DNA of 64,000 bases from assembly GCF_003261175.1 (NCBI RefSeq), contig NZ_QLNP01000064.1, positions 1 through 64,000 on the forward strand, in the 5' to 3' direction. Under the pieces are notes generated by a model, which saw only the letters and a list, made by a program, of their open reading frames with translations, was not told the origin of the DNA and ran no database searches. Below, in pieces: positions 1-64,000 of this stretch. Position 1 is the stretch's first letter. Each line of letters starts with the position of its first letter. The position numbers and the translations under genes are program-made. Source of the stretch: Arthrobacter globiformis (lineage in GTDB: Bacteria > Actinomycetota > Actinomycetes > Actinomycetales > Micrococcaceae).

Positions 1-436
1 CGGCGGCGCGGTCAGCCCAGCCTTCGGCCTTGACCCACTTGCCGGGCTCCAGGTCCTTGTAGCGGGTGAAGAAGTGCTCGATTTCCTTGATCAGGAATTC
101 GTTGACGTCGCTGACTTCCTGGATGTGGTCGAACCGCGGATCGGCCGGAACGCAGAGGACCTTGGCGTCTCCGCCGCCGTCGTCGGTCATGTTGAAGACG
201 CCGATCGGACGGGCCTCGACGATGACGCCCGGGTGCAGATCGAAGTCCTGCAGGAGCACCAGTGCGTCCAGCGGGTCACCGTCTTCGCCGAGGGTGTTCT
301 CGAAGAAGCCGTAGTGGGTGGGGTACTGCATGGAAGTGAAGAGGACACGGTCCAGGCGGACTCGGCCGGTCTCGTGGTCGACTTCGTACTTGACGCGCGA
401 TCCCTTGGGGATCTCGATGGTCACGTCATGCTTCAT
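1..436 (-). CDS. ppa: Inorganic pyrophosphatase, C-terminus cut by window edge
   Basis: Soluble family I inorganic pyrophosphatase, a cytosolic Mg-dependent enzyme that hydrolyses pyrophosphate to two phosphates and so pulls biosynthetic reactions forward. The minus-strand reading starts [12 protein letters not shown] at an ATG whose complement lies at 434-436. It contains the family segments [20 protein letters not shown] and the acidic active-site run [20 protein letters not shown] ribosome-binding site sits 7 nt before the ATG. About 145 residues are visible of roughly 165 usual, so only the C-terminal tail is missing. The gene is divergent from the dacB-like gene, the same arrangement as the M. 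tuberculosis ppa locus (recalled). Confidence 0.95.
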
Positions 437-589
437 GGAATGCTCCTCGACGATTGCTTGGTGTTCGCGGCACCGCGATGATCAACCAAAAATGGACTGT
501 GGGTGCCGCCGACTACTATTGAGGATATAGCGAGAGGCCCAGGTTTCAGGAACTAATGGGGTAATTTCAGGACTTTGAGGACCAGCAGC

Positions 590-2095
590 ATGAGCGGCAC
601 CAGGGGCACGGCGAGCGGCCGCGGCAGGCTTTCAACAATGGTCCGGAGCTGGCCCACCCTCCTGATCACCGCGCTCCTCCTGGCGCTGGCCATTCCCGCC
701 GGGCTGCTCATCGCGCCCGCGCTGACCGGTCCGGCCCGGTCCACGGCCCAGCCTGCCCAGACCCCCGCCTGGCAGCTGGTTCCGGAACGCCTGTCCGTGC
801 CGCAGGGCATCGATCCACTCAGCAACGCGGCGCCGGTGCCGGTTCCCGCCGACGTTGCTGCCCGCCTGGACCCCGTCCTCAAGACCGACAGCGGCGGCTC
901 CTTCACGGGCGTGGTCCAGGACGCCGCCACCGGCAAGGTCCTCTATGACCGGGAAGGTGCCGCCAACAGGATCCCGGCCTCCAACATGAAGCTCCTCACC
1001 GCCGTGGCCGCCTTGCGGGGGATCGGCCCCGAGGAACGGTTCAGCACCCGGGTCGTCGCCGAACCGGCTGCAGCCGCAACGCCGGGTGCTGCTGCCGCCA
1101 CTAGATCCGTGGTGCTGGTGGGCGGCGGCGACGTCCTGCTCGGTGCCGGCGAATCCGCCGAGGACAAAGTCCTGGGCCATGCCGGGCTCCACACGCTGGC
1201 CAAACGGACTGTGGACGCCCTGGGGAAGGGCGGCTTCAAGGGGCAGGTCCAGGTGCTGGTGGATGATTCCCTCTTCACCGGGCCGGCGCTGAACCCGGCC
1301 TGGAGCGCGGATGACGTTGCCGCCGGCGAGACGGCCCCGCTGTTTCCGCTCGCCCTGAATTCGGCACGGTTCGGTCCGGCAGACACCACGGCACCCCGGC
1401 CCCAGGACTCCGCCATCGCCGCGGGGGAGGCGTTCGCTGCCGGCCTGAAAGCGGCCGGTGCGGCCGCGGGCCTCACGGTGGCACCCGCCGTCGTACGTCT
1501 TGACGGAAAGCCGACGGCGGACGCCAAAGTCCTCGCCGAAGTGCAGTCCGCGACGGTCAGCCAGCAGGTGGACCTCATGCTCCAGACCTCAGATAACTAC
1601 CTCGCCGAAACCCTTGGCCGGATGACGGCGGTGGCAGGAGGCCAGCCTGCGACGTACGAGTCGGCCCAGACCGCCGTGCTGGGCCAGCTCTCCGGCCTGG
1701 GCATTCCCACGGAAGGGATGGTCGCGGCCGATGTTTCCGGTTTGGCCCTCGCCAACCAGGTATCTGCCCGCCAGTTCTCGGAAGTGGTGCGCGCCATCAC
1801 CAACGGCAAGGACACCCGGCTCAGGGCGGCGCTGGCGGGGTTCCCGGTGGCGGGGCTGACGGGCACGCTCGGGGACAGATATGTCGATGAGTCCACGGCC
1901 GAGGGCGCCGGCCTGGTGCGGGCCAAAACGGGAACCCTGAACACAGTGATCGCGCTGAGCGGGTACGTGGTGGACGCCGACGGCCGGCTCCTGGTGTTCT
2001 CCTTCATCGGCAACGGACTGAGGCCGGGAGCCGAGGGCAACAAGCCGGCCCTGGACGCGGCGGCCACGGCGCTGGCTGGCTGCGGCTGCAGCTAG
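590..2095 (+). CDS. dacB: D-alanyl-D-alanine carboxypeptidase/endopeptidase, PBP4 (S13) family
   Basis: Low-molecular-mass penicillin-binding protein of peptidase family S13, expected to trim or cut D-Ala-containing peptidoglycan cross-links outside the membrane. An N-terminal hydrophobic segment (about residues 18-40) looks like a signal or anchor. The three penicillin-binding motifs are visible: SNMK (Ser131, Lys134), SDN inside TSDNYLAE, and KTG inside RAKTGTLN. At about 501 residues the length is normal for the family. ATG at 590 is preferred because GAGG at 577-580 is well spaced from it; a TTG at 575 is the in-frame alternative. The protein ends in CGCS, a small Cys-containing tail. It is followed after 48 nt by the zincin gene, as in mycobacteria. 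Confidence 0.88.
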   Translation: MSGTRGTASGRGRLSTMVRSWPTLLITALLLALAIPAGLLIAPALTGPARSTAQPAQTPAWQLVPERLSVPQGIDPLSNAAPVPVPADVAARLDPVLKTDSGGSFTGVVQDAATGKVLYDREGAANRIPASNMKLLTAVAALRGIGPEERFSTRVVAEPAAAATPGAAAATRSVVLVGGGDVLLGAGESAEDKVLGHAGLHTLAKRTVDALGKGGFKGQVQVLVDDSLFTGPALNPAWSADDVAAGETAPLFPLALNSARFGPADTTAPRPQDSAIAAGEAFAAGLKAAGAAAGLTVAPAVVRLDGKPTADAKVLAEVQSATVSQQVDLMLQTSDNYLAETLGRMTAVAGGQPATYESAQTAVLGQLSGLGIPTEGMVAADVSGLALANQVSARQFSEVVRAITNGKDTRLRAALAGFPVAGLTGTLGDRYVDESTAEGAGLVRAKTGTLNTVIALSGYVVDADGRLLVFSFIGNGLRPGAEGNKPALDAAATALAGCGCS

Positions 2096-2143
2096 TTCGC
2101 CGGTCAGCGAACTTAAGGCGCGCTGACGGGCGGGTATGTTCTG

Positions 2144-3271
2144 ATGGACCGTATGGAGTCCACTGCAAGCCAGTCATCCGCCCCGGCCCAGGCCCTCATC
2201 AACTGGGACCTTGCCGCGTCCGCTGCGGCGCGGCTGGCTCCGCCGGGTCCGTCGCTGACTGCAGCCGAGATCGGGGACGCCGTCTCCCAGCTGCGCGAGC
2301 TGGCGGATGCCTCCGTTCAGCACGTTCACCAGATCACCGGGCTGGAGGCTGCCCGCGACCTCCGTGACTCATCAGTCCTGGTCGTGGACCGTGCCTCCTG
2401 GGCGAAAGCCAACACACAGAGCTTCGCGGTGATGCTGAGGCCCGCCATCGAAAAGATGCTGGAGAGCCGCCGCGGCAGCATCAGCCCCGGAGCCGCCACC
2501 GTCAGCGGCGCCATCACCGGCAGCCAACTAGGCGCTGTGCTGGCATTCCTCTCCAGCAAGGTCCTGGGCCAGTACGATCCTTTTGCCGCCCTCGCCGAAG
2601 GATCACAGGCGCCGTCGGGCGGCCGCCTGCTGCTCGTCGCGCCCAACATCATCGCCGTCGAGCGCGAGCTCAATGTGAATCCCGCGGACTTCCGGCTCTG
2701 GGTGTGCCTGCATGAGCAGACGCACCGGGTACAGTTTGCCGCGGCACCCTGGCTCCGGCACCACATGCTGAACGAGATCGACAACCTCAGCGGGCACCTG
2801 CTGGGCAACGTGGACACCCTGATGGAACGCGCGACAGCAGCCGCACGCTCGCTCAAGGACCGCGCCGGCTCGGGTTCCACTCCGGGCCGCGGCGCCATCC
2901 TCGATCTCCTGCAGGACCCCGAAGAGAAGGCCTCGCTGTCCCGCCTCACGGCGGTCATGAGCCTGCTTGAAGGCCACGCCAACGTGGTGATGGACGCCGT
3001 GGACGCCAGCATCGTCCCGTCCGTGAAGACCATCCGGCAGCGGTTCAACGCCCGCGGCAAGGACAGGGGCGTCGTCGAGAAGTTCATCCGCAGCCTGCTG
3101 GGACTCGACGCGAAGATGAAGCAGTACAGCGACGGGGCCAAGTTCGTCCGGGCTGTGGTGGACGTGGCCGGGATGGACGGCTTCAACCGCGTTTGGGAAG
3201 CTCCGGCGAACCTCCCCACCGAGGAAGAGATCCACAACGCCCGGATCTGGCTCGACAGGATGGGTTTCTAG
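2144..3271 (+). CDS. Zinc-dependent metalloprotease-like protein (DUF2342 / F420-biosynthesis-associated family)
   Basis: 375-residue protein of the actinobacterial family annotated as 'coenzyme F420 biosynthesis associated' or DUF2342, related to zincin metallopeptidases. A HExxH metal-binding motif is seen as HEQTHRVQF around residues 190-198, and the C-terminal half is rich in amphipathic helix. No signal peptide is evident, so it is probably cytosolic. Its substrate is unknown, and the F420 link comes from phylogenetic profile rather than biochemistry. It sits between dacB and tilS, as its homologue does in M. tuberculosis. The tilS start lies about 5 nt after its stop, which suggests coupled translation. 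Confidence 0.8.
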   Translation: MDRMESTASQSSAPAQALINWDLAASAAARLAPPGPSLTAAEIGDAVSQLRELADASVQHVHQITGLEAARDLRDSSVLVVDRASWAKANTQSFAVMLRPAIEKMLESRRGSISPGAATVSGAITGSQLGAVLAFLSSKVLGQYDPFAALAEGSQAPSGGRLLLVAPNIIAVERELNVNPADFRLWVCLHEQTHRVQFAAAPWLRHHMLNEIDNLSGHLLGNVDTLMERATAAARSLKDRAGSGSTPGRGAILDLLQDPEEKASLSRLTAVMSLLEGHANVVMDAVDASIVPSVKTIRQRFNARGKDRGVVEKFIRSLLGLDAKMKQYSDGAKFVRAVVDVAGMDGFNRVWEAPANLPTEEEIHNARIWLDRMGF

Positions 3272-3276
3272 GTTCC

Positions 3277-4419
3277 GTGCAGCACGTCCCCAACATTGCA
3301 GGCGACCCGGTTCCCAGCGGCCGGCGGCGGCCGGGCCGGCTGACTCCGGTTCTCGGCACGGCACGGAAAATGCTGCAGGCTGCCTTGGCTGAAGCGGGTT
3401 ACCCCGAACGGGTCCTGGTGGCCTGCAGCGGGGGCCCCGACTCCCTGGCACTGGCCGCTGTTGCGGCCTACTTCGCCCGGCGTGGCCACGTGGATGGCCG
3501 GCCGGTTGCCGTGGGCGCGGTGGTGGTGGACCACCAGCTGCAGGCTGGTTCCTCCGACGTTGCCGCGAGAACTGCCCAGACCCTGCGGGAGCTCGGCCTG
3601 GACCCGGTGCAGATCCGCACGGTCGATGTCGCTTCCACCGGTTTCGGACCGGAAGCCGCAGCCCGCGATGCCCGCCACGCCGCACTCGACGCGGCGGCGG
3701 GGGAGTGGGGAGCCGGCGTCGTCCTCCTGGGGCACACGCTCGACGATCAGGCGGAGCAGGTACTGCTGGGCCTGGCCCGCGGTTCTGGCACGCGGTCCCT
3801 GGCCGGAATGCGCCCCGCACGGGGGAAGCTGCTCCGCCCGTTCCTTGGCCTGCGGAGGGCAGACACCCTGGAGATTTGCCGCGCAGAGGAGCTGGACGCC
3901 TGGCACGACCCCAGCAACGCCGATCCCGCCTTCGCCCGCTCGCGGACCAGGGTGGAGGTCATGCCGGTGCTGGAGGAAAAACTCGGCCCGGGGGTGGCGG
4001 AATCCCTGGCACGGACGGCTGCCATCCTGCAGCTGGATGCCGACTATCTGGAGGACGTGGCCAACAGCACTTACACCTCGCTCGTTGAGCGCGACGGCCC
4101 GGACGCCAGCCTCCCGGAGGCTGCCCTGACTGAACTGGCCCCGGCCATCAGGTTCCGGGTGATCGCGAAGGCGGCTGCCGGCGTCGGCGGCCAGCAGCCC
4201 AGTTATCAGCGCCTTTTGGCGGCGGAAGCACTGCTGCGGCGGAAGGGTTCGGCTGGTCCCGTGGAATTGCCCGGCGGCGTCAGTGTGTACCGTCTTTCGC
4301 TGGCCGAGCTGCAGGACCGGGAGCGTGCCCAGGGGCAGGACGGGGCGGACGGCGTTCCCCGCGAGGCCGCCCGCTGTGGGAAGCTTGTATTCCGGCTTCA
4401 TAAACCGTCCCGCAAATAG
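3277..4419 (+). CDS. tilS: tRNA(Ile)-lysidine synthase
   Basis: ATP-dependent N-type PP-loop enzyme that converts C34 of the CAU-anticodon isoleucine tRNA to lysidine, so that it reads AUA and is charged with Ile; cytosolic and normally essential. The PP-loop signature SGGPDS is at residues 51-56, followed by DHQLQAGS and [10 protein letters not shown] as usual. Length is about 380 residues. The start is taken as GTG 3277, just after the stop of the upstream gene. An in-frame ATG at 3193 would overlap that gene by 79 nt and add residues with no family character. It forms a conserved pair with hpt, which begins 29 nt downstream. Confidence 0.92.
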
Positions 4420-4448
4420 TCGCACCCGCATCTACACAGGAGCAATTG

Positions 4449-5000
4449 GTGGATTCATCCGACGTCCAGGCAGACCTCAAGCACGTTCTCTACACCAAGG
4501 AACAGATCCAGCAACGCATCACTGAGCTCGCGGCCCAGATCGACAAGGACTACGAGGGGCGCGACCTGCTCATCGTCGGTGTGCTGAAGGGCGCTGTCAT
4601 GGTGATGGCCGACCTCGCGCGGGCACTGCACAGCCACGTTTCCATGGACTGGATGGCTGTCTCCTCCTACGGTTCCGGCACGCAGTCCTCCGGCGTGGTG
4701 CGTATCCTCAAGGACCTGGATACGGACCTGATGGGCAAGGACGTGCTGATCGTTGAGGACATCATCGACTCCGGCCTCACCCTGTCCTGGCTGAAGACCA
4801 ACCTCGAATCCCGCGGCACCGCGTCAGTGGAAATCTGCACCGCCTTCCGCAAGCCGACCGCCGCCAAGGTGGAGATCGACGTCAAGTACGTCGGCTACGA
4901 CATCCCCAACGAGTTCGTGGTGGGCTACGGCCTGGACTACGCGGAAAAGTACCGCAACCTGGACTTCGTGGGCACCCTCGCCCCGCACGTTTACGAGTAA
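4449..5000 (+). CDS. hpt: Hypoxanthine phosphoribosyltransferase
   Basis: Purine-salvage enzyme joining hypoxanthine (or guanine) to PRPP to give IMP or GMP. The PRPP-binding loop is seen as [13 protein letters not shown], and the early part has the expected [14 protein letters not shown] segment; 183 residues is typical. AGGAG at 4438-4442 is 6 nt from GTG 4449, so that start is preferred over the TTG at 4446, which is only 3 nt away. The gene follows tilS closely, as is common in bacteria, and is closed by the hairpin at 5051-5093. Confidence 0.94.
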
Positions 5001-5050
5001 ACGCCTCCGCCGAACCCGGCCCCCCGCATTTTTGCCCGCTTTCGTTGACC

Positions 5051-5093
5051 GCGCCGCCGTCGAGCCCTGAGAACAAGGGCCCGACGGCGGCGC
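5051..5093 (+). terminator. Strong GC hairpin after hpt
   Basis: The arms GCGCCGCCGTCG and CGACGGCGGCGC pair perfectly and continue as GCCCT/AGGGC with one unpaired base on each side, leaving a short loop. There is no T-run after it, so it may end transcription with Rho or protect the 3' end. It closes the tilS-hpt unit. Confidence 0.7.
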
Positions 5094-5133
5094 GAGCCAC
5101 TTAAAGCGGTGCAGAAAAGTCCGCGGGGCCTGG

Positions 5134-5700
5134 TTAACAGGGCATCCGAGGAGGAGTGGTGAGCGTTAGCCTGATCTGCTCCAGCATTTCCTCCGGCCGG
5201 TACAGCACATCCTCGTAGAGGTAGCGCAACACCCGATAGCCGGTGGCCGCGCCAACGTTGTTCCGTCGAATGTCGTTCTTGAACTGGGGCTTGTTCAGGT
5301 GGAATCCCACGCGCGCCCGCCCGTTACGCGGTCCGGGGAGTAGCCTGCACAGGAAATCGAGGTCAATGTCGCCGCGGCCAAAGGCACATTCCACCATGAC
5401 CAGGGCCTCCCGTTCGGGAAGGCACTGCAGCGCGTGGACGAGGACATCCTTCAGCGGGCGCACGGGCGGGTGCAGGGTGGAGATGTTGCCGCTGAACCTG
5501 TGCGGCAGGATGCCGCCCGCAAGCCGGCGGTGGCAGGTAGCGAGGTGTGGCTGGCCGGGAGTCTGCAGGGTCCAGAGGGCGTAGTGTCCGCGGCCGAGAC
5601 GCACGTGACCGCTGCGTTGGCTTCGTAGGCACGGACAAAGTCGCAGGCCGCCGCGGACGGGTCTCCGGGCCGCCTTGAAAGCGGTGCAGAAACGTGGCGG
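5134..5700 (-). pseudogene. Decayed DUF559-type (Vsr-like endonuclease-fold) gene with frameshift and internal deletion
   Basis: Minus-strand remnant of the DUF559 family of very-short-patch-repair-like proteins common in Arthrobacter. One frame reads AYEANAAVTCVSAAD and stops resembling the family at about 5586. The neighbouring frame continues at once as HYALWTLQTPGQPHL, then DVLVHALQCLPEREALVMVECAFGRG (read in parts), consistent with loss of one C in GAC-CAC. Downstream, the segment ending FLCRLLPG jumps to KNDIRRNNVGAATGYRVLRYLYEDV. The middle of the nuclease-like domain, where the conserved acidic residues should lie, is missing. The gene ends at a TAA (5134-5136). The 5' end is uncertain and could extend to about 5750. 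It is almost certainly non-functional. Confidence 0.7.
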
Positions 5701-5764
5701 CACAGCCCAGCAAGGGCGCGACCCCGGCCCGACCAGCCACTACGCCCTGAGGGAACTTTTGTAT

Positions 5765-5796
5765 TACACCGTGCGTGAATTACTCCTGACGGTGTA
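5765..5796. promoter_or_regulatory. Perfect 8-bp inverted repeat upstream of ftsH
   Basis: TACACCGT at 5765-5772 is matched by ACGGTGTA at 5789-5796 with a 16-nt spacer, about 86 bp before the ftsH ATG. Right-arm bases overlap a TATAGC hexamer that could serve as a -10 element. The spacing (about 24 bp centre to centre) would suit a dimeric regulator on one DNA face, or a weak RNA hairpin. No binding protein can be named. Confidence 0.4.
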
Positions 5797-5881
5797 TAGC
5801 TAGAAGCGACGCAGCACCACACGCGCGCAGTCCTCGCGCCGTGCAGCACTACCAGGAGGGACGGGGCCAGCCCCCGAACAG

Positions 5882-7948
5882 ATGAAAGCTAAGAGTTTCT
5901 TCAAGGGCCCGGGCATTTGGATCATTGTGGTGGTCGGCATGCTCCTGCTGGCCTTTGCAACGTTGGCTCCGGGCGGCTCGACGCGCATCGACACGCAGCC
6001 GGGCCTCGAGCTCCTCGCCCAAAGCGGCAAGGTGGAACAGGCCAAGATCTTCGACGGCGAAAACCGCGTCGACCTGGTGCTGAAAGACAACCTCGTCATC
6101 GACGGCCAGGACAAGGGGAAGAACGTCCAGTTCTTCTTCGTCAATGACCGCGGCCCGGACGTCGTCAAGGCCGTGACTGCCTCCAGTCCCTCCAAGGGCT
6201 ACACGGACCAGCCGGTGGAGAGCAACTGGCTCTCGGGACTCTTCTCGCTGCTGGTGCCGGTGCTGCTGCTCGGCGTCCTGTTCTGGTTCCTGCTGTCCCG
6301 CATGCAGGGCGGCGGCTCCAAGGTCATGCAGTTCGGCAAGTCCAAGGCCAAGATGGTCAGCAAGGACATGCCGCAGGTAACCTTTGCCGACGTCGCCGGC
6401 GCAGACGAAGCCGTCGAGGAACTGCAGGAAATCAAGGAGTTCCTGCAGGAGCCCGCCAAGTTCCAGGCTGTCGGCGCCAAGATTCCCAAGGGCGTGCTGC
6501 TCTACGGCCCTCCGGGCACCGGCAAGACCCTGCTGGCCCGCGCCGTTGCAGGTGAGGCCGGCGTACCGTTCTTCTCCATCTCGGGCTCGGACTTCGTGGA
6601 AATGTTCGTCGGCGTTGGTGCGTCCCGCGTCCGCGACCTCTTTGAGCAGGCCAAGTCCAACTCCCCCGCCATCATCTTCGTCGACGAAATCGACGCCGTC
6701 GGCCGCCACCGCGGTGCCGGCGTGGGCGGCGGCAACGACGAACGCGAGCAGACCCTCAACCAGCTCCTGGTTGAAATGGACGGCTTCGACGTCAAGACCA
6801 ACGTCATCCTGATCGCGGCCACCAACCGGCCCGACGTGCTGGACCCGGCTCTGCTGCGTCCCGGCCGCTTCGACCGCCAGGTCTCCGTGGAAGCCCCGGA
6901 CCTGATCGGGCGCGACCAGATCCTCCAGGTCCACGCCAAGGGCAAGCCCATGGCCTCCACTGTTGACCTGAAGGCCGTGGCCAAAAAGACTCCCGGCTAC
7001 ACGGGTGCAGACCTGGCCAACGTGCTCAACGAAGCTGCGCTGCTGACCGCCCGCTCCAACGCCAACCTGATTGACGACCGCGCACTGGACGAAGCCATCG
7101 ACCGCGTCATGGCAGGTCCGCAGAAGCGCAGCCGCGTCATGAAGGAGCACGAGCGCAAGATCACCGCGTACCACGAAGGCGGCCACGCCCTGGTGGCTGC
7201 GGCGCTGCGCAACTCCGCCCCGGTCACCAAGATCACCATCCTGCCCCGCGGCCGTGCCCTGGGCTACACCATGGTGGTCCCGGAAAACGACAAGTACTCC
7301 ATCACCCGCAACGAGCTCCTGGACCAGATGGCGTACGCCATGGGCGGCCGCGTGGCGGAGGAAATCGTCTTCCACGATCCGTCCACGGGTGCCTCGAACG
7401 ACATCGAAAAGGCCACCTCGACGGCCCGCCAGATGGTCACGCAGTACGGCATGAGCGAGCGCGTGGGTGCGGTGCGCCTGGGCCAGGGCGGCGGCGAGCC
7501 GTTCCTCGGCCGCGACGCCAGCCACGAGCGGAACTACTCCGACCAGATCGCCTACATCGTGGATGAAGAGGTCCGCCGCCTGATCGACCAGGCCCATGAC
7601 GAGGCCTACGCGATCCTCACCGAGAACCGCGACGTCCTGGACCGGCTGGCACTGGAACTCCTGGAACGGGAAACCCTTAACCAGGCCGAAATTGCCGACG
7701 TCTTCCGCGACATCCGCAAGCGCGATTTCCGCGAGGTCTGGCTGTCCAAGGAAACCCGTCCGGTGCAGACGGCCGGTCCTGTGGAGTCGCGTCAGGAACG
7801 TGCCGAACGCGAGGCCCAGGAAGAAGCCAAGGAAGCCCGCCTCGAGGAACCGCTGGACGCAATTCCGCCGCACCCCCAGGGAGTTCCGGAGGACGCCTCC
7901 TTCCAAAGCGGAGTAACGGAAGCGGGACCAGACGGCCACCGCGGCTAA
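5882..7948 (+). CDS. ftsH: ATP-dependent zinc metalloprotease FtsH
   Basis: Membrane-anchored AAA+ protease that extracts and degrades damaged or short-lived membrane and cytosolic proteins as a hexamer. Two transmembrane segments (about residues 10-30 and 112-135) flank a small periplasmic domain. The Walker A motif GPPGTGKT is at about residue 209, followed by Walker [10 protein letters not shown] and the SRH region. The zinc site HEGGH is at about residue 430. At 688 residues the C-terminus is long and charged, as in other actinobacteria. The only good purine run, AGGAGGGAC, is about 21 nt before the ATG, an unusually long spacing. It leads the folate genes; folE starts 10 nt after its stop. 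Confidence 0.96.
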
Positions 7949-7958
7949 GCTCTTTGGT

Positions 7959-8597
7959 GTGACTCACTTCGACGACGACGACCTCACCGCCACCGCCGAG
8001 CACTCGGCGGTGGGCGGATCGGGCCACCACCACAAGGTGGACAAGCCCCGGATTGAAGCAGCCGTGCGGGAAATCCTGCTGGCCATAGGCGAGGACCCGG
8101 ACCGCGGCGGGCTGCAGGACACGCCCAAGCGCGTGGCCAAGGCGTATGCCGAGGTGTTTGCCGGCCTGCACCAGGATCCGGGCAGCGTGCTCGGCACCAC
8201 GTTCGACCTCGACCACGAGGAACTCGTACTGGTGAAGGACATCCCGTTCTACTCCACCTGCGAGCACCACCTGGTTCCGTTCCACGGCGTCGCGCATGTG
8301 GGGTACATCCCCTCGCACGACGGCAGGGTGACGGGGCTGAGCAAGCTGGCACGCCTGGTGGACATCTACGCCCGCCGCCCGCAGGTGCAGGAGCGCCTCA
8401 CCACCCAGATCGTCGAAGCGCTGGTCACATTCCTCAAGCCGCGCGGAGCCATTGTGGTGGTGGAATGCGAACACATGTGCATGTCCATGCGCGGCATCCG
8501 CAAGCCCGGAGCCAAAACCGTCACAAGCGCGGTTCGCGGGCAACTTCATGACCCGGCCACCCGTGCCGAAGCCATGAGCCTCATACTCGGAAGGTAA
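7959..8597 (+). CDS. folE: GTP cyclohydrolase I
   Basis: Catalyses GTP to 7,8-dihydroneopterin triphosphate, the first step of tetrahydrofolate synthesis; cytosolic homodecamer with Zn. The zinc and active-site segment [12 protein letters not shown] is present, with the second Cys in [10 protein letters not shown]. The length of 212 residues is normal; an N-terminal His-rich stretch ([10 protein letters not shown]) is an extension of the core. GTG 7959 is the start, 10 nt after the ftsH stop, so ftsH, folE and folP are probably one transcript. Confidence 0.95.
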
Positions 8598-8606
8598 TAA
8601 CAGACT

Positions 8607-9527
8607 ATGGATTCCCTAGCTGCAGCACCTGGAACCGGACCCGCAACGTCACCCCTGCCCATCCTGCGCAAACCGCGGCCGGCAGCCAGGTTCGACGACC
8701 TGCCCACCGACCGCACGCTCGTCATGGGCATCCTCAACGTCACCCCGGACTCGTTCAGCGACGGCGGCAAGCACGCGACGGCGGACACCGCCATCGCCGC
8801 GGGTCTCCGGATGTTCTACGCGGGAGCCGACATCATCGACGTCGGCGGCGAATCCACCCGCCCCGGCGCGGAGGAAGTCAGCCCGGAGGAAGAGCAGCGG
8901 CGGGTGGTGCCTGTCATCCAAGCCCTCGTGAAAGCCGGCGCGCTGGTCAGCATCGACACCACCCACGTCTCCACCGCCGAGGCCGCGCTGACTGCCGGAG
9001 CGGCGATCATCAACGACATCTCCGGCCTCAGCATCGAACCCGGCATGGCAGAGCTCGTGGCGAAGACCAAGGTGCCGTATGTCCTGACCCACCGCCGCGG
9101 CGACGCCAAGACCATGACGTCCCTGACGGAGTACGACGACGTCGCGGACGACGTCGTCTCCGAGCTGAACGGCGTCCGCGACAAGCTGTATGCGGCGGGC
9201 GTCCTGCCCGAGCAGATCATCGTGGACCCGGGCATCGGGTTCTCGAAAACTGACGTGCAGAACTGGGAGCTGCTGCGGAACCTGGACAGGCTCGATGCCA
9301 TGGGGCACAAGGTGCTGGTGGGCGCGTCCCGCAAGCGCTTCCTCGGCACGCTCCTGACGGTCGCCGGCAAAGCGGCTCTCCCGGAAGAGCGCGATGCCGC
9401 CACGGCCGCCATCACTGCCATCAGCGCCGCCCGCGGCGCGTGGGCCGTGCGCGTGCACGACGTCGGATCCAGCCTTGACGCTGTGAAGGTCGCCGCCCGC
9501 ATGTCCTCCCCGGACCACGGCAGCTGA
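8607..9527 (+). CDS. folP: Dihydropteroate synthase
   Basis: Condenses 6-hydroxymethyl-dihydropterin pyrophosphate with p-aminobenzoate to dihydropteroate; the target of sulfonamides. TIM-barrel signatures are MGILNVTPDSFSDGG near residue 40, GGESTRPGA, and VDPGIGFSKT. Length is 306 residues with a proline-rich N-terminal extension before the barrel. The ATG lies 9 nt after the folE stop; folB follows within 26 nt. Confidence 0.95.
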   Translation: MDSLAAAPGTGPATSPLPILRKPRPAARFDDLPTDRTLVMGILNVTPDSFSDGGKHATADTAIAAGLRMFYAGADIIDVGGESTRPGAEEVSPEEEQRRVVPVIQALVKAGALVSIDTTHVSTAEAALTAGAAIINDISGLSIEPGMAELVAKTKVPYVLTHRRGDAKTMTSLTEYDDVADDVVSELNGVRDKLYAAGVLPEQIIVDPGIGFSKTDVQNWELLRNLDRLDAMGHKVLVGASRKRFLGTLLTVAGKAALPEERDAATAAITAISAARGAWAVRVHDVGSSLDAVKVAARMSSPDHGS

Positions 9528-9552
9528 GCAGGAAAGGCCGAGCAGAACCGCC

Positions 9553-9912
9553 ATGGACAGGATCTCGCTGACCGGTGTCACCGCCACCGGCTACCACGGG
9601 GTGTTCGATTTTGAGCGCCGCGAAGGCCAGCCGTTTGTTGTGGACGCCGTGCTCCACCTGGATTTCAGCCAGGCTGCGGCGTCGGACGACGTGCGCGACA
9701 CCGCCCACTACGGCGAGGTGGCCGGACGGATCACCGACTGGATCACCGGCGAGCCCCTGAACCTGATAGAAGGACTGGCGGTGCGGATGGCCGAGGGCCT
9801 GCTCCAGGAATTCAAAATCCAGGCCGTGGAGATCACGGTGCACAAGCCGAAGGCGCCCATCGAGGTTCCCTTCGGCGACGTTGCCGTCAGCGTATACCGG
9901 GAGCGGACATGA
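9553..9912 (+). CDS. folB: Dihydroneopterin aldolase
   Basis: Converts 7,8-dihydroneopterin to 6-hydroxymethyl-7,8-dihydropterin plus glycolaldehyde, supplying FolK. The 119-residue T-fold protein shows GYHGVFDFERREGQPF at the N-terminus and the conserved VHKPKAPI segment near the C-terminus. It overlaps folK by 4 nt (ATGA), indicating translational coupling. Confidence 0.93.
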   Translation: MDRISLTGVTATGYHGVFDFERREGQPFVVDAVLHLDFSQAAASDDVRDTAHYGEVAGRITDWITGEPLNLIEGLAVRMAEGLLQEFKIQAVEITVHKPKAPIEVPFGDVAVSVYRERT

Positions 9913-10505
9913 ATCCGGCACCCGCACTGCATGAGAAGCCGGTGCACGGGAAGGCACCAGCAAAGACCGCGTACACACGGGCGGTACTGGCGCTGGGCAG
10001 TAACCTTGGGGCGCGGAATGAGACGCTGTCCGAGGCCGTGGCGGACCTTGTGGACCGACCAGAGGTGCGGCTCCTGGCCGTCTCGCCGATAGTGCAGACC
10101 AAGGCCGTCGGCGGCCCCGCCGGGCAGCCGGACTTCCTCAACATGGTGATTTCGGTCGAAACCTCGCTGGAACCACTTGAGCTCCTGCGGCACTGCCAGT
10201 CGGTGGAGAACAAGCACCACCGTGTCCGTGAGATCCACTGGGGTCCGCGCACGCTCGACGTCGATGTGATCGTCTACGGGGACGTCGAAAGCTCCGATCC
10301 TGTGCTGACCCTGCCGCACCCGTTCGCCGCTGTGCGGGCCTTCGTGCTCTATCCCTGGTCCCAGATGGACCCCTCGGCCACCCTGAACGGGCAGCCGGTG
10401 GGGGAACTGGCTGCCCGTGCGGCTGACTTCCCGGACCTGAAGCCGTTCGACGGCTTCGGGGACTTCGACGGCGTGCCCGACATCGGGGCGGTGGAGCAGC
10501 CGTGA
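9909..10505 (+). CDS. folK: 2-amino-4-hydroxy-6-hydroxymethyldihydropteridine pyrophosphokinase
   Basis: Transfers pyrophosphate from ATP to 6-hydroxymethyl-dihydropterin to make the FolP substrate. Recognised from ALGSNLGARNETL near residue 33, the RTLDVDVIVYGD metal-binding segment and the LPHPFA loop; 198 residues. The start overlaps the folB stop, and its own stop overlaps the next GTG, so the whole folate run is tightly coupled. Confidence 0.93.
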   Translation: MNPAPALHEKPVHGKAPAKTAYTRAVLALGSNLGARNETLSEAVADLVDRPEVRLLAVSPIVQTKAVGGPAGQPDFLNMVISVETSLEPLELLRHCQSVENKHHRVREIHWGPRTLDVDVIVYGDVESSDPVLTLPHPFAAVRAFVLYPWSQMDPSATLNGQPVGELAARAADFPDLKPFDGFGDFDGVPDIGAVEQP

Positions 10506-11029
10506 AACCCGTGAGTCCGCTGCTGCTCGCCGTCGTTGGCCTTGCCCTGGCCATCGCCGGCTGGTCCGCTGCCGTCCTGACCGTCCGCTACGGCATGGCC
10601 ACGCCGGTCCTGCCGGCCACCGCGCTGGTCACCATGGGCGTGATCGTGGCACTGACCCTGGTGCTGGGCATCCGCGTGCTCCGCTGGCGGAACGGCAAAA
10701 AGAAGAAAATGCTGAACCCCATCCTGGCTGCGTGGACGCTGGTCCTCGCCCAGGCGTGTGCCTACACCGGCGCAATGCTGCTGGGATGGCACGCCGGGAT
10801 CTTCCTGGACCAGCTGCGGTTCTGGAGCATCCGCAGCGGGCTGGACGTCACCTGGCTTGCCCTCGGCATGGCCGGCGGCGGGCTGGTCATGATCGTGGTG
10901 GGGCTCGTCGTCGAACGCTTCTGCAAGATCCCGCCGGAGGACGGCGAGACGGACGCCCCAGAGGGCCTGCCGGGCCATGGCCGGGGCAAGGCCAAGGGGG
11001 AAGGCGAGTATGCCTACCGCGGCGATTGA
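10502..11029 (+). CDS. DUF3180 membrane protein
   Basis: 175-residue protein with four predicted transmembrane helices (about residues 5-25, 33-54, 75-97 and 116-138) and a charged C-terminal tail. It belongs to the DUF3180 family that follows folK in many actinobacteria, including M. tuberculosis. Function is unknown. GTG 10502 overlaps the folK stop (GTGA); the 3' end overlaps the next gene by 20 nt. Confidence 0.8.
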   Translation: MKPVSPLLLAVVGLALAIAGWSAAVLTVRYGMATPVLPATALVTMGVIVALTLVLGIRVLRWRNGKKKKMLNPILAAWTLVLAQACAYTGAMLLGWHAGIFLDQLRFWSIRSGLDVTWLALGMAGGGLVMIVVGLVVERFCKIPPEDGETDAPEGLPGHGRGKAKGEGEYAYRGD

Positions 11030-11522
11030 TCCCCCCGGGATCACCTGGCTGCGCGTGTCCCCGAAGTACGTCACGGTCCGGCTCGTGGAGTGGGCCCTAG
11101 GCAACCTGGTGATGGTGGCAGTGCTGAGCCTGCCGCTGGTGTTTGTCCGGCTCGGTTGGTGGCGGTGGCCGCCGCTCTGGCTGGCCATTGGCCTTCCGGC
11201 TTTCATGCTGCTGCTGGCGCTGTGGCGCCTGGTCCTGATCCCGCGGCAGGTGCGGGCCATCGGCTACGCCGAGCGCGAGGACGACCTCCTCATCCGCGGC
11301 GGCATCTTCTTCCAGCGCGTCATGGTGGTGCCGTACGGCCGCATGCAGTACGTGGACATCAGCGCCGGACCGGTGGAACGCGGGCTGGGCCTGTGCACCC
11401 TGAAGCTGCATACGGCATCGGCCGGAACCAACGCCGGCATCCCCGGCCTTCCCGCCGCGGAAGGCGCCCGGCTCAGGGAACAGCTCTCGGCGCGCGGCGA
11501 AGCCAGGCTGGCCGGGCTGTGA
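11010..11522 (+). CDS. Membrane protein with bacterial PH domain (DUF304/bPH2), single copy
   Basis: 170-residue protein: two membrane helices (about residues 27-75) followed by a bPH2-type domain containing AIGYAEREDDLLIRGG and VVPYGRMQYVDISAGP. Such small YdbS-like proteins often pair with a larger YdbT-like protein, exactly as seen here with the next gene. ATG 11010 is chosen because a purine-rich GGGGAAGG precedes it; an upstream ATG at 10977 lies deep inside the preceding gene. The role is unknown; in Bacillus the YdbS/YdbT pair has been linked to antimicrobial resistance. Confidence 0.75.
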   Translation: MPTAAIDPPGITWLRVSPKYVTVRLVEWALGNLVMVAVLSLPLVFVRLGWWRWPPLWLAIGLPAFMLLLALWRLVLIPRQVRAIGYAEREDDLLIRGGIFFQRVMVVPYGRMQYVDISAGPVERGLGLCTLKLHTASAGTNAGIPGLPAAEGARLREQLSARGEARLAGL

Positions 11523-13000
11523 GCGCCGGCGGCCTCGCTTCCGGAAAGCCCGACGGCGAGTGGCTGCGCGTGCACCCGGCGACACCGTTTGTTCGGGGCT
11601 GGGTTGCGCTGGCCGCCATCGGCTACTTCTTCGGGCGTGACAGCTTTGAACGGATGCTGCAGGGCCAGCCGCTGATCGATGACCGCCTCGCGGGGCGCGC
11701 CCCGTGGCTCCTGGGCGCCGGGGCACTGATGCTGGTGCTGGCGGTCCTGAGCTTTATCCTGTCCTGGTATTTCACCCGGTACCAGGTGGCGGAGGGCTAC
11801 GTCCGTGTCAACACCGGCTTCCTGTTCAAGCAGCAGCGGCAGGCGCGGCTGGACCGGGTCCAGGCGATCGACATCGTCCAGCCGCTGCTCGCCAGGATCT
11901 TCGGCCTCGCGGAACTGAAGTTCGAAGTTGCCGACGCCGGCGAGTCGGCCGTCCGCCTGGCCTACCTGCGCATTGGCGATGCCCGCCAACTGCGCGCCAC
12001 CATCCTCGCCCGCGCCTCAGGCGTCCGGCTGGATCCCGCGCAGCCCGAAGCAGCCGCTCCCGAGGCGCCGGAGCAGCAGGTGCTGCAGGTCCCGCCGTCG
12101 CGCCTGTTCGGCTCGCTCCTGCTCAGCGAGCAGACAGTGTTCATTGTCCTGGGTGCCGCGGCGTCCGTGGTGCTGTCCGCGCTCACCGAGAACAGGGCTT
12201 TCTTCCTGTACCTGATTCCGGCGGTGCTGGGTTTCGTGGCCGCATACTGGAGCTCGTTCAACAAGGGCTACAACTTTACGGCGGCCATTTCCCCGGACGG
12301 GATCCGGCTCCGGTACGGGCTGCTCGACACGCAGGCGCAGACACTGCCGCCGGGCCGGATCCAGGCGCTGAAGGTGGCGCAGCCGCCGCTGTGGCGCCTG
12401 TTCGGCTGGTACCGCATGCAGGTCAACGCCGCCGGTTACGGGGCCGGGGCGAACAACGGCGAGGCGGGCTCCCGCACCACGCTGCTGCCGGTGGGGAAGT
12501 GGGAAGACGTCCTGAACATGCTGGCCCTCGTGCTGCCGGACCCCGGAACGGCTGATCCGGTGCGCGTTTTCCAGCAGGGCGTGAACGGACTGGATTCCGA
12601 CGGCGGTTTTGTCACCACGCCCCGGCGGGCGCGGCTGCTTGCACCGCTGGGATGGCGGCGCAACGCCTTCGCGGCCACGGACACCGCGCTGCTCATGCGG
12701 TCGGGCCGCTGGTGGCGGCAGCTTGTAGTGGTCCCGCACCAGCGGACGCAGTCGATCGCGCTGCAGCAGGGACCCCTGGCTCGCAGGTTCGGGCTGGCCG
12801 ACCTCGTGCTGCACACCACTGCGGGACCGGTCGCGCCACGGGTGATCCAGGCGGACCTCCGGGAGGCGCAGGGGCTCTTCGACGCGCAGGCTGCCCGGGC
12901 GAGGGCGGCCAGGCGGCGGCAGACGAGCGAACAGTGGCTGGCGCAGGTCGATCAACGACCAACTCCAGCACCCCAACAGGAAGGCCAGCAACGTGGCTAA
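11519..13000 (+). CDS. Membrane protein with repeated bacterial PH domains (YdbT-like)
   Basis: About 493 residues with paired hydrophobic helices separating three bPH2-like units. The repeat can be followed by the recurring patterns RLDRVQAIDIVQPLLARIFGLA, PGRIQALKVAQPPLWRLFGW (first part) and PHQRTQSIALQQGPLARRFG. GTG 11519 overlaps the upstream stop by 3 nt; the open frame runs further upstream only as overlap with the previous gene. It forms a likely two-protein membrane complex with that gene, and its end overlaps the DUF2520 gene by 8 nt. Confidence 0.75.
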   Translation: MSAGGLASGKPDGEWLRVHPATPFVRGWVALAAIGYFFGRDSFERMLQGQPLIDDRLAGRAPWLLGAGALMLVLAVLSFILSWYFTRYQVAEGYVRVNTGFLFKQQRQARLDRVQAIDIVQPLLARIFGLAELKFEVADAGESAVRLAYLRIGDARQLRATILARASGVRLDPAQPEAAAPEAPEQQVLQVPPSRLFGSLLLSEQTVFIVLGAAASVVLSALTENRAFFLYLIPAVLGFVAAYWSSFNKGYNFTAAISPDGIRLRYGLLDTQAQTLPPGRIQALKVAQPPLWRLFGWYRMQVNAAGYGAGANNGEAGSRTTLLPVGKWEDVLNMLALVLPDPGTADPVRVFQQGVNGLDSDGGFVTTPRRARLLAPLGWRRNAFAATDTALLMRSGRWWRQLVVVPHQRTQSIALQQGPLARRFGLADLVLHTTAGPVAPRVIQADLREAQGLFDAQAARARAARRRQTSEQWLAQVDQRPTPAPQQEGQQRG

Positions 13001-13910
13001 GCCAGGACGCCTCGGCGTCGGAATCATCGGCGCCGGCAAAGTGGGCGCTGTCCTCGGTGCGGCGCTCCGCGCGGCCGAGCACGCCGTCGTCGGGGTTTCC
13101 GCCGTCTCTGATGCGAGCCGGGAACGTGCCGAAACCCTGCTGCCCGGCGTTCCCGTCCTGGAGATCCAGGACATCGTGGAACGCTCGGAACTGGTGCTCC
13201 TGGCCGTTCCGGATGATGCCCTCGGCGGGCTGGTGGAGGGGCTCGCCAAGCTCGGTGCGTGGCAGCCCGGCCAGCTCGTGGCGCACACGTCGGGCCGGTT
13301 CGGTGTCGGCGTGTTGCATCCGGTCCGGGCCGCCGGTGCCGTGCCGCTGGCGCTGCACCCGGCCATGACCTTCACCGGCATGAGCCTGGACCTGACCCGG
13401 CTGCTGGACTGCACGTTCGGGGTCACGGCGGACGCCGCCATGCTTCCCATCGCCCAGGCGCTCGTCGTCGAGATGGGGGCCGAACCCGTGGTGATCGCCG
13501 AGGGCGACCGCACCATTTACCACGCGGCCCTGGCCCACGGTTCGAACCACCTGGTCACGCTCGTGGCGCAGGCGTCGCAGCTGCTGGCCGAGGTGGGCGT
13601 CGAGGCACCGGACCGCATGCTCGGGCCGCTGCTGCGCGCGACCCTGGAGAACGCGCTCGCCTCCGGCGAATCGGCCCTGACCGGCCCGGTGGCGCGGGGC
13701 GACGCCGGGACGGTGAAGGCGCACGCCCGCGCGCTGCGGGAGCACGACGGCGGGACCGGCGGCGACGTCCTCGGGGCATACCTCGCCATGGCGCAGGCCA
13801 CCGCGAGGCGCGCTGAAGGACGGGGTCTGCTGAAGCCGGACCAGGCGGACAATATTCGTACCGCGCTCGAGGACACAGACGACGACGGCCAGGATGACGG
13901 CCGTGCATGA
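12993..13910 (+). CDS. Rossmann-fold oxidoreductase-like protein, DUF2520 family (possible ketopantoate-reductase-type)
   Basis: 305 residues with an N-terminal NAD(P)-binding motif [16 protein letters not shown], a VSDASRERA segment, and the C-terminal DUF2520 helical domain. The family resembles 6-phosphogluconate or ketopantoate reductases. The gene overlaps the panC region, as in M. tuberculosis. A role in pantothenate synthesis (NADPH-dependent ketopantoate reduction, like Francisella PanG) is an inference from position and fold. GTG 12993 has an AGGAAGG site 12 nt upstream. Confidence 0.75.
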
Positions 13911-13942
13911 AACCGGCCACGGGGCCAAGGGAGGACACTGAC

Positions 13943-14872
13943 ATGGCAATCCGACTCGTAACGACGGCAGACTCCCTCCGTGCGCAAAGCCGCCTGCTGC
14001 TGACGCAAAAGAACGGCTCCTCCCTGGGCCTCGTGCCCACCATGGGCGCCCTGCATGCGGGCCACGGGCGGCTCGCGCGAACCGCCGCCGAACAGAACGA
14101 CGTAGTGGTGGCCTCCATCTTCGTGAACCCGCTGCAGTTCGGCGAGCCGCAGGACCTGGACCGGTATCCGCGGACCCTGGAGGCGGACATGGCGCTGCTC
14201 GAGGAGCAGGGCGTGGATCTGGTCTTCGCGCCGTCGGTCGAGGAGATGTACCCCGACGGCCCGCCGATGGTCAGGATCACTTCCGGCCCGCTCGGGGACA
14301 AATGGGAGGGCGCCTCCCGGCCCGGCCACTTCGACGGCGCGCTCACCGTGGTGGCCAAGCTGCTGCACCTGGGCATCCCCGGCACCGGCCTGCCCGGCAG
14401 CCGCGCCTTCGTTGCCGGCTCGGGCGGAGGGCTGCCGGCGTACCGCGCCTACTTCGGGCAGAAGGACGCCCAGCAGCTGGCCCTGGTCCGCCGCATGGTG
14501 GCCGACCTGAACTTCCCCGTGGAGATCGTTGCCGTGCCAACCGCCCGCGACGCCGACGGGCTGGCGCTGTCCAGCCGGAACCGCTTCCTTTCCGGTGAGG
14601 AGCGCGAGGCAGCGCTGGTCCTGTCCCGCGCGCTGCGCCTCATTGAGGAGCGGGCGAACGCGAACGAGCCGCTTGATATCGGTTCGGCCCGGGCCCTGAT
14701 CGAGTCCCAGCCCCTGGTCCGGCTCGACTACCTCGACGTCGTCGACCCCGCCGCGCTGGAGCCGCTCGCCGAGAACTGCCACGAGACACCCTTCCGCGGT
14801 GAAGGGCTGGCGCTGGTTGCCGCGAGGGTGGGCGCCGTGCGGCTGATCGACAACGTGCCGCTCAGCTCCTGA
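13943..14872 (+). CDS. panC: Pantoate--beta-alanine ligase
   Basis: ATP-dependent ligation of pantoate and beta-alanine to pantothenate, the vitamin B5 precursor of CoA. The HIGH-like motif is in [10 protein letters not shown] and the C-terminal region carries [13 protein letters not shown] 13943 with GGAGG 9 nt upstream is preferred over ATG 13907, which overlaps the previous stop. An insertion of roughly 20 residues ([20 protein letters not shown]) lies between VVAKLLH and [13 protein letters not shown], where most PanC proteins have a short VQPD-type link. No panD follows; an MFS gene does. Confidence 0.93.
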
Positions 14873-14926
14873 CGGACAACGTGGCCGGCGCTCAATTCCC
14901 CGGTGACCTGAATCTCGCCGGCTAAA

Positions 14927-14960
14927 TCCCGTGTACGGGAATGGGTCCGGCCACTACACT
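14927..14960. promoter_or_regulatory. Palindrome and -10-like hexamer before the MFS exporter
   Basis: TCCCGTGTACGGGA (14927-14940) is a perfect 6-bp inverted repeat around GT. TACACT at 14955-14960 resembles a -10 box, placing the palindrome over the -35 region. This layout suits repression of the exporter gene starting at 15022. The regulator is not in the immediate neighbourhood. Confidence 0.4.
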
Positions 14961-15021
14961 GTTGGAGTCTGCAGCGGCGCTGACCGCCAGCCACAAATTC
15001 CAACACCCTGAGGGCCTCGCC

Positions 15022-16533
15022 ATGTCTACCAAAGTCACGTCCAATTCGTCTGGCGAACCTGCCCAGGAGCCGGCCGCTCCCGTTGCAGCCCCGGCCGCAG
15101 CACCGGCCCCGGCCGCAGTACGGCCCTCGGACAGGATGTCCCGCGAGTCCGTCACGGTGATCGTCACCCTGCTGGTGGCCACCTTCGTGGTGATCCTGAA
15201 CGAAACCATCATGAACGTTGCCCTGCAGCGGCTCATGGTGGACCTGCGCGTAGATGCCCCCACCGTCCAGTGGCTCTCCACCGGGTTCATGCTGACCATG
15301 GCGGTGGTGATTCCGACCACCGGATTCATCCTGCAGCGGCTGTCCACGCGATCCGTCTTCCTCCTGGCCATGGGCCTGTTTGCCGGCGGTACGGCGCTGG
15401 CGGCAGCTGCGCCCGGCTATGAGATCCTGCTGCTGGCGCGAATCATCCAGGCCGGCGGCACCGCCATCATGCTTCCGCTGCTGATGACCACCATCCTCAC
15501 ACTGGTGCCGCTGGCCCGCCGCGGCGCCGTGATGGGCAACGTCAGCATCGCCATCTCCGTAGCACCGGCCATGGGGCCCACCGTCTCCGGGTTCATCCTG
15601 CAGCACTTCTCCTGGCGCTTCATGTTCATCTTCGTGCTGCCCATCGCGCTGGCAGCACTGGCCATCGGCGCAAAGTTCCTGACCAACGTCGGCGAGACCG
15701 AGAAGTCCAGGCTCGACTTCCTCTCCGTGGTGCTGACCGTCCCCGCCTTCGGCGGCCTTGTCTACGGTCTCAGCCAGATCGGCGGCGGCCACGGCGGCAG
15801 CAGCGGCCCGAGCACGCTTGCCGTGGTGGCGCTGGTTCTTGGCGTCGCCGGCCTTGCCGCATTCACGTTCCGCCAGCTCCGGCTGCAGAAGTCCGAGGCC
15901 CCGCTGCTGGACTTGCGGGCCTTCAACTTCCGGATGTTTACTGTCTCCGTGCTGCTGATGGTGGTGGCCATGGTGGCCCTGTTCGGCGCCGTGATCCTGC
16001 TGCCGCTGTACCTGCAGGAAATCCGCGGCCTGCAGTCCCTCGAGACCGGCCTGGCCCTGCTGCCCGGCGGCCTTGCCATGGGCCTGCTCGGCCCGGTTAT
16101 CGGCCGGCTGTTCGACAAGGTGGGGCCGCTGCCGCTCACGGTCACAGGATCCTCGCTGATGGTCCTGACGCTGTGGCAGTTCTCGATGCTCGACGCCGGC
16201 ACTCCGGTCTGGTGGATCGTCACCCTGCACGTCGGGCTCAGCTTGGGGCTGGCGCTGCTCTTTACGCCCGCGTTCACCACCGGCCTGAACCCGCTGCCGC
16301 CGCACCTGTACTCGCACGGCTCGGCCATCATGAGTACCCTGCAGCAGGTGGCCGGCGCGGCGGGCACGGCGCTGCTCGTGTCCATCTTCGCAGTCGTTTC
16401 GGCGGGCTCCGGCCTCGTTGCGGGCATGAACGCAGCGTTCCTGACGGCAACCGTCATAGCCGTTGCCGCCGTCGTCCTCTCCACGATGATGCGGAAGTCA
16501 GCAGGCGCCGAAGGGGCCCCCGCGGCCCACTAG
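15022..16533 (+). CDS. DHA2-family MFS multidrug exporter (EmrB/QacA-like)
   Basis: 503-residue proton-driven exporter of the 14-helix drug:H+ antiporter family. Helices begin at about residue 40 (VTVIVTLLVATFVVILNE) after a proline/alanine-rich N-terminus. The motif C-like region SIAISVAPAMGPTVSGFIL, which marks antiporters, is clear. ATG 15022 follows TGAGGG by 7 nt; an upstream in-frame ATG (14941) would start inside the promoter. It separates panC from lysS, where other actinobacteria keep panD and coaX, so it is a local insertion. Substrate is unknown. Confidence 0.85.
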   Translation: MSTKVTSNSSGEPAQEPAAPVAAPAAAPAPAAVRPSDRMSRESVTVIVTLLVATFVVILNETIMNVALQRLMVDLRVDAPTVQWLSTGFMLTMAVVIPTTGFILQRLSTRSVFLLAMGLFAGGTALAAAAPGYEILLLARIIQAGGTAIMLPLLMTTILTLVPLARRGAVMGNVSIAISVAPAMGPTVSGFILQHFSWRFMFIFVLPIALAALAIGAKFLTNVGETEKSRLDFLSVVLTVPAFGGLVYGLSQIGGGHGGSSGPSTLAVVALVLGVAGLAAFTFRQLRLQKSEAPLLDLRAFNFRMFTVSVLLMVVAMVALFGAVILLPLYLQEIRGLQSLETGLALLPGGLAMGLLGPVIGRLFDKVGPLPLTVTGSSLMVLTLWQFSMLDAGTPVWWIVTLHVGLSLGLALLFTPAFTTGLNPLPPHLYSHGSAIMSTLQQVAGAAGTALLVSIFAVVSAGSGLVAGMNAAFLTATVIAVAAVVLSTMMRKSAGAEGAPAAH

Positions 16534-16549
16534 CTAGCGCCACATTAAG

Positions 16550-16616
16550 AGCAACGCGGGGTCACTTCGCGCCCAATCCGGAGGGTTAATTGGGCGCGAA
16601 GTGACCCCGCGTTGCT
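16550..16616. repeat. Family-A long palindrome (28-bp perfect arms), likely bidirectional terminator
   Basis: The left arm 16550-16577 and right arm 16589-16616 are perfect reverse complements over 28 bp (start AGCAACGCGGGGTCAC, end CGCGCCCAAT) around an 11-nt loop. It lies between two convergent genes, so it can terminate both. A second, diverged copy with the same GACCCCGCGTTG core is at 51804-51870, 35 kb away, so this is a dispersed element and not just a local terminator. Confidence 0.85.
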
Positions 16617-16619
16617 TTG

Positions 16620-17456
16620 TTAGCCGGCGAAGAAGTCGCTGAGCTCGGTGATGAGTCTGTCCGGGGCGCGGTTGACGCCGTCGTGCCCGAAGCCGGGCAG
16701 GATGGTGTAGCTGGAGCCGGAGAGGACGTCGTGGATCTGGCCGCAGGCCACGCCGAAGTAGGCCGGGCTTTTCTCGCCCACGATGATGAGCGTCTCCAGC
16801 GGCAGCGCCAGGAACGGTTCGGCCGGCATGTCGGCCGCGATGATCGCCTTGATCTCCCGCACGCCGGTGCGCATCATTTCGCGCATCTGCTTGCCCACCG
16901 TGGTTCCCGCCGTGAGCTTGTTGGCGAGGGTCATCATGGACAGCGGCATGCGGGAGGAGAAGGCGCTTTCGGCCTCGAGCCCGCGGAGCAGGACGGCGAG
17001 GGCGCGGTCGTCGTCGCCGGTCGCCGTCGCCCGTTCGTATTCCGTGGTCCAGTTGGCCGTGACGCTGTGGTTGACGGAGACCGCGGGGTCGTACACGGCG
17101 AGGCGCTCCACCGGCAGGGTTCTGGCCGCGTGGATGGCCACGGCCCCGCCGAAGCTGTGGCCGAAGACGTCGGTGCTGTCCGTGTGCTTCATGACTGTAT
17201 CGAGGTCGCGGATGTCAACGTCCAGGGTGTAGTCGCCGGCCTGCTCGGAGGAGGCGCCCCGGCCGCGGCGGTTGAATGTGTGCACCGGCCGTCCGAGGGA
17301 GGCGCTGAGCTTCTGCGCGAAGCGGGTGTAGTCCGCCGCCGTCACCATGGAGGCCGTAACCACAACCACGCCGGAGCCGGCCGTGGCCAACTCAGCGCCC
17401 GTGCTGAACAGCTCAAGCTTGCCGCCGTCAGGTGTGCTGATGATCTCGCGAGTCAT
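16620..17456 (-). CDS. Alpha/beta hydrolase
   Basis: 278-residue alpha/beta-hydrolase fold protein with nucleophile elbow GHSFGGAVA and the oxyanion-side NRRGRGASS segment. No signal peptide is seen. It is about as long as, and clearly related to, the next minus-strand gene (shared HTFNRRGRG/HCYNRRGRA and HSFGG blocks), so the two are tandem paralogues. The substrate cannot be inferred; acyl ester or lactone hydrolysis is possible. It ends 4 nt from the palindrome at 16550-16616. Confidence 0.75.
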   Translation of the reverse strand: MTREIISTPDGGKLELFSTGAELATAGSGVVVVTASMVTAADYTRFAQKLSASLGRPVHTFNRRGRGASSEQAGDYTLDVDIRDLDTVMKHTDSTDVFGHSFGGAVAIHAARTLPVERLAVYDPAVSVNHSVTANWTTEYERATATGDDDRALAVLLRGLEAESAFSSRMPLSMMTLANKLTAGTTVGKQMREMMRTGVREIKAIIAADMPAEPFLALPLETLIIVGEKSPAYFGVACGQIHDVLSGSSYTILPGFGHDGVNRAPDRLITELSDFFAG

Positions 17457-17516
17457 GCTCCGAGCCTATCGGAGGCCGGGGCGTGCCGACAGCCGGCCAT
17501 TGCCGACGGCCGGCGG

Positions 17517-18458
17517 TTACCCGCGCCGGCGTTTCTTGCTCTGCGGTGTGATGGTCCCGTCGGTGCCGTTCAGGAAGCGGGCGATCCGAATGGCCAGGCG
17601 CTTGCCCGGCCGTATCGGTCCCTCGTGCAGCTGGCCCGGAACCACCGCGAAGTCGATAGACGGCACGGCCGACGCCAGCTGCCGGCCGGTGTCGGCGAAG
17701 TATCCCGGGCTCCAGCCGCCGCTGAGCATGAGCGTTGGGGTGGCCAGTTGCGTGAAGTCGGCGAGCTCCGCGTCGGCGTCGAGCACGGCCCGCATTTCCT
17801 TGACGGCCGTGGGCAGCAGCTCCCGCATTTCCGCGCCGACGTTCGTCCGGGCTGACATGATGCTGAGCATTCGCAGCGCGCCGAGGGGCAGGTACGACAG
17901 CGGACCGGCCGTGGCCAGCCCCTGCACCAGGTGCGCCCAGGCGTGGTTGAGCTGCCCGTCCGTCACGGCCTGCTCCAGTTCCGGCCGCCAGCGGTGGTGC
18001 AGGTTGCCGGAGAGGGACACCGCGGCGTCGTACGTGACCAGCCTGCGCAGCGGCATGTCGCGTGCCGCCTGGAGTGCCACGAAGCCGCCGAAGCTGTGCG
18101 CAACCACATCCTCCGAGCCCGTTGCCTTCATCACGGCGGCCAGGTCCCCGATCTCGGTCTTGACCGAATAGTCGTCCGGCTGCGGCGCGGAACCGGCGCG
18201 GCCGCGGCGGTTGTAGCAGTGCACCGGCCGGCTCAGCAGGAGGCTCAGGTTGCGGGCGAACGGACGGTACAGCGCGTCGGTCACCAGTGTTCCGTGAATA
18301 ACGACGACGCCGGGTGCCGTCACTGGGGCCGCGTCACCGTCTGTGGAGGTGCTGCCACCAGAATTACTTCCTTCGGCACCGGTGAGCGCTGCGGGCCTGA
18401 AGGAATGCACCTCAAGGCGGCTGCCGTCGTCGTCCGTCTCAACTGTCCAGGTCTCCAC
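17517..18458 (-). CDS. Alpha/beta hydrolase (tandem paralogue)
   Basis: 313-residue alpha/beta hydrolase with nucleophile motif AHSFGGFVALQ and the NRRGRAGSAPQ block shared with the gene at 16620. The longer length comes from an N-terminal Ser/Gly-rich insertion and a basic C-terminal tail ending in KKRRRG. The 60-bp gap to its paralogue suggests one transcript. It diverges from lysS; the shared intergenic region holds the palindrome at 18485-18552. Confidence 0.75.
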   Translation of the reverse strand: METWTVETDDDGSRLEVHSFRPAALTGAEGSNSGGSTSTDGDAAPVTAPGVVVIHGTLVTDALYRPFARNLSLLLSRPVHCYNRRGRAGSAPQPDDYSVKTEIGDLAAVMKATGSEDVVAHSFGGFVALQAARDMPLRRLVTYDAAVSLSGNLHHRWRPELEQAVTDGQLNHAWAHLVQGLATAGPLSYLPLGALRMLSIMSARTNVGAEMRELLPTAVKEMRAVLDADAELADFTQLATPTLMLSGGWSPGYFADTGRQLASAVPSIDFAVVPGQLHEGPIRPGKRLAIRIARFLNGTDGTITPQSKKRRRG

Positions 18459-18484
18459 AGCCCGAGTCTATGCCCCACCCCCTT

Positions 18485-18552
18485 TGGAGTTTTTGTCTGG
18501 ATATCGTGCCCAAGTGGCCTCGGAAGGCCGAATATCTGGACAAAAACTCCAA
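18485..18552. repeat. Family-C long imperfect palindrome
   Basis: TTGGAGTTTTTGTC with a GGATAT continuation (from 18485) pairs with ATATCTGGACAAAAACTCCAA (written here as ATATCTGGAC then AAAAACTCCAA, ending 18552). An inner GGCCT-CGGA-AGGCC hairpin lies at its centre. A solitary copy of the TTTTGTCCAGATAT core occurs at 44421-44434. This copy sits in a divergent promoter region, not at a gene end. Confidence 0.75.
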
Positions 18553-18555
18553 GGT

Positions 18556-18588
18556 GGGAAGTCCCGAACTCCCAGGCGGGAAGTCCCG
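18556..18588 (+). promoter_or_regulatory. Two 11-bp direct repeats just before lysS
   Basis: GGGAAGTCCCG occurs at 18556-18566 and again at 18578-18588, a 22-bp period (about two helical turns), ending 9 nt before the lysS ATG. Each unit is itself a near palindrome (GGGA/CCC). It could be a protein site or two short RNA hairpins that gate the ribosome site; no consensus is recognised. Confidence 0.35.
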
Positions 18589-18597
18589 GTAAACTTG

Positions 18598-20136
18598 ATG
18601 ACTGTGACTTCCCAAAACACCCCCGCCCCCAAGAACGCCCCAGAACCGCTCGACGCCAGCGAACAGATGCGCATCCGCATGGAGAAGCGCGCCAAGCTGA
18701 TCGAACGCGGGTCGGAGGCGTACCCGGTGGGTGTTGAGCGCACGCACTCGCTCAGCGAAATCCGCGAAAAGTACGCCCACCTGCAGGCCGACGAAACCAC
18801 CGGCGACGTCGTCGGCGTCACCGGCCGCGTGGTGTTCGTCCGGAACACCGGCAAGCTGTGCTTCGCCACGCTGCAGGAAGGCGGCACCGACGGCAAGGGC
18901 ACCCGGCTGCAGGCCATGCTCAGCCTGGCGAACGTGGGCGAAGAGGCCCTCGCCGACTGGAAGGCCCTGGTTGACCTGGGCGACCACGTTTTCATCAGGG
19001 GCGAAGTCATCTCCTCGCGCCGCGGTGAACTCTCTGTCATGGCTGAGTCCTGGTCCATGGCCTCCAAGGCGCTCCGCCCGCTGCCGGTGCTGCACGCCGA
19101 ACTCAACGAGGAAACCCGCGTCCGCCAGCGCTACGTGGACCTGATGGTCCGGGACGAGGCCCGCGAGATGGTCTACACCCGTGCCGCCATCACCCGCTCC
19201 ATCCGCGAGACCCTGTTCCGGCACAGCTACGTCGAGGTGGAAACGCCCATCCTGCAGCTGGTCCACGGCGGTGCCCTGGCCCGGCCGTTCGAGACGCACA
19301 TGAACGCGTTCGACCAGAAGATGACCCTGCGCATCGCCACCGAGCTGTACCTCAAGCGCGCCGTGGTAGGCGGCATCGACCGCGTCTATGACATGGGCCG
19401 CGTGTTCCGGAACGAGGGCGTGGACTCGACCCACAGCCCGGAGTTCACCACGCTTGAGTGCTACGAGGCGTGGGCGGACCAGTTCGTCATGGCCGAGCGC
19501 ATCAAGGAGATCATCCTGGACGCCGCGGACGCCGTGGGTGCGGGACGCGTTCTCCAGACCGAAGCCGGGGAGATTAACCTCGACGGCGACTGGGCCTGGG
19601 TGGCCGTGTACCCGGGGCTTTCCGAGGCGGTGGGCCAGGAGATCACCCCGGACACCACAGTCGAGGAGCTGCGCGCCGTAGCCGGGAAGCACGATGTCAA
19701 GGTCGATCCCAAGTGGGACGCCGAGAAGCTAGCCGTGGAGCTCTTCGGCGAAATCGTGGAACCCACCCTGCTGAACCCCACGTTTGTCTACGACTATCCA
19801 CCATCCGCCCAGCCGCTGGCCCGCCCGCACCGGGAAGACGGCCGCCTGATTGAGGCCTGGGACCTGATCATCGGCGGCATGGAACGCGGCACCGCGTTTT
19901 CCGAACTCATTGACCCGGTCATCCAGCGCGAACGCCTCACCGAGCAGTCCAGGCACGCCGCCGCCGGGGACGTCGAGGCCATGCAGCTGGACGAGGACTT
20001 CCTCCGCGCCCTGGAATACGGTGCGCCGCCGATGGGCGGCATCGGCCTGGGCATCGACCGCCTGGTCATGCTGTTTACCGGCGCCGGCATCCGCGAAACA
20101 ATTCTCTTCCCGCTCCTCAAGCCTGAAGGCCACTGA
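18598..20136 (+). CDS. lysS: Lysyl-tRNA synthetase, class II
   Basis: Charges tRNA-Lys with lysine; cytosolic dimer of about 512 residues. An N-terminal OB-fold is followed by class II motif 2 in DMGRVFRNEGVDSTHSPEF and motif 3 in GIGLGIDRLVMLF. The HGGALARPFETHMNAF segment is typical of bacterial LysS. ATG 18598 is chosen; GTG 18604 is also possible. The open frame continues upstream to 18343 without family character. It is followed without gap by a small membrane protein gene (TGATG overlap), then lsr2. Confidence 0.94.
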   Translation: MTVTSQNTPAPKNAPEPLDASEQMRIRMEKRAKLIERGSEAYPVGVERTHSLSEIREKYAHLQADETTGDVVGVTGRVVFVRNTGKLCFATLQEGGTDGKGTRLQAMLSLANVGEEALADWKALVDLGDHVFIRGEVISSRRGELSVMAESWSMASKALRPLPVLHAELNEETRVRQRYVDLMVRDEAREMVYTRAAITRSIRETLFRHSYVEVETPILQLVHGGALARPFETHMNAFDQKMTLRIATELYLKRAVVGGIDRVYDMGRVFRNEGVDSTHSPEFTTLECYEAWADQFVMAERIKEIILDAADAVGAGRVLQTEAGEINLDGDWAWVAVYPGLSEAVGQEITPDTTVEELRAVAGKHDVKVDPKWDAEKLAVELFGEIVEPTLLNPTFVYDYPPSAQPLARPHREDGRLIEAWDLIIGGMERGTAFSELIDPVIQRERLTEQSRHAAAGDVEAMQLDEDFLRALEYGAPPMGGIGLGIDRLVMLFTGAGIRETILFPLLKPEGH

Positions 20137-20324
20137 TGATGGACTATGTCGCCGTGCTGCTGCCCTCGCTGGTGGTTGGCCTGATCTTCTGGTTCGCCAT
20201 GAAGTCGATCTTTAACGCGGACAAGGCCGAACGCCAGGCCGAAGCCCGCGCACAGGCTGAAGCCGACGCGCAGGCGGCAGCCGGAGATGATTCTCCCGAG
20301 CCGCCGACTGAATCAGACAAATAG
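20136..20324 (+). CDS. Small membrane protein, one helix with charged tail
   Basis: 62 residues: one transmembrane helix (about 4-22, LLPSLVVGLIFWFAMKSIF) and a highly charged Ala/Glu-rich C-terminal tail that is probably cytosolic and helical. The ATG shares its A with the lysS TGA, so translation is coupled. Similar small proteins sit between lysS and lsr2 in related Arthrobacter (recalled). Function unknown; it could act as an adaptor. Confidence 0.7.
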   Translation: MMDYVAVLLPSLVVGLIFWFAMKSIFNADKAERQAEARAQAEADAQAAAGDDSPEPPTESDK

Positions 20325-20350
20325 CAGGCGACTTTTAATACCACGAGTTA

Positions 20351-20397
20351 TCCCCAAGGAACCATTGCGTGTTTTGACGCGTTCCCTTATTGGGGGA
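20351..20397. promoter_or_regulatory. Hairpin in the lsr2 upstream region
   Basis: TCCCC-AAGGAAC at the left pairs with GTTCCCTT-ATTGGGGGA at the right with small bulges; GCGT/ACGC can pair near the loop. It lies 65 bp before the lsr2 ATG in a stretch richer in A/T than its neighbours. It may end the lysS transcript or structure the lsr2 leader. Confidence 0.45.
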
Positions 20398-20461
20398 GAT
20401 ACTTCAGGTGGATACATCCTGCTTATCTGATTACACGTCCTTTCCAAAAGAGAGATTTTTG

Positions 20462-20788
20462 ATGGCACAGAAAGTCAATATCGTCCTTGTGGACGATCTG
20501 GATGGGGGATCTGCGGACGAAACCGTTCGCTTCGGCCTGGACGGCGTCGGTTATGAAATTGACCTGTCCTCGGACAATGCTTCAGAACTGCGGTCATCGC
20601 TGGAACGCTTTGTTTCAGCGGGCCGCAAAACGTCCGGCGGCCGGCCTGCCCGCGCCAAGGCATCGGGCGGCCGCAACCAGGACTCTGCCCAGATACGCCA
20701 GTGGGCGCGGGATCACGGTTACACCGTAAACGCGCGCGGCCGTATTCAGGCAGAAATCCAGGAAGCCTACCAAAAGGCCAATTCCTAG
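20462..20788 (+). CDS. lsr2: Lsr2 nucleoid-associated protein
   Basis: 108-residue actinobacterial H-NS analogue that binds AT-rich DNA through the minor groove and silences acquired genes. The N-terminal dimerisation part begins MAQKVNIVLVDDLDGGSADETV. The C-terminal DNA-binding part contains IRQWARDHGYTVNARGRI with the RGR hook. ATG 20462 is chosen by family length; the frame is open upstream to 20390. Position between lysS and clpC matches the M. tuberculosis order. Confidence 0.95.
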   Translation: MAQKVNIVLVDDLDGGSADETVRFGLDGVGYEIDLSSDNASELRSSLERFVSAGRKTSGGRPARAKASGGRNQDSAQIRQWARDHGYTVNARGRIQAEIQEAYQKANS

Positions 20789-21194
20789 CGCGGTGCCCTG
20801 ACAGCCAGTTAGTGCACAAAACGTTCCGATCATATGTGCGGCGCCACCGGTTGACGGGGGCGCTGCGCTTTAACGGGCCGTTGCCGTCCGCATTAAACAG
20901 AACCGCCGCTATTCGGGACCGACCCAAGCGGGTATTCGATGTGCACGCTAATCCGGGCCTTTGGAGCATTTCGTTCCGGGTGATTTCCAACACCCTGTCA
21001 GGCGAAACGGTAATTGCCCGCCGGGTGGCAGCCTGATGGTATTCACAGCCTTCACCGGCATTGCGCCGCAAGGCTGGTAGGGCAGCTGCGTGGACCTGCG
21101 CAAGGCCCACGGTTTCCCCTGTGGCGAACAAGCTCCCCAAGTCAGGGTTCCCCCACGTAGCATCAAAGTACGTCGTAGCTAGGAGTGTGGCGAA
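20789..21194 (+). promoter_or_regulatory. Long clpC upstream region with candidate ClgR site at 21112-21129
   Basis: About 400 bp without a credible gene. At 21112-21129 an 18-mer GTTTCCCCTGTGGCGAAC has a perfect right half (GGCGAAC) of the recalled ClgR consensus WNNWCGCYNANRGCGWWS; its left half matches poorly. ClgR activates clp genes in Streptomyces and Corynebacterium. The rest shows no clear terminator or RNA motif. Confidence 0.35.
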
Positions 21195-23687
21195 ATGTTT
21201 GAGCGATTTACGGACCGTGCCCGTCGCGTAGTTGTGCTTGCCCAAGAAGAGGCACGCATGCTGAACCACAATTACATTGGTACCGAACACATCCTCTTGG
21301 GTCTGATCCATGAGGGTGAGGGCGTTGCCGCCAAAGCTCTTGAGTCCTTGAGCATTTCGCTCGACGGCGTCCGCGAGCAGGTGCAGGAGATCATCGGCCA
21401 GGGCCAGCAGGCTCCCTCGGGCCACATCCCCTTCACGCCGCGTGCAAAGAAGGTGCTGGAGCTCTCGCTGCGCGAAGCCCTGCAGCTCGGCCACAACTAC
21501 ATCGGCACGGAGCACATCCTGCTGGGACTCATCCGCGAGGGTGAGGGCGTGGCGGCCCAGGTGCTGGTGAAGCTCGGGGCCGACCTGAACCGGGTCCGCC
21601 AGCAGGTCATCCAGCTGCTCTCCGGCTACCAGGGCAAAGAGACCACCGGCGCCGGCGTCGGCCAGAGCCAGGCAGAGGGCACCCCCGCCGGCTCTGTTGT
21701 GCTGGACCAGTTCGGCCGGAACCTGACGCAGGCTGCCCGCGAAAACAAGCTGGACCCTGTAATCGGACGCGAGCAGGAAATGGAACGCGTCATGCAGGTC
21801 CTTTCCCGCCGCACCAAGAACAACCCCGTGCTGATCGGCGAGCCCGGCGTCGGAAAGACCGCCGTCGTCGAGGGCCTGGCCCAGGCGATCGTGCGCGGCG
21901 ACGTGCCGGAGACCATCAAGGACAAGCAGCTCTACACGCTGGACCTTGGCTCCCTCGTGGCCGGCTCCCGCTACCGTGGTGACTTCGAAGAGCGCCTGAA
22001 GAAGGTCCTCAAGGAGATCCGCACCCGCGGCGACATCATCCTCTTCATCGACGAGATCCACACCCTCGTGGGTGCCGGTGCCGCCGAAGGCGCCATCGAC
22101 GCGGCCTCGATCCTGAAGCCGATGCTGGCCCGCGGCGAGCTGCAGACCATCGGTGCCACCACGCTGGACGAGTACCGCAAGCACATCGAGAAGGACGCCG
22201 CCCTCGAGCGCCGCTTCCAGCCCATCCAGGTCAAGGAGCCCTCGGTTGCGCACGCGATCGAGATCCTCAAGGGCCTGCGGGACCGCTACGAGGCGCACCA
22301 CCGCGTCACCATCACCGACGGCGCCCTCGCCTCGGCAGCGAACCTCTCCGAACGCTACATCTCGGACCGGTTCCTCCCGGACAAGGCAATCGACCTCATC
22401 GACGAAGCCGGAGCCCGTCTCCGCATCCGCCGCATGACCGCTCCGCCGGAGCTCAAGGAGATGGACGAGCGCATCTCCGAGCTGAAGATGGAGAAGGAGT
22501 CCGCGATTGACGCGCAGGACTTCGAAGGTGCTGCCGCGCTGCGCGACAAGGAGCAGAAGCTCATCACGGAGCGCTCCGAGAAGGAACGCCACTGGAAGAC
22601 CGGCGGCATGGACGATATCTCCGAGGTGGACGAGGACCTGATCGCCGAAGTCCTCGCGAACTCCACGGGCATTCCGGTCTTCAAGCTGACCGAGGAAGAA
22701 TCCTCGCGCCTGCTGAAGATGGAAGACGAGCTGCACAAGCGCGTCGTCGGCCAGGACGAGGCCATCAAGGCGCTGTCCCAGGCCATCCGCCGCACGCGTG
22801 CAGGCCTTAAGGACCCGAAGCGTCCGGGCGGTTCGTTCATCTTCGCCGGCCCCACCGGCGTCGGCAAGACTGAACTCGCCAAGGCCCTTGCGGAGTTCCT
22901 GTTCGGTGAAGAGGACGCCCTCATCACGCTGGACATGTCCGAGTACTCCGAGAAGCACACGGTGTCGCGCCTCTTCGGTGCCCCTCCGGGTTACGTCGGC
23001 TACGAAGAGGGCGGGCAGCTCACCGAGAAGGTCCGCCGCCGCCCGTTCTCCGTGGTCCTGTTCGACGAAGTTGAAAAGGCCCACGCGGACCTCTTCAACT
23101 CGCTGCTGCAGATCCTGGAAGACGGCCGCCTGACCGACTCCCAAGGCCGCGTGGTGGACTTCAAGAACACCGTGATCATCATGACCACGAACCTCGGAAC
23201 CCGGGACATCTCCAAGAGCGTCGCCACCGGCTTCCAGTCCGGCACGGACACCCAGACCGGCTACAACCGGATGCGCGCCCGGGTCACGGAGGAGCTCAAG
23301 CAGCACTTCCGCCCCGAGTTCCTCAACCGTGTTGACGACGTCGTGGTGTTCCCGCAGCTGACGCAGGACGAGATCATCGAGATCGTGGACATGTTCGTGA
23401 CGCGCCTGGAGAAGCGCCTCAAGGACAAGGACATGGGCATCGAGCTGACCAAGACAGCCAAGGTGCTCCTAGCCACCCGCGGCTACGATCCCGCCATGGG
23501 TGCCCGGCCGCTGCGCCGCACCATCCAGCGCGAGATCGAGGACCAGCTCTCGGAGAAGATCCTCTTCGGCGAGCTGCACCCGGGCGACATCGTGGTGGTG
23601 GATGTGGACGGCGAAGGCGACGACGCGAAGTTCACCTTCGCGGGCAACGCCAAGCCCCGCATCCCGGAAATCGCCCCGAGCGCCTAG
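21195..23687 (+). CDS. clpC: ATP-dependent Clp protease ATP-binding subunit ClpC
   Basis: 830-residue HSP100 unfoldase that feeds proteins to ClpP; cytosolic hexamer. Two N-terminal Clp repeats share the phrase [14 protein letters not shown]. Walker A of the first AAA module is GEPGVGKT near residue 215 and of the second GPTGVGKTE near residue 555. Between them lies the UVR-like coiled linker ([20 protein letters not shown]). The second module ends with a Clp C-terminal domain. Start ATG follows TAGGAGTG. The gene stands alone with its own terminator. Confidence 0.97.
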
Positions 23688-23725
23688 CACGGGCGCCCGG
23701 CGCCCAGCCGCACTCCAGCAACAAG

Positions 23726-23764
23726 AGGCCCCGCCCGCTCCCGAAAGGGAGCCGGCGGGGCCTT
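23726..23764 (+). terminator. Rho-independent-type terminator after clpC
   Basis: GGCCCCGCC pairs with GGCGGGGCC, and the stem continues as GCTCCC/GGGAGC around a GAAA tetraloop; TTCTGCTT follows. A compact stem with a stable tetraloop directly downstream of clpC. Confidence 0.85.
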
Positions 23765-23863
23765 CTGCTTGTGCTCCGGTATGCAAAGGAGGTGCCGCAT
23801 GTACTGGTTCACCAATAGTGAACCCTCCTGTGATCCAGCACACGGGAGGTGTTGAATCGGCAC

Positions 23864-25999
23864 ATGTCAACTGAAGATGCGGCGATCCTGCGTGAGCAAC
23901 CGGCGACCCCTTTCCACGACCTCGACCACTACCTGGCGATCCCGCGCGTCAGTGGCCTGGCCCTCAGCCCCGACGGCCAGCGGCTGGTAACCACGGTCGC
24001 CACGCTGAACACCAAGGGCACCGAATACGGCACGGCGCTGTGGGAGCTGGACCCGGCGGGCGGGAAGCAGGCCCGCAGGATCACCCGCAGCGCCAAGGGC
24101 GAAGCCGGCGCTGCGTTCGCGGCCAGCGGCGACGTCTACTTCACGTCCGCCCGGCCGGATCCGGACAAGCCGGATCCGGCCAAGGAGTCAGACGGCGATC
24201 CCGTCAGTGCGCTCTGGGTCCTCCCCGCAGATGGCGGCGAGGCCCGCGTGGTGTTGTCGCGGGCCGGCGGCGTGGACAAGGTCATGACGGCCAGGGACGC
24301 CAACGCGGCCTTCGTCACCGCGTCCGTTCTTGCCGGTTCCGGCGACGAGGAGGCCGACGCCGAGCGCCGCAAGAGCCGCAAGGACAACAAGGTGGCGGCC
24401 ATCCTGCACAGCGAGTATCCGGTACGGTACTGGGACGCGGACCTCGGTCCTGCCCAGCCGCGGCTCTTCTCGGTGGAGCCGGGGCCCGGGCCGGAACCCG
24501 GCAAGCCCGCCACCGTGGACAGCGCACCGCCGCTCACCCTTCGCAATCTCACCCCGGAGGCGGGCTCCCGTCTCCGGGAGGCCGTCTCGGTGGTCAGCCC
24601 GGACGGAAAGACCATCTACACGAGCCTGGCGAAGCCGCTGCCGAAGGCGGACCTGCGCTCTGTCCTCGTCGCCGTTGACGTCGCGACAGGCACCCAGCGG
24701 GTCCTCCTCGACGAGGAGGGCATGAACTACTTTCCCGGCCCGGTCAGCCCCGACGGCGGCCTGCTCGCCGTCGTCAGTGAAAGCGACACAACGCCGCAGC
24801 AGGCACCGCGGGTCAAGCTCCATCTCCTCGATGTCTCCGGGGAAGCCGGTCCCGAGGACCTGCAGCCCCTGGCACAAGAGTGGGACCGCTGGCCCCACCC
24901 GGAAGCGTGGCTCCCGGACGGCTCTGCCCTCCTGGTCACGGCAGACGACGACGGCGCGTCGCCCGTTTTCAGCGTCAGCGTTGCGGGAGGTGCCGCCCGG
25001 GGGAGTGTCACCCGGGTGACGCCGGACCCGGCGGCCTACACCGACGTCGTGGTTTCACCCGACGGCCGCAGCGCCTATGCGCTGCGGAGCTCGTACGAGT
25101 TCCCCGCTGAGCCTGTCCGGATAGACCTCGCCACCGGGGACGTCACGCGGCTGCCGTCCCCGGCGGAACGGCCGCAGACCGAGGGGTCGTTGGAGCGGGT
25201 TGAGGCGACGGCTGCCGACGGCACCCGCGTGCCCGCCTACCTGGCCCTGCCGGCCGGTGCCTCCGCAGAGAGCCCGGCGCCGCTGCTGCTGTGGGTCCAC
25301 GGCGGACCGCTGGGATCCTGGAATGCCTGGACCTGGCGCTGGAACCCGTGGCTGCTCACCGCCCGGGGATACGCTGTCCTGCTGCCGGACCCCGCCCTGT
25401 CGACCGGCTACGGCCAGTCGTACATCCAGCGGGGCTGGGGCAGCTGGGGCAAGGCGCCGTTCACGGATCTCATGGCCGTCACGGATGCCGTGGTGCAGCG
25501 GCCGGATATCGACGGAAGCCGCACTGCCGCGATGGGCGGCTCTTTTGGCGGCTACATGGCCAACTGGGTGGCCGGGCAGACGGACCGCTTCAAAGCGATC
25601 GTCACCCACGCCAGCCTCTGGGCGCTGGACCAGTTCGGGCCCACCACTGACGCGTCGCAGTACTGGCTCAAGGAGATGACGGCGGAGATGGCGCTGGAGA
25701 ACTCCCCGCACCTGCACGTCGAGAAGATCCGGACCCCCATGCTGGTCATCCACGGTGACAAGGACTACCGGGTGCCCATTGGGGAGGGCCTGCGGCTCTG
25801 GTACGAGCTGCTCTCCAAGTCCCAGCTCGCGTCGGACGAGAACGGGCAGACCAGCCACAGGTTCCTTTTCTACCCTGACGAGAACCATTGGATCCTGCAG
25901 CCGCAGCACGCCAAGGTCTGGTACGGCGTGGTTGAACACTTCCTGGCCAGGAACGTCCTCGGCACGGACATCGAGCTGCCGGCGGATCTGGGCCTCTGA
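23864..25999 (+). CDS. S9-family serine peptidase (prolyl oligopeptidase type)
   Basis: About 711-residue cytosolic peptidase: an N-terminal beta-propeller with WD40-like repeats (SPDGQRLV, SPDGKTIY, SPDGGLLAV, SPDGRSAYAL) and a C-terminal alpha/beta-hydrolase domain. The nucleophile is in GGSFGGYMANW (about residue 560), the Asp in HGDKDYRVP and the His in DENHW. Related acylaminoacyl or dipeptidyl peptidases cleave short peptides. ATG 23864 is 14 nt from GGGAGG; GTG 23849 is in frame but overlaps that site. It stands between clpC and the acetyltransferase. Confidence 0.88.
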   Translation: MSTEDAAILREQPATPFHDLDHYLAIPRVSGLALSPDGQRLVTTVATLNTKGTEYGTALWELDPAGGKQARRITRSAKGEAGAAFAASGDVYFTSARPDPDKPDPAKESDGDPVSALWVLPADGGEARVVLSRAGGVDKVMTARDANAAFVTASVLAGSGDEEADAERRKSRKDNKVAAILHSEYPVRYWDADLGPAQPRLFSVEPGPGPEPGKPATVDSAPPLTLRNLTPEAGSRLREAVSVVSPDGKTIYTSLAKPLPKADLRSVLVAVDVATGTQRVLLDEEGMNYFPGPVSPDGGLLAVVSESDTTPQQAPRVKLHLLDVSGEAGPEDLQPLAQEWDRWPHPEAWLPDGSALLVTADDDGASPVFSVSVAGGAARGSVTRVTPDPAAYTDVVVSPDGRSAYALRSSYEFPAEPVRIDLATGDVTRLPSPAERPQTEGSLERVEATAADGTRVPAYLALPAGASAESPAPLLLWVHGGPLGSWNAWTWRWNPWLLTARGYAVLLPDPALSTGYGQSYIQRGWGSWGKAPFTDLMAVTDAVVQRPDIDGSRTAAMGGSFGGYMANWVAGQTDRFKAIVTHASLWALDQFGPTTDASQYWLKEMTAEMALENSPHLHVEKIRTPMLVIHGDKDYRVPIGEGLRLWYELLSKSQLASDENGQTSHRFLFYPDENHWILQPQHAKVWYGVVEHFLARNVLGTDIELPADLGL

Positions 26000-26045
26000 C
26001 CCCGGGGCCGGAGGCGACCGGGGCCGTCGCCGTAAGATGGGGGCT

Positions 26046-26555
26046 GTGACTGACTCCTTCACCGTTCGCCCTGCCCGGACCAGCGATGTGGCTGCCATCA
26101 AGAAACTGGTGGCGCCGCTGGCGGAAGAGCGGATACTGATGGCCAAGGAGACGGTGGCCTATTACGAAAGCCTGCAGGAGTTCCTGATAGCTGAGTCGGC
26201 GGCCGGCGAGGTCATCGGCTGTGGCGCCCTGCACGTCATGTGGGAAGATCTTGCAGAGGTCCGCACCCTTGCCGCCTCTGACGCCTGGCGGGGTAGGGGA
26301 GTGGGGCACGTCCTCGTCGAGAGCCTCCTGAAGCAGGCCGCCGCGCTGGGCGTTTCGCGGGTGTTCTGCCTGACCTTCGAGGTGGATTTTTTCAAGCGGC
26401 ACGGTTTCGAGGTCATGGCGGACCAGTCGGCAGTGGATCCGCAGGTTTACTCCGAGCTGCTGCGCTCGCATGACGAAGGCGTGGCGGAGTTCCTGGACCT
26501 TGCGCGCGTGAAGCCCAACACCCTGGGCAATACGCGGATGATCAAGGCTCTCTAG
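26046..26555 (+). CDS. Amino-acid N-acetyltransferase (short N-acetylglutamate synthase type)
   Basis: 169-residue GNAT protein with the acetyl-CoA loop RTLAASDAWRGRGVGHVLV and family ends SFTVRPARTSDV and TRMIKAL. It resembles the stand-alone ArgA-type enzymes of actinobacteria (such as M. tuberculosis Rv2747), which start arginine synthesis by acetylating glutamate (or glutamine). GTG 26046 gives the usual N-terminus; ATG 26037 adds three residues. No other arg gene is nearby, so the pathway role rests on similarity only. Confidence 0.8.
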   Translation: MTDSFTVRPARTSDVAAIKKLVAPLAEERILMAKETVAYYESLQEFLIAESAAGEVIGCGALHVMWEDLAEVRTLAASDAWRGRGVGHVLVESLLKQAAALGVSRVFCLTFEVDFFKRHGFEVMADQSAVDPQVYSELLRSHDEGVAEFLDLARVKPNTLGNTRMIKAL

Positions 26556-26660
26556 AGCCTGCCCCGATCTCCGCGGGCCGGACTCCGACCAAAATCCGCT
26601 CAAGTCACCGGATAACACTCCTTTTCTTTTATAAATTTGCTGGATAAACTCTTGGAAGCC

Positions 26661-26691
26661 GGAAGGGACAGCATTGGGGGCTGTCCCTTCC
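26661..26691 (+). promoter_or_regulatory. Hairpin between the acetyltransferase and dhaK
   Basis: GGAAGGGACAGC pairs perfectly over 12 bp with GCTGTCCCTTCC around a 7-nt loop. It lies 96 bp before dhaK, just after an unusually A/T-rich stretch (CTTTTCTTTTATAAATTT) that could hold a promoter. It may be a terminator for the upstream gene or an attenuator or leader stem for dhaKLM; the lack of a T-run argues against a simple terminator. Confidence 0.55.
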
Positions 26692-26786
26692 GCCGTTTCC
26701 GAACTACCGCACAGGAGGTGCCGGTAGTAGGGTCAAAGCACATCCTGACGGATGCCAATAAAGGACCGAGAGCCCAGGAGCCGGCC

Positions 26787-27788
26787 GTGAAAAAGCTCAT
26801 TAATGACCCCCGCGCCGTTGTGGATGAATCCGTGGAGGGATTCGGCCTAGCCCATGCAGACCTAGTGACCGTCAGCGCCGATCCGAAGTACGTCACCCGC
26901 AAGGATGCGCCCGTTGCCGGCAAGGTCGGCCTGGTGTCCGGCGGCGGCAGCGGGCATGAACCGCTCCACGCCGGATTTGTGGGGCGCGGCATGCTCGACG
27001 CCGCTGTCCCCGGCGCCGTCTTCACCTCACCCACCCCCGACCAGATCATTCCGGCCACGCTCGCCGTGAACTCCGGTGCGGGGGTGGTCCACATCGTGAA
27101 GAACTACACCGGCGACGTCCTGAACTTCGAAACGGCGGCTGAGATGGCCCAGGCCGAGGGCGTGGAAGTCCGCACCGTGCTCGTCAACGACGACGTCGCG
27201 GTGGAGGATTCGCTGTATACGGCCGGCCGCAGGGGCGTGGGCGGCACGGTCCTGGTGGAGAAGATCGCCGGGGCGGCGGCCGAGCGTGGCGACGATCTCG
27301 ACGCGGTGGCGGCCATCGGTGACCGCGTGAACCAGAACGTGCGGACCATGGGTGTTGCGCTCTCGGCCTGCACGGTGCCGCATGCCGGCACCCCGAGCTT
27401 CGACCTTGAGGACAACGAGATCGAAATCGGCATCGGGATCCACGGCGAGCCGGGCCGGCACAAGATCGCCATGGAAGACGCCGACGGCATCACCGGCCGC
27501 CTGCTGGAACCGATCCTCAGCGACCTCGGAACGGCGTCGGGGGAGAAGGTGCTCCTGTTCGTCAATGGCATGGGCGGGACGCCGTTGAGTGAGCTGTACA
27601 TCGTCTACCGCCGGGCCGCGCAGATCCTGGCGGAGCGGGGCCTTACGGTGGAGCGTTCCCTGGTGGGGAACTACATCACGTCCCTCGAGATGCAGGGCTG
27701 CTCCGTCTCGGTGCTGCGGCTTGATGACGAGATGACGGCACTCTGGGATGCGCCGGTGCACACGCCGGCCCTGCGGTGGGGCGTGTAG
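26787..27788 (+). CDS. dhaK: Dihydroxyacetone kinase subunit DhaK
   Basis: Substrate-binding subunit of the PEP-dependent dihydroxyacetone kinase; binds dihydroxyacetone covalently through a histidine. The 333-residue protein shows [16 protein letters not shown] and the substrate His in [12 protein letters not shown] (His219). GTG 26787 is 7 nt after AGGAG. It starts the dhaK-dhaL-dhaM operon with 2-nt and overlapping junctions, giving dihydroxyacetone phosphate for glycolysis. Confidence 0.95.
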
Positions 27789-27790
27789 CG

Positions 27791-28417
27791 GTGGGGCTCG
27801 ACGTGACCTGGGCCGTCAAGTGGCTGACGCTGTCGGCCCAGGCGATGGCGGAGCACAGGGTGGAGCTGATCGAGCTGGACAGGGCCATCGGCGACTCCGA
27901 CCACGGCGAAAACATGGACCGCGGCTTCCAGGCCGTGCTCGACAAGCTGGCCGAAACCCCTCCCGAAACCCCCGGCGCAGCACTCAAGCTGACGGCCATG
28001 GCGTTGATGTCAAAGGTCGGCGGGGCTGCGGGTCCGCTCTACGGCACGGCATTCCTGCGGGCCGCAACCACGCTGGGAGATGCCGCGTACATCGACGCCG
28101 CAGCGCTCGCTGCGGCACTCGCGGCGGCGCGGGACGGCATCGTGGCCAGGGGAAAGGCAGAGTCGGGCGACAAGACGATGGTTGATGCCTGGACCCCTGC
28201 CGTTGACGCAGCCGCAGCGGCGGCGGCAAACGGCGACACGCTCGCGGTCCTGATCGCCGCGGCGGAGGCTGCCGAGGCCGGCGCCGTGGCCACTGATTCG
28301 CTGGTGGCGCGCAAGGGCAGGGCCAGCTACCTCGGGGAGCGGAGCGCCGGCCACCGGGACCCCGGAGCCGCCTCAAGTGCCCTCATCCTCCGCGCCGCCG
28401 CGGGAGCCGCCGCGTGA
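27791..28417 (+). CDS. dhaL: Dihydroxyacetone kinase subunit DhaL
   Basis: ADP-binding subunit that passes phosphate from DhaM to DhaK-bound dihydroxyacetone. The Mg/ADP-binding aspartates are in AIGDSDHGENMDRG; the Ala-rich helical barrel follows (208 residues). GTG 27791 is chosen, 2 nt after the dhaK stop; GTG 27776 and 27803 are alternatives. It overlaps dhaM by 4 nt (GTGA). Confidence 0.93.
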   Translation: MGLDVTWAVKWLTLSAQAMAEHRVELIELDRAIGDSDHGENMDRGFQAVLDKLAETPPETPGAALKLTAMALMSKVGGAAGPLYGTAFLRAATTLGDAAYIDAAALAAALAAARDGIVARGKAESGDKTMVDAWTPAVDAAAAAAANGDTLAVLIAAAEAAEAGAVATDSLVARKGRASYLGERSAGHRDPGAASSALILRAAAGAAA

Positions 28418-29172
28418 CGGTGCGGATCGTGGTGGTTTCGCACAGTGACAAGATTGCCGAGGGCGCCGTGGAGCTCGCGGCCCAAATGGCACCGGACGTG
28501 ATGATGGTGCCGGCCGGAGGAACGTCGGACGGCCGGATCGGCACCAGCATGGAAAAGGTGATGGCGGCGCTGGAAACCGCTGCCGGAGCCGATGGTGTGG
28601 TGGTGCTGACCGATCTGGGCTCGGCTGTGATGACCGCGGAATCGGCCATGGAATTCGCCGAGGGCAGCGGCACCGTGCTCCTCGCCGACGCCCCGATCAT
28701 CGAGGGCCTCGTGGCGGCAGCGGTGGCGGCCCAGGGAGGAGCCAGCGTCCATGCTGTCCGGCGTGCAGCCGAGGCCACCCATGGGTATCCCGCGCCGCGG
28801 CCCAAGGCAGAGAATTACCCGGCGGCTGCCACTGCGGGAAAGACCGACGGAAAGGGGCTCGGAATGCAGCCCGTTGCCGATGGCCCGGCCGCGGGTGAGC
28901 CCGGGGCCCTGGCCCCGGATGCCAGCGGCGACTTCGAGCTCGTCAACCTCGCAGGCATGCACGCCCGGCCGGCCGCCAAGATAGCCGGCGGCCTCTCGGC
29001 GCTGGATGCGGAAGTGACCGTGAACGGAGTGGACGGCGCCTCCATGACCGGGCTGATGACGCTGGGTGCCGGCAAGGGATCGGTGCTGCACGTGGAAGCG
29101 TACGGACCCGACGCCGAGCGTGCCGTCGCGTATGTGGCGGCGATGGTACGGGACGGTTTCGGGGAACCCTGA
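28414..29172 (+). CDS. dhaM: DhaM phosphotransferase with fused HPr domain
   Basis: 252 residues: an N-terminal EIIA-mannose-like domain with phospho-His10 (VVVSHSDKIAEG), a linker, and a C-terminal HPr domain with phospho-His in LAGMHARPAAK (about residue 182). It carries phosphate from the PTS to DhaL. The E. coli protein also has a third, enzyme I-like domain; this one does not, so it must take phosphate from a separate EI. No EI gene is in the window. Confidence 0.92.
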   Translation: MTVRIVVVSHSDKIAEGAVELAAQMAPDVMMVPAGGTSDGRIGTSMEKVMAALETAAGADGVVVLTDLGSAVMTAESAMEFAEGSGTVLLADAPIIEGLVAAAVAAQGGASVHAVRRAAEATHGYPAPRPKAENYPAAATAGKTDGKGLGMQPVADGPAAGEPGALAPDASGDFELVNLAGMHARPAAKIAGGLSALDAEVTVNGVDGASMTGLMTLGAGKGSVLHVEAYGPDAERAVAYVAAMVRDGFGEP

Positions 29173-29202
29173 GAGGGCTCCGGCATGCTGGGTTGAGGCC
29201 GG

Positions 29203-29700
29203 CTACCTGTCCTGCCTGAGGCCCGCCGCGTCCAGCACCACGGAGGCGGAGATGAACCGCCCGCACTGCCGGCCGAGCGGGTAGCTGGCCCTGGGGGCGA
29301 AGCTCAGCGTGCGGACGGGCAGCGGCTTGCCGTTGGCGTACCGCCCGCTGGCCGTGACGTCGATCGGGGACTCGCCCAGCGTGTCCAGATTCAGCATTCC
29401 CCGTTGCGTGCCGTCCGGCTTGGACGTTGCCGCGCACACGGCACCGGGCCCGGAATCATCGGCGCAGCCCAGGTCAACCGGCACGGAGCCCGCGACGAGC
29501 TGGAGGGTTTCCTCTTTGCACTTGCCGTCCTGGCAGGCCTTCACATGTAGCGTCTTCACTTCGGGCGCGTAGCCTGCGGCCACCGTGACCGCGACCCCTG
29601 ACGCCTGGCCCATTGCCGGGCACGCCACCTCGAAAGCATGGCACCCCGAAAGGAGTGCCGTCGCCGTGATTGTGGCCAAAAGTACCCCTGTCTTGCCCAT
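29203..29700 (-). CDS. Hypothetical secreted lipoprotein
   Basis: 165-residue protein with a lipoprotein signal: basic start MGKTG, hydrophobic core, lipobox LLSGC with the lipidated Cys at residue 20. The mature part holds several Cys residues (VACP, KACQDGKC, DLGCADD, AVCA, RQCG), so disulfides are likely outside the cell. No family is recognised. It is convergent with dhaM and lies just downstream of mutY. Confidence 0.65.
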   Translation of the reverse strand: MGKTGVLLATITATALLSGCHAFEVACPAMGQASGVAVTVAAGYAPEVKTLHVKACQDGKCKEETLQLVAGSVPVDLGCADDSGPGAVCAATSKPDGTQRGMLNLDTLGESPIDVTASGRYANGKPLPVRTLSFAPRASYPLGRQCGRFISASVVLDAAGLRQDR

Positions 29701-29840
29701 ACTTCAGGGTAGATCCGGTGTCCCGAAGGGGACCCGGCCGGCCAAAACTGGCGCCCTCATTGTTACCCGGTCCGTGCCGTGGGTGCCTAGTTGAGACCAA
29801 AACCCGGGCGGCAGGTGCCAGGCGGTACGGGGCGGGGCAG

Positions 29841-30713
29841 TCAGCCGGGCAGCCGATACCCGCCCTGGTGCAGTTCGGCCAGGCCGTCCCCAAGGAGGCC
29901 CGCCAGCGCCCGTTCCAGCTGCTCCGGTGCGCAGTTCAACCGGTGCAGGGCGGCCAGCGGCACGCCTATGCCGGCGGCTTCGAACCCGAGGTCGGCGGGG
30001 GCCTGCTGGAACATCTCGGCCGGCACCGGCGCGTCCGCCAGCCGGAGGACCGCCATCACGCCGCCCCGGACCTGGCGGTCTGTGCCGTGCCACGCCTGGC
30101 CCTTGGGCGTATACGACGGCGGCGGCTCGCCGGCGGCGAGCCACGCGCACCGGTCGCGTACGGGGCACGCGGCGCATTTGGGTGCCCGGGCCGTGCACAC
30201 CAGCGCCCCCAGCTCCATGACCGAAGCGTTCCAGCGGACGGAACCGCCGGCGTCGGACGGCAGCAGTTCCGCGGCAAGCCGCATCTCCGCGGCTGTCAGG
30301 GCGGGGGCGGGCAGGGCGGAGCCTGAAAAGAGCCGCGCATGGACGCGGCGGATGTTGGTATCCACCACCGTCTCGCGGCGCCCAAAGGCGAAAGCGGCGA
30401 CGGCGGCCGCCGTGTAGCTGCCCACACCAGGCAGTCCGAGCAACTCGGCGTAGTCCTGCGGGACCCTGCCGCCGTGGTCTCGTTCGATGGCGACTGCGGC
30501 AGCATGCAGCCGGAGCGCGCGCCGCGGATAGCCCAGCCGGCCCCAGGCGCGGACCGCCTCACCGGCGGGTTCCCGAGCAAGCGCTGCAGGCTCCGGCCAC
30601 CGGCGCAGCCACTCTTCCCAGACCGGCAGCACACGGACCACGGGGGTCTGCTGCAGCATGATCTCGCTGACCAGCACGCCCCAGGGCGGGCAGTCGGGCG
30701 AGCGCCACGGCAA
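29841..30713 (-). CDS. mutY: A/G-specific adenine glycosylase MutY (5' end unresolved)
   Basis: Removes adenine mispaired with 8-oxoguanine. It has the EIMLQQTPVVRVLP segment, the HhH region GLPGVGSYTAAAV, the catalytic Asp in TVVDTNIRR, and a [4Fe-4S] site CTARAPKCAACPVRDRC (C-X6-C-X2-C-X5-C). The coordinates start at TTG 30713, but family-like sequence (SLEDWFEAEARD just before LPWR) continues in frame to about 30780 without ATG, GTG or TTG before an in-frame TAG. The true start may be non-standard (CTG/ATC), or one base has been lost or gained. About 25 N-terminal residues are affected. Confidence 0.88.
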   Translation of the reverse strand: MPWRSPDCPPWGVLVSEIMLQQTPVVRVLPVWEEWLRRWPEPAALAREPAGEAVRAWGRLGYPRRALRLHAAAVAIERDHGGRVPQDYAELLGLPGVGSYTAAAVAAFAFGRRETVVDTNIRRVHARLFSGSALPAPALTAAEMRLAAELLPSDAGGSVRWNASVMELGALVCTARAPKCAACPVRDRCAWLAAGEPPPSYTPKGQAWHGTDRQVRGGVMAVLRLADAPVPAEMFQQAPADLGFEAAGIGVPLAALHRLNCAPEQLERALAGLLGDGLAELHQGGYRLPG

Positions 30714-30842
30714 ATCCCGGGCTTCGGCCTCGAACCAGTCCTCCAGAGAGGAGTGGACGTCCGTCAGGTCGGGGTAATCGATTGTGGTTTTGATGCCAAC
30801 ACTCTAGTTGAAAACCCCGACGCGGTTCCCGGCCGGGTGCCG

Positions 30843-31289
30843 TCAGCTGGCTTCCTGCTCTGCGGGAGGCAGTCCCTCCCGCCGTGCGGGCAGCCGCCTC
30901 ACATGGCCGTGCAGGGTTTCACCGCCGCGGCCGTTGGCCGCCGGAACAGCAAGGGCCACCACGAAACTGGCACTGTTCGGATCCACGGAGCGGATGGTCA
31001 GGCTGCGCGTTCCTTCCGGTATTGACGGCGCAAAGAACTGCAGCTGGCGGGAGCCGACGGTGGCCACCTCATCCAGGCGGTACTCTGTGCCGAAATGGTC
31101 ATGGATAACGATTTCGGGGGTTTGCGGCTCGTCGTCATTGACTGAGGCGAGATGCAGGTTCACCACGATCCCGGTGTCCCAGATCTCAACCGCAAGCACC
31201 GTGAACGCAGTGCCCTGGCTCTGATGTTTGCCAAACGTCAGCGGCAGCAGAACGCGTTCGAGGTGACCGCCAGACACGTGATCTACCAT
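30843..31289 (-). CDS. Hypothetical protein, beta-rich
   Basis: 148-residue protein starting MVDHVSGGHLERVLLP at ATG 31289, with GGAGAGG well placed upstream; the frame is open to 31379. The body alternates hydrophobic strands (FTVLAVEIWDTGIVVNLHLASV, read in parts) with polar turns, and the tail is basic and Arg-rich. No membrane segment, no recognised family. It lies between mutY and disA and is divergent from the secreted protein at 31451. Confidence 0.6.
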   Translation of the reverse strand: MVDHVSGGHLERVLLPLTFGKHQSQGTAFTVLAVEIWDTGIVVNLHLASVNDDEPQTPEIVIHDHFGTEYRLDEVATVGSRQLQFFAPSIPEGTRSLTIRSVDPNSASFVVALAVPAANGRGGETLHGHVRRLPARREGLPPAEQEAS

Positions 31290-31450
31290 CAGTGGTCCTC
31301 TCCAACTCGGCCCGGTAAGTGGTATCCGGGATTCAATTTTAGTAAGCGTGCTGACAGTTGTCACCCGAATTTGAGTCACGAATTGGACATGGTGGGGTAG
31401 TGGCGGCGTGGTGGTGCAGCAGAAACCCGGCCGTTACTTAGCCTAGAAGG

Positions 31451-32176
31451 ATGGGCAGGCAAGACACTCCGAACTCCGGCGCGGGCCGGAACCGGTCACC
31501 GAAACCGGCGGCACAGAAAACGGCACCCGGGAAAACGGTGCCCCGAGCGAGCCGTAAGCCGAGCCCCGCCGTGTACCGCCGTCGTCGGCTCTTTGCCGGA
31601 GTGGCGCTGCTGCTGGTCCTGGGACTGATTGCAGGCGGTGTCGCAACGGTTTCCAGCCTCCTCGGCGGCGCCGAGCGGGCCGTCTCCGCAGAGGACTCAA
31701 CGCAGGGCTCCTCAACGGCGGGCAGCACCGCGCAGCCGGGCGCAACGCCGTCGGCCAGCCCTTCTGCAACCCCCTCGGCCTCGCCCACGTGCGACCAGAA
31801 GCTCGTGACGGTCAAGGCGGCCACCAACAAGACGTCCTACGCTGCAGATGAGAAGCCGGTGCTGAGCCTCACGGTCACCAACGGCGGGAAGCTTCCCTGC
31901 AAGGTGAACATCGGCACGTCGCAGATGGACTTCCTGGTCACCAGCGGCTCGGACCGCGTCTTCTCATCCGCCGACTGCCAGGCGGCCAGTACTGACCTGG
32001 TCAAGACCATTGCGCCCGGCAAGAGTGAAACGGCGAACTTCCCGTGGCCGCGCAACCGTTCGGTGCAGGGCTGCGAGACGGTGCCGGACGGTTCGGTTGC
32101 CGGCAGCGGGTATTACGTTTTCATCGCGAAGCTTGGCGCCAAGGTCAGCCCGCCGACGGTCTTCCAGCTCGGCTGA
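31451..32176 (+). CDS. Hypothetical membrane-anchored extracellular protein
   Basis: 241 residues: basic, proline-rich cytosolic N-terminus (to about 46), one membrane helix (LFAGVALLLVLGLIAGGVA), an extracellular Ser/Thr/Pro/Ala linker and a C-terminal domain of about 125 residues. The domain has conserved-looking cysteines and a possible immunoglobulin-like beta sandwich (LSLTVTNGGKLPCKVNIG). No enzyme motif. It converges on disA with only 21 nt between the stops. Confidence 0.65.
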   Translation: MGRQDTPNSGAGRNRSPKPAAQKTAPGKTVPRASRKPSPAVYRRRRLFAGVALLLVLGLIAGGVATVSSLLGGAERAVSAEDSTQGSSTAGSTAQPGATPSASPSATPSASPTCDQKLVTVKAATNKTSYAADEKPVLSLTVTNGGKLPCKVNIGTSQMDFLVTSGSDRVFSSADCQAASTDLVKTIAPGKSETANFPWPRNRSVQGCETVPDGSVAGSGYYVFIAKLGAKVSPPTVFQLG

Positions 32177-32197
32177 CGGGACCTACAGGAACCTGAC

Positions 32198-33274
32198 CTA
32201 CAGGAAGCGGTCCAGCAGGCTGGCTTCGGCCATCCGGCTGAGGCCCTCCCGGACCGTGCGGGCGCGCTGGTCGCCGATGCCGTCAACGGTCATCAGGTCA
32301 TCAATGGTTGCGGCCATGAGGTACTGCAGCCCGCCGAAGTGGTCCACCAGCCTGTCCGCGACGGCCTTCGGCACGGCCTTGAGTCCGGACAGGAGCCGGT
32401 AGCCCCGCGGCTGCACCACGGCGTCGAGGGTGTCCACGCCGCCGGCGAAGCCGATGATTCCGGCGATCTTGCTGAGGTCGATCAGTTCGGTGGGGCCGAG
32501 GCTGAGGAGCGCGCTGACCGCGCCGTCGATGTCCTCCGGGGATGCGTTCGGCCCGGCGTAGTCGCGGATGATGATGTCGCTGCCGGGGCCGCGGCCCACC
32601 GTGAGCTCGTCCAGCTGGAGGGACAGGAGCCTGCCGTCCTCGCCGAGCTCCAGCACATACTGCGAGATTTCCTCGGAGATCCGGCGCACCATCTCCTGGC
32701 GCTGCAGGGTCACGGCCACATCGCGCACCGTCACCATGGCCTCGATCTCCAGGGCGGACAGCGAACTGGTCACCTGGTCCAGCCGCGAACGGTAGCGTTC
32801 CAGCGTGGCCAGGGCCTGGTTGGCGCGGGCCAGGACCTTTTCGGAGCCCTCGAGCACATGCCGCAGCCCGTTGACGTACAGGGCGATGATCTGCATGGAC
32901 TGGCTCACCGATATGACCGGGACGCCTGTCTGGATGGCCACGCGTTCCGCGGTCCGGTGCCGGGTGCCCGATTCCTGAGTTTCGATGCTCGAATCCGGGA
33001 CGAGCTGAACTGCCGCGCGCAGGATGTTGCTGGCATCCTTGTCGCAAACGATGGCGCCGTCCATCTTGGCCAGTTCGCGGAGCCTCGTCGGTGAGAAGTC
33101 GATGCCGATGTCGAAGCCGCCGGAACAGATCGAGTCGATGGTCCGGTCCGAGCCCAGGACGATCAGGGCGCCGGTGCGTCCGCGGAGAATGCGTTCCAGG
33201 CCGTCCCGCAACGCGGTCCCCGGGGCCACCCTCCCCAAAGTCGCTTTGAGCGATTCTTCAGGGCTGCGAGCCAT
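32198..33274 (-). CDS. disA: DNA integrity scanning protein / diadenylate cyclase
   Basis: Makes c-di-AMP from two ATP and senses branched DNA. The N-terminal DAC domain has the DGA motif in KMDGAIVCDKDA and RHR in GTRHRTAERVAI; a helical linker and a C-terminal HhH domain follow (GLKAVPKAVADRLVDHFGG, DGIGDQRARTVREG). About 358 residues. ATG 33274 with AAGGGAA 6 nt upstream is preferred over TTG 33289. In many genomes radA is directly adjacent; here it is 6.8 kb away on the same strand. Confidence 0.95.
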   Translation of the reverse strand: MARSPEESLKATLGRVAPGTALRDGLERILRGRTGALIVLGSDRTIDSICSGGFDIGIDFSPTRLRELAKMDGAIVCDKDASNILRAAVQLVPDSSIETQESGTRHRTAERVAIQTGVPVISVSQSMQIIALYVNGLRHVLEGSEKVLARANQALATLERYRSRLDQVTSSLSALEIEAMVTVRDVAVTLQRQEMVRRISEEISQYVLELGEDGRLLSLQLDELTVGRGPGSDIIIRDYAGPNASPEDIDGAVSALLSLGPTELIDLSKIAGIIGFAGGVDTLDAVVQPRGYRLLSGLKAVPKAVADRLVDHFGGLQYLMAATIDDLMTVDGIGDQRARTVREGLSRMAEASLLDRFL

Positions 33275-33602
33275 AGATATTCCCTTCAAAGGTGCAGGCG
33301 GGCCTGCAGGTTCGCCGGTTTTCGATAGTCCGCCGGCAGGATCAAAAGTACTCGGTTTCCCGCATGCACCATCCTAGAGGTAGATTACCCCAGCAACCGC
33401 ACGGGCAAGCCTTAAAGTGCCCCATTGGGGGCGTGCCAAACAGGCATCCGGAGTGCGTCCGACGACGGCTGGCCGGGGGGCACTTTTGGCCCCCCTTCAG
33501 TGCGGATTCCGCCCCTGCGATAAACTTGAAGCCTTGGCTGGCAGGTTCCGCCGCCACCTTTTCCAATCAGGATCCCCCGCGGATCGCAGTGAAAGTAGCA
33601 CC
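33275..33602. promoter_or_regulatory. 328-bp divergent intergenic region, disA / prfC
   Basis: No credible gene on either strand. It contains GC-rich short inverted stretches (such as GGGGGGCAC/GGCCCCCC around 33476-33496) and must hold the promoters of disA (minus) and prfC (plus). No convincing -35/-10 pair or RNA motif was found. Confidence 0.4.
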
Positions 33603-35216
33603 GTGTCCCAAGAAGTGCAGAGCCCCGCCCGAGTGCACGAGATCCACAAACAGGCCTCCCGCCGCCGCACGTTCGCCGTCATCTCCCACCCGGACGCCGG
33701 CAAGTCCACGCTTACCGAGGCCCTCGCCCTGCACGCCAAGGTTATTGGCACCGCGGGCGCTTCCAGCGGCAAGGCCAACCGCAAGGAGACGGTCTCGGAC
33801 TGGATGCAGATGGAGAAGGACCGCGGCATCTCCATCAGCTCGGCCGCCCTGCAGTTCTCCTACCGGGACACCGTGATCAACCTGCTGGACACCCCCGGCC
33901 ACGCCGACTTCTCCGAGGACACCTACCGTGTGCTCGCCGCCGTCGACTGCGCCGTAATGCTCGTGGACGCGGCCAAGGGCCTTGAGACCCAGACCATGAA
34001 GCTGTTCGAGGTCTGCAAGCAGCGGAACCTTCCCATCATCACGGTCATCAACAAGTGGGACCGCCCGGGCCTGGATGCCCTGGCCCTCATGGACGAGATC
34101 ACGGAGCGCACCGGGCTGCAGCCCATGCCCCTGACCTGGGCCGTGGGCATCTCCGGTGATTTCCGCGGCGTCTGGGACCTGCGCAACGACAGGTTCGCGC
34201 GTTTCCAACGGAACAACGCCGGCGCCAGCATTGCCCTCACCGAGTACTTCACCCCTGAAGAGGCCGCCGAAAGCCAGGGCGGCAACTGGACGGATGCCGT
34301 TGACGAGGCTGGCCTGGTCATCGAGTCCAACCTCGCCTTCGACGTCGAGAGCTTCCACGCAGGCAAGGCCACCCCCATCCTGTTCAGCTCCGCGGCGCTA
34401 AACTTCGGCGTCAAGGAACTTCTGGACGCCCTGGTGGACTTCGCCCCGCCGGCCGCGCCCCGGCCGGACATCGAGGGCACCCCGCGTGCCGTCGAGTCCC
34501 CGTTCTCCGGCTTCGTGTTCAAGGTCCAGGCAGGCATGAACAAGGCCCACCGCGACCACGTTGCCTTTATCCGCGTCTGCTCCGGAGTGTTCGAGCGCGG
34601 CATGGTGGTCACGCAGACCCGCACCGGAAAGTCCTTCGCCACGAAATACGCGCAGCAGGTTTTCGGGCGGGAACGCGAGGTCATCGACGAGGCCTACCCG
34701 GGCGACGTCGTGGGCCTGGTCAACGCGTCCTCGCTCCGCGTGGGGGACAGCCTGTTCCTCGAGGAGCCCGTGGAGTTCCCGGCCATTCCGCTGTTCGCCC
34801 CCGAGCACTTCCAGGTGGCCCGTTCCAAGGACCCCAGCCGCTTCAAGCAGTTCCGCCGCGGCATCGAGCAGCTTGAGCACGAGGGCGTCATCCAGGTGCT
34901 GCGCTCCGACGTCCGCGGTGACCAGGCCCCCGTGCTTGCCGCCGTCGGGCCCATGCAGTTCGAGGTGGTGGAGGACCGTATGGCGCACGACTTCAGCGCG
35001 CCAATGCGGCTGGAGCGCCTCCCGTACTCCATGGCCAGGATCTCGACGGCGGACGCCATGCCGGCGCTGGCCAACGTGCCGGGCGCCGAGGTACTGCTGC
35101 GGTCCGACGGCGAATACCTGGCCCTCTTCAACGACATCTGGGCCCTGCGCCGCATCGAGAAGAACCATCCGGACCTCACGCTGGTACCTATCGGGACGCA
35201 CAACCCCGCAAAGTAA
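33603..35216 (+). CDS. prfC: Peptide chain release factor 3
   Basis: Translational GTPase that recycles RF1/RF2 from the ribosome after termination. GTPase motifs are SHPDAGKST (G1), DTPGHADF (G3) and NKWD (G4); the effector region DRGISISSAALQF is typical of RF3. 537 residues. GTG 33603 gives the family N-terminus (VSQEVQSPARVHEIHKQASRRR in two parts); the longer open frame starts in the promoter. RF3 is patchy among actinobacteria, which fits its place in the segment separating disA from radA. Confidence 0.93.
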   Translation: MSQEVQSPARVHEIHKQASRRRTFAVISHPDAGKSTLTEALALHAKVIGTAGASSGKANRKETVSDWMQMEKDRGISISSAALQFSYRDTVINLLDTPGHADFSEDTYRVLAAVDCAVMLVDAAKGLETQTMKLFEVCKQRNLPIITVINKWDRPGLDALALMDEITERTGLQPMPLTWAVGISGDFRGVWDLRNDRFARFQRNNAGASIALTEYFTPEEAAESQGGNWTDAVDEAGLVIESNLAFDVESFHAGKATPILFSSAALNFGVKELLDALVDFAPPAAPRPDIEGTPRAVESPFSGFVFKVQAGMNKAHRDHVAFIRVCSGVFERGMVVTQTRTGKSFATKYAQQVFGREREVIDEAYPGDVVGLVNASSLRVGDSLFLEEPVEFPAIPLFAPEHFQVARSKDPSRFKQFRRGIEQLEHEGVIQVLRSDVRGDQAPVLAAVGPMQFEVVEDRMAHDFSAPMRLERLPYSMARISTADAMPALANVPGAEVLLRSDGEYLALFNDIWALRRIEKNHPDLTLVPIGTHNPAK

Positions 35217-35276
35217 CTGCGCCAACGCGGGGCTCCGGCTCCCGAACGGTCTCCCAACCAACGAAGCAAGGTATCC

Positions 35277-36563
35277 GTGCCCACAAACCAGCCGTCTGCC
35301 GCAACACCAGTTACAGGATTGACCAGCGCTTCAGGTTCACCCAGCGCTTCAGGTTCAACCAGGGTCGTCGTGACCGGCATGGGGTCCATGAACCCGCTCG
35401 GGGCCACCGCGGCCGAGACCTGGGAAGCGATGCTGGCCGGCCGGTCGGGCATCGCGGCGCTGCAGGACGGCTGGGCTGAGGCCCTGCCGGTGCGCATCGC
35501 CGGCCGGGTCACCGCGGACCTGGGCGCGTTCCTCAGCACCCGCGAGCTGAAGCGGATGGACCGCTGCGGGCAGCTGGCGCTCGTTGCCTCCCGCGAAGCC
35601 TGGGAGCAGGCGGGGAAGCCGGGCGTCGAGCCGGAGCGGCTGGCCGTCGTGATCGGCTCGGCCTACGGCGGCATGGACACCGTGCTCGCCCAGGTCAGGG
35701 AACTGGACAACGGCGGTCCCCGCAAGGTTTCGCCGCACACCCTGACCAGGCTCATGGTGAACGGACCGTCCGCGTGGGTTTCCATCGACCTCGGCGCAAA
35801 GGGCGGGGCACGCACTCCGGTCAGCGCCTGTGCGTCCGGGGCCGAGGCGATTGCCCAGGGTGCCGACATGATCAGGTCCGGGGCCGCCGACGTCGTCATT
35901 GCCGGCGGCGTTGATGCGTCCGTCAATGACCTGATCATCAGCGGTTTCTCCCAGATCCGGGCGCTCTCCACGCGCAACGACGATCCGGAGCGGGCTTCAC
36001 GGCCGTTCGACCGGGACCGCGACGGGTTCGTGCTGTCCGAGGGGGCGGGGATCGTGGTGCTGGAGAGCGAGGAACACGCACGTGCCCGGGGCGCGGACGT
36101 GCTGGGCGGCATAGCCGGGGCAGCCGTGACCTCGGACGCAAACGACATCGTGGCAGCCGATCCGGACATGCAGGTGCGGGTCATGGAGAAGGCCCTTGCC
36201 TCCGCCGGCCTCCGCGGGACGGACATCGGGTTCGTGCACGCGCACGCCACCTCGACCCCCGTGGGCGACCGGCTGGAGGCGCAGGCTATCAAGAGCATTG
36301 CCGGCGACCAGGTCCCGGTGACCTCCACAAAGTCGCTCACCGGGCACCTGCTCGGCGGAGCGGGAGCCCTTGCCGCCATCGCCACGCTGCAGGCCCTCCG
36401 GACCGGCGACCTGCCCGGCACCTACAACGTGGACGCCCTTGACCCCGAGGTGGACCTCAACGTGATCACCGGCACCGTCAGCGGCAGCACCGCGACGGCG
36501 GGACTCGTCAATGCCTTCGGGTTCGGCGGGCACAGCGCGGCGCTCGTGGTCACCCGCGCCTAA
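35277..36563 (+). CDS. Beta-ketoacyl-ACP synthase II-like condensing enzyme
   Basis: 428-residue FabF-type thiolase-fold enzyme with the Cys-His-His triad: SACASGAEA, HAHATSTPVGD and KSLTGHLLGGAG. It would condense malonyl-ACP with an acyl-ACP. It is not next to other fab genes or an ACP, so it may serve a special fatty acid or be an extra KAS II. The first 20 residues include a tandem duplication of a 17-bp unit (SASGSPSASGS), a disposable linker. GTG 35277 has AAGG upstream. Confidence 0.85.
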   Translation: MPTNQPSAATPVTGLTSASGSPSASGSTRVVVTGMGSMNPLGATAAETWEAMLAGRSGIAALQDGWAEALPVRIAGRVTADLGAFLSTRELKRMDRCGQLALVASREAWEQAGKPGVEPERLAVVIGSAYGGMDTVLAQVRELDNGGPRKVSPHTLTRLMVNGPSAWVSIDLGAKGGARTPVSACASGAEAIAQGADMIRSGAADVVIAGGVDASVNDLIISGFSQIRALSTRNDDPERASRPFDRDRDGFVLSEGAGIVVLESEEHARARGADVLGGIAGAAVTSDANDIVAADPDMQVRVMEKALASAGLRGTDIGFVHAHATSTPVGDRLEAQAIKSIAGDQVPVTSTKSLTGHLLGGAGALAAIATLQALRTGDLPGTYNVDALDPEVDLNVITGTVSGSTATAGLVNAFGFGGHSAALVVTRA

Positions 36564-36569
36564 ACCCGT

Positions 36570-36617
36570 GAATGCCAGGAGCCCGGCCGCAGTCGCGCGG
36601 CCGGGCTCCTGGCATTC
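36570..36617. terminator. 21-bp perfect hairpin, bidirectional terminator
   Basis: The arms 36570-36590 and 36597-36617 are perfect reverse complements (GAATGCCAGGAGCCCGG start) around a 6-nt loop. It sits between the convergent ketosynthase and YcnI-like genes, so it can stop transcription both ways. No other copy was seen in the window. Confidence 0.88.
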
Positions 36618-36628
36618 TCAGAGGGGGA

Positions 36629-37447
36629 TCAGTTCTGCTGCGGCTTCCGGGTCCGCACCAGGGCCGCCGTCCCGGCGGCCAGGCCGAGCAGGCCTGCGCC
36701 GAGGCCAACAATGCCGAACGTGTTATCAGGCGCAGCCGCGACCGGGGTGGTCGACGCTGCCGCCGCTGTGTCCGCAGTTGCTGTGTCTGCAGTTGACGTA
36801 TCTGCAGTCGTGCCGCCTGCGGCGGGAGCCGCCGCGGCAGCCGGTGCCGCATGGGAGTGCTCGTCCGCCGCCGCAGTGGTGACGAATGAGGGGACCGGGT
36901 GCTCGGGCTCGGGCTGGCCGGCAGTCTCGGGCTGGTCCCACTTCACCACCGTTCCGTCGGAGTAGGTCTGTGCCGCAGGCAAGGCCACAGTGGTCCCGGC
37001 CTCCGGGAGCCGGCCGACCGAGATGGAGAACGTCTGGTACTCATGCTGGCCGAGCTGGTGGGCCGCATCGGCTGTCCAAGTGACCGTGGCCGCTGCCTTG
37101 GTGATCTTGGCGCCTTCCACCGTGACGGGTGCGGGCAGGGCCGCCTCGGTGATCTTCGCCGTCCAGCCGTCCATGGGCTTGACCGAGACGGAGGTGAACG
37201 GCGTCGCCGTCGGCAACGTGACGGTGACCTTGGTGGTCTTGGCGGCAGCTGACTCGTTGGGAACCCGGAAGGTCAGCTGCGAGAAGCCGCCGGCCGAGGT
37301 CGAGGCCGGGTCCACGTGGACGTGGGCGGATGCCGACCCCACCCCCAGGACCATAAGGCCAGCCGCCGCCGTGACGACGGTGACGGTTTTCAGGGCAGAG
37401 GTTTTCAGTGCAGACGACTTCGCAGCACGGGTTGTTGAGGTGGTCAT
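36629..37447 (-). CDS. YcnI-like DUF1775 protein (copy A), possible copper binding
   Basis: 272-residue exported protein: Sec signal ending SASA, then mature His at the start (HVHVDPAS), a DUF1775/YcnI beta-sandwich of about 150 residues, a His/Ala-rich linker, and a C-terminal membrane helix (IVGLGAGLLGLAAGTAALV) with a basic tail. In B. subtilis YcnI the mature N-terminal His binds Cu(II) (recalled). It is a paralogue of the gene at 39208 (shared VSVKPMDGW, WTADAAHQ, SVGRLP blocks). It is downstream of membrane protein A, on the left half of the mirror-image cassette. Confidence 0.85.
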   Translation of the reverse strand: MTTSTTRAAKSSALKTSALKTVTVVTAAAGLMVLGVGSASAHVHVDPASTSAGGFSQLTFRVPNESAAAKTTKVTVTLPTATPFTSVSVKPMDGWTAKITEAALPAPVTVEGAKITKAAATVTWTADAAHQLGQHEYQTFSISVGRLPEAGTTVALPAAQTYSDGTVVKWDQPETAGQPEPEHPVPSFVTTAAADEHSHAAPAAAAAPAAGGTTADTSTADTATADTAAAASTTPVAAAPDNTFGIVGLGAGLLGLAAGTAALVRTRKPQQN

Positions 37448-37564
37448 GACAGGGCCTTTCGCGGGTGCTGCCGCGCTCGCGCCGAGGGGCAGCAGTGGTG
37501 AGGGATGGTCAGGCGGCGTCCCGGCACCCCTCCGCAGGCTCGTTGGCCATGCGCAGGAAGGTTA

Positions 37565-38197
37565 CTAAGTGGTGCGCGGGAGGGCGGCCAAGGGCGGACC
37601 GCGAAGGGTGTCGTGCCGCAGGTTGCGGCGGTGAGCAGCGACGAAGACCGTTGGCCAGGCCGCAGGACGGTGGCGGGCGGGCGTGAGCCCGGCGGGCCGG
37701 GGGAGCCGCACCAGGGGGCGGAGCCATGCGAGGAGCTGCCACAATGCGGCCTCTCCCCTCCGCAACAGCCAGGCGGTGGCCAGCATGGCGAGGAGGTGGC
37801 CTGCCAGCATGGCGGCCGAATTGGCTCCGTCGTCTATGGCCACCATATCCATGGACATGGTTTCCACTGCCGCCGTGCAGCTCAGGCCACCATGCCCGTA
37901 GTGCGTCGGCGGGGTAAGGGTCAGCTGGGGCAAGCAGGAAGCCCCGGGGGAGAGAGCTGCGAAGGCGATGTGCAGCGTCAGCTGGCCGGCGCCGAGCAGG
38001 GCGAAAAGGACAGCAAACGATAGCTGCCGCCGTGCGAACCAGGCGGCCGGGGCCAACAGGACTGCTCCCGTCACGGCAACTGTCCCGATATCCGGAAGCT
38101 GCCCGCCACCCAGCACGTGACCGGCCACGGCCAGGGAGACCGCCAGTGACATGACCAGGGCTGCGCGGAAGAGGCGCAGGGGACCTCGGAGTTCCAT
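37565..38197 (-). CDS. His/Met-rich membrane protein (copy A)
   Basis: 210-residue protein with about five membrane helices and a soluble loop rich in His, Cys and Met (THYGHGGLSCTAAVETMSMDMV, read in parts) that could hold metal. ATG 38197 has GGAGGGAGG upstream; the frame is open to 38251. It shares GGGQLP and LLGAGQL-LH blocks with the divergent gene at 38410, and is followed by YcnI copy A. Function unknown; copper handling is a reasonable guess from its neighbour. Confidence 0.7.
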   Translation of the reverse strand: MELRGPLRLFRAALVMSLAVSLAVAGHVLGGGQLPDIGTVAVTGAVLLAPAAWFARRQLSFAVLFALLGAGQLTLHIAFAALSPGASCLPQLTLTPPTHYGHGGLSCTAAVETMSMDMVAIDDGANSAAMLAGHLLAMLATAWLLRRGEAALWQLLAWLRPLVRLPRPAGLTPARHRPAAWPTVFVAAHRRNLRHDTLRGPPLAALPRTT

Positions 38198-38409
38198 TGG
38201 TGCCTCCCTCCATCGGGCCCGGAGCTGCTGTGACACCCCGACCGTAAACACGGCAGCGTGGGAAAACCTTGGGCCCCGCCACGTTTATTACGGGTTTGGG
38301 CGGCCCGGAATGGTGGTCCGGATGATGGGGACAGGGCAGCGGCAGGGGCCGGCCCGTAGAATTGCTGGGACACCCCCTGTGCCCGTCGATCTTCCGGAAA
38401 GGACCGCTG
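38198..38409. promoter_or_regulatory. Shared divergent promoter region of the mirror cassette
   Basis: 212 bp between the two membrane-protein genes. CCGTAAACACGG (about 38240) and CCACGTTTATTACGG (about 38278) are inverted versions of a similar sequence, as expected for operators serving both directions. TAGAAT at 38357-38362 is a plausible -10 box for the right-hand unit. No known copper-repressor consensus is matched with confidence. Confidence 0.4.
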
Positions 38410-39051
38410 ATGATGCCCCGTGCCTCGTTCCGGCTTTTCCGTACCGGGCTGATCGGTTCGCTCATTATCGGGTTTGCCGCCGGCGGACACCTTGCGGGCG
38501 GCGGCCAGCTTCCCACAGCGGCCATCCTGGCGGCGCTGTTCGCCGTGACACTGGTTCCCGTCGCCGCACTGACCCGGTTCCGCCTCTCCGCCCCTGCCTT
38601 GGTGTCATTGCTGGGTGCCGGCCAATTGTGGCTGCACTGGGCTCTCTATGCGCTGGGCGGCGCCGGTGCGGCCGCACCGGAGTCCGCCGCGCTGATGCAG
38701 GGCCATTCCGGCCATGCGGGTGCTTTAGGTCCGGCTGCCATGACTCCAGACGTGCTGGCCGCGGCAGGCTCGGCAGCCGCCGGAAGCGTCCATTCCGCGG
38801 CATCCGACGGCGTGATGTTCGCTGCGCACGCCGTGGCCACCCTGTGCACCGCGGTCCTGCTGGCGCACGGCGAACGCGTGCTGTCAGCCCTTGCTTCCTG
38901 GCTGCAGCCGCTTATCCGACGGCCCGAACCGGCAGTTATCGTTCCCGCCCGCGTCCCTGCGCCTTTTCCAACTCCGGTCAACCTCCCGCGCATTCGCGCC
39001 GGCGTGTGCCTGCCCACCCGGCGCGGGCCGCCCGTGCCTTTGGCCGCCTAG
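38410..39051 (+). CDS. His/Met-rich membrane protein (copy B)
   Basis: 213 residues, multi-helix membrane protein with a loop rich in His and Met (MQGHSGHAGALG). It is a paralogue of the gene at 37565 by shared helices 1-3 (GGHLAGGGQLP, LLGAGQLWLHWAL) and a Pro-rich C-terminal tail. ATG 38410 follows AAAGGA by 6 nt. It lies upstream of YcnI copy B, so gene order is mirrored around the shared promoter region. Confidence 0.7.
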   Translation: MMPRASFRLFRTGLIGSLIIGFAAGGHLAGGGQLPTAAILAALFAVTLVPVAALTRFRLSAPALVSLLGAGQLWLHWALYALGGAGAAAPESAALMQGHSGHAGALGPAAMTPDVLAAAGSAAAGSVHSAASDGVMFAAHAVATLCTAVLLAHGERVLSALASWLQPLIRRPEPAVIVPARVPAPFPTPVNLPRIRAGVCLPTRRGPPVPLAA

Positions 39052-39207
39052 ACGGGTTCCTTTCAGAACGGGCCGTCCTTTATGGACTGTTCCGCTTTTC
39101 CAGCCAGGACCCGACGGCGGCGTGCAGCTACCTGCCCGTGTCGCCTTGATGACGCATCGATGGTGCACGCGCCCCTGACTGATTTTTCTGTGAAAGGCAT
39201 TACCCTC

Positions 39208-39981
39208 ATGAACACCTCCATTCGCCGTACCCTCAAGACCGCCGCTGCCGCGTCCCTCACGGCCGGCTTCCTGGCCGCCGGTGCCGCCGCCGCCTCTGCG
39301 CACGTCACGGTTGACCCCTCCGCAACCGCCGAGGGCGGCTTCACCAAACTGACGTTCAGCGTTCCGAACGAATCGGATACGGCCAAGACCAACCGGCTGG
39401 AGGTCAAGCTTCCCACCGACACCCCGCTGACCTCGGTCTCCGTGAAGCCGATGGACGGCTGGAAGGCGCAGGTGGTCACCTCCGCCCTGCCTAAGCCGGT
39501 GGAAGTTGCAGGCGCAACCGTCACCAACGCCCCAACCAGTGTGATCTGGACCGCCGATGCGGCCCACCAGATCGGGCAGAAGGAATTCCAGACCTTCACT
39601 CTGTCCGTCGGCCGGCTCCCGGCAGCCGGCACCACCCTGATGCTGCCCGCGGCCCAGGGCTACACCGACGGCACCACCGTCAACTGGGCCGACGCGGCCG
39701 AGGCCGAACACGACCACGCGTCCGCAACCTCCTCCGCCGCAGCTTCTGCTCCGGCCGCTGAGGCGAAGGAGCACCACCCCGCGCCCTCGTTCGTCGTCAC
39801 CGCGGCGGAGGCGGCTGATGGTTCCGCATCGGCCACGCCGGAGGCCGCGCCGGCATCGGAAACGCAGGCAACAGGTTCCAACGGCGGCCAGGTCGCGGGC
39901 TGGATCGGGCTGGTCGCCGGACTTCTTGGCCTCGCCGCGGGCGCCACTGCACTGGCCCGCACCCGCGCGGTCAAGAAGTAG
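39208..39981 (+). CDS. YcnI-like DUF1775 protein (copy B), possible copper binding
   Basis: 257-residue exported protein: signal peptide, mature N-terminus at HVTVDPSATAEGG, DUF1775 domain, acidic/His linker (EHDHASATS, KEHHPAPS) and a C-terminal anchor helix with RTRAVKK tail. It matches copy A domain by domain. ATG 39208 with AAAGG about 10 nt upstream is chosen; the upstream open frame is not family-like. It ends at a terminator shared with radA. Confidence 0.85.
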   Translation: MNTSIRRTLKTAAAASLTAGFLAAGAAAASAHVTVDPSATAEGGFTKLTFSVPNESDTAKTNRLEVKLPTDTPLTSVSVKPMDGWKAQVVTSALPKPVEVAGATVTNAPTSVIWTADAAHQIGQKEFQTFTLSVGRLPAAGTTLMLPAAQGYTDGTTVNWADAAEAEHDHASATSSAAASAPAAEAKEHHPAPSFVVTAAEAADGSASATPEAAPASETQATGSNGGQVAGWIGLVAGLLGLAAGATALARTRAVKK

Positions 39982-40000
39982 CCCCAAGCCCGCCAACAGC

Positions 40001-40049
40001 AGCGGCCCGCGCCATCTCCTGGAGCTTACAGGGGACGGCGCGGGCCGCT
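40001..40049. terminator. Hairpin between convergent YcnI-B and radA
   Basis: AGCGGCCCGCGCC pairs perfectly with GGCGCGGGCCGCT around a 23-nt loop; TTGCT follows on the plus strand. It serves the plus-strand YcnI unit and, read the other way, radA. Confidence 0.75.
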
Positions 40050-40084
40050 TTGCTGACTGACGAACAGCGCTCAGGCCAACCGCG

Positions 40085-41464
40085 TCAGGGCTTGGTGATG
40101 AGCAGTTCCAGGACCTCGGTCAGGTGGCCCACTTCCTTCACGTTGAAGCCTGCCGGGACCGGTCCGGGACCGGTGGGGCTGGAGGGAACCACGGCGTGCG
40201 TGAATCCCAGCCGGTGGGCTTCATGGATGCGCTGGTTGATGCCGGGGACGGGCCGAACCTCACCGGCCAGGCCCACCTCGCCGAAGGCGATGAGGCGCTG
40301 GGGCAGGGGTTTCTTGTGCTTCGCGGACGCCACTGCCAGCGCTACGGCGAGGTCGGTGGCCGGCTCGCTGAGCTTCACGCCGCCCACCGTGGCCACGTAG
40401 GAATCGTCCTTCTGCAGCTGGCACCCGGCACGCTGCTGCAGCACTGCCAGGAGCATGGCCACCCGGGAACTGTCCAGGCCGCTGGTTGCCCGGCGGGGCT
40501 GTGAGTTCTGGGTCTCGGCGAGCAGGGACTGCACCTCGGCAAGCAGCGGCCTGCGGCCCTCCATGGTGACGGTGATGCAGGTGCCGGATACCGGGTCCTT
40601 GGTGCGGGTGACGAACAGTCCGCTCGGATCGGCGAGGCCCAGGATGCCGTCCTCGGTGAGGTCGAAGCACCCCACGTCGTCGGTGGGCCCGTAGCGGTTC
40701 TTGACCGCCCGGAGCAGGCGGAGGCGGGAGTGGCGCTCGCCCTCGAACTGGCACACGACGTCCACCAGGTGCTCCAGCAGGCGGGGCCCGGCGATGGAGC
40801 CGTCCTTGGTCACATGTCCCACCAGCAGCGTGGTCATGTTCCGGCGCTTGGCCGCCGAGATGATGGAGGCGGCCACCTCCCGGACCTGGGAGACGCCGCC
40901 TGAACTGCCCTCCACGTCCGCGCTGCTGAGCGTCTGCACGGAGTCCACCACCAGCAGCTTCGGTTCCACCTTCTCCACCTGGCCGAGCGCCTGGCCAAGG
41001 TCGGTTTCCGCTGAGAGGTAGAGGCTGTCCGCGATCGCGCTGATCCGCTCCGCCCGCAGCTTCACCTGGGCAGCCGATTCCTCGCCCGTCACATAGAGGA
41101 CGCTCTGCCCGGTCCGGGCGAACTTGGCGGCAACGTCCAGCAACAGGGTGGACTTTCCAACACCTGGCTCGCCCGCGAGCAGGATGACGGCGCCGGGCAC
41201 CACGCCGCCGCCCAGCACGCGGTCCAGCTCGTCCACCCCGGTGGGCAGGTAGGCGGCAGTGGTGGCGTCAATATCGGCAATTGGGCGGGCTGGCTCAAGA
41301 ACTGTAGTGGCCGCCGTCGTACGCGCCACCGCGGCGCCGGTTTCCTCAACGGTGCCCCACGCCTGGCACTCACCGCACCGGCCCACCCACTTGACCGTGG
41401 TCCAGCCGCATTCCGCGCACTTATAGCCCGGCGCCTTGGAAACCCGGGAAGTCTTTGTAGCCAT
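40085..41464 (-). CDS. radA: DNA repair protein RadA
   Basis: 459-residue RecA-like ATPase that helps process recombination branches. An N-terminal C4 zinc finger (CAECGWTTVKWVGRCGEC) is followed by Walker A GEPGVGKST, the RadA signature KNRYGPTD and a C-terminal Lon-like domain. ATG 41464. RadA modulates DisA in mycobacteria and Bacillus. Here the two genes keep the same strand but are separated by the prfC-KAS-YcnI segment. Confidence 0.95.
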   Translation of the reverse strand: MATKTSRVSKAPGYKCAECGWTTVKWVGRCGECQAWGTVEETGAAVARTTAATTVLEPARPIADIDATTAAYLPTGVDELDRVLGGGVVPGAVILLAGEPGVGKSTLLLDVAAKFARTGQSVLYVTGEESAAQVKLRAERISAIADSLYLSAETDLGQALGQVEKVEPKLLVVDSVQTLSSADVEGSSGGVSQVREVAASIISAAKRRNMTTLLVGHVTKDGSIAGPRLLEHLVDVVCQFEGERHSRLRLLRAVKNRYGPTDDVGCFDLTEDGILGLADPSGLFVTRTKDPVSGTCITVTMEGRRPLLAEVQSLLAETQNSQPRRATSGLDSSRVAMLLAVLQQRAGCQLQKDDSYVATVGGVKLSEPATDLAVALAVASAKHKKPLPQRLIAFGEVGLAGEVRPVPGINQRIHEAHRLGFTHAVVPSSPTGPGPVPAGFNVKEVGHLTEVLELLITKP

Positions 41465-41502
41465 TGCTCCACACTAACCGGCGGCAGCGACATTATTTGG
41501 GC

Positions 41503-42627
41503 CTACAGCGGGGGCAGGAGGTCGCGCGCCTCGCGGGAATCGATGCCGGTGGCTTCCAGCAGGTCCACCATGAGCGGCCGGAACAGCATCACCACGGTCT
41601 CGCCCTCGAGCTTCTGCACCTTCAGCATCCTCGGATGCAGCCGCCCGGCGATCTCGCCCAGGTCCTGCCGCGCGCTGCGGAGGTGGGCATCGCGGGCGCC
41701 CTCCTGCACCTCAGCCAGGCCGAGCGAGAGCTCATCCACGGCCGCCCCTGTCTCCAGCAGGACCTCGGCGATGTTTTCCGTGGCTTCGTCGGACAGCGCG
41801 GCGTGGTTGATGGAACTGGTCAGGCGGCGCGCGAAGACACGGCTGTTGCGCAGGGCAAGGTCGATATACTCGAGCGACTGCTCCAGCCGGTCCAGCTCAT
41901 CCCGGTGGCGCCGGTAGGCGGGCGCCAGCGTGGCCACCTCGCCAGATGCCCGCAGCGAGTGACGCATGGCATCCACCAGTGGCTGGCTGTTCCGGCCCCG
42001 GACCAGGGCATGCCAGGCCCGGGTGGAATCGCTCTCAACCAGGGCTGCAGCGCATTCCCGCAGCACTTCCGCCAGTTCATGGAGCAGCTTCTGGACGTCC
42101 TTGCGTGGTTCACGGCGGGGATCCTTGGGCGCCAGGATGGTGACCAGCAGCGCGACCACGCCGCCCACCACGGCGTCGATGCTGCGGGTGAAGGGGCCGC
42201 CGGCAGGCGCCGGCAGCAGCACCACCAGCAGCGACTGCAGCGCGAGTTGGGTGGTGAAGATGTTGCCGCTGTCCAGGAAGCGGGCCAGCAGGATGGATGT
42301 CAAAAGCACGACGGCGGCCTGCCAGATCCCGGCCCCGAGCCAGTGGAGCAGCATGTCGCCCACGGCGATGCCGATGGTGCAGCCCAGACCCACCTCCATC
42401 ACCCTCCGCAAGCGCAGGTCGCGGGAGAAGCCGAGGGCGATCAGGGCGGACGTGGCAGCGAACAGCGGGCCGGTATGGCCCAGGACATACTCGGCAAAGG
42501 CATAGGCTCCCACGGCGCCGAAGGTCATCTGGATCCCGGGGATCAGCGAATTCCGGCTCCGGACCATCCCTGTCCTGATCCGGCCGCGAAGGAAACGTCT
42601 GCTGGCGGAGAGTCCGGTCTGGGGCAT
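41503..42627 (-). CDS. FUSC-family membrane protein (aromatic acid exporter-like)
   Basis: 374 residues: six N-terminal membrane helices of the fusaric-acid-resistance/aromatic-acid-exporter type (TFGAVGAYAFAEYVLGHTGPLF, read in parts) and a long cytosolic helical C-terminal half. Such proteins export aromatic acids or related anions. Its place next to the aromatic catabolic genes suggests relief from acid overload, though it may simply travel with radA (39-bp gap, same strand). Confidence 0.75.
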   Translation of the reverse strand: MPQTGLSASRRFLRGRIRTGMVRSRNSLIPGIQMTFGAVGAYAFAEYVLGHTGPLFAATSALIALGFSRDLRLRRVMEVGLGCTIGIAVGDMLLHWLGAGIWQAAVVLLTSILLARFLDSGNIFTTQLALQSLLVVLLPAPAGGPFTRSIDAVVGGVVALLVTILAPKDPRREPRKDVQKLLHELAEVLRECAAALVESDSTRAWHALVRGRNSQPLVDAMRHSLRASGEVATLAPAYRRHRDELDRLEQSLEYIDLALRNSRVFARRLTSSINHAALSDEATENIAEVLLETGAAVDELSLGLAEVQEGARDAHLRSARQDLGEIAGRLHPRMLKVQKLEGETVVMLFRPLMVDLLEATGIDSREARDLLPPL

Positions 42628-42741
42628 GGCTTCAGTCTATTGCGGGAGCTGCCACGGACCGGGAACCAACGGACCGGCTACAAGCCGTCCGGCGGCCCGC
42701 CCCGGAACCACAAAAGAAACCCCGGAGCCACAAAAGAAGGT

Positions 42742-42768
42742 GCCGCCGTCGCGGTTGGTGACGGCGGC
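42742..42768 (-). terminator. Terminator of the catabolic operon
   Basis: GCCGCCGTC and GACGGCGGC form a 9-bp stem with a 9-nt loop. Read on the minus strand, the stem is followed by a T-rich run (CTTCTTTTG), as expected for a Rho-independent terminator. It lies 22 bp after the aldehyde dehydrogenase stop. Beside it (about 42703-42740) a 17-bp unit CCGGAACCACAAAAGAA is tandemly repeated with changes. Confidence 0.8.
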
Positions 42769-42789
42769 CCTCACGTTCGGGTGGTCAGG

Positions 42790-44211
42790 TTAGCCGTTGA
42801 TGACCTGGGGGACGCCGAGGTGCTTGAGGCCTTCGACGCCGAATTCGAGGCCGTAGCCGGATTGTTTGGCTCCGCCGAAGGGGACGCGGGGGTCGACGGC
42901 ACCGTGTTTGTTGATCCAGACGGTGCCGGCTTCGATGCGCGCGGCGACTTCGCGGGCTGCGGGGAGGTTGGGGGACCAAACGGATGCGCCGAGTCCGACG
43001 TCGAGGGCGTTGGCGTATTCGATGGCCTGGTCGATGGTGCTGTAGCGGATGATCGGCAGGGCGGGGCCGAACTGTTCTTCGGCGACGAGGGGGTTGTTGT
43101 TGTCGATGTCGGCGACGAGGGTGGTGGGGTAGAAGTAGCCGGGCTGGCCGGGGTCGGGGTCGCCGCCGAGCAGGATCCGGGCGCCGGAGTCGCGGGCGGC
43201 CTCGACGAGGGTGGCGACGATGTCGTACTGGGCTTTGTTTTGCAGGGGGCCGAGGACGTTGTTTTCGTCCAGGCCGTTGCCCATCGGCATCGCGGCGGCC
43301 ACGGCGGTGAGTTCTTCACAGACGGCGTCGTAGATGTCGTCGTGGACGTAGAGGCGTTTCAGCGCGGCGCAGGTCTGGCCGGTGTTGATGAAGGCGCCCC
43401 AGAACAGGCCTTCGGCGATGGCTTTGGGGTCGGCGTCGGGCAGGACGATGCCGGCGTCGTTGCCGCCGAGTTCGAGGGTGAGGCGTTTGACGGTGTCCGC
43501 GGAGGATTTGATGATGGAGCGGCCGGCGGCGGTGGAGCCGGTGAACATGATCTTGCCGATGGCGGGGTGTTCGGCGAGGCAGGCGCCGACTTCGCGGTCG
43601 CCGGAGATGGCGGTCAGGACGCCGTCGGGGAGTTCTTCGTTGAGGACCTTGATCAGGGCGAGGACGGAGAGCGGGGTCATTTTGGAGGGTTTGACGACGG
43701 CGGTGTTGCCCATGCGCAGGGCGGGGGCGATCTGCCAGATGGTGATCATCATGGGCCAGTTCCAGGGGCCGATGGCGCCGACGACGCCGATGGGCTTGTA
43801 GTGCAGTTCGGCGTAGGTTTCGCCGTCGTCGACGACCACTTCTGGTGTGAGTTCGGTGGTGGCGGTGGCGCGGAGCCAGGCGGCGCAGGCGCCGACTTCA
43901 AAGCGGGCGTTGGGGCCGTTCAATGGTTTGCCCTGCTCCCGGGAGAGCAGCTGGGCGAGTTCCTCGGCGGAGCGCTCGACGGCGTCGGCGGCCTTGAGCA
44001 GGGCGGCGGAGCGGGCGTCGTGGCCGAGGGCAGCCCACGCGGGCTGGGCGGCTACGGCCGCGGCGACGGCGGTTTCGAGGTCCTCAACGGTGTGGACCGG
44101 CGCCTCGCCGACGACACCGCCGGTGGCAGGATCGAAAATGGTCCGGGTCTCGCCGGAGCCGGGGGTGATGGACGCGAGGAGGGCATCGTAGGTTTCCAAG
44201 AGGTACTCCAC
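42790..44211 (-). CDS. Aldehyde dehydrogenase (candidate arylacetaldehyde dehydrogenase)
   Basis: 473-residue NAD(P)-dependent aldehyde dehydrogenase with the PWNWP segment, catalytic Glu in LELGGND and catalytic Cys in NTGQTCAALKR. It is one of three such enzymes in the island and is not the SSADH (45868) or HpaE (50267). It could therefore oxidise the aldehyde made by the amine oxidase, for example 4-hydroxyphenylacetaldehyde. That role is inferred from context only. Its codon use gives long open frames on the opposite strand, which are shadows. Confidence 0.85.
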   Translation of the reverse strand: MEYLLETYDALLASITPGSGETRTIFDPATGGVVGEAPVHTVEDLETAVAAAVAAQPAWAALGHDARSAALLKAADAVERSAEELAQLLSREQGKPLNGPNARFEVGACAAWLRATATTELTPEVVVDDGETYAELHYKPIGVVGAIGPWNWPMMITIWQIAPALRMGNTAVVKPSKMTPLSVLALIKVLNEELPDGVLTAISGDREVGACLAEHPAIGKIMFTGSTAAGRSIIKSSADTVKRLTLELGGNDAGIVLPDADPKAIAEGLFWGAFINTGQTCAALKRLYVHDDIYDAVCEELTAVAAAMPMGNGLDENNVLGPLQNKAQYDIVATLVEAARDSGARILLGGDPDPGQPGYFYPTTLVADIDNNNPLVAEEQFGPALPIIRYSTIDQAIEYANALDVGLGASVWSPNLPAAREVAARIEAGTVWINKHGAVDPRVPFGGAKQSGYGLEFGVEGLKHLGVPQVING

Positions 44212-44359
44212 TTCGAGTAGGAAAGTGCGCTCAGCCGGTCGGCGAGGCGGGCATACCTAAGTGTTGTCCGTCCGCATGGCCGCTGGCTTGTCTTTGGACG
44301 CAGGACCCTTGACTTGGGGCGAACTGTGCACCTGACCACCCCTCTGGTAAATTCCCTCG

Positions 44360-44434
44360 GTTGCTCCGCAGCTGCCCTTTTGACGCTTCAAAGCGGCATC
44401 TACGGAGCAACGGGTGAGAGTTTTGTCCAGATAT
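44360..44434. repeat. Family-D palindrome plus solitary family-C half site
   Basis: GTTGCTCCGCAGCTGCC (44360-44376) pairs with GGCATCTACGGAGCAAC (44395-44411) with two mismatches, and the loop region TTTTGA/TTCAAA pairs further. Right after it, TTTTGTCCAGATAT (44421-44434) repeats the core of the palindrome at 18485-18552. Located in the gap between the MHS permease and the aldehyde dehydrogenase of the same operon. Confidence 0.75.
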
Positions 44435-44456
44435 GGTGGGTTGAGGGTCTTGTGGG

Positions 44457-45857
44457 TTAGACGCCGGCGGACGCCTTGACGGCTTCAGCCGACGCCTGGC
44501 GGCGGTCGAAGATGGTGGCGCCGACCTCCTGCTCGGCCTGGTTATTGATGCCCAGGTCGATGCCTTTGCGTTCCCGGATCACCAGGACCGCGGCCGTTGA
44601 AACGAGGGCCACGATCAGCAGGTAAACGGACACCGAGGCTGTGGTTCCGGTGGCCTGGACCAGGGCGGTGGCGATCATCGGAGCGAAGGCGCCGCCGATG
44701 ATGGCACCGAGTGCGTAGGAGATCGCGACGCCGGAGAACCTGATGGAGGCGGGGAACAGCTCACTGTAGAGGGCTGCCTGCGGGCCGTAGGTCAGGCCGA
44801 GCCCGACCGTGAACAGCGCAAGGCCAAGGAAGAGCGACCAGATGTTTCCGGTGTTCACCAGCCAGAACAGCGGGAACACCGTAAGGATGAGGCAGGCATA
44901 GCCGATGAGGTACGTCTTCTTGCGGCCGATGCTGTCCGCCAGGTAGCCGGAGATCAGCGTGAACAAGAACCACAGGGCGGCGGAGCCGGTTACTGCGAGG
45001 AGAACTTCCGTGCGGTCCATGGCCAGTCCGGCGGGATTGGCGGCATAGCTCAGGATGTAGCCGCCGGTGGTCATGTAGCCTGCGGCGTTGTTGCCCGCGA
45101 AGACGAGTGCCGCGATGATGACCAGCAGCCAGTGCTTCTTAAAGAGTTCGACGATCGGAACGCGGGTCTGCTGCTTCTTCTGCGCGATCTCCTCGAAGAC
45201 CGGGCTTTCCTCCACGCTGCGGCGGACCATGAAGCCGACGACGATCAGGACGAAGCTGAGCAGGAATGGAATGCGCCAGCCCCACTGCACAAAGGCCGCG
45301 CCGGGGGAGACCACGCCGGACATCAGAGCCAGGACGCCGGAGGCCAGCAGCATGCCCAGGGGAACGCCTAGCTGGGGGAAGGCGCCGAACAGGCCACGCT
45401 TGCCGCGGGGTGCGTGCTCGACCGCCATCAGGACGGCACCGCCCCATTCGCCGCCGGCCGAAATGCCCTGCAGGATGCGAAGGAGCAGCAGCAGGATGGG
45501 CGCCACAACACCTGCCGTCTCGAAGGTCGGCAGCACGCCGATGAGGGTGGTGGCTGCCCCCATCATGATCAAGGTGATGACCAGCATGGCGCGGCGGCCC
45601 AGCCGGTCCCCGAAGTGTCCGGCAAGGAAGGCGCCCAGCGGACGGAACAGGAAGCTGAGTCCCACCGAGGCAAAGGAGATGAGGATGCCAATGTCATTGC
45701 CGGCGGGTTCGAAGAACAGTTTCGCGAAGACCAGGCCCGCGGCGTTGGCGTAGATGAAGAAGTCGTACCACTCGACGGTGGTACCGATGATGGTGGCAAA
45801 CGCTACGCGGCGGTTATCCCTTGCCGAGCTGCGCTGCCCGTGCTGGACAGTACTCAA
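44457..45857 (-). CDS. MHS-family MFS permease (metabolite:H+ symporter)
   Basis: 466-residue, 12-helix transporter of the metabolite:H+ symporter family (relatives take up citrate, shikimate, alpha-ketoglutarate). Signature GTTVEWYDFFIYANAAG in helix 1 and GHFGDRLGRRAML in the loop 2-3 motif. TTG 45857 is preferred: GAAGGAA lies 5 nt before it and the family N-terminus begins there; the frame stays open far upstream only as overlap with the next gene. In this operon it probably imports a hydroxyphenylacetate or related acid (inferred). Confidence 0.87.
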   Translation of the reverse strand: MSTVQHGQRSSARDNRRVAFATIIGTTVEWYDFFIYANAAGLVFAKLFFEPAGNDIGILISFASVGLSFLFRPLGAFLAGHFGDRLGRRAMLVITLIMMGAATTLIGVLPTFETAGVVAPILLLLLRILQGISAGGEWGGAVLMAVEHAPRGKRGLFGAFPQLGVPLGMLLASGVLALMSGVVSPGAAFVQWGWRIPFLLSFVLIVVGFMVRRSVEESPVFEEIAQKKQQTRVPIVELFKKHWLLVIIAALVFAGNNAAGYMTTGGYILSYAANPAGLAMDRTEVLLAVTGSAALWFLFTLISGYLADSIGRKKTYLIGYACLILTVFPLFWLVNTGNIWSLFLGLALFTVGLGLTYGPQAALYSELFPASIRFSGVAISYALGAIIGGAFAPMIATALVQATGTTASVSVYLLIVALVSTAAVLVIRERKGIDLGINNQAEQEVGATIFDRRQASAEAVKASAGV

Positions 45858-45867
45858 TGTTTTTCCT

Positions 45868-47388
45868 TCAGTTGGCGTAGGGGTCGGCGATGCCGATGTA
45901 TTGGGTGGTGGTGTATTCGGCGATGCCTTCGGAGCCGCCTTCGCGGCCGAGCCCGGATTGTTTGACGCCGCCGAAGGGTGCGGCGGCGTTGGAGATGACG
46001 CCGGCGTTGAAGCCGACCATGCCGAATTCGATTTGTTCGGCCACCCTGAGGAGCCGGTTGAAATCGCGGCTGTAGAGGTAGGAGGCCAGGCCGTATTCGC
46101 TGGCGTTGGCCAGGCGGATGGCGTCCTCTTCGGTTTTGAAGGTGGTGACGGGGGCGACGGGGCCGAAGATTTCCTGGCGGAGGATTTCGGCGTCGTTGGG
46201 GACGTTGCCCAGCACGGTGGGCTGGTAGAAGTACCCGGCTCCTTCGACGGGGGCGCCGCCGGTGATGGCGGTGGCTCCCGCGTCGACGGCGGCACTCACC
46301 AGGGCGTGCACGTCGTCGCGGGCGCCGGCGTCGATGAGGGGACCGACTTGGGTGGCGGGTTCGGTGCCGCGGCCGGTGGTCAGGGCGCCCATGGCGGCGG
46401 CGAACTTGGCTGTGAACTCTTTGGCGACGGTTTCGTGGGCGAGGAAGCGGTTGGCGGCGGTGCAGGCTTCGCCCATGTTCCGCATCTTGGCGGCCATGGC
46501 CCCTTCGACGGCCTTGTCCAGGTCGGCGTCCTCGAACACGATGAACGGGGCGTTCCCGCCGAGTTCCATGGAGGTGCGCAGCACGTTCTGCGCGGCATCG
46601 GCCATCAGGCGCTTGCCCACCGGTGTGGAGCCGGTGAAGGAGACCTTGCGCAGGCGGGAATCTTTGAGCAGGGGCCCTGAGATGCCGGAGGCGGAAGAGG
46701 ACGGGACCACGTTCAGGACGCCGGCGGGCAGGCCGGCGTCGAGCATGGCCTGCGCGAAGTACTGGGCGGTGAGCGGGGTGAGCTTGGCGGGTTTGAGGAC
46801 CATGGTGCAGCCGGCGGCGATGGCGGGGGCGACCTTGCGGGTGGCCATCGCGAGCGGGAAGTTCCAGGGGGTGATGAGCAGGCACGGGCCCACGGGTTTG
46901 TGCTGGACGAGGATCTTGTTTTTACCCTCGGGGGTGGTGAGGTAGCGGCCGTAGTCGCGGACGGTTTCTTCGGAGAACCAGCGCAGGAACTCGGCCCCGT
47001 AGGTGACCTCGCCGCGGGCCTCGGCCAGCGGCTTGCCCATCTCCAGGGTCATCAGCAGGGCGAAGTCCTCGGCGCGTTCGGTGACCAGGTCGAAGGCGCG
47101 GCGCAGGATCTCGGCGCGTTCCCTGGGTGCGGTGCGGGCCCAGGAGGCCTGGACCGCGTCCGCTGCGTCGAGCGCGGCGACGGCGTCGTCGCTGGTGGCC
47201 GAGGCCAGGGTGGCGAGTACCTCCCCGGTGGCGGGGTCGTGCACATCGAACCTGCCGCCGTCGGAAGCATCCCGCCACTGGCCGTTGATGAGCAGGCCGG
47301 TGGGTACGGACGCGAGAAGCTCGGCCTCACGTTCGGGAGAGACGGAGGCCGGTGAGATGGCAGGGGAGATTACGGGCGAAGTGGTCAT
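45868..47388 (-). CDS. gabD: Succinate-semialdehyde dehydrogenase
   Basis: 506-residue aldehyde dehydrogenase of the GabD type: PWNFPLAM, Glu in MELGGNAP, catalytic Cys in GEACTAANRF. Oxidises succinate semialdehyde, the product of the HpaI aldolase, to succinate, closing the homoprotocatechuate pathway. ATG 47388 has GAGGAG 8 nt upstream. The frame is open to 47463, but that stretch runs through the family-B palindrome. Confidence 0.9.
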   Translation of the reverse strand: MTTSPVISPAISPASVSPEREAELLASVPTGLLINGQWRDASDGGRFDVHDPATGEVLATLASATSDDAVAALDAADAVQASWARTAPRERAEILRRAFDLVTERAEDFALLMTLEMGKPLAEARGEVTYGAEFLRWFSEETVRDYGRYLTTPEGKNKILVQHKPVGPCLLITPWNFPLAMATRKVAPAIAAGCTMVLKPAKLTPLTAQYFAQAMLDAGLPAGVLNVVPSSSASGISGPLLKDSRLRKVSFTGSTPVGKRLMADAAQNVLRTSMELGGNAPFIVFEDADLDKAVEGAMAAKMRNMGEACTAANRFLAHETVAKEFTAKFAAAMGALTTGRGTEPATQVGPLIDAGARDDVHALVSAAVDAGATAITGGAPVEGAGYFYQPTVLGNVPNDAEILRQEIFGPVAPVTTFKTEEDAIRLANASEYGLASYLYSRDFNRLLRVAEQIEFGMVGFNAGVISNAAAPFGGVKQSGLGREGGSEGIAEYTTTQYIGIADPYAN

Positions 47389-47426
47389 GCGGGGGTCTCC
47401 TCGTAAGCGGGAAGGGTCTGAGGGCG

Positions 47427-47487
47427 CAACTGACTCGCACTTGTTGTCGTTTTCAGGCGTCAAACGACAACAACTGCGAGTCAGTTG
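47427..47487. repeat. Family-B long palindrome between gabD and hpaI
   Basis: The arms 47427-47452 and 47462-47487 are reverse complements over 26 bp with one mismatch (start CAACTGACTCGCA) around a 9-nt loop. It lies 39 bp before gabD and 4 bp after the hpaI stop codon. A diverged copy is at 50201-50266. Confidence 0.88.
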
Positions 47488-47490
47488 GGT

Positions 47491-48306
47491 TTAGTAGCTG
47501 GCGGGGGAGCCGCCGCCGGCAGACGTGATGAATTCGGCGGCAAGGGCCTCGGAGCCTCGGGCCAGCAGGGCGACGTCGGCGCCCACCAGGATGAAGGCGG
47601 CGCCGGCGTCGAGATACGCACGGGCGGTGGCGGGGTTGAAGGCGTTGACGCCGGCGGGTTTGCCGGCCGCTTTCGCGGCGGCCAGGCAGTGTTCGACGGC
47701 GGCACGCACCTCGGGGCGTTCCTGCTGTCCCAGCAGCCCCATCGACGCGGCGAGGTCGGAGGGCCCCAAGAAGATGGCGTCCACGCCGTCGACCTCCAGG
47801 ATGTCCTCCACCGCCTCAACCGCCGCCCTCGACTCGATCTGGACCGTGACGCTCACGGTCTCCGACGCGCGGGCGAGGTAGTCCGGGACGCGGTTCCAAC
47901 GGGCGGCGCGGGCCAGCGCGGAGCCGACCCCGCGGACTCCGTGGGGCGGGTAGCGGGTGGCAGCCACCGCGGCCTCCGCCTCGGCCACGGAGTTGACCAT
48001 CGGGACCAGCAGGTTCTGCACGCCCAGGTCCAGGTACTGCTTGATCAGCACCGTGTCGTTCACCGGCGGCCGAACCAGGGTGTGGACCGGGTAGCCGTGG
48101 ATCGCCTGGAGCTGGGACAGGATGGATTCGAGCCCGTTGGGGCTGTGCTCGGCGTCCACCAGGAGCCAGTCCAGGCCGGACCCCGCGCAGAGTTCGGCGA
48201 TCAGCGGGCTGCCGGAGCACACCCACATCCCGGCCAGCGGCCTGCCTGCTTTACCGTTTTGATGGCGGAGCGCATCTCGGAAGGTGTCTTCTACTCGAAG
48301 CGGCAT
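47491..48306 (-). CDS. hpaI: 4-hydroxy-2-oxoheptane-1,7-dioate aldolase
   Basis: Class II pyruvate aldolase of the HpcH/HpaI family (271 residues) that splits 4-hydroxy-2-oxoheptanedioate into pyruvate and succinate semialdehyde. Visible family segments are WLLVDAEHSPN, VTVQIESRAAVE and IFLGPSDLAASMG. ATG 48306 overlaps the hpaH stop by 16 nt, so translation is coupled. The TAA lies 4 nt beyond the family-B palindrome. Confidence 0.93.
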   Translation of the reverse strand: MPLRVEDTFRDALRHQNGKAGRPLAGMWVCSGSPLIAELCAGSGLDWLLVDAEHSPNGLESILSQLQAIHGYPVHTLVRPPVNDTVLIKQYLDLGVQNLLVPMVNSVAEAEAAVAATRYPPHGVRGVGSALARAARWNRVPDYLARASETVSVTVQIESRAAVEAVEDILEVDGVDAIFLGPSDLAASMGLLGQQERPEVRAAVEHCLAAAKAAGKPAGVNAFNPATARAYLDAGAAFILVGADVALLARGSEALAAEFITSAGGGSPASY

Positions 48307-49076
48307 GTGACAGTCCCCAGTGGTCCGTAGTCGGCGTGGACGGTATCGCCCTTGTACACCCAGAGCGGACGGGTGAAGGAGCCGGCCAGAATGATGTCGC
48401 CGGCCTTCATCGAGTCCCCGTGCGCGGCGATCTTGTTGGCCAGCCAGTGCACACCGTTGGCCGGGTGGTCCAGGACGCCTGCTGCCACGCCGGTTTCCTC
48501 CACGGTCTGGTTCTTGTACAGGATGGCCGAGACCCAGCGGAGGTCGACGGCGTCCGGCTTCACCGGGCGGCCGCCCACCACCATGGCACCCATGGCCGCG
48601 TTGTCGGAGATAGTGTCCACGATGGTCCGGCCCTCCATCTCGATCCTGGAATCGAGGATTTCGAGGGCCGGAACCACGTAGTCGGTGGCGTTCAGGACGT
48701 CGAAGATGGTGCAGCCGGGGCCCTTGAGCCCATCCTTCAGGACGAACGCCAGCTCCACTTCCACCCGCGGATGGGTGTAGCGGTCCCACTGCACGGAGCA
48801 GCCGGTTTCCAGCACCATGTCATCGAAGATGGCACCGTAGTCCGGTTCGGTGATGCCGGTGGCGGCCTGCATGGCCTTGGACGTGAGGCCGATTTTGCGC
48901 CCCACCAGGGTCCGTCCGGCGTCCTCGTTGCGGCGCCGCCACAGCTGCTGCACCGCGTAGGAGTCCTCCACCGTCATGTCCGGGTAACGGGCAGTCAGGC
49001 GGGGCACAGGGGTGCGGGTCCGGCCGGCTTCCACCAGCTCGTCCGCAATGGTCTCGATCGTCTTCGCGTCCAGCAT
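48291..49076 (-). CDS. hpaH: 2-oxo-hept-4-ene-1,7-dioate hydratase
   Basis: 261-residue hydratase of the MhpD/HpaH family (FAH-like fold) adding water to 2-oxohept-4-enedioate. Visible segments: GRKIGLTSKAMQ, PRVEVELAFVLK and the C-terminal GSFTRPLWVYKGDTV. It sits between hpaD (3 nt) and hpaI (overlap), in pathway order. Confidence 0.93.
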   Translation of the reverse strand: MLDAKTIETIADELVEAGRTRTPVPRLTARYPDMTVEDSYAVQQLWRRRNEDAGRTLVGRKIGLTSKAMQAATGITEPDYGAIFDDMVLETGCSVQWDRYTHPRVEVELAFVLKDGLKGPGCTIFDVLNATDYVVPALEILDSRIEMEGRTIVDTISDNAAMGAMVVGGRPVKPDAVDLRWVSAILYKNQTVEETGVAAGVLDHPANGVHWLANKIAAHGDSMKAGDIILAGSFTRPLWVYKGDTVHADYGPLGTVTCRFE

Positions 49077-49079
49077 CGT

Positions 49080-50165
49080 TTAGACCTGGGCTCCCAGCTT
49101 GAAGCCCTGGGCTTCAGCCCCTTCGCCTTCGGATTTGCGGGTGTAGGAGAAGCCGTCGGCGCCCACGGTGACGGCCATTTCGGAGGCGTCGGTGCGCTCG
49201 ATGACCGGCTGCGGGTTGCCGTCCAGGTCCAGGACCAGGGAGGCTTCGGTGTACCAGGAGGGAACTACGGGGTTGCCCCACCAGTCGCGGCGCTGGTTGT
49301 CGTGGACGTCCCAGGTGACGGTGGGGTTGTCCGGGTCGCCGGTGTAGTAGTCCTGGGTGTAGATCTCGATGCGGTGGCCGTCCGGGTCCAGGATGTAGAG
49401 GTAGAACGCGTTGGACACGCCGTGCCGGCCGGGTCCGCGTTCGATCCGGTCGCTGATGCGCAGGGCGCCCATCTTGTCGCAGATCTGGATGATGTTGTGC
49501 TTCTCGTGCGTGGCGAACGCGACGTGGTGCATGCGCGGGCCGTTGCCGCCGGTGAGGGCGGTGTCGTGGACTGTCTGCTTGCGGTGCATCCACGCGGCGT
49601 AGGTGACGCCGTCGGAGTCTTTGATGTCCTCGGAGACGCGGAAGCCGAGATCCTCCAGGTAGGCGCGGCCGCGGGGAACGTCCGGGGTGACCTGGTTGAA
49701 GTGGTCCAGGCGCACCAGTTCACCGGCGGAGTAGAGGTCGTAGCGCTGGGTGAGCCGCTCCACGTGCTCGGTCTCGTAGAAGAACTCGTACGGGAAGCCC
49801 AGCGGGTCCTCGACGCGGACGGAGTCGCCGATGCCCTTGGTGAATCCTTCCTTGCGGCGCTCGGTGCGGCAGCCCAGTTCCTTGTAGTAGGCCTCCGCGG
49901 CGTCCACCTCGGCGGGGGACTTCACCCGGTAGGCGAAGGCTGCGACGGCGGCGATCGGGCCCTGGCGGAGCACCAGGTTGTGGTGGATGAACTCCTCCAA
50001 TGAGCGCAGGTAGATGGTGTTTTCATCCTCTTCGGTGACGTGCAGGCCGAGGACGCCGACGTAGAACTCGCGCGACTTGGCGAGATCCGTGACCACGATC
50101 TCCATGTATGCGCAGCGGACGATATCCGGTGCCGGGACGGTGGGGGTGGGAACGAAGTTGGTCAT
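49080..50165 (-). CDS. hpaD: 3,4-dihydroxyphenylacetate 2,3-dioxygenase (MndD-like)
   Basis: Extradiol dioxygenase of the vicinal-oxygen-chelate fold that opens the homoprotocatechuate ring next to the hydroxyls. 361 residues. The three metal ligands fall at the exact positions known for the Arthrobacter and Brevibacterium enzymes: His155 (RLDHFNQ), His214 (RMHHVAF) and Glu267 (HRIEIYT). The A. globiformis enzyme (MndD) uses Mn(II), while the close B. fuscum enzyme uses Fe(II), so the metal here cannot be read from sequence. ATG 50165. Confidence 0.96.
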   Translation of the reverse strand: MTNFVPTPTVPAPDIVRCAYMEIVVTDLAKSREFYVGVLGLHVTEEDENTIYLRSLEEFIHHNLVLRQGPIAAVAAFAYRVKSPAEVDAAEAYYKELGCRTERRKEGFTKGIGDSVRVEDPLGFPYEFFYETEHVERLTQRYDLYSAGELVRLDHFNQVTPDVPRGRAYLEDLGFRVSEDIKDSDGVTYAAWMHRKQTVHDTALTGGNGPRMHHVAFATHEKHNIIQICDKMGALRISDRIERGPGRHGVSNAFYLYILDPDGHRIEIYTQDYYTGDPDNPTVTWDVHDNQRRDWWGNPVVPSWYTEASLVLDLDGNPQPVIERTDASEMAVTVGADGFSYTRKSEGEGAEAQGFKLGAQV

Positions 50166-50200
50166 GATGTGCTCTCTTCTTTGAAAGGGTTCTTATGGGA

Positions 50201-50266
50201 CCCAACTGACTGGCAGTAGATGTCGTTATGGAGGCTCATAACGACAACAAATGCGAGCTAGTTGGG
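50201..50266. repeat. Family-B palindrome (diverged copy) between hpaD and hpaE
   Basis: The arms 50201-50229 and 50238-50266 pair over 29 bp with a few mismatches (CCCAACTGACTGGCA on the left, GCGAGCTAGTTGGG on the right) around an 8-nt loop. It shares the CAACTGACT and TGTCGTT blocks with the copy at 47427-47487. The hpaE stop codon abuts it directly. Confidence 0.85.
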
Positions 50267-51781
50267 CTAGGCGCCGAACTTGGGGGTGTGAACGGAACCG
50301 AGCGTGATGTGCACGGCCTGCTGGTCGGTGTAGAAATCGATGGAGCGGTAGCCGCCCTCGTGGCCCAGGCCGGAGGCCTTGACGCCGCCGAACGGGGTGC
50401 GCAGGTCGCGGACGTTGTGGCTGTTCAGCCACACCATGCCGGCTTCCACGTTCTGCGAGAAGTTGTGGGCCCGGGTCAGGTTCTGGGTCCAGATGTAGGC
50501 CGCCAGGCCGTACTTGGTGTTGTTGGCCAGGGCGAGGGCCTCGTCGTCGTTCTCAAACGGGGTAATGGCGACGACGGGACCGAAGATCTCCTCCTGGAAG
50601 ATTCGCGCGTCGGGGGAGACGTCGGCGAAGACGGTGGGGGCGATGTAGTTGCCCTCCGGCAGGCCTTCCGGGCGTCCGCCGCCGGCCAGCAGCCGCCCTT
50701 CGGACTTGCCGATCTCCACGTAGGAGGCCACCTTCTCGTAGTGCTCCGGGTGGACCAGGGCACCCACCTGCGTCTTGGGGTCGTGCGGGTCGCCGACGAC
50801 GATGTTCTTGGCGCGGGCGGCGTACTTCTCGCAGAACTCGTCATAGATGGCGCGTTCCACCAGGATGCGGGAACCGGCCGTGCAGCGCTCGCCGTTGAGG
50901 GAGAAGACGCCGAAGAGTGCGGAGTCGATCGCGGCGTCCAGGTCTGCGTCGGCGAACACGACGCAAGGGGACTTGCCGCCGAGCTCCATGGAGAGGCCCT
51001 TGAGGTTGGCGGCGGCGTTGCGGAAGATCGTCTGGCCCGTTGTGGTCTCGCCGGTGAAGGAGATCAGCGGAACGTCCGGGTGCTTGACCAGCGCGTCGCC
51101 GGCTTCCTCACCCAGGCCGTTGACCAGGTTGAAGACGCCGTCCGGCAGGCCGGCTTCCTTGAAGATGGTGGCCCAGAGGGACGCGGACAGCGGGGTGAAT
51201 TCGGCCGGCTTGAGGACCACGGTGTTGCCGGTGGCCAGGGCCGGGGCGAGCTTCCAGGACTCCAGCATGAACGGGGTGTTCCACGGGGTGATGAGCCCGG
51301 CGACGCCGATCGGCTTGCGGTTCACGTAGTTGATCTGCGAGCCGGGGACCTTCATGGCGTCGTCGAACTGGGCCACGATCAGGTCCGCGAAGAAGCGGAA
51401 GTTCTCCGCCGCACGCAGCGCCTGGCCCTTCGCCTGCGTGATCGGCAGGCCGGTATCGAAGGTTTCCAGCTCGGCCAGGCGGCTTTCCTGTGCTTCGACG
51501 GCGTCGGCGATCCGGTTCAGGATGCGGGCGCGCTCGCGGGGCTTCATCTTCGGCCACGGGCCGCTGGTGAACGCTTCGCGGGCTGCGGCGACGGCGAGGT
51601 CGATGTCTTCCTTCTGGCCTGCCGCGGCGGTGGCGTAGTTCTGGTTGGAGACAGGGTCCAGGACGTCGAAGGTCTTTCCGCCCACGGAATCGACGAACCT
51701 GCCGTTGATGAAGTGCTGGATGTGCGTGGGCAGGTTCTCGGGAACGTAGTGCTTTGCTGCTGTTTCTACAGGGGTCGTCAT
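50267..51781 (-). CDS. hpaE: 5-carboxymethyl-2-hydroxymuconate semialdehyde dehydrogenase
   Basis: 504-residue NAD-dependent aldehyde dehydrogenase oxidising the ring-cleavage product of HpaD to 5-carboxymethyl-2-hydroxymuconate. Catalytic Glu in MELGGKSP and Cys in NGERCTAGSR; N-terminal LPTHIQHFINGRFVDS is typical of HpaE. ATG 51781. Upstream of it lies the family-A palindrome and the GntR gene; downstream, a family-B palindrome. Confidence 0.93.
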   Translation of the reverse strand: MTTPVETAAKHYVPENLPTHIQHFINGRFVDSVGGKTFDVLDPVSNQNYATAAAGQKEDIDLAVAAAREAFTSGPWPKMKPRERARILNRIADAVEAQESRLAELETFDTGLPITQAKGQALRAAENFRFFADLIVAQFDDAMKVPGSQINYVNRKPIGVAGLITPWNTPFMLESWKLAPALATGNTVVLKPAEFTPLSASLWATIFKEAGLPDGVFNLVNGLGEEAGDALVKHPDVPLISFTGETTTGQTIFRNAAANLKGLSMELGGKSPCVVFADADLDAAIDSALFGVFSLNGERCTAGSRILVERAIYDEFCEKYAARAKNIVVGDPHDPKTQVGALVHPEHYEKVASYVEIGKSEGRLLAGGGRPEGLPEGNYIAPTVFADVSPDARIFQEEIFGPVVAITPFENDDEALALANNTKYGLAAYIWTQNLTRAHNFSQNVEAGMVWLNSHNVRDLRTPFGGVKASGLGHEGGYRSIDFYTDQQAVHITLGSVHTPKFGA

Positions 51782-51803
51782 CGTTGTTTTCCTTACTGTC
51801 TAG

Positions 51804-51870
51804 AGCGACGCGGGGTCAGTTACGGCCCAATTCGGGGCCGTTATTGGGCGCTAAGTGACCCCGCGTTGGT
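51804..51870. repeat. Family-A palindrome (diverged copy) overlapping the gntR 3' end
   Basis: Left arm AGCGACGCGGGGTCAGTTAC (first 20 bases, from 51804) and right arm ending AGTGACCCCGCGTTGGT (51870) pair with several mismatches. The same core is in the perfect copy at 16550-16616. The right arm, read on the minus strand, encodes the last residues and TAA of the GntR regulator. Confidence 0.85.
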
Positions 51871-52551
51871 TTGGGAGAGGTACGCGTCCAGGGTGGCGCT
51901 GCGGTGGAGTCGTGCTGCTTTTTCGATGGTGTCGGCGTCGGCGCCGGATTCAATGAGTCGGAGCAGGTTCTCGTGCTCGTCCACGGACTCGTGGGCCCGG
52001 CCGGGGACAAAGCGGAACGTTGACGACCGCAGTGATGCGAGCCGGTTCCACCCGCGGTGGACGAGGTCCAGGATGTGCGGGTTGGGGCAGTGCTCGAACA
52101 GGACGCTGTGGAAGTCCTGGTTGAGCCGGGTGAAGCGGACCGGGTCGAAGTGCTCCAGGCAATCGCGCATCTCGGCGTTGACGGCGCGGGCCCGGGCAAT
52201 GTCCGCTTCGCCCACCAGCGGCGCGGACAGCGCGGTGGCCGCACCCTCCACGATGCTCAAGGTCTGCATCGTGTAGAGGTACTCGATGGGGTCGATGCCC
52301 GCCACGGTGGCCCCGACGTTACGTTCGAACTTCACCAGGCCTTCGGCCTCGAGACGGCGGATCGCTTCCCGGACCGGGACCACGCTGAAGCCGAGGTCCT
52401 TGGCGATGGCGGCCAGGACCAGCCGGTAGCCGGGCGTGTAGGTGCCCTCCACGATCCGTGCCTTGATGGCCTGGTAGGCCTGTTCTGACTTGCTGCCGGC
52501 GGTGATCTCAGAGACGCTCTCGGCAGCGGGGACGGTTGTCGTTTCAGTCAT
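51841..52551 (-). CDS. GntR-family regulator, FCD (FadR) type
   Basis: 236-residue regulator: N-terminal winged helix-turn-helix (AYQAIKARIVEGTYTPG, VVPVREAIRRLEAEGL) and a C-terminal FCD effector domain with metal/ligand residues (HSVLFEHCPN, HESVDEHENLL). It probably represses the hpa operon in which it lies and responds to an aromatic acid. ATG 52551 overlaps the upstream gene by 8 nt. The last ten residues (TNAGSLSAQ, stop) come from a family-A palindrome. Confidence 0.88.
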   Translation of the reverse strand: MTETTTVPAAESVSEITAGSKSEQAYQAIKARIVEGTYTPGYRLVLAAIAKDLGFSVVPVREAIRRLEAEGLVKFERNVGATVAGIDPIEYLYTMQTLSIVEGAATALSAPLVGEADIARARAVNAEMRDCLEHFDPVRFTRLNQDFHSVLFEHCPNPHILDLVHRGWNRLASLRSSTFRFVPGRAHESVDEHENLLRLIESGADADTIEKAARLHRSATLDAYLSQTNAGSLSAQ

Positions 52552-54040
52552 TGGCTTTGCCTGCTTCCCACTCCTCATACTTTTTGCGCCATTCAGCGTT
52601 GAGCGGGTAGAGTCCGTCCACGCTGTGGCCCTGCTCGACCATTTCGGCGATGAAAACCTCTTCGCGTTCCTGGGCGATCGAGTCGTTGGCTACTTCCTCG
52701 GCGATGGCCGGGGGGATCACCAGGATGCCGTCCGAATCCGCCACGATGATGTCGCCGGGCTGCACGGTGGTGCCGCCGCAGGCGATGGTGATGTCCGTGT
52801 CCCACGGGATGTGGCGCCGGCCCAGCACCGCAGGGTGCGGGTTGGAGTAGTAGGTGGGCAGTTCCATGGCGGCCACGGCGGAGAAGTCACGGACCCCGCC
52901 GTCGGTGATGATGGCGGCGGCGCCGCGGACCTGGGCGCGCAGGGCGAGGATGTCCCCGATGGTCCCGGTGCCCTTCTCGCCGCGGGCCTCCATGACCAGG
53001 ATCTCGCCCTCGTTCACTGAATCGATGGCGCGTTTCTGTGCGTTGAAGCCGCCGCCGTGGGTCTTGAAGAGGTCCTCGCGGTTGGGCACGTAGCGCAGGG
53101 TCCGCGCCAGGCCAACTACCTTGCGGTCCGGGCGGGTGGCGGTGAGTCCGTCGATGCTGACGTTGTTCAGCCCGCGCTTGCGCAGCTGGGAGGACAGGGT
53201 GGCGGTGCAGACGCTCTCCAGCTTCGCCTTCAGCTCTGGGCTCAGGGCGGAGGCGGCAGCCTCTGAAGGCACAGCCGGAAGGCCGGCGGCCTCCCGCGAG
53301 CCGTAGGCCTCTTCGCGCTGTAGGTCATCGGCCTTGGGCTGGGCACCAAAGTCGGCGAGCGCCGTCGTGCCTTCCTTAACTGTGGTGGTGAGGCGGCCGG
53401 AGGTGCGCTGCCCGTCGCTGCCGTTCGAACTAAGAGTGCTGACCTCCACCTCCAGCACGTCGCCGGGCACGGCGACGGAGGCGCCGGCGGGGGTGCCGGT
53501 GAGGATGATGTCGCCCTCCTCGAGGGTGAGCAGCTGAGACAGGTCGGCCACGAGCCGGGCGAACGGGAAGAGCAGGTCCTCGGTGGTGTCGTCCTGGACC
53601 AGGTCGCCGTTGTGCCAGGTGCGGATGCGCAGTTTGGCGGGGTCGACGGCGTCTGCCGGGATCAGTGCCGGGCCCACCGGGGTGAAGCCGTCGCCGCCCT
53701 TGGACCGGAGGTTGGAGCCCTTGTCCGCATAGCGGAGGTCGTACACGCCGAGGTCGTTGCTGGCCGTGACCGCGGCGACGTGGCTCCAGGCGTCTTCGAC
53801 GTCGACGCGGCGGGCTGCCTTGCCGATGATGATGGCGATTTCGCCCTCGTAGCCGAGGAGCTCGCAGCCGGAGGGGCGTTCGACGGCAGCTCCGGTCAGG
53901 GACAGCGAGGACGACGGCTTCAGGAAGTAGGAGGGCTGCGCCGGGGTGCGGCCGCGCTGGGCTGCGCGGCTGGGGTAGTTGATATGCACCGCGATCACCT
54001 TGCGTGCTGCTGCCAGGGTGTCGTCGTTGACCTGCTCCAA
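52544..54040 (-). CDS. Fusion of fumarylacetoacetate-hydrolase domain and RraA-like domain (HpaG-like isomerase/decarboxylase)
   Basis: 498 residues with two domains. Residues about 15-235 are an FAH-family domain: LKPSSSLSLTG, YEGEIAI (Glu65, Glu67), SNDLGVYDLR (Asp96), KGGDGF (Lys114), TGTPAG. Residues about 265-470 are an RraA/HMG-aldolase-like domain with GDILALRAQVRG and TDGGVRD (Arg384, Asp385), the metal and catalytic signature. HpaG normally has two FAH domains giving decarboxylase and isomerase activities. Here the second is replaced by a family that includes oxaloacetate decarboxylases. TTG 54040 follows GAGGAG by 6 nt. It is the first gene of the hpa operon. The activity is inferred. 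Confidence 0.88.
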   Translation of the reverse strand: MEQVNDDTLAAARKVIAVHINYPSRAAQRGRTPAQPSYFLKPSSSLSLTGAAVERPSGCELLGYEGEIAIIIGKAARRVDVEDAWSHVAAVTASNDLGVYDLRYADKGSNLRSKGGDGFTPVGPALIPADAVDPAKLRIRTWHNGDLVQDDTTEDLLFPFARLVADLSQLLTLEEGDIILTGTPAGASVAVPGDVLEVEVSTLSSNGSDGQRTSGRLTTTVKEGTTALADFGAQPKADDLQREEAYGSREAAGLPAVPSEAAASALSPELKAKLESVCTATLSSQLRKRGLNNVSIDGLTATRPDRKVVGLARTLRYVPNREDLFKTHGGGFNAQKRAIDSVNEGEILVMEARGEKGTGTIGDILALRAQVRGAAAIITDGGVRDFSAVAAMELPTYYSNPHPAVLGRRHIPWDTDITIACGGTTVQPGDIIVADSDGILVIPPAIAEEVANDSIAQEREEVFIAEMVEQGHSVDGLYPLNAEWRKKYEEWEAGKAND

Positions 54041-54065
54041 AGCGTTCTCCTCATCAGGTACGAAA

Positions 54066-54075
54066 TCGTATACGA
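54066..54075. promoter_or_regulatory. Candidate GntR operator before the hpa operon
   Basis: TCGTATACGA is a perfect 10-bp palindrome centred about 30 bp before the TTG start of the fusion gene. FCD-type GntR proteins commonly bind GTATAC-centred palindromes (for example TTGTATACAA), so this is a good site for the regulator encoded in the operon. Confidence 0.55.
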
Positions 54076-54202
54076 AACATACTGAGCCGTCCGGACGGGT
54101 TCGTCAACCCCTGATTTCAGGACAGGAAAAGCTGCTTGTAACCCGGGTCATATGTGACGTACAGTACTGAAGCATAACCACAATTTCTATTATCGAACCA
54201 CC

Positions 54203-54219
54203 TGTTCAGATATAGAACA
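54203..54219. promoter_or_regulatory. Inverted repeat before the flavin hydroxylase
   Basis: TGTTCAGATATAGAACA is an inverted repeat (TGTTC/GAACA, 7-nt centre) 45 bp before the GTG start. A further GAAC lies at 54195-54198, so TGTTC could pair either way. TTGTAA (54136-54141) and TACAGT (54160-54165) are an 18-nt-spaced -35/-10 candidate for the same gene. Confidence 0.45.
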
Positions 54220-54264
54220 CATGATTTGGCGAAAGCCAGCCACACAGTGAAGTGAGGAAAGCCC

Positions 54265-56217
54265 GTGCAGTTCCACCACCACGGTTACGTTTCCGGTGAC
54301 CCGCGTATCCAGCCGGCCGCCGGCGTCGGCATCAACCGCCCCGAAGAGCTGCCCGACGAGGTCGACGTACTCATCGTGGGCTCCGGCCCTGCGGGCATGC
54401 TCGCAGCGGCCCAGCTCTCCCAGTTCCCGGACATCACCACGCGCATCGTGGAGCGCCGCGGCGGACGCCTGGCGATCGGCCAGGCCGACGGCATCCAGGC
54501 CCGCAGCGTCGAGACCTTCCAGGCCTTCGGCTTCGCCGAGGAGATCACTGCAGAGGCCTACCGGATCACCGAGATGGCGTTCTGGAAGCCGAGCCCCGAG
54601 AACCCGCAGCACATCGTCCGTGCCGCCCGCGCGGTCGACGACGAAATGGGCATCAGCGAATTTCCGCACCTCATCGTCAACCAGGCCCGCGTGCTGGACT
54701 ACTTCGCCCGGGTCATGGCCTATTCCCCGACCCGGATGACCCCCGACTACGGCTACGAGTTCACCAGCCTCCACGTCGCGGATTCGGGGGAGTACCCCGT
54801 CACCGTGACCCTGCTCCACACCGCCGGCGAGCTGGCGGGCCAGGAGCGCGTTGTGCGGGCCAAGTATGTGGTCGGTGCTGACGGTGCCCGCAGCAAGGTC
54901 CGTGAATCGATCGGCTGCACGCTTGCCGGTGACCAGGCCAACCATGCCTGGGGGGTCATGGATGTCCTCGCGTCCACCGATTTCCCGGACATCCGCACCA
55001 AGTGCGCCATCCAGTCCCACGACGGCGGCAGCATCCTGCTGATCCCGCGCGAGGGCGGCCACCTCTTCCGCATGTACGTCGACCTCGGTGTCGTGCCGGA
55101 GAACGACAACGGCGCCATCCGCAAGACCACCATCGAGCAGATCATCGCCCACGCGAACCAGATCCTGCAGCCCTACACCCTCGATGTCCGCAACGTCGCC
55201 TGGCACAGCGTGTACGAGGTGGGCCACCGCCTCACGGACAGGTTCGACGACGTCCTGCCCGCCGAGCGGGATAACCGCACGCCGCGGGTGTTCATTACCG
55301 GCGACGCCTGCCACACGCACAGCGCGAAGGCTGGCCAGGGCATGAACGTGTCCATGCAGGACGGCTTCAACATCGGCTGGAAGCTCGGCCACGTGCTCGA
55401 GGGCCGCAGCCCGGAGTCGCTGCTCGCCACGTATTCCGCGGAGCGCCAGGTGGTTGCGAAGAACCTCATCGACTTCGACAAGGAGTGGTCCACCCTCATG
55501 GCCAAGAAGCCCGAGGAGTTCGAGGACCCCTCGGAGCTCGAGGACTTCTACGTTCGCACCGCGGAATTCCCGGCGGGCTTCATGACCGAATACGCGCCGT
55601 CAATGATCGTGGCAGAGGCCAAGCACCAGGAACTTGCAGCCGGCTTCACGGTGGGCAAGCGCTTCAAGTCCGCGCCAGTGCAGCGCGTCTGCGACACCAA
55701 CCCGCTGCAGCTGGGCCACCAGGCAAAGGCGGACGGGCGCTGGCGGATCTACGTGTTCGCCGACCCCGCCGAGGCTGGCGCGCCGTCGCCGACCACCGAC
55801 CTCGCGCAGTGGCTGGAGACCTCGCCGGAGTCCCCGCTCGCGGCTACGCCGGAAGGCGCCGACGCCGACGCCTGGTTCGACGTGAAGGTCATCTACCAGC
55901 AGGACCACAGGGGCATCGACATCAACGCCGTCCCGTCCGTGTTCAAGCCGGAGGTCGGGCCGTTCAGGCTCACCTACCTCGAGAAGGTCTACGGCACCGA
56001 CCCGAACGCCGACATCTTCGAGCTGCGCGGCCTTGATCGCGGCGGCGTCGTGGTGGTGGTGCGTCCGGACCAGTACGTGGCGAACGTCCTGCCGCTGACC
56101 GCGACGGCGGAGCTCGGGGCCTTCTTTGCGCCGCTGCTGCCGGCCCGCCAGCCGGAGCCGCTTAAGTCGGAGCCGCTGCAGTCCGCCGGCTCGGGGCTCG
56201 TCGCCCACCTGGTGTAA
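54265..56217 (+). CDS. FAD-dependent aromatic hydroxylase (phenol hydroxylase / 3-hydroxybenzoate 4-monooxygenase type)
   Basis: 650-residue class A flavoprotein monooxygenase that adds OH next to a phenolic OH using NAD(P)H and O2. FAD-binding GSGPAGMLAA, the DG motif GADGARSKVRES and the GD motif GDACHTHSAKAGQGMN are clear; a thioredoxin-like C-terminal domain follows, as in MobA and phenol 2-monooxygenase. MobA acts on 3-hydroxybenzoate; here the neighbours argue for 3- or 4-hydroxyphenylacetate, giving homoprotocatechuate (inferred). GTG 54265 has GAGGAAA 6 nt upstream. It is divergent from the hpa operon. Confidence 0.87.
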   Translation: MQFHHHGYVSGDPRIQPAAGVGINRPEELPDEVDVLIVGSGPAGMLAAAQLSQFPDITTRIVERRGGRLAIGQADGIQARSVETFQAFGFAEEITAEAYRITEMAFWKPSPENPQHIVRAARAVDDEMGISEFPHLIVNQARVLDYFARVMAYSPTRMTPDYGYEFTSLHVADSGEYPVTVTLLHTAGELAGQERVVRAKYVVGADGARSKVRESIGCTLAGDQANHAWGVMDVLASTDFPDIRTKCAIQSHDGGSILLIPREGGHLFRMYVDLGVVPENDNGAIRKTTIEQIIAHANQILQPYTLDVRNVAWHSVYEVGHRLTDRFDDVLPAERDNRTPRVFITGDACHTHSAKAGQGMNVSMQDGFNIGWKLGHVLEGRSPESLLATYSAERQVVAKNLIDFDKEWSTLMAKKPEEFEDPSELEDFYVRTAEFPAGFMTEYAPSMIVAEAKHQELAAGFTVGKRFKSAPVQRVCDTNPLQLGHQAKADGRWRIYVFADPAEAGAPSPTTDLAQWLETSPESPLAATPEGADADAWFDVKVIYQQDHRGIDINAVPSVFKPEVGPFRLTYLEKVYGTDPNADIFELRGLDRGGVVVVVRPDQYVANVLPLTATAELGAFFAPLLPARQPEPLKSEPLQSAGSGLVAHLV

Positions 56218-56240
56218 GGCCAGCCTGCCTTTCGGTCCTG

Positions 56241-56281
56241 GAGTCCGGATCCTCGCAACGGGGATCCGGACTCTTTGGTTT
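56241..56281 (+). terminator. Terminator after the hydroxylase
   Basis: GAGTCCGGATCC pairs perfectly with GGATCCGGACTC around a 9-nt loop and is followed by TTTGGTTTT, a classic Rho-independent arrangement. Confidence 0.88.
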
Positions 56282-56427
56282 TCCGTTGGTCACGACCAGT
56301 GCGCTGAGGCACAACAACTGATCGCTGCCAGACAAGCCCTATCCGACCGGGACTGCCAAGCTGGATTCAGCGGTGCGAGGCCATTGCCGGCACCCCTCCA
56401 ACGCTCATGACCGTTAAGAAGGATCCA

Positions 56428-57903
56428 ATGAGTATTTCAAATTCCGAGTCCCGGACTGCAGAAGCAAATCCACACAAGGAACAGTCCACCGCCCTCCGCG
56501 CGGGCAGCATCGGCGTCCTGGGTATTCTCTTTTTCGTTCTCTCAGCCCAGGCTCCGCTGACCGGCATCGTCGGTGCTGCACCCCTGGCGGCTGCACTCGG
56601 CAATGGCGCCGGGGCACCGGGCGCCTACCTCGTGGTGGGCATAGTCATTGTCATCTTCGCCGTCGGGTTCGTCGCCATGAGCCGGAAGGTGCAGGCCAGC
56701 GGCGCCTTTTATGCCTACATCACCGCCGCCTTCGGGAGAAAAACCGGCACAGGCGCGGCCTGGCTGGCGCTGCTTGCGTACAGCACGGTGCAGGCCGCCA
56801 TGTACGGCCTCTATGGTGCGGCCTTCTCCGGCCTGCTGGGTTCCGCCGGCGTGACCGTTCCCTGGTGGCTTCTGGCCGTTGCCACCATGGCAGGCGTGCA
56901 GGTTCTTGGGTCGATGAACATCGAACTCGGCGCCCGCGTCCTGGCTGTCCTTGTGGGCCTGGAGGTAGCGATTTTGCTGCTGTTCGGTTTCACCGTCCTG
57001 CTGAGGGGCGGAGGCCCCGAAGGCCTCGACATGGCAGCCTCATTCTCCCCGGAAGCGATCGCAAGCGGCGCCCCTGGAGTGGCCATCATGTTCGCCGTCG
57101 CGTCCATGTTCGGCTTCGAGTCGACGGCCATCTACTCCGCCGAGGCCAAGGATCCCCACCGGACGGTGGCCCGGGCAACGTACCTCTCTGTGGGCATCAT
57201 CGCCGTGTTTTTCGCCTTCATCACCTGGATGCTCGTGAGCTTCTACGGGCCCTCGCACGTCATCGCCGCCGCCGGGGCCGCCCTCGAGTCCGGGGACGCC
57301 ACCTCGTTCGTCATTGGCCCGCTGGTTGAGCTGTTCGGCCCCTGGGCCGGCGTAACCGCCGGAATCCTCCTGGTGACGTCCCTGCTGGCAGGCATCATCG
57401 CCTTCCACAACGGCATCAACCGCTACCTCCACTCGCTCGCCCTGCGTGGTTCCCTGCCCGCTGTCCTGGCACGGACCAACAGGCACCGCGCCCCTGCCAC
57501 CGCCGCCTGGGTCCAGACGAGCGTCGCCGTGCTGCTCGTGGCACCGTTCGCGGTGCTGGGAATGGACCCGGTCCTGACGCTCTTCTCGTGGTTCAGCGGG
57601 CTGGCCGTTGCGGCGCTGCTGGTGCTGTACATGCTCTGCTCCCTGGCCGTTGTCGCATTCTTCCGGCGCGAACGGGTGCCGGCGCAACTGTGGCAGACCC
57701 TCATCGCACCGGTGCTCGCATCGTTGCTGCTGGCATGGGTCCTCTACGTGGTGGTCAGCAACTTCACCTCCCTCATCGGCGGCAGCGCCGAAACAGCCCT
57801 CGGGCTGCTGGTTGCCGTCCCCGTGATGTTCGTGGCCGGGTTGCTGGCGGAAATCGTAGTGGAGAAGCGGGCGGGGACCTTAGCGCCGGAGCTCGCCGGG
57901 TAA
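56428..57903 (+). CDS. APC-family amino acid / amine permease
   Basis: 491-residue, 12-helix permease of the amino acid-polyamine-organocation superfamily. The N-terminal GSIGVLGILFFVLSAQAPLTG and ESTAIYSAEAKDP segments are typical. ATG 56428 has AAGGA 5 nt upstream. Among amine oxidase, glutamate dehydrogenase and a D-amino-acid-type PLP enzyme, it may import an amine or amino acid; substrate is not readable from sequence. The 3' end overlaps the convergent AmiS gene by 24 nt. Confidence 0.85.
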   Translation: MSISNSESRTAEANPHKEQSTALRAGSIGVLGILFFVLSAQAPLTGIVGAAPLAAALGNGAGAPGAYLVVGIVIVIFAVGFVAMSRKVQASGAFYAYITAAFGRKTGTGAAWLALLAYSTVQAAMYGLYGAAFSGLLGSAGVTVPWWLLAVATMAGVQVLGSMNIELGARVLAVLVGLEVAILLLFGFTVLLRGGGPEGLDMAASFSPEAIASGAPGVAIMFAVASMFGFESTAIYSAEAKDPHRTVARATYLSVGIIAVFFAFITWMLVSFYGPSHVIAAAGAALESGDATSFVIGPLVELFGPWAGVTAGILLVTSLLAGIIAFHNGINRYLHSLALRGSLPAVLARTNRHRAPATAAWVQTSVAVLLVAPFAVLGMDPVLTLFSWFSGLAVAALLVLYMLCSLAVVAFFRRERVPAQLWQTLIAPVLASLLLAWVLYVVVSNFTSLIGGSAETALGLLVAVPVMFVAGLLAEIVVEKRAGTLAPELAG

Positions 57904-58524
57904 GGGGCGTCCGACGGCGGCAGCACCCGTTCCGCTGCGGCGGACTCGCCTCGCGAGGCCGCCCGCCAGCAGCAGAAGTGCGGCGAGGCTGGCCCCTGCG
58001 GCCGCGGCCGCCGCTATGGCGGCCGGCCACTGCCCGGTAATCCCCAGGAACGCGGGCACCGTTGCCGAGGCCTGGCTGGTGAGCACAAGGGACCAGCCGA
58101 TCAGTGGTGCCATCCGCTGAAAGCCCAACGCCATATTAAGGAAGAACAGCAGCCACAGGTAGGTCCAGCAGAGCCACAGGACGGCAAGCAGCGGATCCTC
58201 CCCGGACCACGCCGCCGCGAGCAGGATGCCGCAGACGGCCACCATCCCGCAGAACCAGCCGAGCCCTTTGGAGCCGAGCCCCAGCAGGAAGTCCAGCCCC
58301 ACGTAGACATACGTCAGCCCGAACAGGAACATCCCGGCGGCCCCCAGCAAGGACTGCGTCCCGCCTCCCGCGGTGACAGCCAGGTGGGCAACACCCAGTA
58401 TCAGCTGGGCGTTCCCGATGACCAGACTGAAGACGGCAGCATCCCGACGGGGGACCCGGTCCAAGGCGGCCAGCCCGTTGATCAACAGTGCGGCTCCGGA
58501 GAGGAGCAGGCAAACATACGTCAT
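57880..58524 (-). CDS. AmiS/UreI-family transporter
   Basis: 214-residue membrane protein with about six helices, recognised from the family N-terminus (YVCLLLSGAALLINGLAALD) and FGLTYVYVGLDFLLGL. The family forms channels for urea or short-chain amides. No urease or amidase gene is in the window, so its partner is unknown. Its C-terminal coding end overlaps the permease gene on the other strand; it is divergent from gdhA. Confidence 0.8.
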   Translation of the reverse strand: MTYVCLLLSGAALLINGLAALDRVPRRDAAVFSLVIGNAQLILGVAHLAVTAGGGTQSLLGAAGMFLFGLTYVYVGLDFLLGLGSKGLGWFCGMVAVCGILLAAAWSGEDPLLAVLWLCWTYLWLLFFLNMALGFQRMAPLIGWSLVLTSQASATVPAFLGITGQWPAAIAAAAAAGASLAALLLLAGGLARRVRRSGTGAAAVGRPLPGELRR

Positions 58525-58615
58525 CAGAAGCCTTTTCCGGCCCGCGGCGTTGTGGATTCAGTTCTCGTTTCGTGGAATTTTTCTGTCACAATATGGAGAA
58601 TAAGCGATTCCAGTG

Positions 58616-60058
<1,443 letters not shown>

Positions 60059-60100
60059 GCACGGTCTGATTTGGGCGCCGGCTACCTAGGCGCCGGCTAC

Positions 60101-61060
60101 TTAAGCGCCGCGCCGCCAGTCGCTGGGGGACTCGCCAAAGGCCTCGCGGAACGTACGGCTGAAATGCGCCGCGTCCAGGAAGCCCCACCGCGCTGCCACG
60201 GCTCCGACGGAGGTGCCCGAGTGCAGCGGATCCCTGAGGTCCCGGCGGACCCGTTCCAGCCGGCGGCTGCGGATCCAGCTGGCAACAGTGCTGCCGGACT
60301 CGTGGAAGACGTTGTGCAGATGGCGGGTCGAAATGAAATGCGCTGCGGCAATGCTGGCCGGCGAAAGCTGCGGATCGGCGAGGTTTGCCTCAATGTATTC
60401 ACGGACCGACGTCGCCAGCACCACCTGGGGCTTCATGCGGTCCGCAGCCAGATCCAGTTCCGAATGAAGCATGGTGGAGACGAGGTCCAGGGTGTTGGCC
60501 GCGAGCCGGGAGCCGCTGGGCCCGCTGAGTGCCTCCAGGTTGCCGGCGAGCTGCGTGATGAATGGCCCCACAATGCCCGCCAGGCTGGACTCGCCGGCCA
60601 GCCGGACGGCTGACAGCTGCCCCACATAGTCCGGCGGCAGCGACAGGGAGTCGTGCGGGAACATGACCACGACCACGCGGGCCTGCTCTTCGAACGCCAG
60701 TGTGTACGGGCGGTTGGTGTCATAGATGGCAAGGTCGCCGGGGCGGAGCACGGCCTCGCGGCTGTCCTGGATGAGGAGCCCGGTGCCCTCGAGTTGGAGG
60801 TTGAGCTTGAAATAACGCTGGTCGGACTGCGCCAGGAGTGCCGGTGTGCGGTGGACACTGTGGCCCGAAGCCGACACTTCCACGATGCACGTGCGGTCCA
60901 GCACCCTCGAGCGCATGCGGCCGCGGAACTGATCGGGCCGGGCCGTTTCGGCGGCCAGCGGAACAAAGGACTGCGCTACGAGGTGCCTCCAGTGGTCAAA
61001 GGAGGTGGCCTCGCTGGAGGTGAGGGTCTGCTCCGCGGGGCGGGCCGTGGTTGCTGGCAT
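60101..61060 (-). CDS. AraC-family transcriptional regulator
   Basis: About 319 residues: an N-terminal AraC-binding-like domain (related to the FeaR/NphR group) and a C-terminal double helix-turn-helix (SPASIAAAHFISTRHLHNVF and AARWGFLDAAHFSRTFREAFG, read in parts). FeaR activates tyramine/phenylethylamine oxidation genes in E. coli, a tempting parallel here. ATG 61060 with AGGAA 6 nt upstream is preferred. The longer frame starts at ATG 61129 without a ribosome site, and its first codons run through a perfect palindrome that looks like an operator. Confidence 0.82.
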   Translation of the reverse strand: MPATTARPAEQTLTSSEATSFDHWRHLVAQSFVPLAAETARPDQFRGRMRSRVLDRTCIVEVSASGHSVHRTPALLAQSDQRYFKLNLQLEGTGLLIQDSREAVLRPGDLAIYDTNRPYTLAFEEQARVVVVMFPHDSLSLPPDYVGQLSAVRLAGESSLAGIVGPFITQLAGNLEALSGPSGSRLAANTLDLVSTMLHSELDLAADRMKPQVVLATSVREYIEANLADPQLSPASIAAAHFISTRHLHNVFHESGSTVASWIRSRRLERVRRDLRDPLHSGTSVGAVAARWGFLDAAHFSRTFREAFGESPSDWRRGA

Positions 61061-61106
61061 GAACGTTCCTGACGCCGGTTTGGGCTGTCTGTTTGGGGTC
61101 CCCAAC

Positions 61107-61126
61107 ACTGTGTCCTGGGACACAGT
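61107..61126. promoter_or_regulatory. Perfect 20-bp palindrome before araC
   Basis: ACTGTGTCC-TG-GGACACAGT, a 9-bp perfect inverted repeat, 47 bp upstream of the preferred araC start. It is a good autoregulatory operator candidate, although AraC proteins usually bind direct repeats. Confidence 0.5.
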
Positions 61127-61158
61127 CATTTCAGGTTAGCGGCGAAATCCTGCCCTGT

Positions 61159-61190
61159 CATCTTTTTTCAACACATGGCGAAAAAAGATG
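61159..61190. repeat. 11-bp inverted repeat between the PLP-enzyme gene and araC
   Basis: CATCTTTTTTC pairs perfectly with GAAAAAAGATG around a 10-nt loop, 25 bp after the stop codon of the minus-strand PLP gene. Both arms contain a homopolymer run, so either strand could give a terminator-like structure. Confidence 0.55.
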
Positions 61191-61214
61191 TTGTGAACAG
61201 GAGCGGCCGGATCC

Positions 61215-62312
61215 TTACTTGTTTTTGCCCCGGGCTGCCACGGCCCAGCGGTCCAGGAGTTCGCCGCCGCGCACTACTGCGACGTCGTCCACCAGGTTCA
61301 TCGCGAGGCATACGTGGTTGGGGATAATGCGCAACCTATCGCCGATGGCCGGCAGGGTCCTGCGCTCGGGCCATTCGACGGTTGCGTGGTGCTCCGACAG
61401 TGCGGTGATCCGGGCGTCCGGATAGTCCATCAGCCGTCCAAAGCCGCTTGCCCATGCGGGCCGGTCGCTGCCGAGGACCTTGCTGCCGGCGTCGATGATG
61501 AAACGTCCAGGCCCGTCCGCCTGGGTCGCATGGTGGCTGACGACAGTGGCCGCCACTGTCAGCGCGATGTCCTCGGCGGCGCACCGTCCCAGCTCCAGCT
61601 GCTGGGCATCGCCAAAGACGTAAACGCCAGGGCGAACCTCGGTGGCAGCCGAATTCCCGGTCAGCATCGCCGTCGGGGTGGAGCCGCCGCTGCGGCAGGT
61701 GACGTCGAATCCTGCCGCAGCCAGAACCTCGGACGCCCGGGTCAGGGCCCGCTCCTCCTGCCTGGCTGCTTCGACCGGCATGCCCGGTGCGTAGCTGTGT
61801 CCCGGGAAGGTGAACACACCCGCGATCGTCAGCCCGGCCCGCGCCGCTGCTTCGGCGATGGATGCGACGGATTCCGGGTGGACGCCGCTCCGGTGGTGGC
61901 CGCTGTCGACTTCCACGAGGGCGCTGATGCTCCCTGCGGCATTGCCCAGGCCGGATCCCAGCGCCGCCGCTCCCTCCGCGGAGTCGACGCCGACCGCGAT
62001 CTGCGCGGTTTGCGACAGGCGCCGAAGCCGCTCGGCCTTCTGCGGTGAAATCCAGAGGGGGTAGGCGATGAAGAGGTTGTCGACTCCCGCAGCCGCGAAC
62101 ACTTCGGCTTCGCCGATGGTGGCGACTGTCAGCCCGGAGGCTCCGGCTGCGATCTGGCGGGCGGCGATTTCGGGAATCTTGTGGGTTTTGGCATGCGGGC
62201 GCAGGTTCAGGCCCCGAGCCCGGACGGCTGATGCCATCCGCTCGATGTTCCGGTCGAGGATGTCGACGTCGATCATGATTTCCGGAGTATCGATTTCGTG
62301 CGGGATGGTCAC
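61215..62312 (-). CDS. PLP-dependent D-threonine aldolase / D-serine dehydratase-like enzyme
   Basis: Fold-type III (alanine racemase-like) PLP enzyme, about 365 residues. The PLP lysine is in RPHAKTHK and the metal site in NHVCLAMN, both typical of D-threonine aldolase and eukaryotic-type D-serine dehydratase. It would cleave or deaminate a D-beta-hydroxy-amino acid. GTG 62312 with AGGAG 9 nt upstream is preferred; the frame also has TTG 62345, which has no ribosome site and overlaps the tetR stop. Likely cotranscribed with tetR. Confidence 0.83.
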   Translation of the reverse strand: MTIPHEIDTPEIMIDVDILDRNIERMASAVRARGLNLRPHAKTHKIPEIAARQIAAGASGLTVATIGEAEVFAAAGVDNLFIAYPLWISPQKAERLRRLSQTAQIAVGVDSAEGAAALGSGLGNAAGSISALVEVDSGHHRSGVHPESVASIAEAAARAGLTIAGVFTFPGHSYAPGMPVEAARQEERALTRASEVLAAAGFDVTCRSGGSTPTAMLTGNSAATEVRPGVYVFGDAQQLELGRCAAEDIALTVAATVVSHHATQADGPGRFIIDAGSKVLGSDRPAWASGFGRLMDYPDARITALSEHHATVEWPERRTLPAIGDRLRIIPNHVCLAMNLVDDVAVVRGGELLDRWAVAARGKNK

Positions 62313-62341
62313 TGCCGGCGTCTCCTGGTAGTTGTTCTGGC

Positions 62342-62938
62342 TCAATGCTGGCCCGTCAGCAGGGCAAGAAAGCCCTCAAGCTGCCCCTCCAGGCCGAGTT
62401 CCGTCTCGCCCTCCGGAAGCAGCGCGGCCGCGATCTGGGCGCCCAGCAGCATGTTGAGCAGCTGCCCGGCCAGGCTGTCGTCGTCGACGGCGGTACTCAC
62501 ATCGCCGCTGTCCCGGGCCTCACCTAGATAGCGCCGGATGGCATCCCGCCACTGCTGCATCGATTCCCGGTGGATCTGCGCCTTGCCGGGGTCGTTGATG
62601 GCCTTCTGCCAGAAGGGGATGACGATCCGGGCTTCGTTGATCCGTTCCTCGTCCAACGGGAGCACTTCGACACAGAAGGCCCGCAGGGCCGCCAGCCCCG
62701 AAAGCCCCGCGGTCACCTCGGCGATGCGTTCGTTGGTCCGGTTGAAGACGTGGCCGAAGGCGAAGGTCAGCAGCGTGTCCTTGGTGGGAAAGTATGGTTT
62801 GAGGGCGCCGTTGGCGAAACCTGCCTCGGTGGCGATTTCCCGCATCGTGGCGCTCTCAATGCCCATCCGGGCGATGATCCGCCAGGTCGCATCCACCAGT
62901 TCCAGGCGGCGCTCGTCGTGGTCAACAATCTTTGGCAC
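62342..62938 (-). CDS. TetR-family regulator
   Basis: 198-residue regulator with N-terminal helix-turn-helix [21 protein letters not shown] and a BetI-like C-terminal domain. GTG 62938. It is divergent from the copper amine oxidase gene, with a symmetrical site between them, and probably represses that gene and itself; the ligand could be an amine or its aldehyde (inferred). Confidence 0.87.
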
Positions 62939-62997
62939 GCGGCCGCTCCCCAGAAAACATTTTCGTCCAAACTCTTGTGAGCCATCTTACGTTCGCT

Positions 62998-63021
62998 TAT
63001 TCTCTACAACTATAGAAAATA
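62998..63021. promoter_or_regulatory. Candidate TetR operator
   Basis: TATTCTCTA and TAGAAAATA are reverse complements at 8 of 9 positions around a 6-nt centre, in an A/T-rich island between the divergent tetR and amine oxidase genes, 38 bp before the latter. Symmetry, size and position suit a TetR-type operator. Confidence 0.6.
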
Positions 63022-63059
63022 AACCATCCGACCCGTCAGGGTCATGGACAAAGGCCGCT

Positions 63060-64000
63060 ATGACGCTCTCCACCACAGAAACAGCCAGCCCGTTCCGCCT
63101 TGCCTCAGCCGCGGAAATCAGCGAGGTGCAGGGCATTCTTCGCTCTGGGGGCCTCCTTGGTCCGGAGAAGCGCATCGCCTACCTGGGCCTCCTTGACCCT
63201 GCCCGCGGAACCGGAACCGGAACCGGAACCGGAACCGGAACCGGTTCCGGAACGGACACGGATCGCCGTTTCCGGGTCTTCATCCACGATGTTTCGGGCG
63301 GCCGGCCCCAGGACATTACTGTCTCGGTCACCAGCGGCACGGTGACCTCCGCCGTCGAACTCGACACCGCTGCCACCGGCGAACTGCCGGTCCTCGAAGA
63401 GGAGTTCGAGGTGGTGGAGCAGCTGCTGGCCACGGACGGGCGGTGGCTGAAGGCCCTTGCCGCACGGAACCTGGACGTCAGCAGGGTGCGGGTCGCCCCG
63501 CTGTCCGCCGGCGTCTTCGAGTACGCGGAGGAGAAGGGCCGCCGGATCCTGCGCGGGCTCGCCTTCGTGCAGGAGTTTCCGGAGGACAGCGCCTGGGCCC
63601 ACCCGGTTGACGGGCTCGTGGCCTACGTGGATGTGGTCAGCAAGGAAGTCACCCAGGTGATCGACACCGGCATCTTCCCCATCCCGGCAGAGCATGGCAA
63701 CTACACCGATCCCGAGCTCACGGGACCGCTCCGCACTACCCAGAAGCCCATCAGCATCACCCAGCCCGAGGGTCCCAGCTTCACGCTGACCGGCGGTAAC
63801 CACATCGAGTGGGAGAAATGGAGCCTGGATGTTGGATTCGACGTCCGCGAGGGCGTGGTGCTGCACAACATCGGCTTCCGGGACGGGGACCGGCTCCGGC
63901 CCATCATCAACCGCGCGTCGATCGCCGAGATGGTGGTCCCGTACGGTGATCCGTCCCCGATCAGGTCCTGGCAGAACTACTTCGACACGGGGGAGTACCT
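63060..64000 (+). CDS. Copper amine oxidase (phenylethylamine/tyramine oxidase), cut by window edge
   Basis: The first 313 residues of a copper/TPQ amine oxidase, which converts primary amines plus O2 and water to aldehyde, ammonia and hydrogen peroxide. It begins [17 protein letters not shown] and follows, as recalled, the A. globiformis phenylethylamine oxidase almost residue by residue ([52 protein letters not shown]). The cofactor tyrosine and copper histidines lie beyond the window. ATG 63060 has AAAGG 6 nt upstream. It differs from the reference by a (Gly-Thr)6 insertion. Confidence 0.95.
63207..63242 (+). repeat. Hexanucleotide tandem repeat (GGAACC x6) inside the amine oxidase gene
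   Basis: Six perfect GGAACC units encode Gly-Thr repeats and are followed by GGTTCCGGAACG (GSGT). The unit length of six keeps the frame. The site corresponds to a short loop (GAGSEAEDRR) in the reference enzyme, so length change should be tolerated. Confidence 0.95.

Follow-up and report, generated by a model that had tools for sequence, protein, structure and literature searches.

The homoprotocatechuate pathway is a textbook meta-cleavage route, and its substrate, homoprotocatechuate, derives from tyrosine. HpaG, as known from other bacteria, is built of two related FAH-type halves. In E. coli this protein (also HpcE) is the OPET decarboxylase/HHDD isomerase, and the two halves also occur split as HpaG1 and HpaG2. 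In Acinetobacter, the available text of a 2025 study reports the C-type protein OPETD as the decarboxylase and states that OPETD and HHDDI are needed together, with CHMI acting only as an accelerator; in the view of its authors, how the two domains of HpaG work is still ambiguous (PMC12718150).

The window analyzed here, a stretch of 64,000 nucleotides from Arthrobacter globiformis (contig NZ_QLNP01000064.1), carries a homoprotocatechuate operon in which one FAH domain is joined to one RraA-like domain (Table 1). The fusion gene is the first of a minus-strand series, followed by genes for a GntR/FCD regulator, HpaE, HpaD, HpaH, an HpaI-like aldolase, a succinate-semialdehyde dehydrogenase-like (SSADH-like) protein and an MFS transporter. 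HpaE, HpaD and HpaH all score above their NCBIfam cut-offs, in agreement with the initial annotation, which had put the fusion at the head of a homoprotocatechuate operon. Neither HpaG nor HpaF was found by Pfam and NCBIfam among the scanned genes of the operon and the divergent genes. Inspection of the sequence places GAGGAG, similar to a ribosome-binding site, ahead of the TTG start of the fusion gene.

Table 1. Features of the fusion locus, with positions in the window
Feature	Position	Strand	Details and basis
FAH-RraA fusion	52544..54040	-	498 aa; TTG start at 54040; NF009399/PRK12764
FAH domain, residues 14-206	53423..54001	-	Pfam PF01557 FAA_hydrolase, E 1.8e-48; conservation
RraA-like domain, residues 279-441	52718..53206	-	Pfam PF03737, E 2.6e-30; conservation; matches to 5x15 and 3noj
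GntR/FCD regulator	51841..52578	-	Overlaps 3' end of fusion gene; Pfam/NCBIfam; beside the fusion in 79 of the best 80 named loci
HpaE, 5-carboxymethyl-2-hydroxymuconate semialdehyde dehydrogenase	50267..51781	-	TIGR02299, 668 bits (cut-off 638)
HpaD, 3,4-dihydroxyphenylacetate 2,3-dioxygenase, glyoxalase-fold type	49080..50165	-	TIGR02295, 446 bits (cut-off 321)
HpaH, hydratase	48291..49076	-	TIGR02312, 380 bits (cut-off 352)
HpaI-like aldolase, inferred ATG start 48306	47491..48306	-	PF03328; TIGR02311, 320 bits (under cut-off 369)
Succinate-semialdehyde dehydrogenase-like	45868..47463	-	TIGR01780, 553 bits (under cut-off 646)
MFS transporter, metabolite/H+ symporter-like	44457..45893	-	Pfam/NCBIfam; TIGR00883, 404 bits (under cut-off 443)
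Phenol-2-monooxygenase-like FAD hydroxylase, divergent; possible upper-pathway hydroxylase	54265..56217	+	NF006144, 1066 bits
APC-family permease, divergent	56407..57903	+	PF13520
10-bp perfect palindrome TCGTATACGA, candidate GntR operator	54066..54075	.	Only copy in the window

The two domains belong to a single natural protein, not to an artefact of the reading frame, because the NCBIfam model NF009399 (PRK12764) spans residues 3-498 of 498 (897 bits, cut-off 444). A frame artefact or misassembly was also ruled out by full-length homologues, which occur in 20 of 296 genomes of the class, and by a scan that confirmed at least 521 related stretches of DNA. The best 80 of these stretches, with at least 50% identity and mostly from Arthrobacter and kin, make up the named loci used below and represent the closest relatives. 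One homologue, on plasmid pTC2, is 84% identical and carries the record label "putative Dimethylmenaquinone methyltransferase"; its cluster lies near genes for a copper amine oxidase and a phenylacetaldehyde dehydrogenase. The fusion noticed in the initial annotation is thus real, as is the TDGGVRD signature in its RraA half (residues 379-385). The accompanying remark that no enzyme of this architecture had been described holds for function; the architecture itself is already catalogued as family NF009399, with its function unnamed. Among the titles and abstract openings listed by our searches of the open-licence literature, none dealt with the FAH-RraA architecture, and no paper naming both RraA and fumarylacetoacetate was returned. 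A predicted structure of the fusion (31 sequences) reached a mean pLDDT of 78.3 and a pTM of 0.48; residues 26-29 and 404-409, which by sequence lie close to both active sites, fell below 50 pLDDT, and the model was read domain by domain.

The initial annotation had proposed searching for FAH and RraA in one protein and mapping the neighbors, and the result ties the fusion closely to HpaD and HpaE. Profile searches of the 296 class genomes found the fusion and HpaD over their cut-offs in an identical set of 20. One genome (G208) has two fusions and two HpaD, another (G117) has one fusion but an additional, weaker HpaD, and a third (G142) lacks the fusion and has an HpaD below threshold. A draw of 396 genomes from the phylum gave the fusion in eight, seven of which were already in the class draw, and HpaD over cut-off in 13, including all eight with the fusion. 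In one of the fusion genomes (G603) HpaD lies on another contig, and one further genome (G634) has a sub-threshold HpaD and lacks the fusion. The five with HpaD and no fusion (G325, G349, G370, G395 and G397) all lie outside the class. Among the best 80 named loci, HpaE adjoins the fusion in every one and HpaD in 75; where at least 6 kb of downstream DNA is present, both are there in 70 of 70.

The later genes of the pathway are less constant. Of the 20 fusion genomes, 15 have HpaH and HpaI along with the fusion, and in the other five (G019, G183, G208, G233 and G291; six clusters) a DapA-like protein takes their place. Two of these DapA-like proteins were scored against the "HpaI-NOT-DapA" model TIGR02313 and gave 350 and 357 bits (cut-off 397), and HpaH was not detected at E 1e-60 in four of the five genomes. 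Since the fusion, HpaE and HpaD are retained in all the DapA-type genomes and clusters, we infer that the step of the fusion lies after HpaE and before hydration.

The palindrome TCGTATACGA is a strong candidate operator for the GntR protein. Of the best 80 named loci, 78 include at least 120 bp of DNA upstream of the fusion, and 58 of these have the palindrome within that distance; in 1.43 Mb of named-locus DNA it occurs only 61 times in total.

A canonical HpaG elsewhere in the genome, which the initial annotation had named as one finding that would undo its proposal, was sought, and none over cut-off was found. The models for two-domain HpaG (NF011750), HpaG-N (TIGR02305) and HpaG-C (TIGR02303) gave nothing over cut-off in the 20 fusion genomes and G142; as positive control, TIGR02303 exceeded its cut-off in 2 of 14 control genomes and at locus L139, a cluster from another class, and no control passed the cut-off for the other two models. 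The best TIGR02303 score in the genome of the window was 184 bits (cut-off 276). The fusion itself stays below all three models (NF011750, 127 of 811 bits; TIGR02303, 142 of 276; TIGR02305, 101 of 229), and by Pfam it has one FAH and one RraA domain where HpaG has two FAH-type halves. In 100 hpa loci (the best 80 named loci and L021-L040), tblastn at 1e-5 with E. coli HpaG matched only the fusion gene itself, and E. coli HpaF matched nothing. The HpaF profile PF02962 matched one of the 21 genomes (G208), not that of the window, and none of seven genomes from other classes in a search that had no scoring control.

With no canonical HpaG over cut-off and HpaE and HpaD alongside, the fusion stands in the place of HpaG, as had been proposed. 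With HpaG and HpaF undetected, the conversion of 5-carboxymethyl-2-hydroxymuconate (CHM) to OPET, HHDD and 2-oxohept-3-enedioate (OHED) is left to the fusion, unless a tautomerase outside the searched families, such as a generic 4-OT type, helps. The co-occurrence with HpaD, the lack of an HpaG match over cut-off and the detection of HpaF in only one of 21 genomes make it very probable that the fusion covers the whole segment from CHM to OHED. It may thus replace more than HpaG, HpaF being undetected too, and we regard it as the actinomycete replacement for HpaG and probably also for HpaF. The co-requirement of OPETD and HHDDI described in the available Acinetobacter text would fit both the covalent link and the missing HpaF (PMC12718150).

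Both active sites of the fusion look intact. Compared with E. coli HpaG, the FAH half resembles the C (decarboxylase) half (38.6% identity, E 8e-37) more than the N (isomerase) half (30.6%, E 1e-17). Its E65, E67 and D96 align with the E-x-E...D metal triad that the C half of E. coli HpaG has and the N half does not; they are conserved in all loci counted (101/101 and 102/102); K114 is also among the conserved active-site residues. The lid, however, differs: S24-R25 replaces the [DE]H of HxxE, so that the HxxE dyad of E. coli HpaG-C is lost, and NHRSQ resembles the N[YH]xSR of the HpaG-N lid. R25 is found in 101 of 101 loci, and position 28 is Q in 90 and E in 11 of them.

The RraA half matches the Streptomyces protein RraAS2 (5x15) and the HMG/CHA aldolase of Pseudomonas putida (3noj) both by sequence and by predicted fold. 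RraAS2 is its closest solved structure by sequence and gives the best RraA-fold match on the model. The scores for HMG/CHA aldolase stay under the cut-offs (NF006731, 86 of 179 bits; TIGR02798, 78 of 305). D363, R384 and D385 align with 3noj in an Asp-x20-Arg-Asp arrangement that is invariant in 102 of 102 loci, and position 409, at the place of aldolase K147, is R in 79, K in 22 and L in one. We take D-x20-R-D to be the signature of HMG/CHA aldolase-type sites, with R123 and D124 as its residues in the P. putida enzyme. The roles of R123 and D124 there are treated in the available text of PMC5065237.

It is tempting to read these sites as follows. HpaD and HpaE would yield CHM, which would tautomerize to OPET either spontaneously or in one of the fusion halves. 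The FAH half would hold a divalent metal at E65/E67/D96, grip the 2-oxo-acid end and strip CO2 to leave the dienol HHDD, with K114 as a putative proton relay and R25 and R103 perhaps holding extra carboxylates. The RraA half would place a second metal at D385, R384 would steady the enolate, and the proton shift from HHDD to OHED, perhaps also that from CHM to OPET, would follow. The pathway would then be completed by HpaH and HpaI or, in other lineages, by a DapA-like aldolase. The odds that the FAH half is the decarboxylase and the RraA half the isomerase are about even; we prefer this split because the metal triad of the HpaG decarboxylase half is retained in the FAH half, which is also nearer to the C half, so that RraA is the likelier candidate for the isomerase. 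A counterpoint is that the lost HxxE and the HpaG-N-like lid would allow the FAH half to be the isomerase. In its complete form our reading is that an RraA-fold isomerase (HHDD to OHED, perhaps CHM to OPET) has been joined to an FAH decarboxylase from outside the HpaG clade, one protein replacing HpaF and the two-half HpaG across homoprotocatechuate-degrading actinomycetes. A metal-enolate fold otherwise familiar from aldolases and decarboxylases would thereby have been recruited for double-bond shifts. We hold this reading tentatively, at a probability of roughly 0.35.

The labor could also be divided the other way, with the RraA half as OPET decarboxylase and the FAH half as isomerase, leaving the overall reaction unchanged. 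The initial annotation had leaned to this assignment in suggesting that the RraA half replaces the decarboxylase: the replacement of HpaG is borne out and the decarboxylase role is not established. The invariant D-x20-R-D, the mostly basic position 409 and the lid features just described all suit such a role, and decarboxylation is a known activity of RraA-fold enzymes. Oxaloacetate is decarboxylated by HMG/CHA aldolase (PMC5065237), and an RraA-like enzyme is a dehydratase/decarboxylase (PMC8563752), according to the available texts; within the same texts on RraA-fold enzymes no RraA-fold isomerase was found. Moreover, the genome G395 has a stand-alone RraA (57% identical, 342 bits) beside DapA-like and HpaD-like genes, with an SR-lid FAH elsewhere; as this homologue has no FAH next to it, RraA may decarboxylate there. 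The single RraA-only cluster, with a stand-alone RraA and no FAH, is an extradiol one (L138). On the other hand, the FAH half carries a metal triad that is absent from the E. coli HpaG isomerase half, and it is nearer to the C half. FAH proteins also occur without RraA in four HpaD clusters and, for single FAHs of the same clade, in operons with an aldehyde dehydrogenase (ALDH) and a LigB-type dioxygenase. Gene content therefore cuts both ways, with FAH-only clusters in four genomes and an RraA-only cluster in one. We consider the reversed assignment the less likely of the two.

In the four FAH-only genomes (G325, G349, G370 and G397, all outside the class), a DapA-HpaE-HpaD cluster includes an HpaG-C-like FAH. 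Three such pieces scored 300, 274 and 268 bits against the TIGR02303 cut-off of 276. Matches to the RraA half reached at most 84 bits, so no close RraA is present, and neither HpaG-N nor HpaF was matched separately in the clusters. One of these genomes has a scored HpaB (645 bits), and in two more a gene that looks similar was seen by eye. Because nothing in these clusters matches HpaG-N or HpaF, an isomerase may be dispensable. One possibility is then that a single half, most likely FAH, performs both decarboxylation and isomerization, with RraA as an assembly or auxiliary module. These genomes appear to manage with such an FAH, and FAHD1 is described in the available text of PMC12176266 as tautomerase and decarboxylase in a single site. 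A pure scaffold, however, would not need D363, R384 and D385 to be invariant in 102 of 102 loci, which makes a one-half enzyme improbable.

It is more doubtful still that the operon serves another catechol and that the meta-cleavage acid handled by the fusion is a different one. The ten genes scanned include no HpaB-type hydroxylase, the divergent hydroxylase being phenol-2-monooxygenase-like, and the HpaI-like and SSADH-like genes stay under the curated cut-offs. Yet HpaE, HpaD and HpaH exceed equivalog cut-offs, and the amine oxidase and phenylacetaldehyde dehydrogenase near the pTC2 cluster also speak against it. In addition, both 4-hydroxyphenylacetate and homoprotocatechuate support growth of Arthrobacter Rue61a, and a meta pathway is proposed by the authors in the available text (PMC3534580). 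Finally, that the RraA half regulates RNase E/ES like RraA is hardly conceivable, in spite of RraAS2 being its closest structure, given 48 bits against the cut-off of 136 for the RNase E regulator model NF006875 and the strict linkage to one catabolic operon.

Trees of the two halves bear on the origin of the fusion. The FAH tree, of 29 rows, groups the 12 halves from fusions in a single clade (99/99), nested in one of 22 rows (100/99), whose remaining ten rows are single FAHs, all with the S-R lid. Six of seven loci with such single FAHs (L124-L128, L136 and L137) have an HpaE-like ALDH and a LigB-type dioxygenase adjoining and no RraA nearby; at L127 the FAH is alone. Outside the 22-row clade (95/90) fall E. 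coli HpaG and the HpaG-C-like FAHs from other classes, although long branches make the placing of both E. coli HpaG halves unsure. Because the fusion FAH halves group apart from HpaG, the fusion probably did not arise by a swap of one HpaG half, on the strength of this tree. For the RraA domains, the tree puts the stand-alone L138 protein on a short branch with the fusion halves, at a fork that it does not resolve; this protein may have lost an FAH half or may predate the fusion.

From its sequence and surroundings, the FAH-RraA fusion appears to be a real, conserved and functionally unnamed HpaG replacement in homoprotocatechuate-degrading actinomycetes. The middle enzymes of a textbook pathway would then be a different protein in a large group of soil bacteria, labelled vaguely or, on pTC2, as a menaquinone methyltransferase, and naming its function would correct many genome annotations. 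It would add a second, independent solution to coupled decarboxylation-isomerization. It also offers a direct test of why both activities must be joined, a point left open in the available text of the 2025 Acinetobacter study (PMC12718150).

Among known systems, the family NF009399/PRK12764 ("fumarylacetoacetate hydrolase family protein") has the same full-length architecture, and its name carries no pathway or function, unlike the role proposed here. The hpaGLEDHI cluster of Corynebacterium aurimucosum has the gene order seen here, its first gene being hpaG, called OPET decarboxylase; the cluster is without hpaF, which is reported to lie outside it (cauri_0890), a point against our reading. 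This likeness is one of gene order and name, the available text of PMC2830990 being silent on RraA and domain make-up. Streptomyces RraAS2 (PDB 5x15), titled an RNase ES inhibitor, is a 270-residue chain without FAH, unlike the fusion. The HMG/CHA aldolase-oxaloacetate decarboxylase of P. putida F1 (PDB 3noj), 21% identical to the RraA half in the alignment, is not fused to FAH either. HpaG/HpcE differs from the fusion, in which the second half is RraA instead of FAH and the FAH comes from another clade with an SR lid, under the three HpaG cut-offs. Nevertheless, the fusion shares with HpaG/HpcE its operon, its inferred place in the pathway and an FAH half with the metal triad.

Nine of the 80 named loci, the best 80 of at least 521 stretches related to the FAH–RraA fusion gene, carry a DapA-like protein in the slot of HpaH and HpaI. 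For the two proteins scanned, the top model was TIGR02313 ('HpaI-NOT-DapA'), with a score under its cut-off. Among the 20 class genomes with the fusion, five have the DapA-like protein; a search for HpaH at E 1e-60 gave no match in four of these five, and the DapA-like protein may thus be a hydratase-aldolase. At L138, the 3' end of a stand-alone RraA gene, akin to the RraA half of the fusion, overlaps the 5' end of a DapA-like gene; an HpaD-like dioxygenase gene follows, and no FAH was seen at the locus. L129 possibly holds another RraA/DapA-like pair, with no NCBIfam model matching the neighbor, judged DapA-like by eye, at E 1e-30.

Features discussed and their coordinates
Feature	Sequence	Position
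DapA-like protein at HpaH/HpaI position	L025	11571-12512
Same	L038	8178-9122
Same	L023, L031, L037, L039	equivalent position
Stand-alone RraA, DapA-like gene, HpaD-like dioxygenase	L138	5165-7891
PRK08245-type RraA (296 bits), adjoining DapA-like (by eye) gene	L129	4750-6446
HpaE-like ALDH, LigB-type dioxygenase, single SR-lid FAH	L124	5840-9135
Same	L125, L126, L128, L136, L137	
hpa cluster including fusion	L149 (pTC2)	1-19584
Perfect palindrome TCGTATACGA, candidate GntR/FCD operator	window	54066-54075
Phenol-2-monooxygenase-like hydroxylase, divergent from fusion operon	window	54265-56217

The cluster with a single SR-lid FAH (S-R where the lid of E. coli HpaG-C has the [DE]H of HxxE) is a second extradiol operon, with neither RraA nor HpaH/HpaI nearby at its six loci. 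Two of its dioxygenases scored 120 and 127 bits against TIGR02298, below the cut-off of 316.

Plasmid pTC2, typed as conjugative, carries the fusion (labeled menaquinone methyltransferase in its record) and the hpa cluster. Copper amine oxidase and phenylacetaldehyde dehydrogenase lie close by, which suggests that this cluster is fed from aromatic amines.

Among the same best 80 relatives, the palindrome stands upstream of the fusion at 58 of 78 loci, and the divergent hydroxylase (at least 50% identity) occurs at 40 of 80. This hydroxylase may take over from HpaB in producing homoprotocatechuate.
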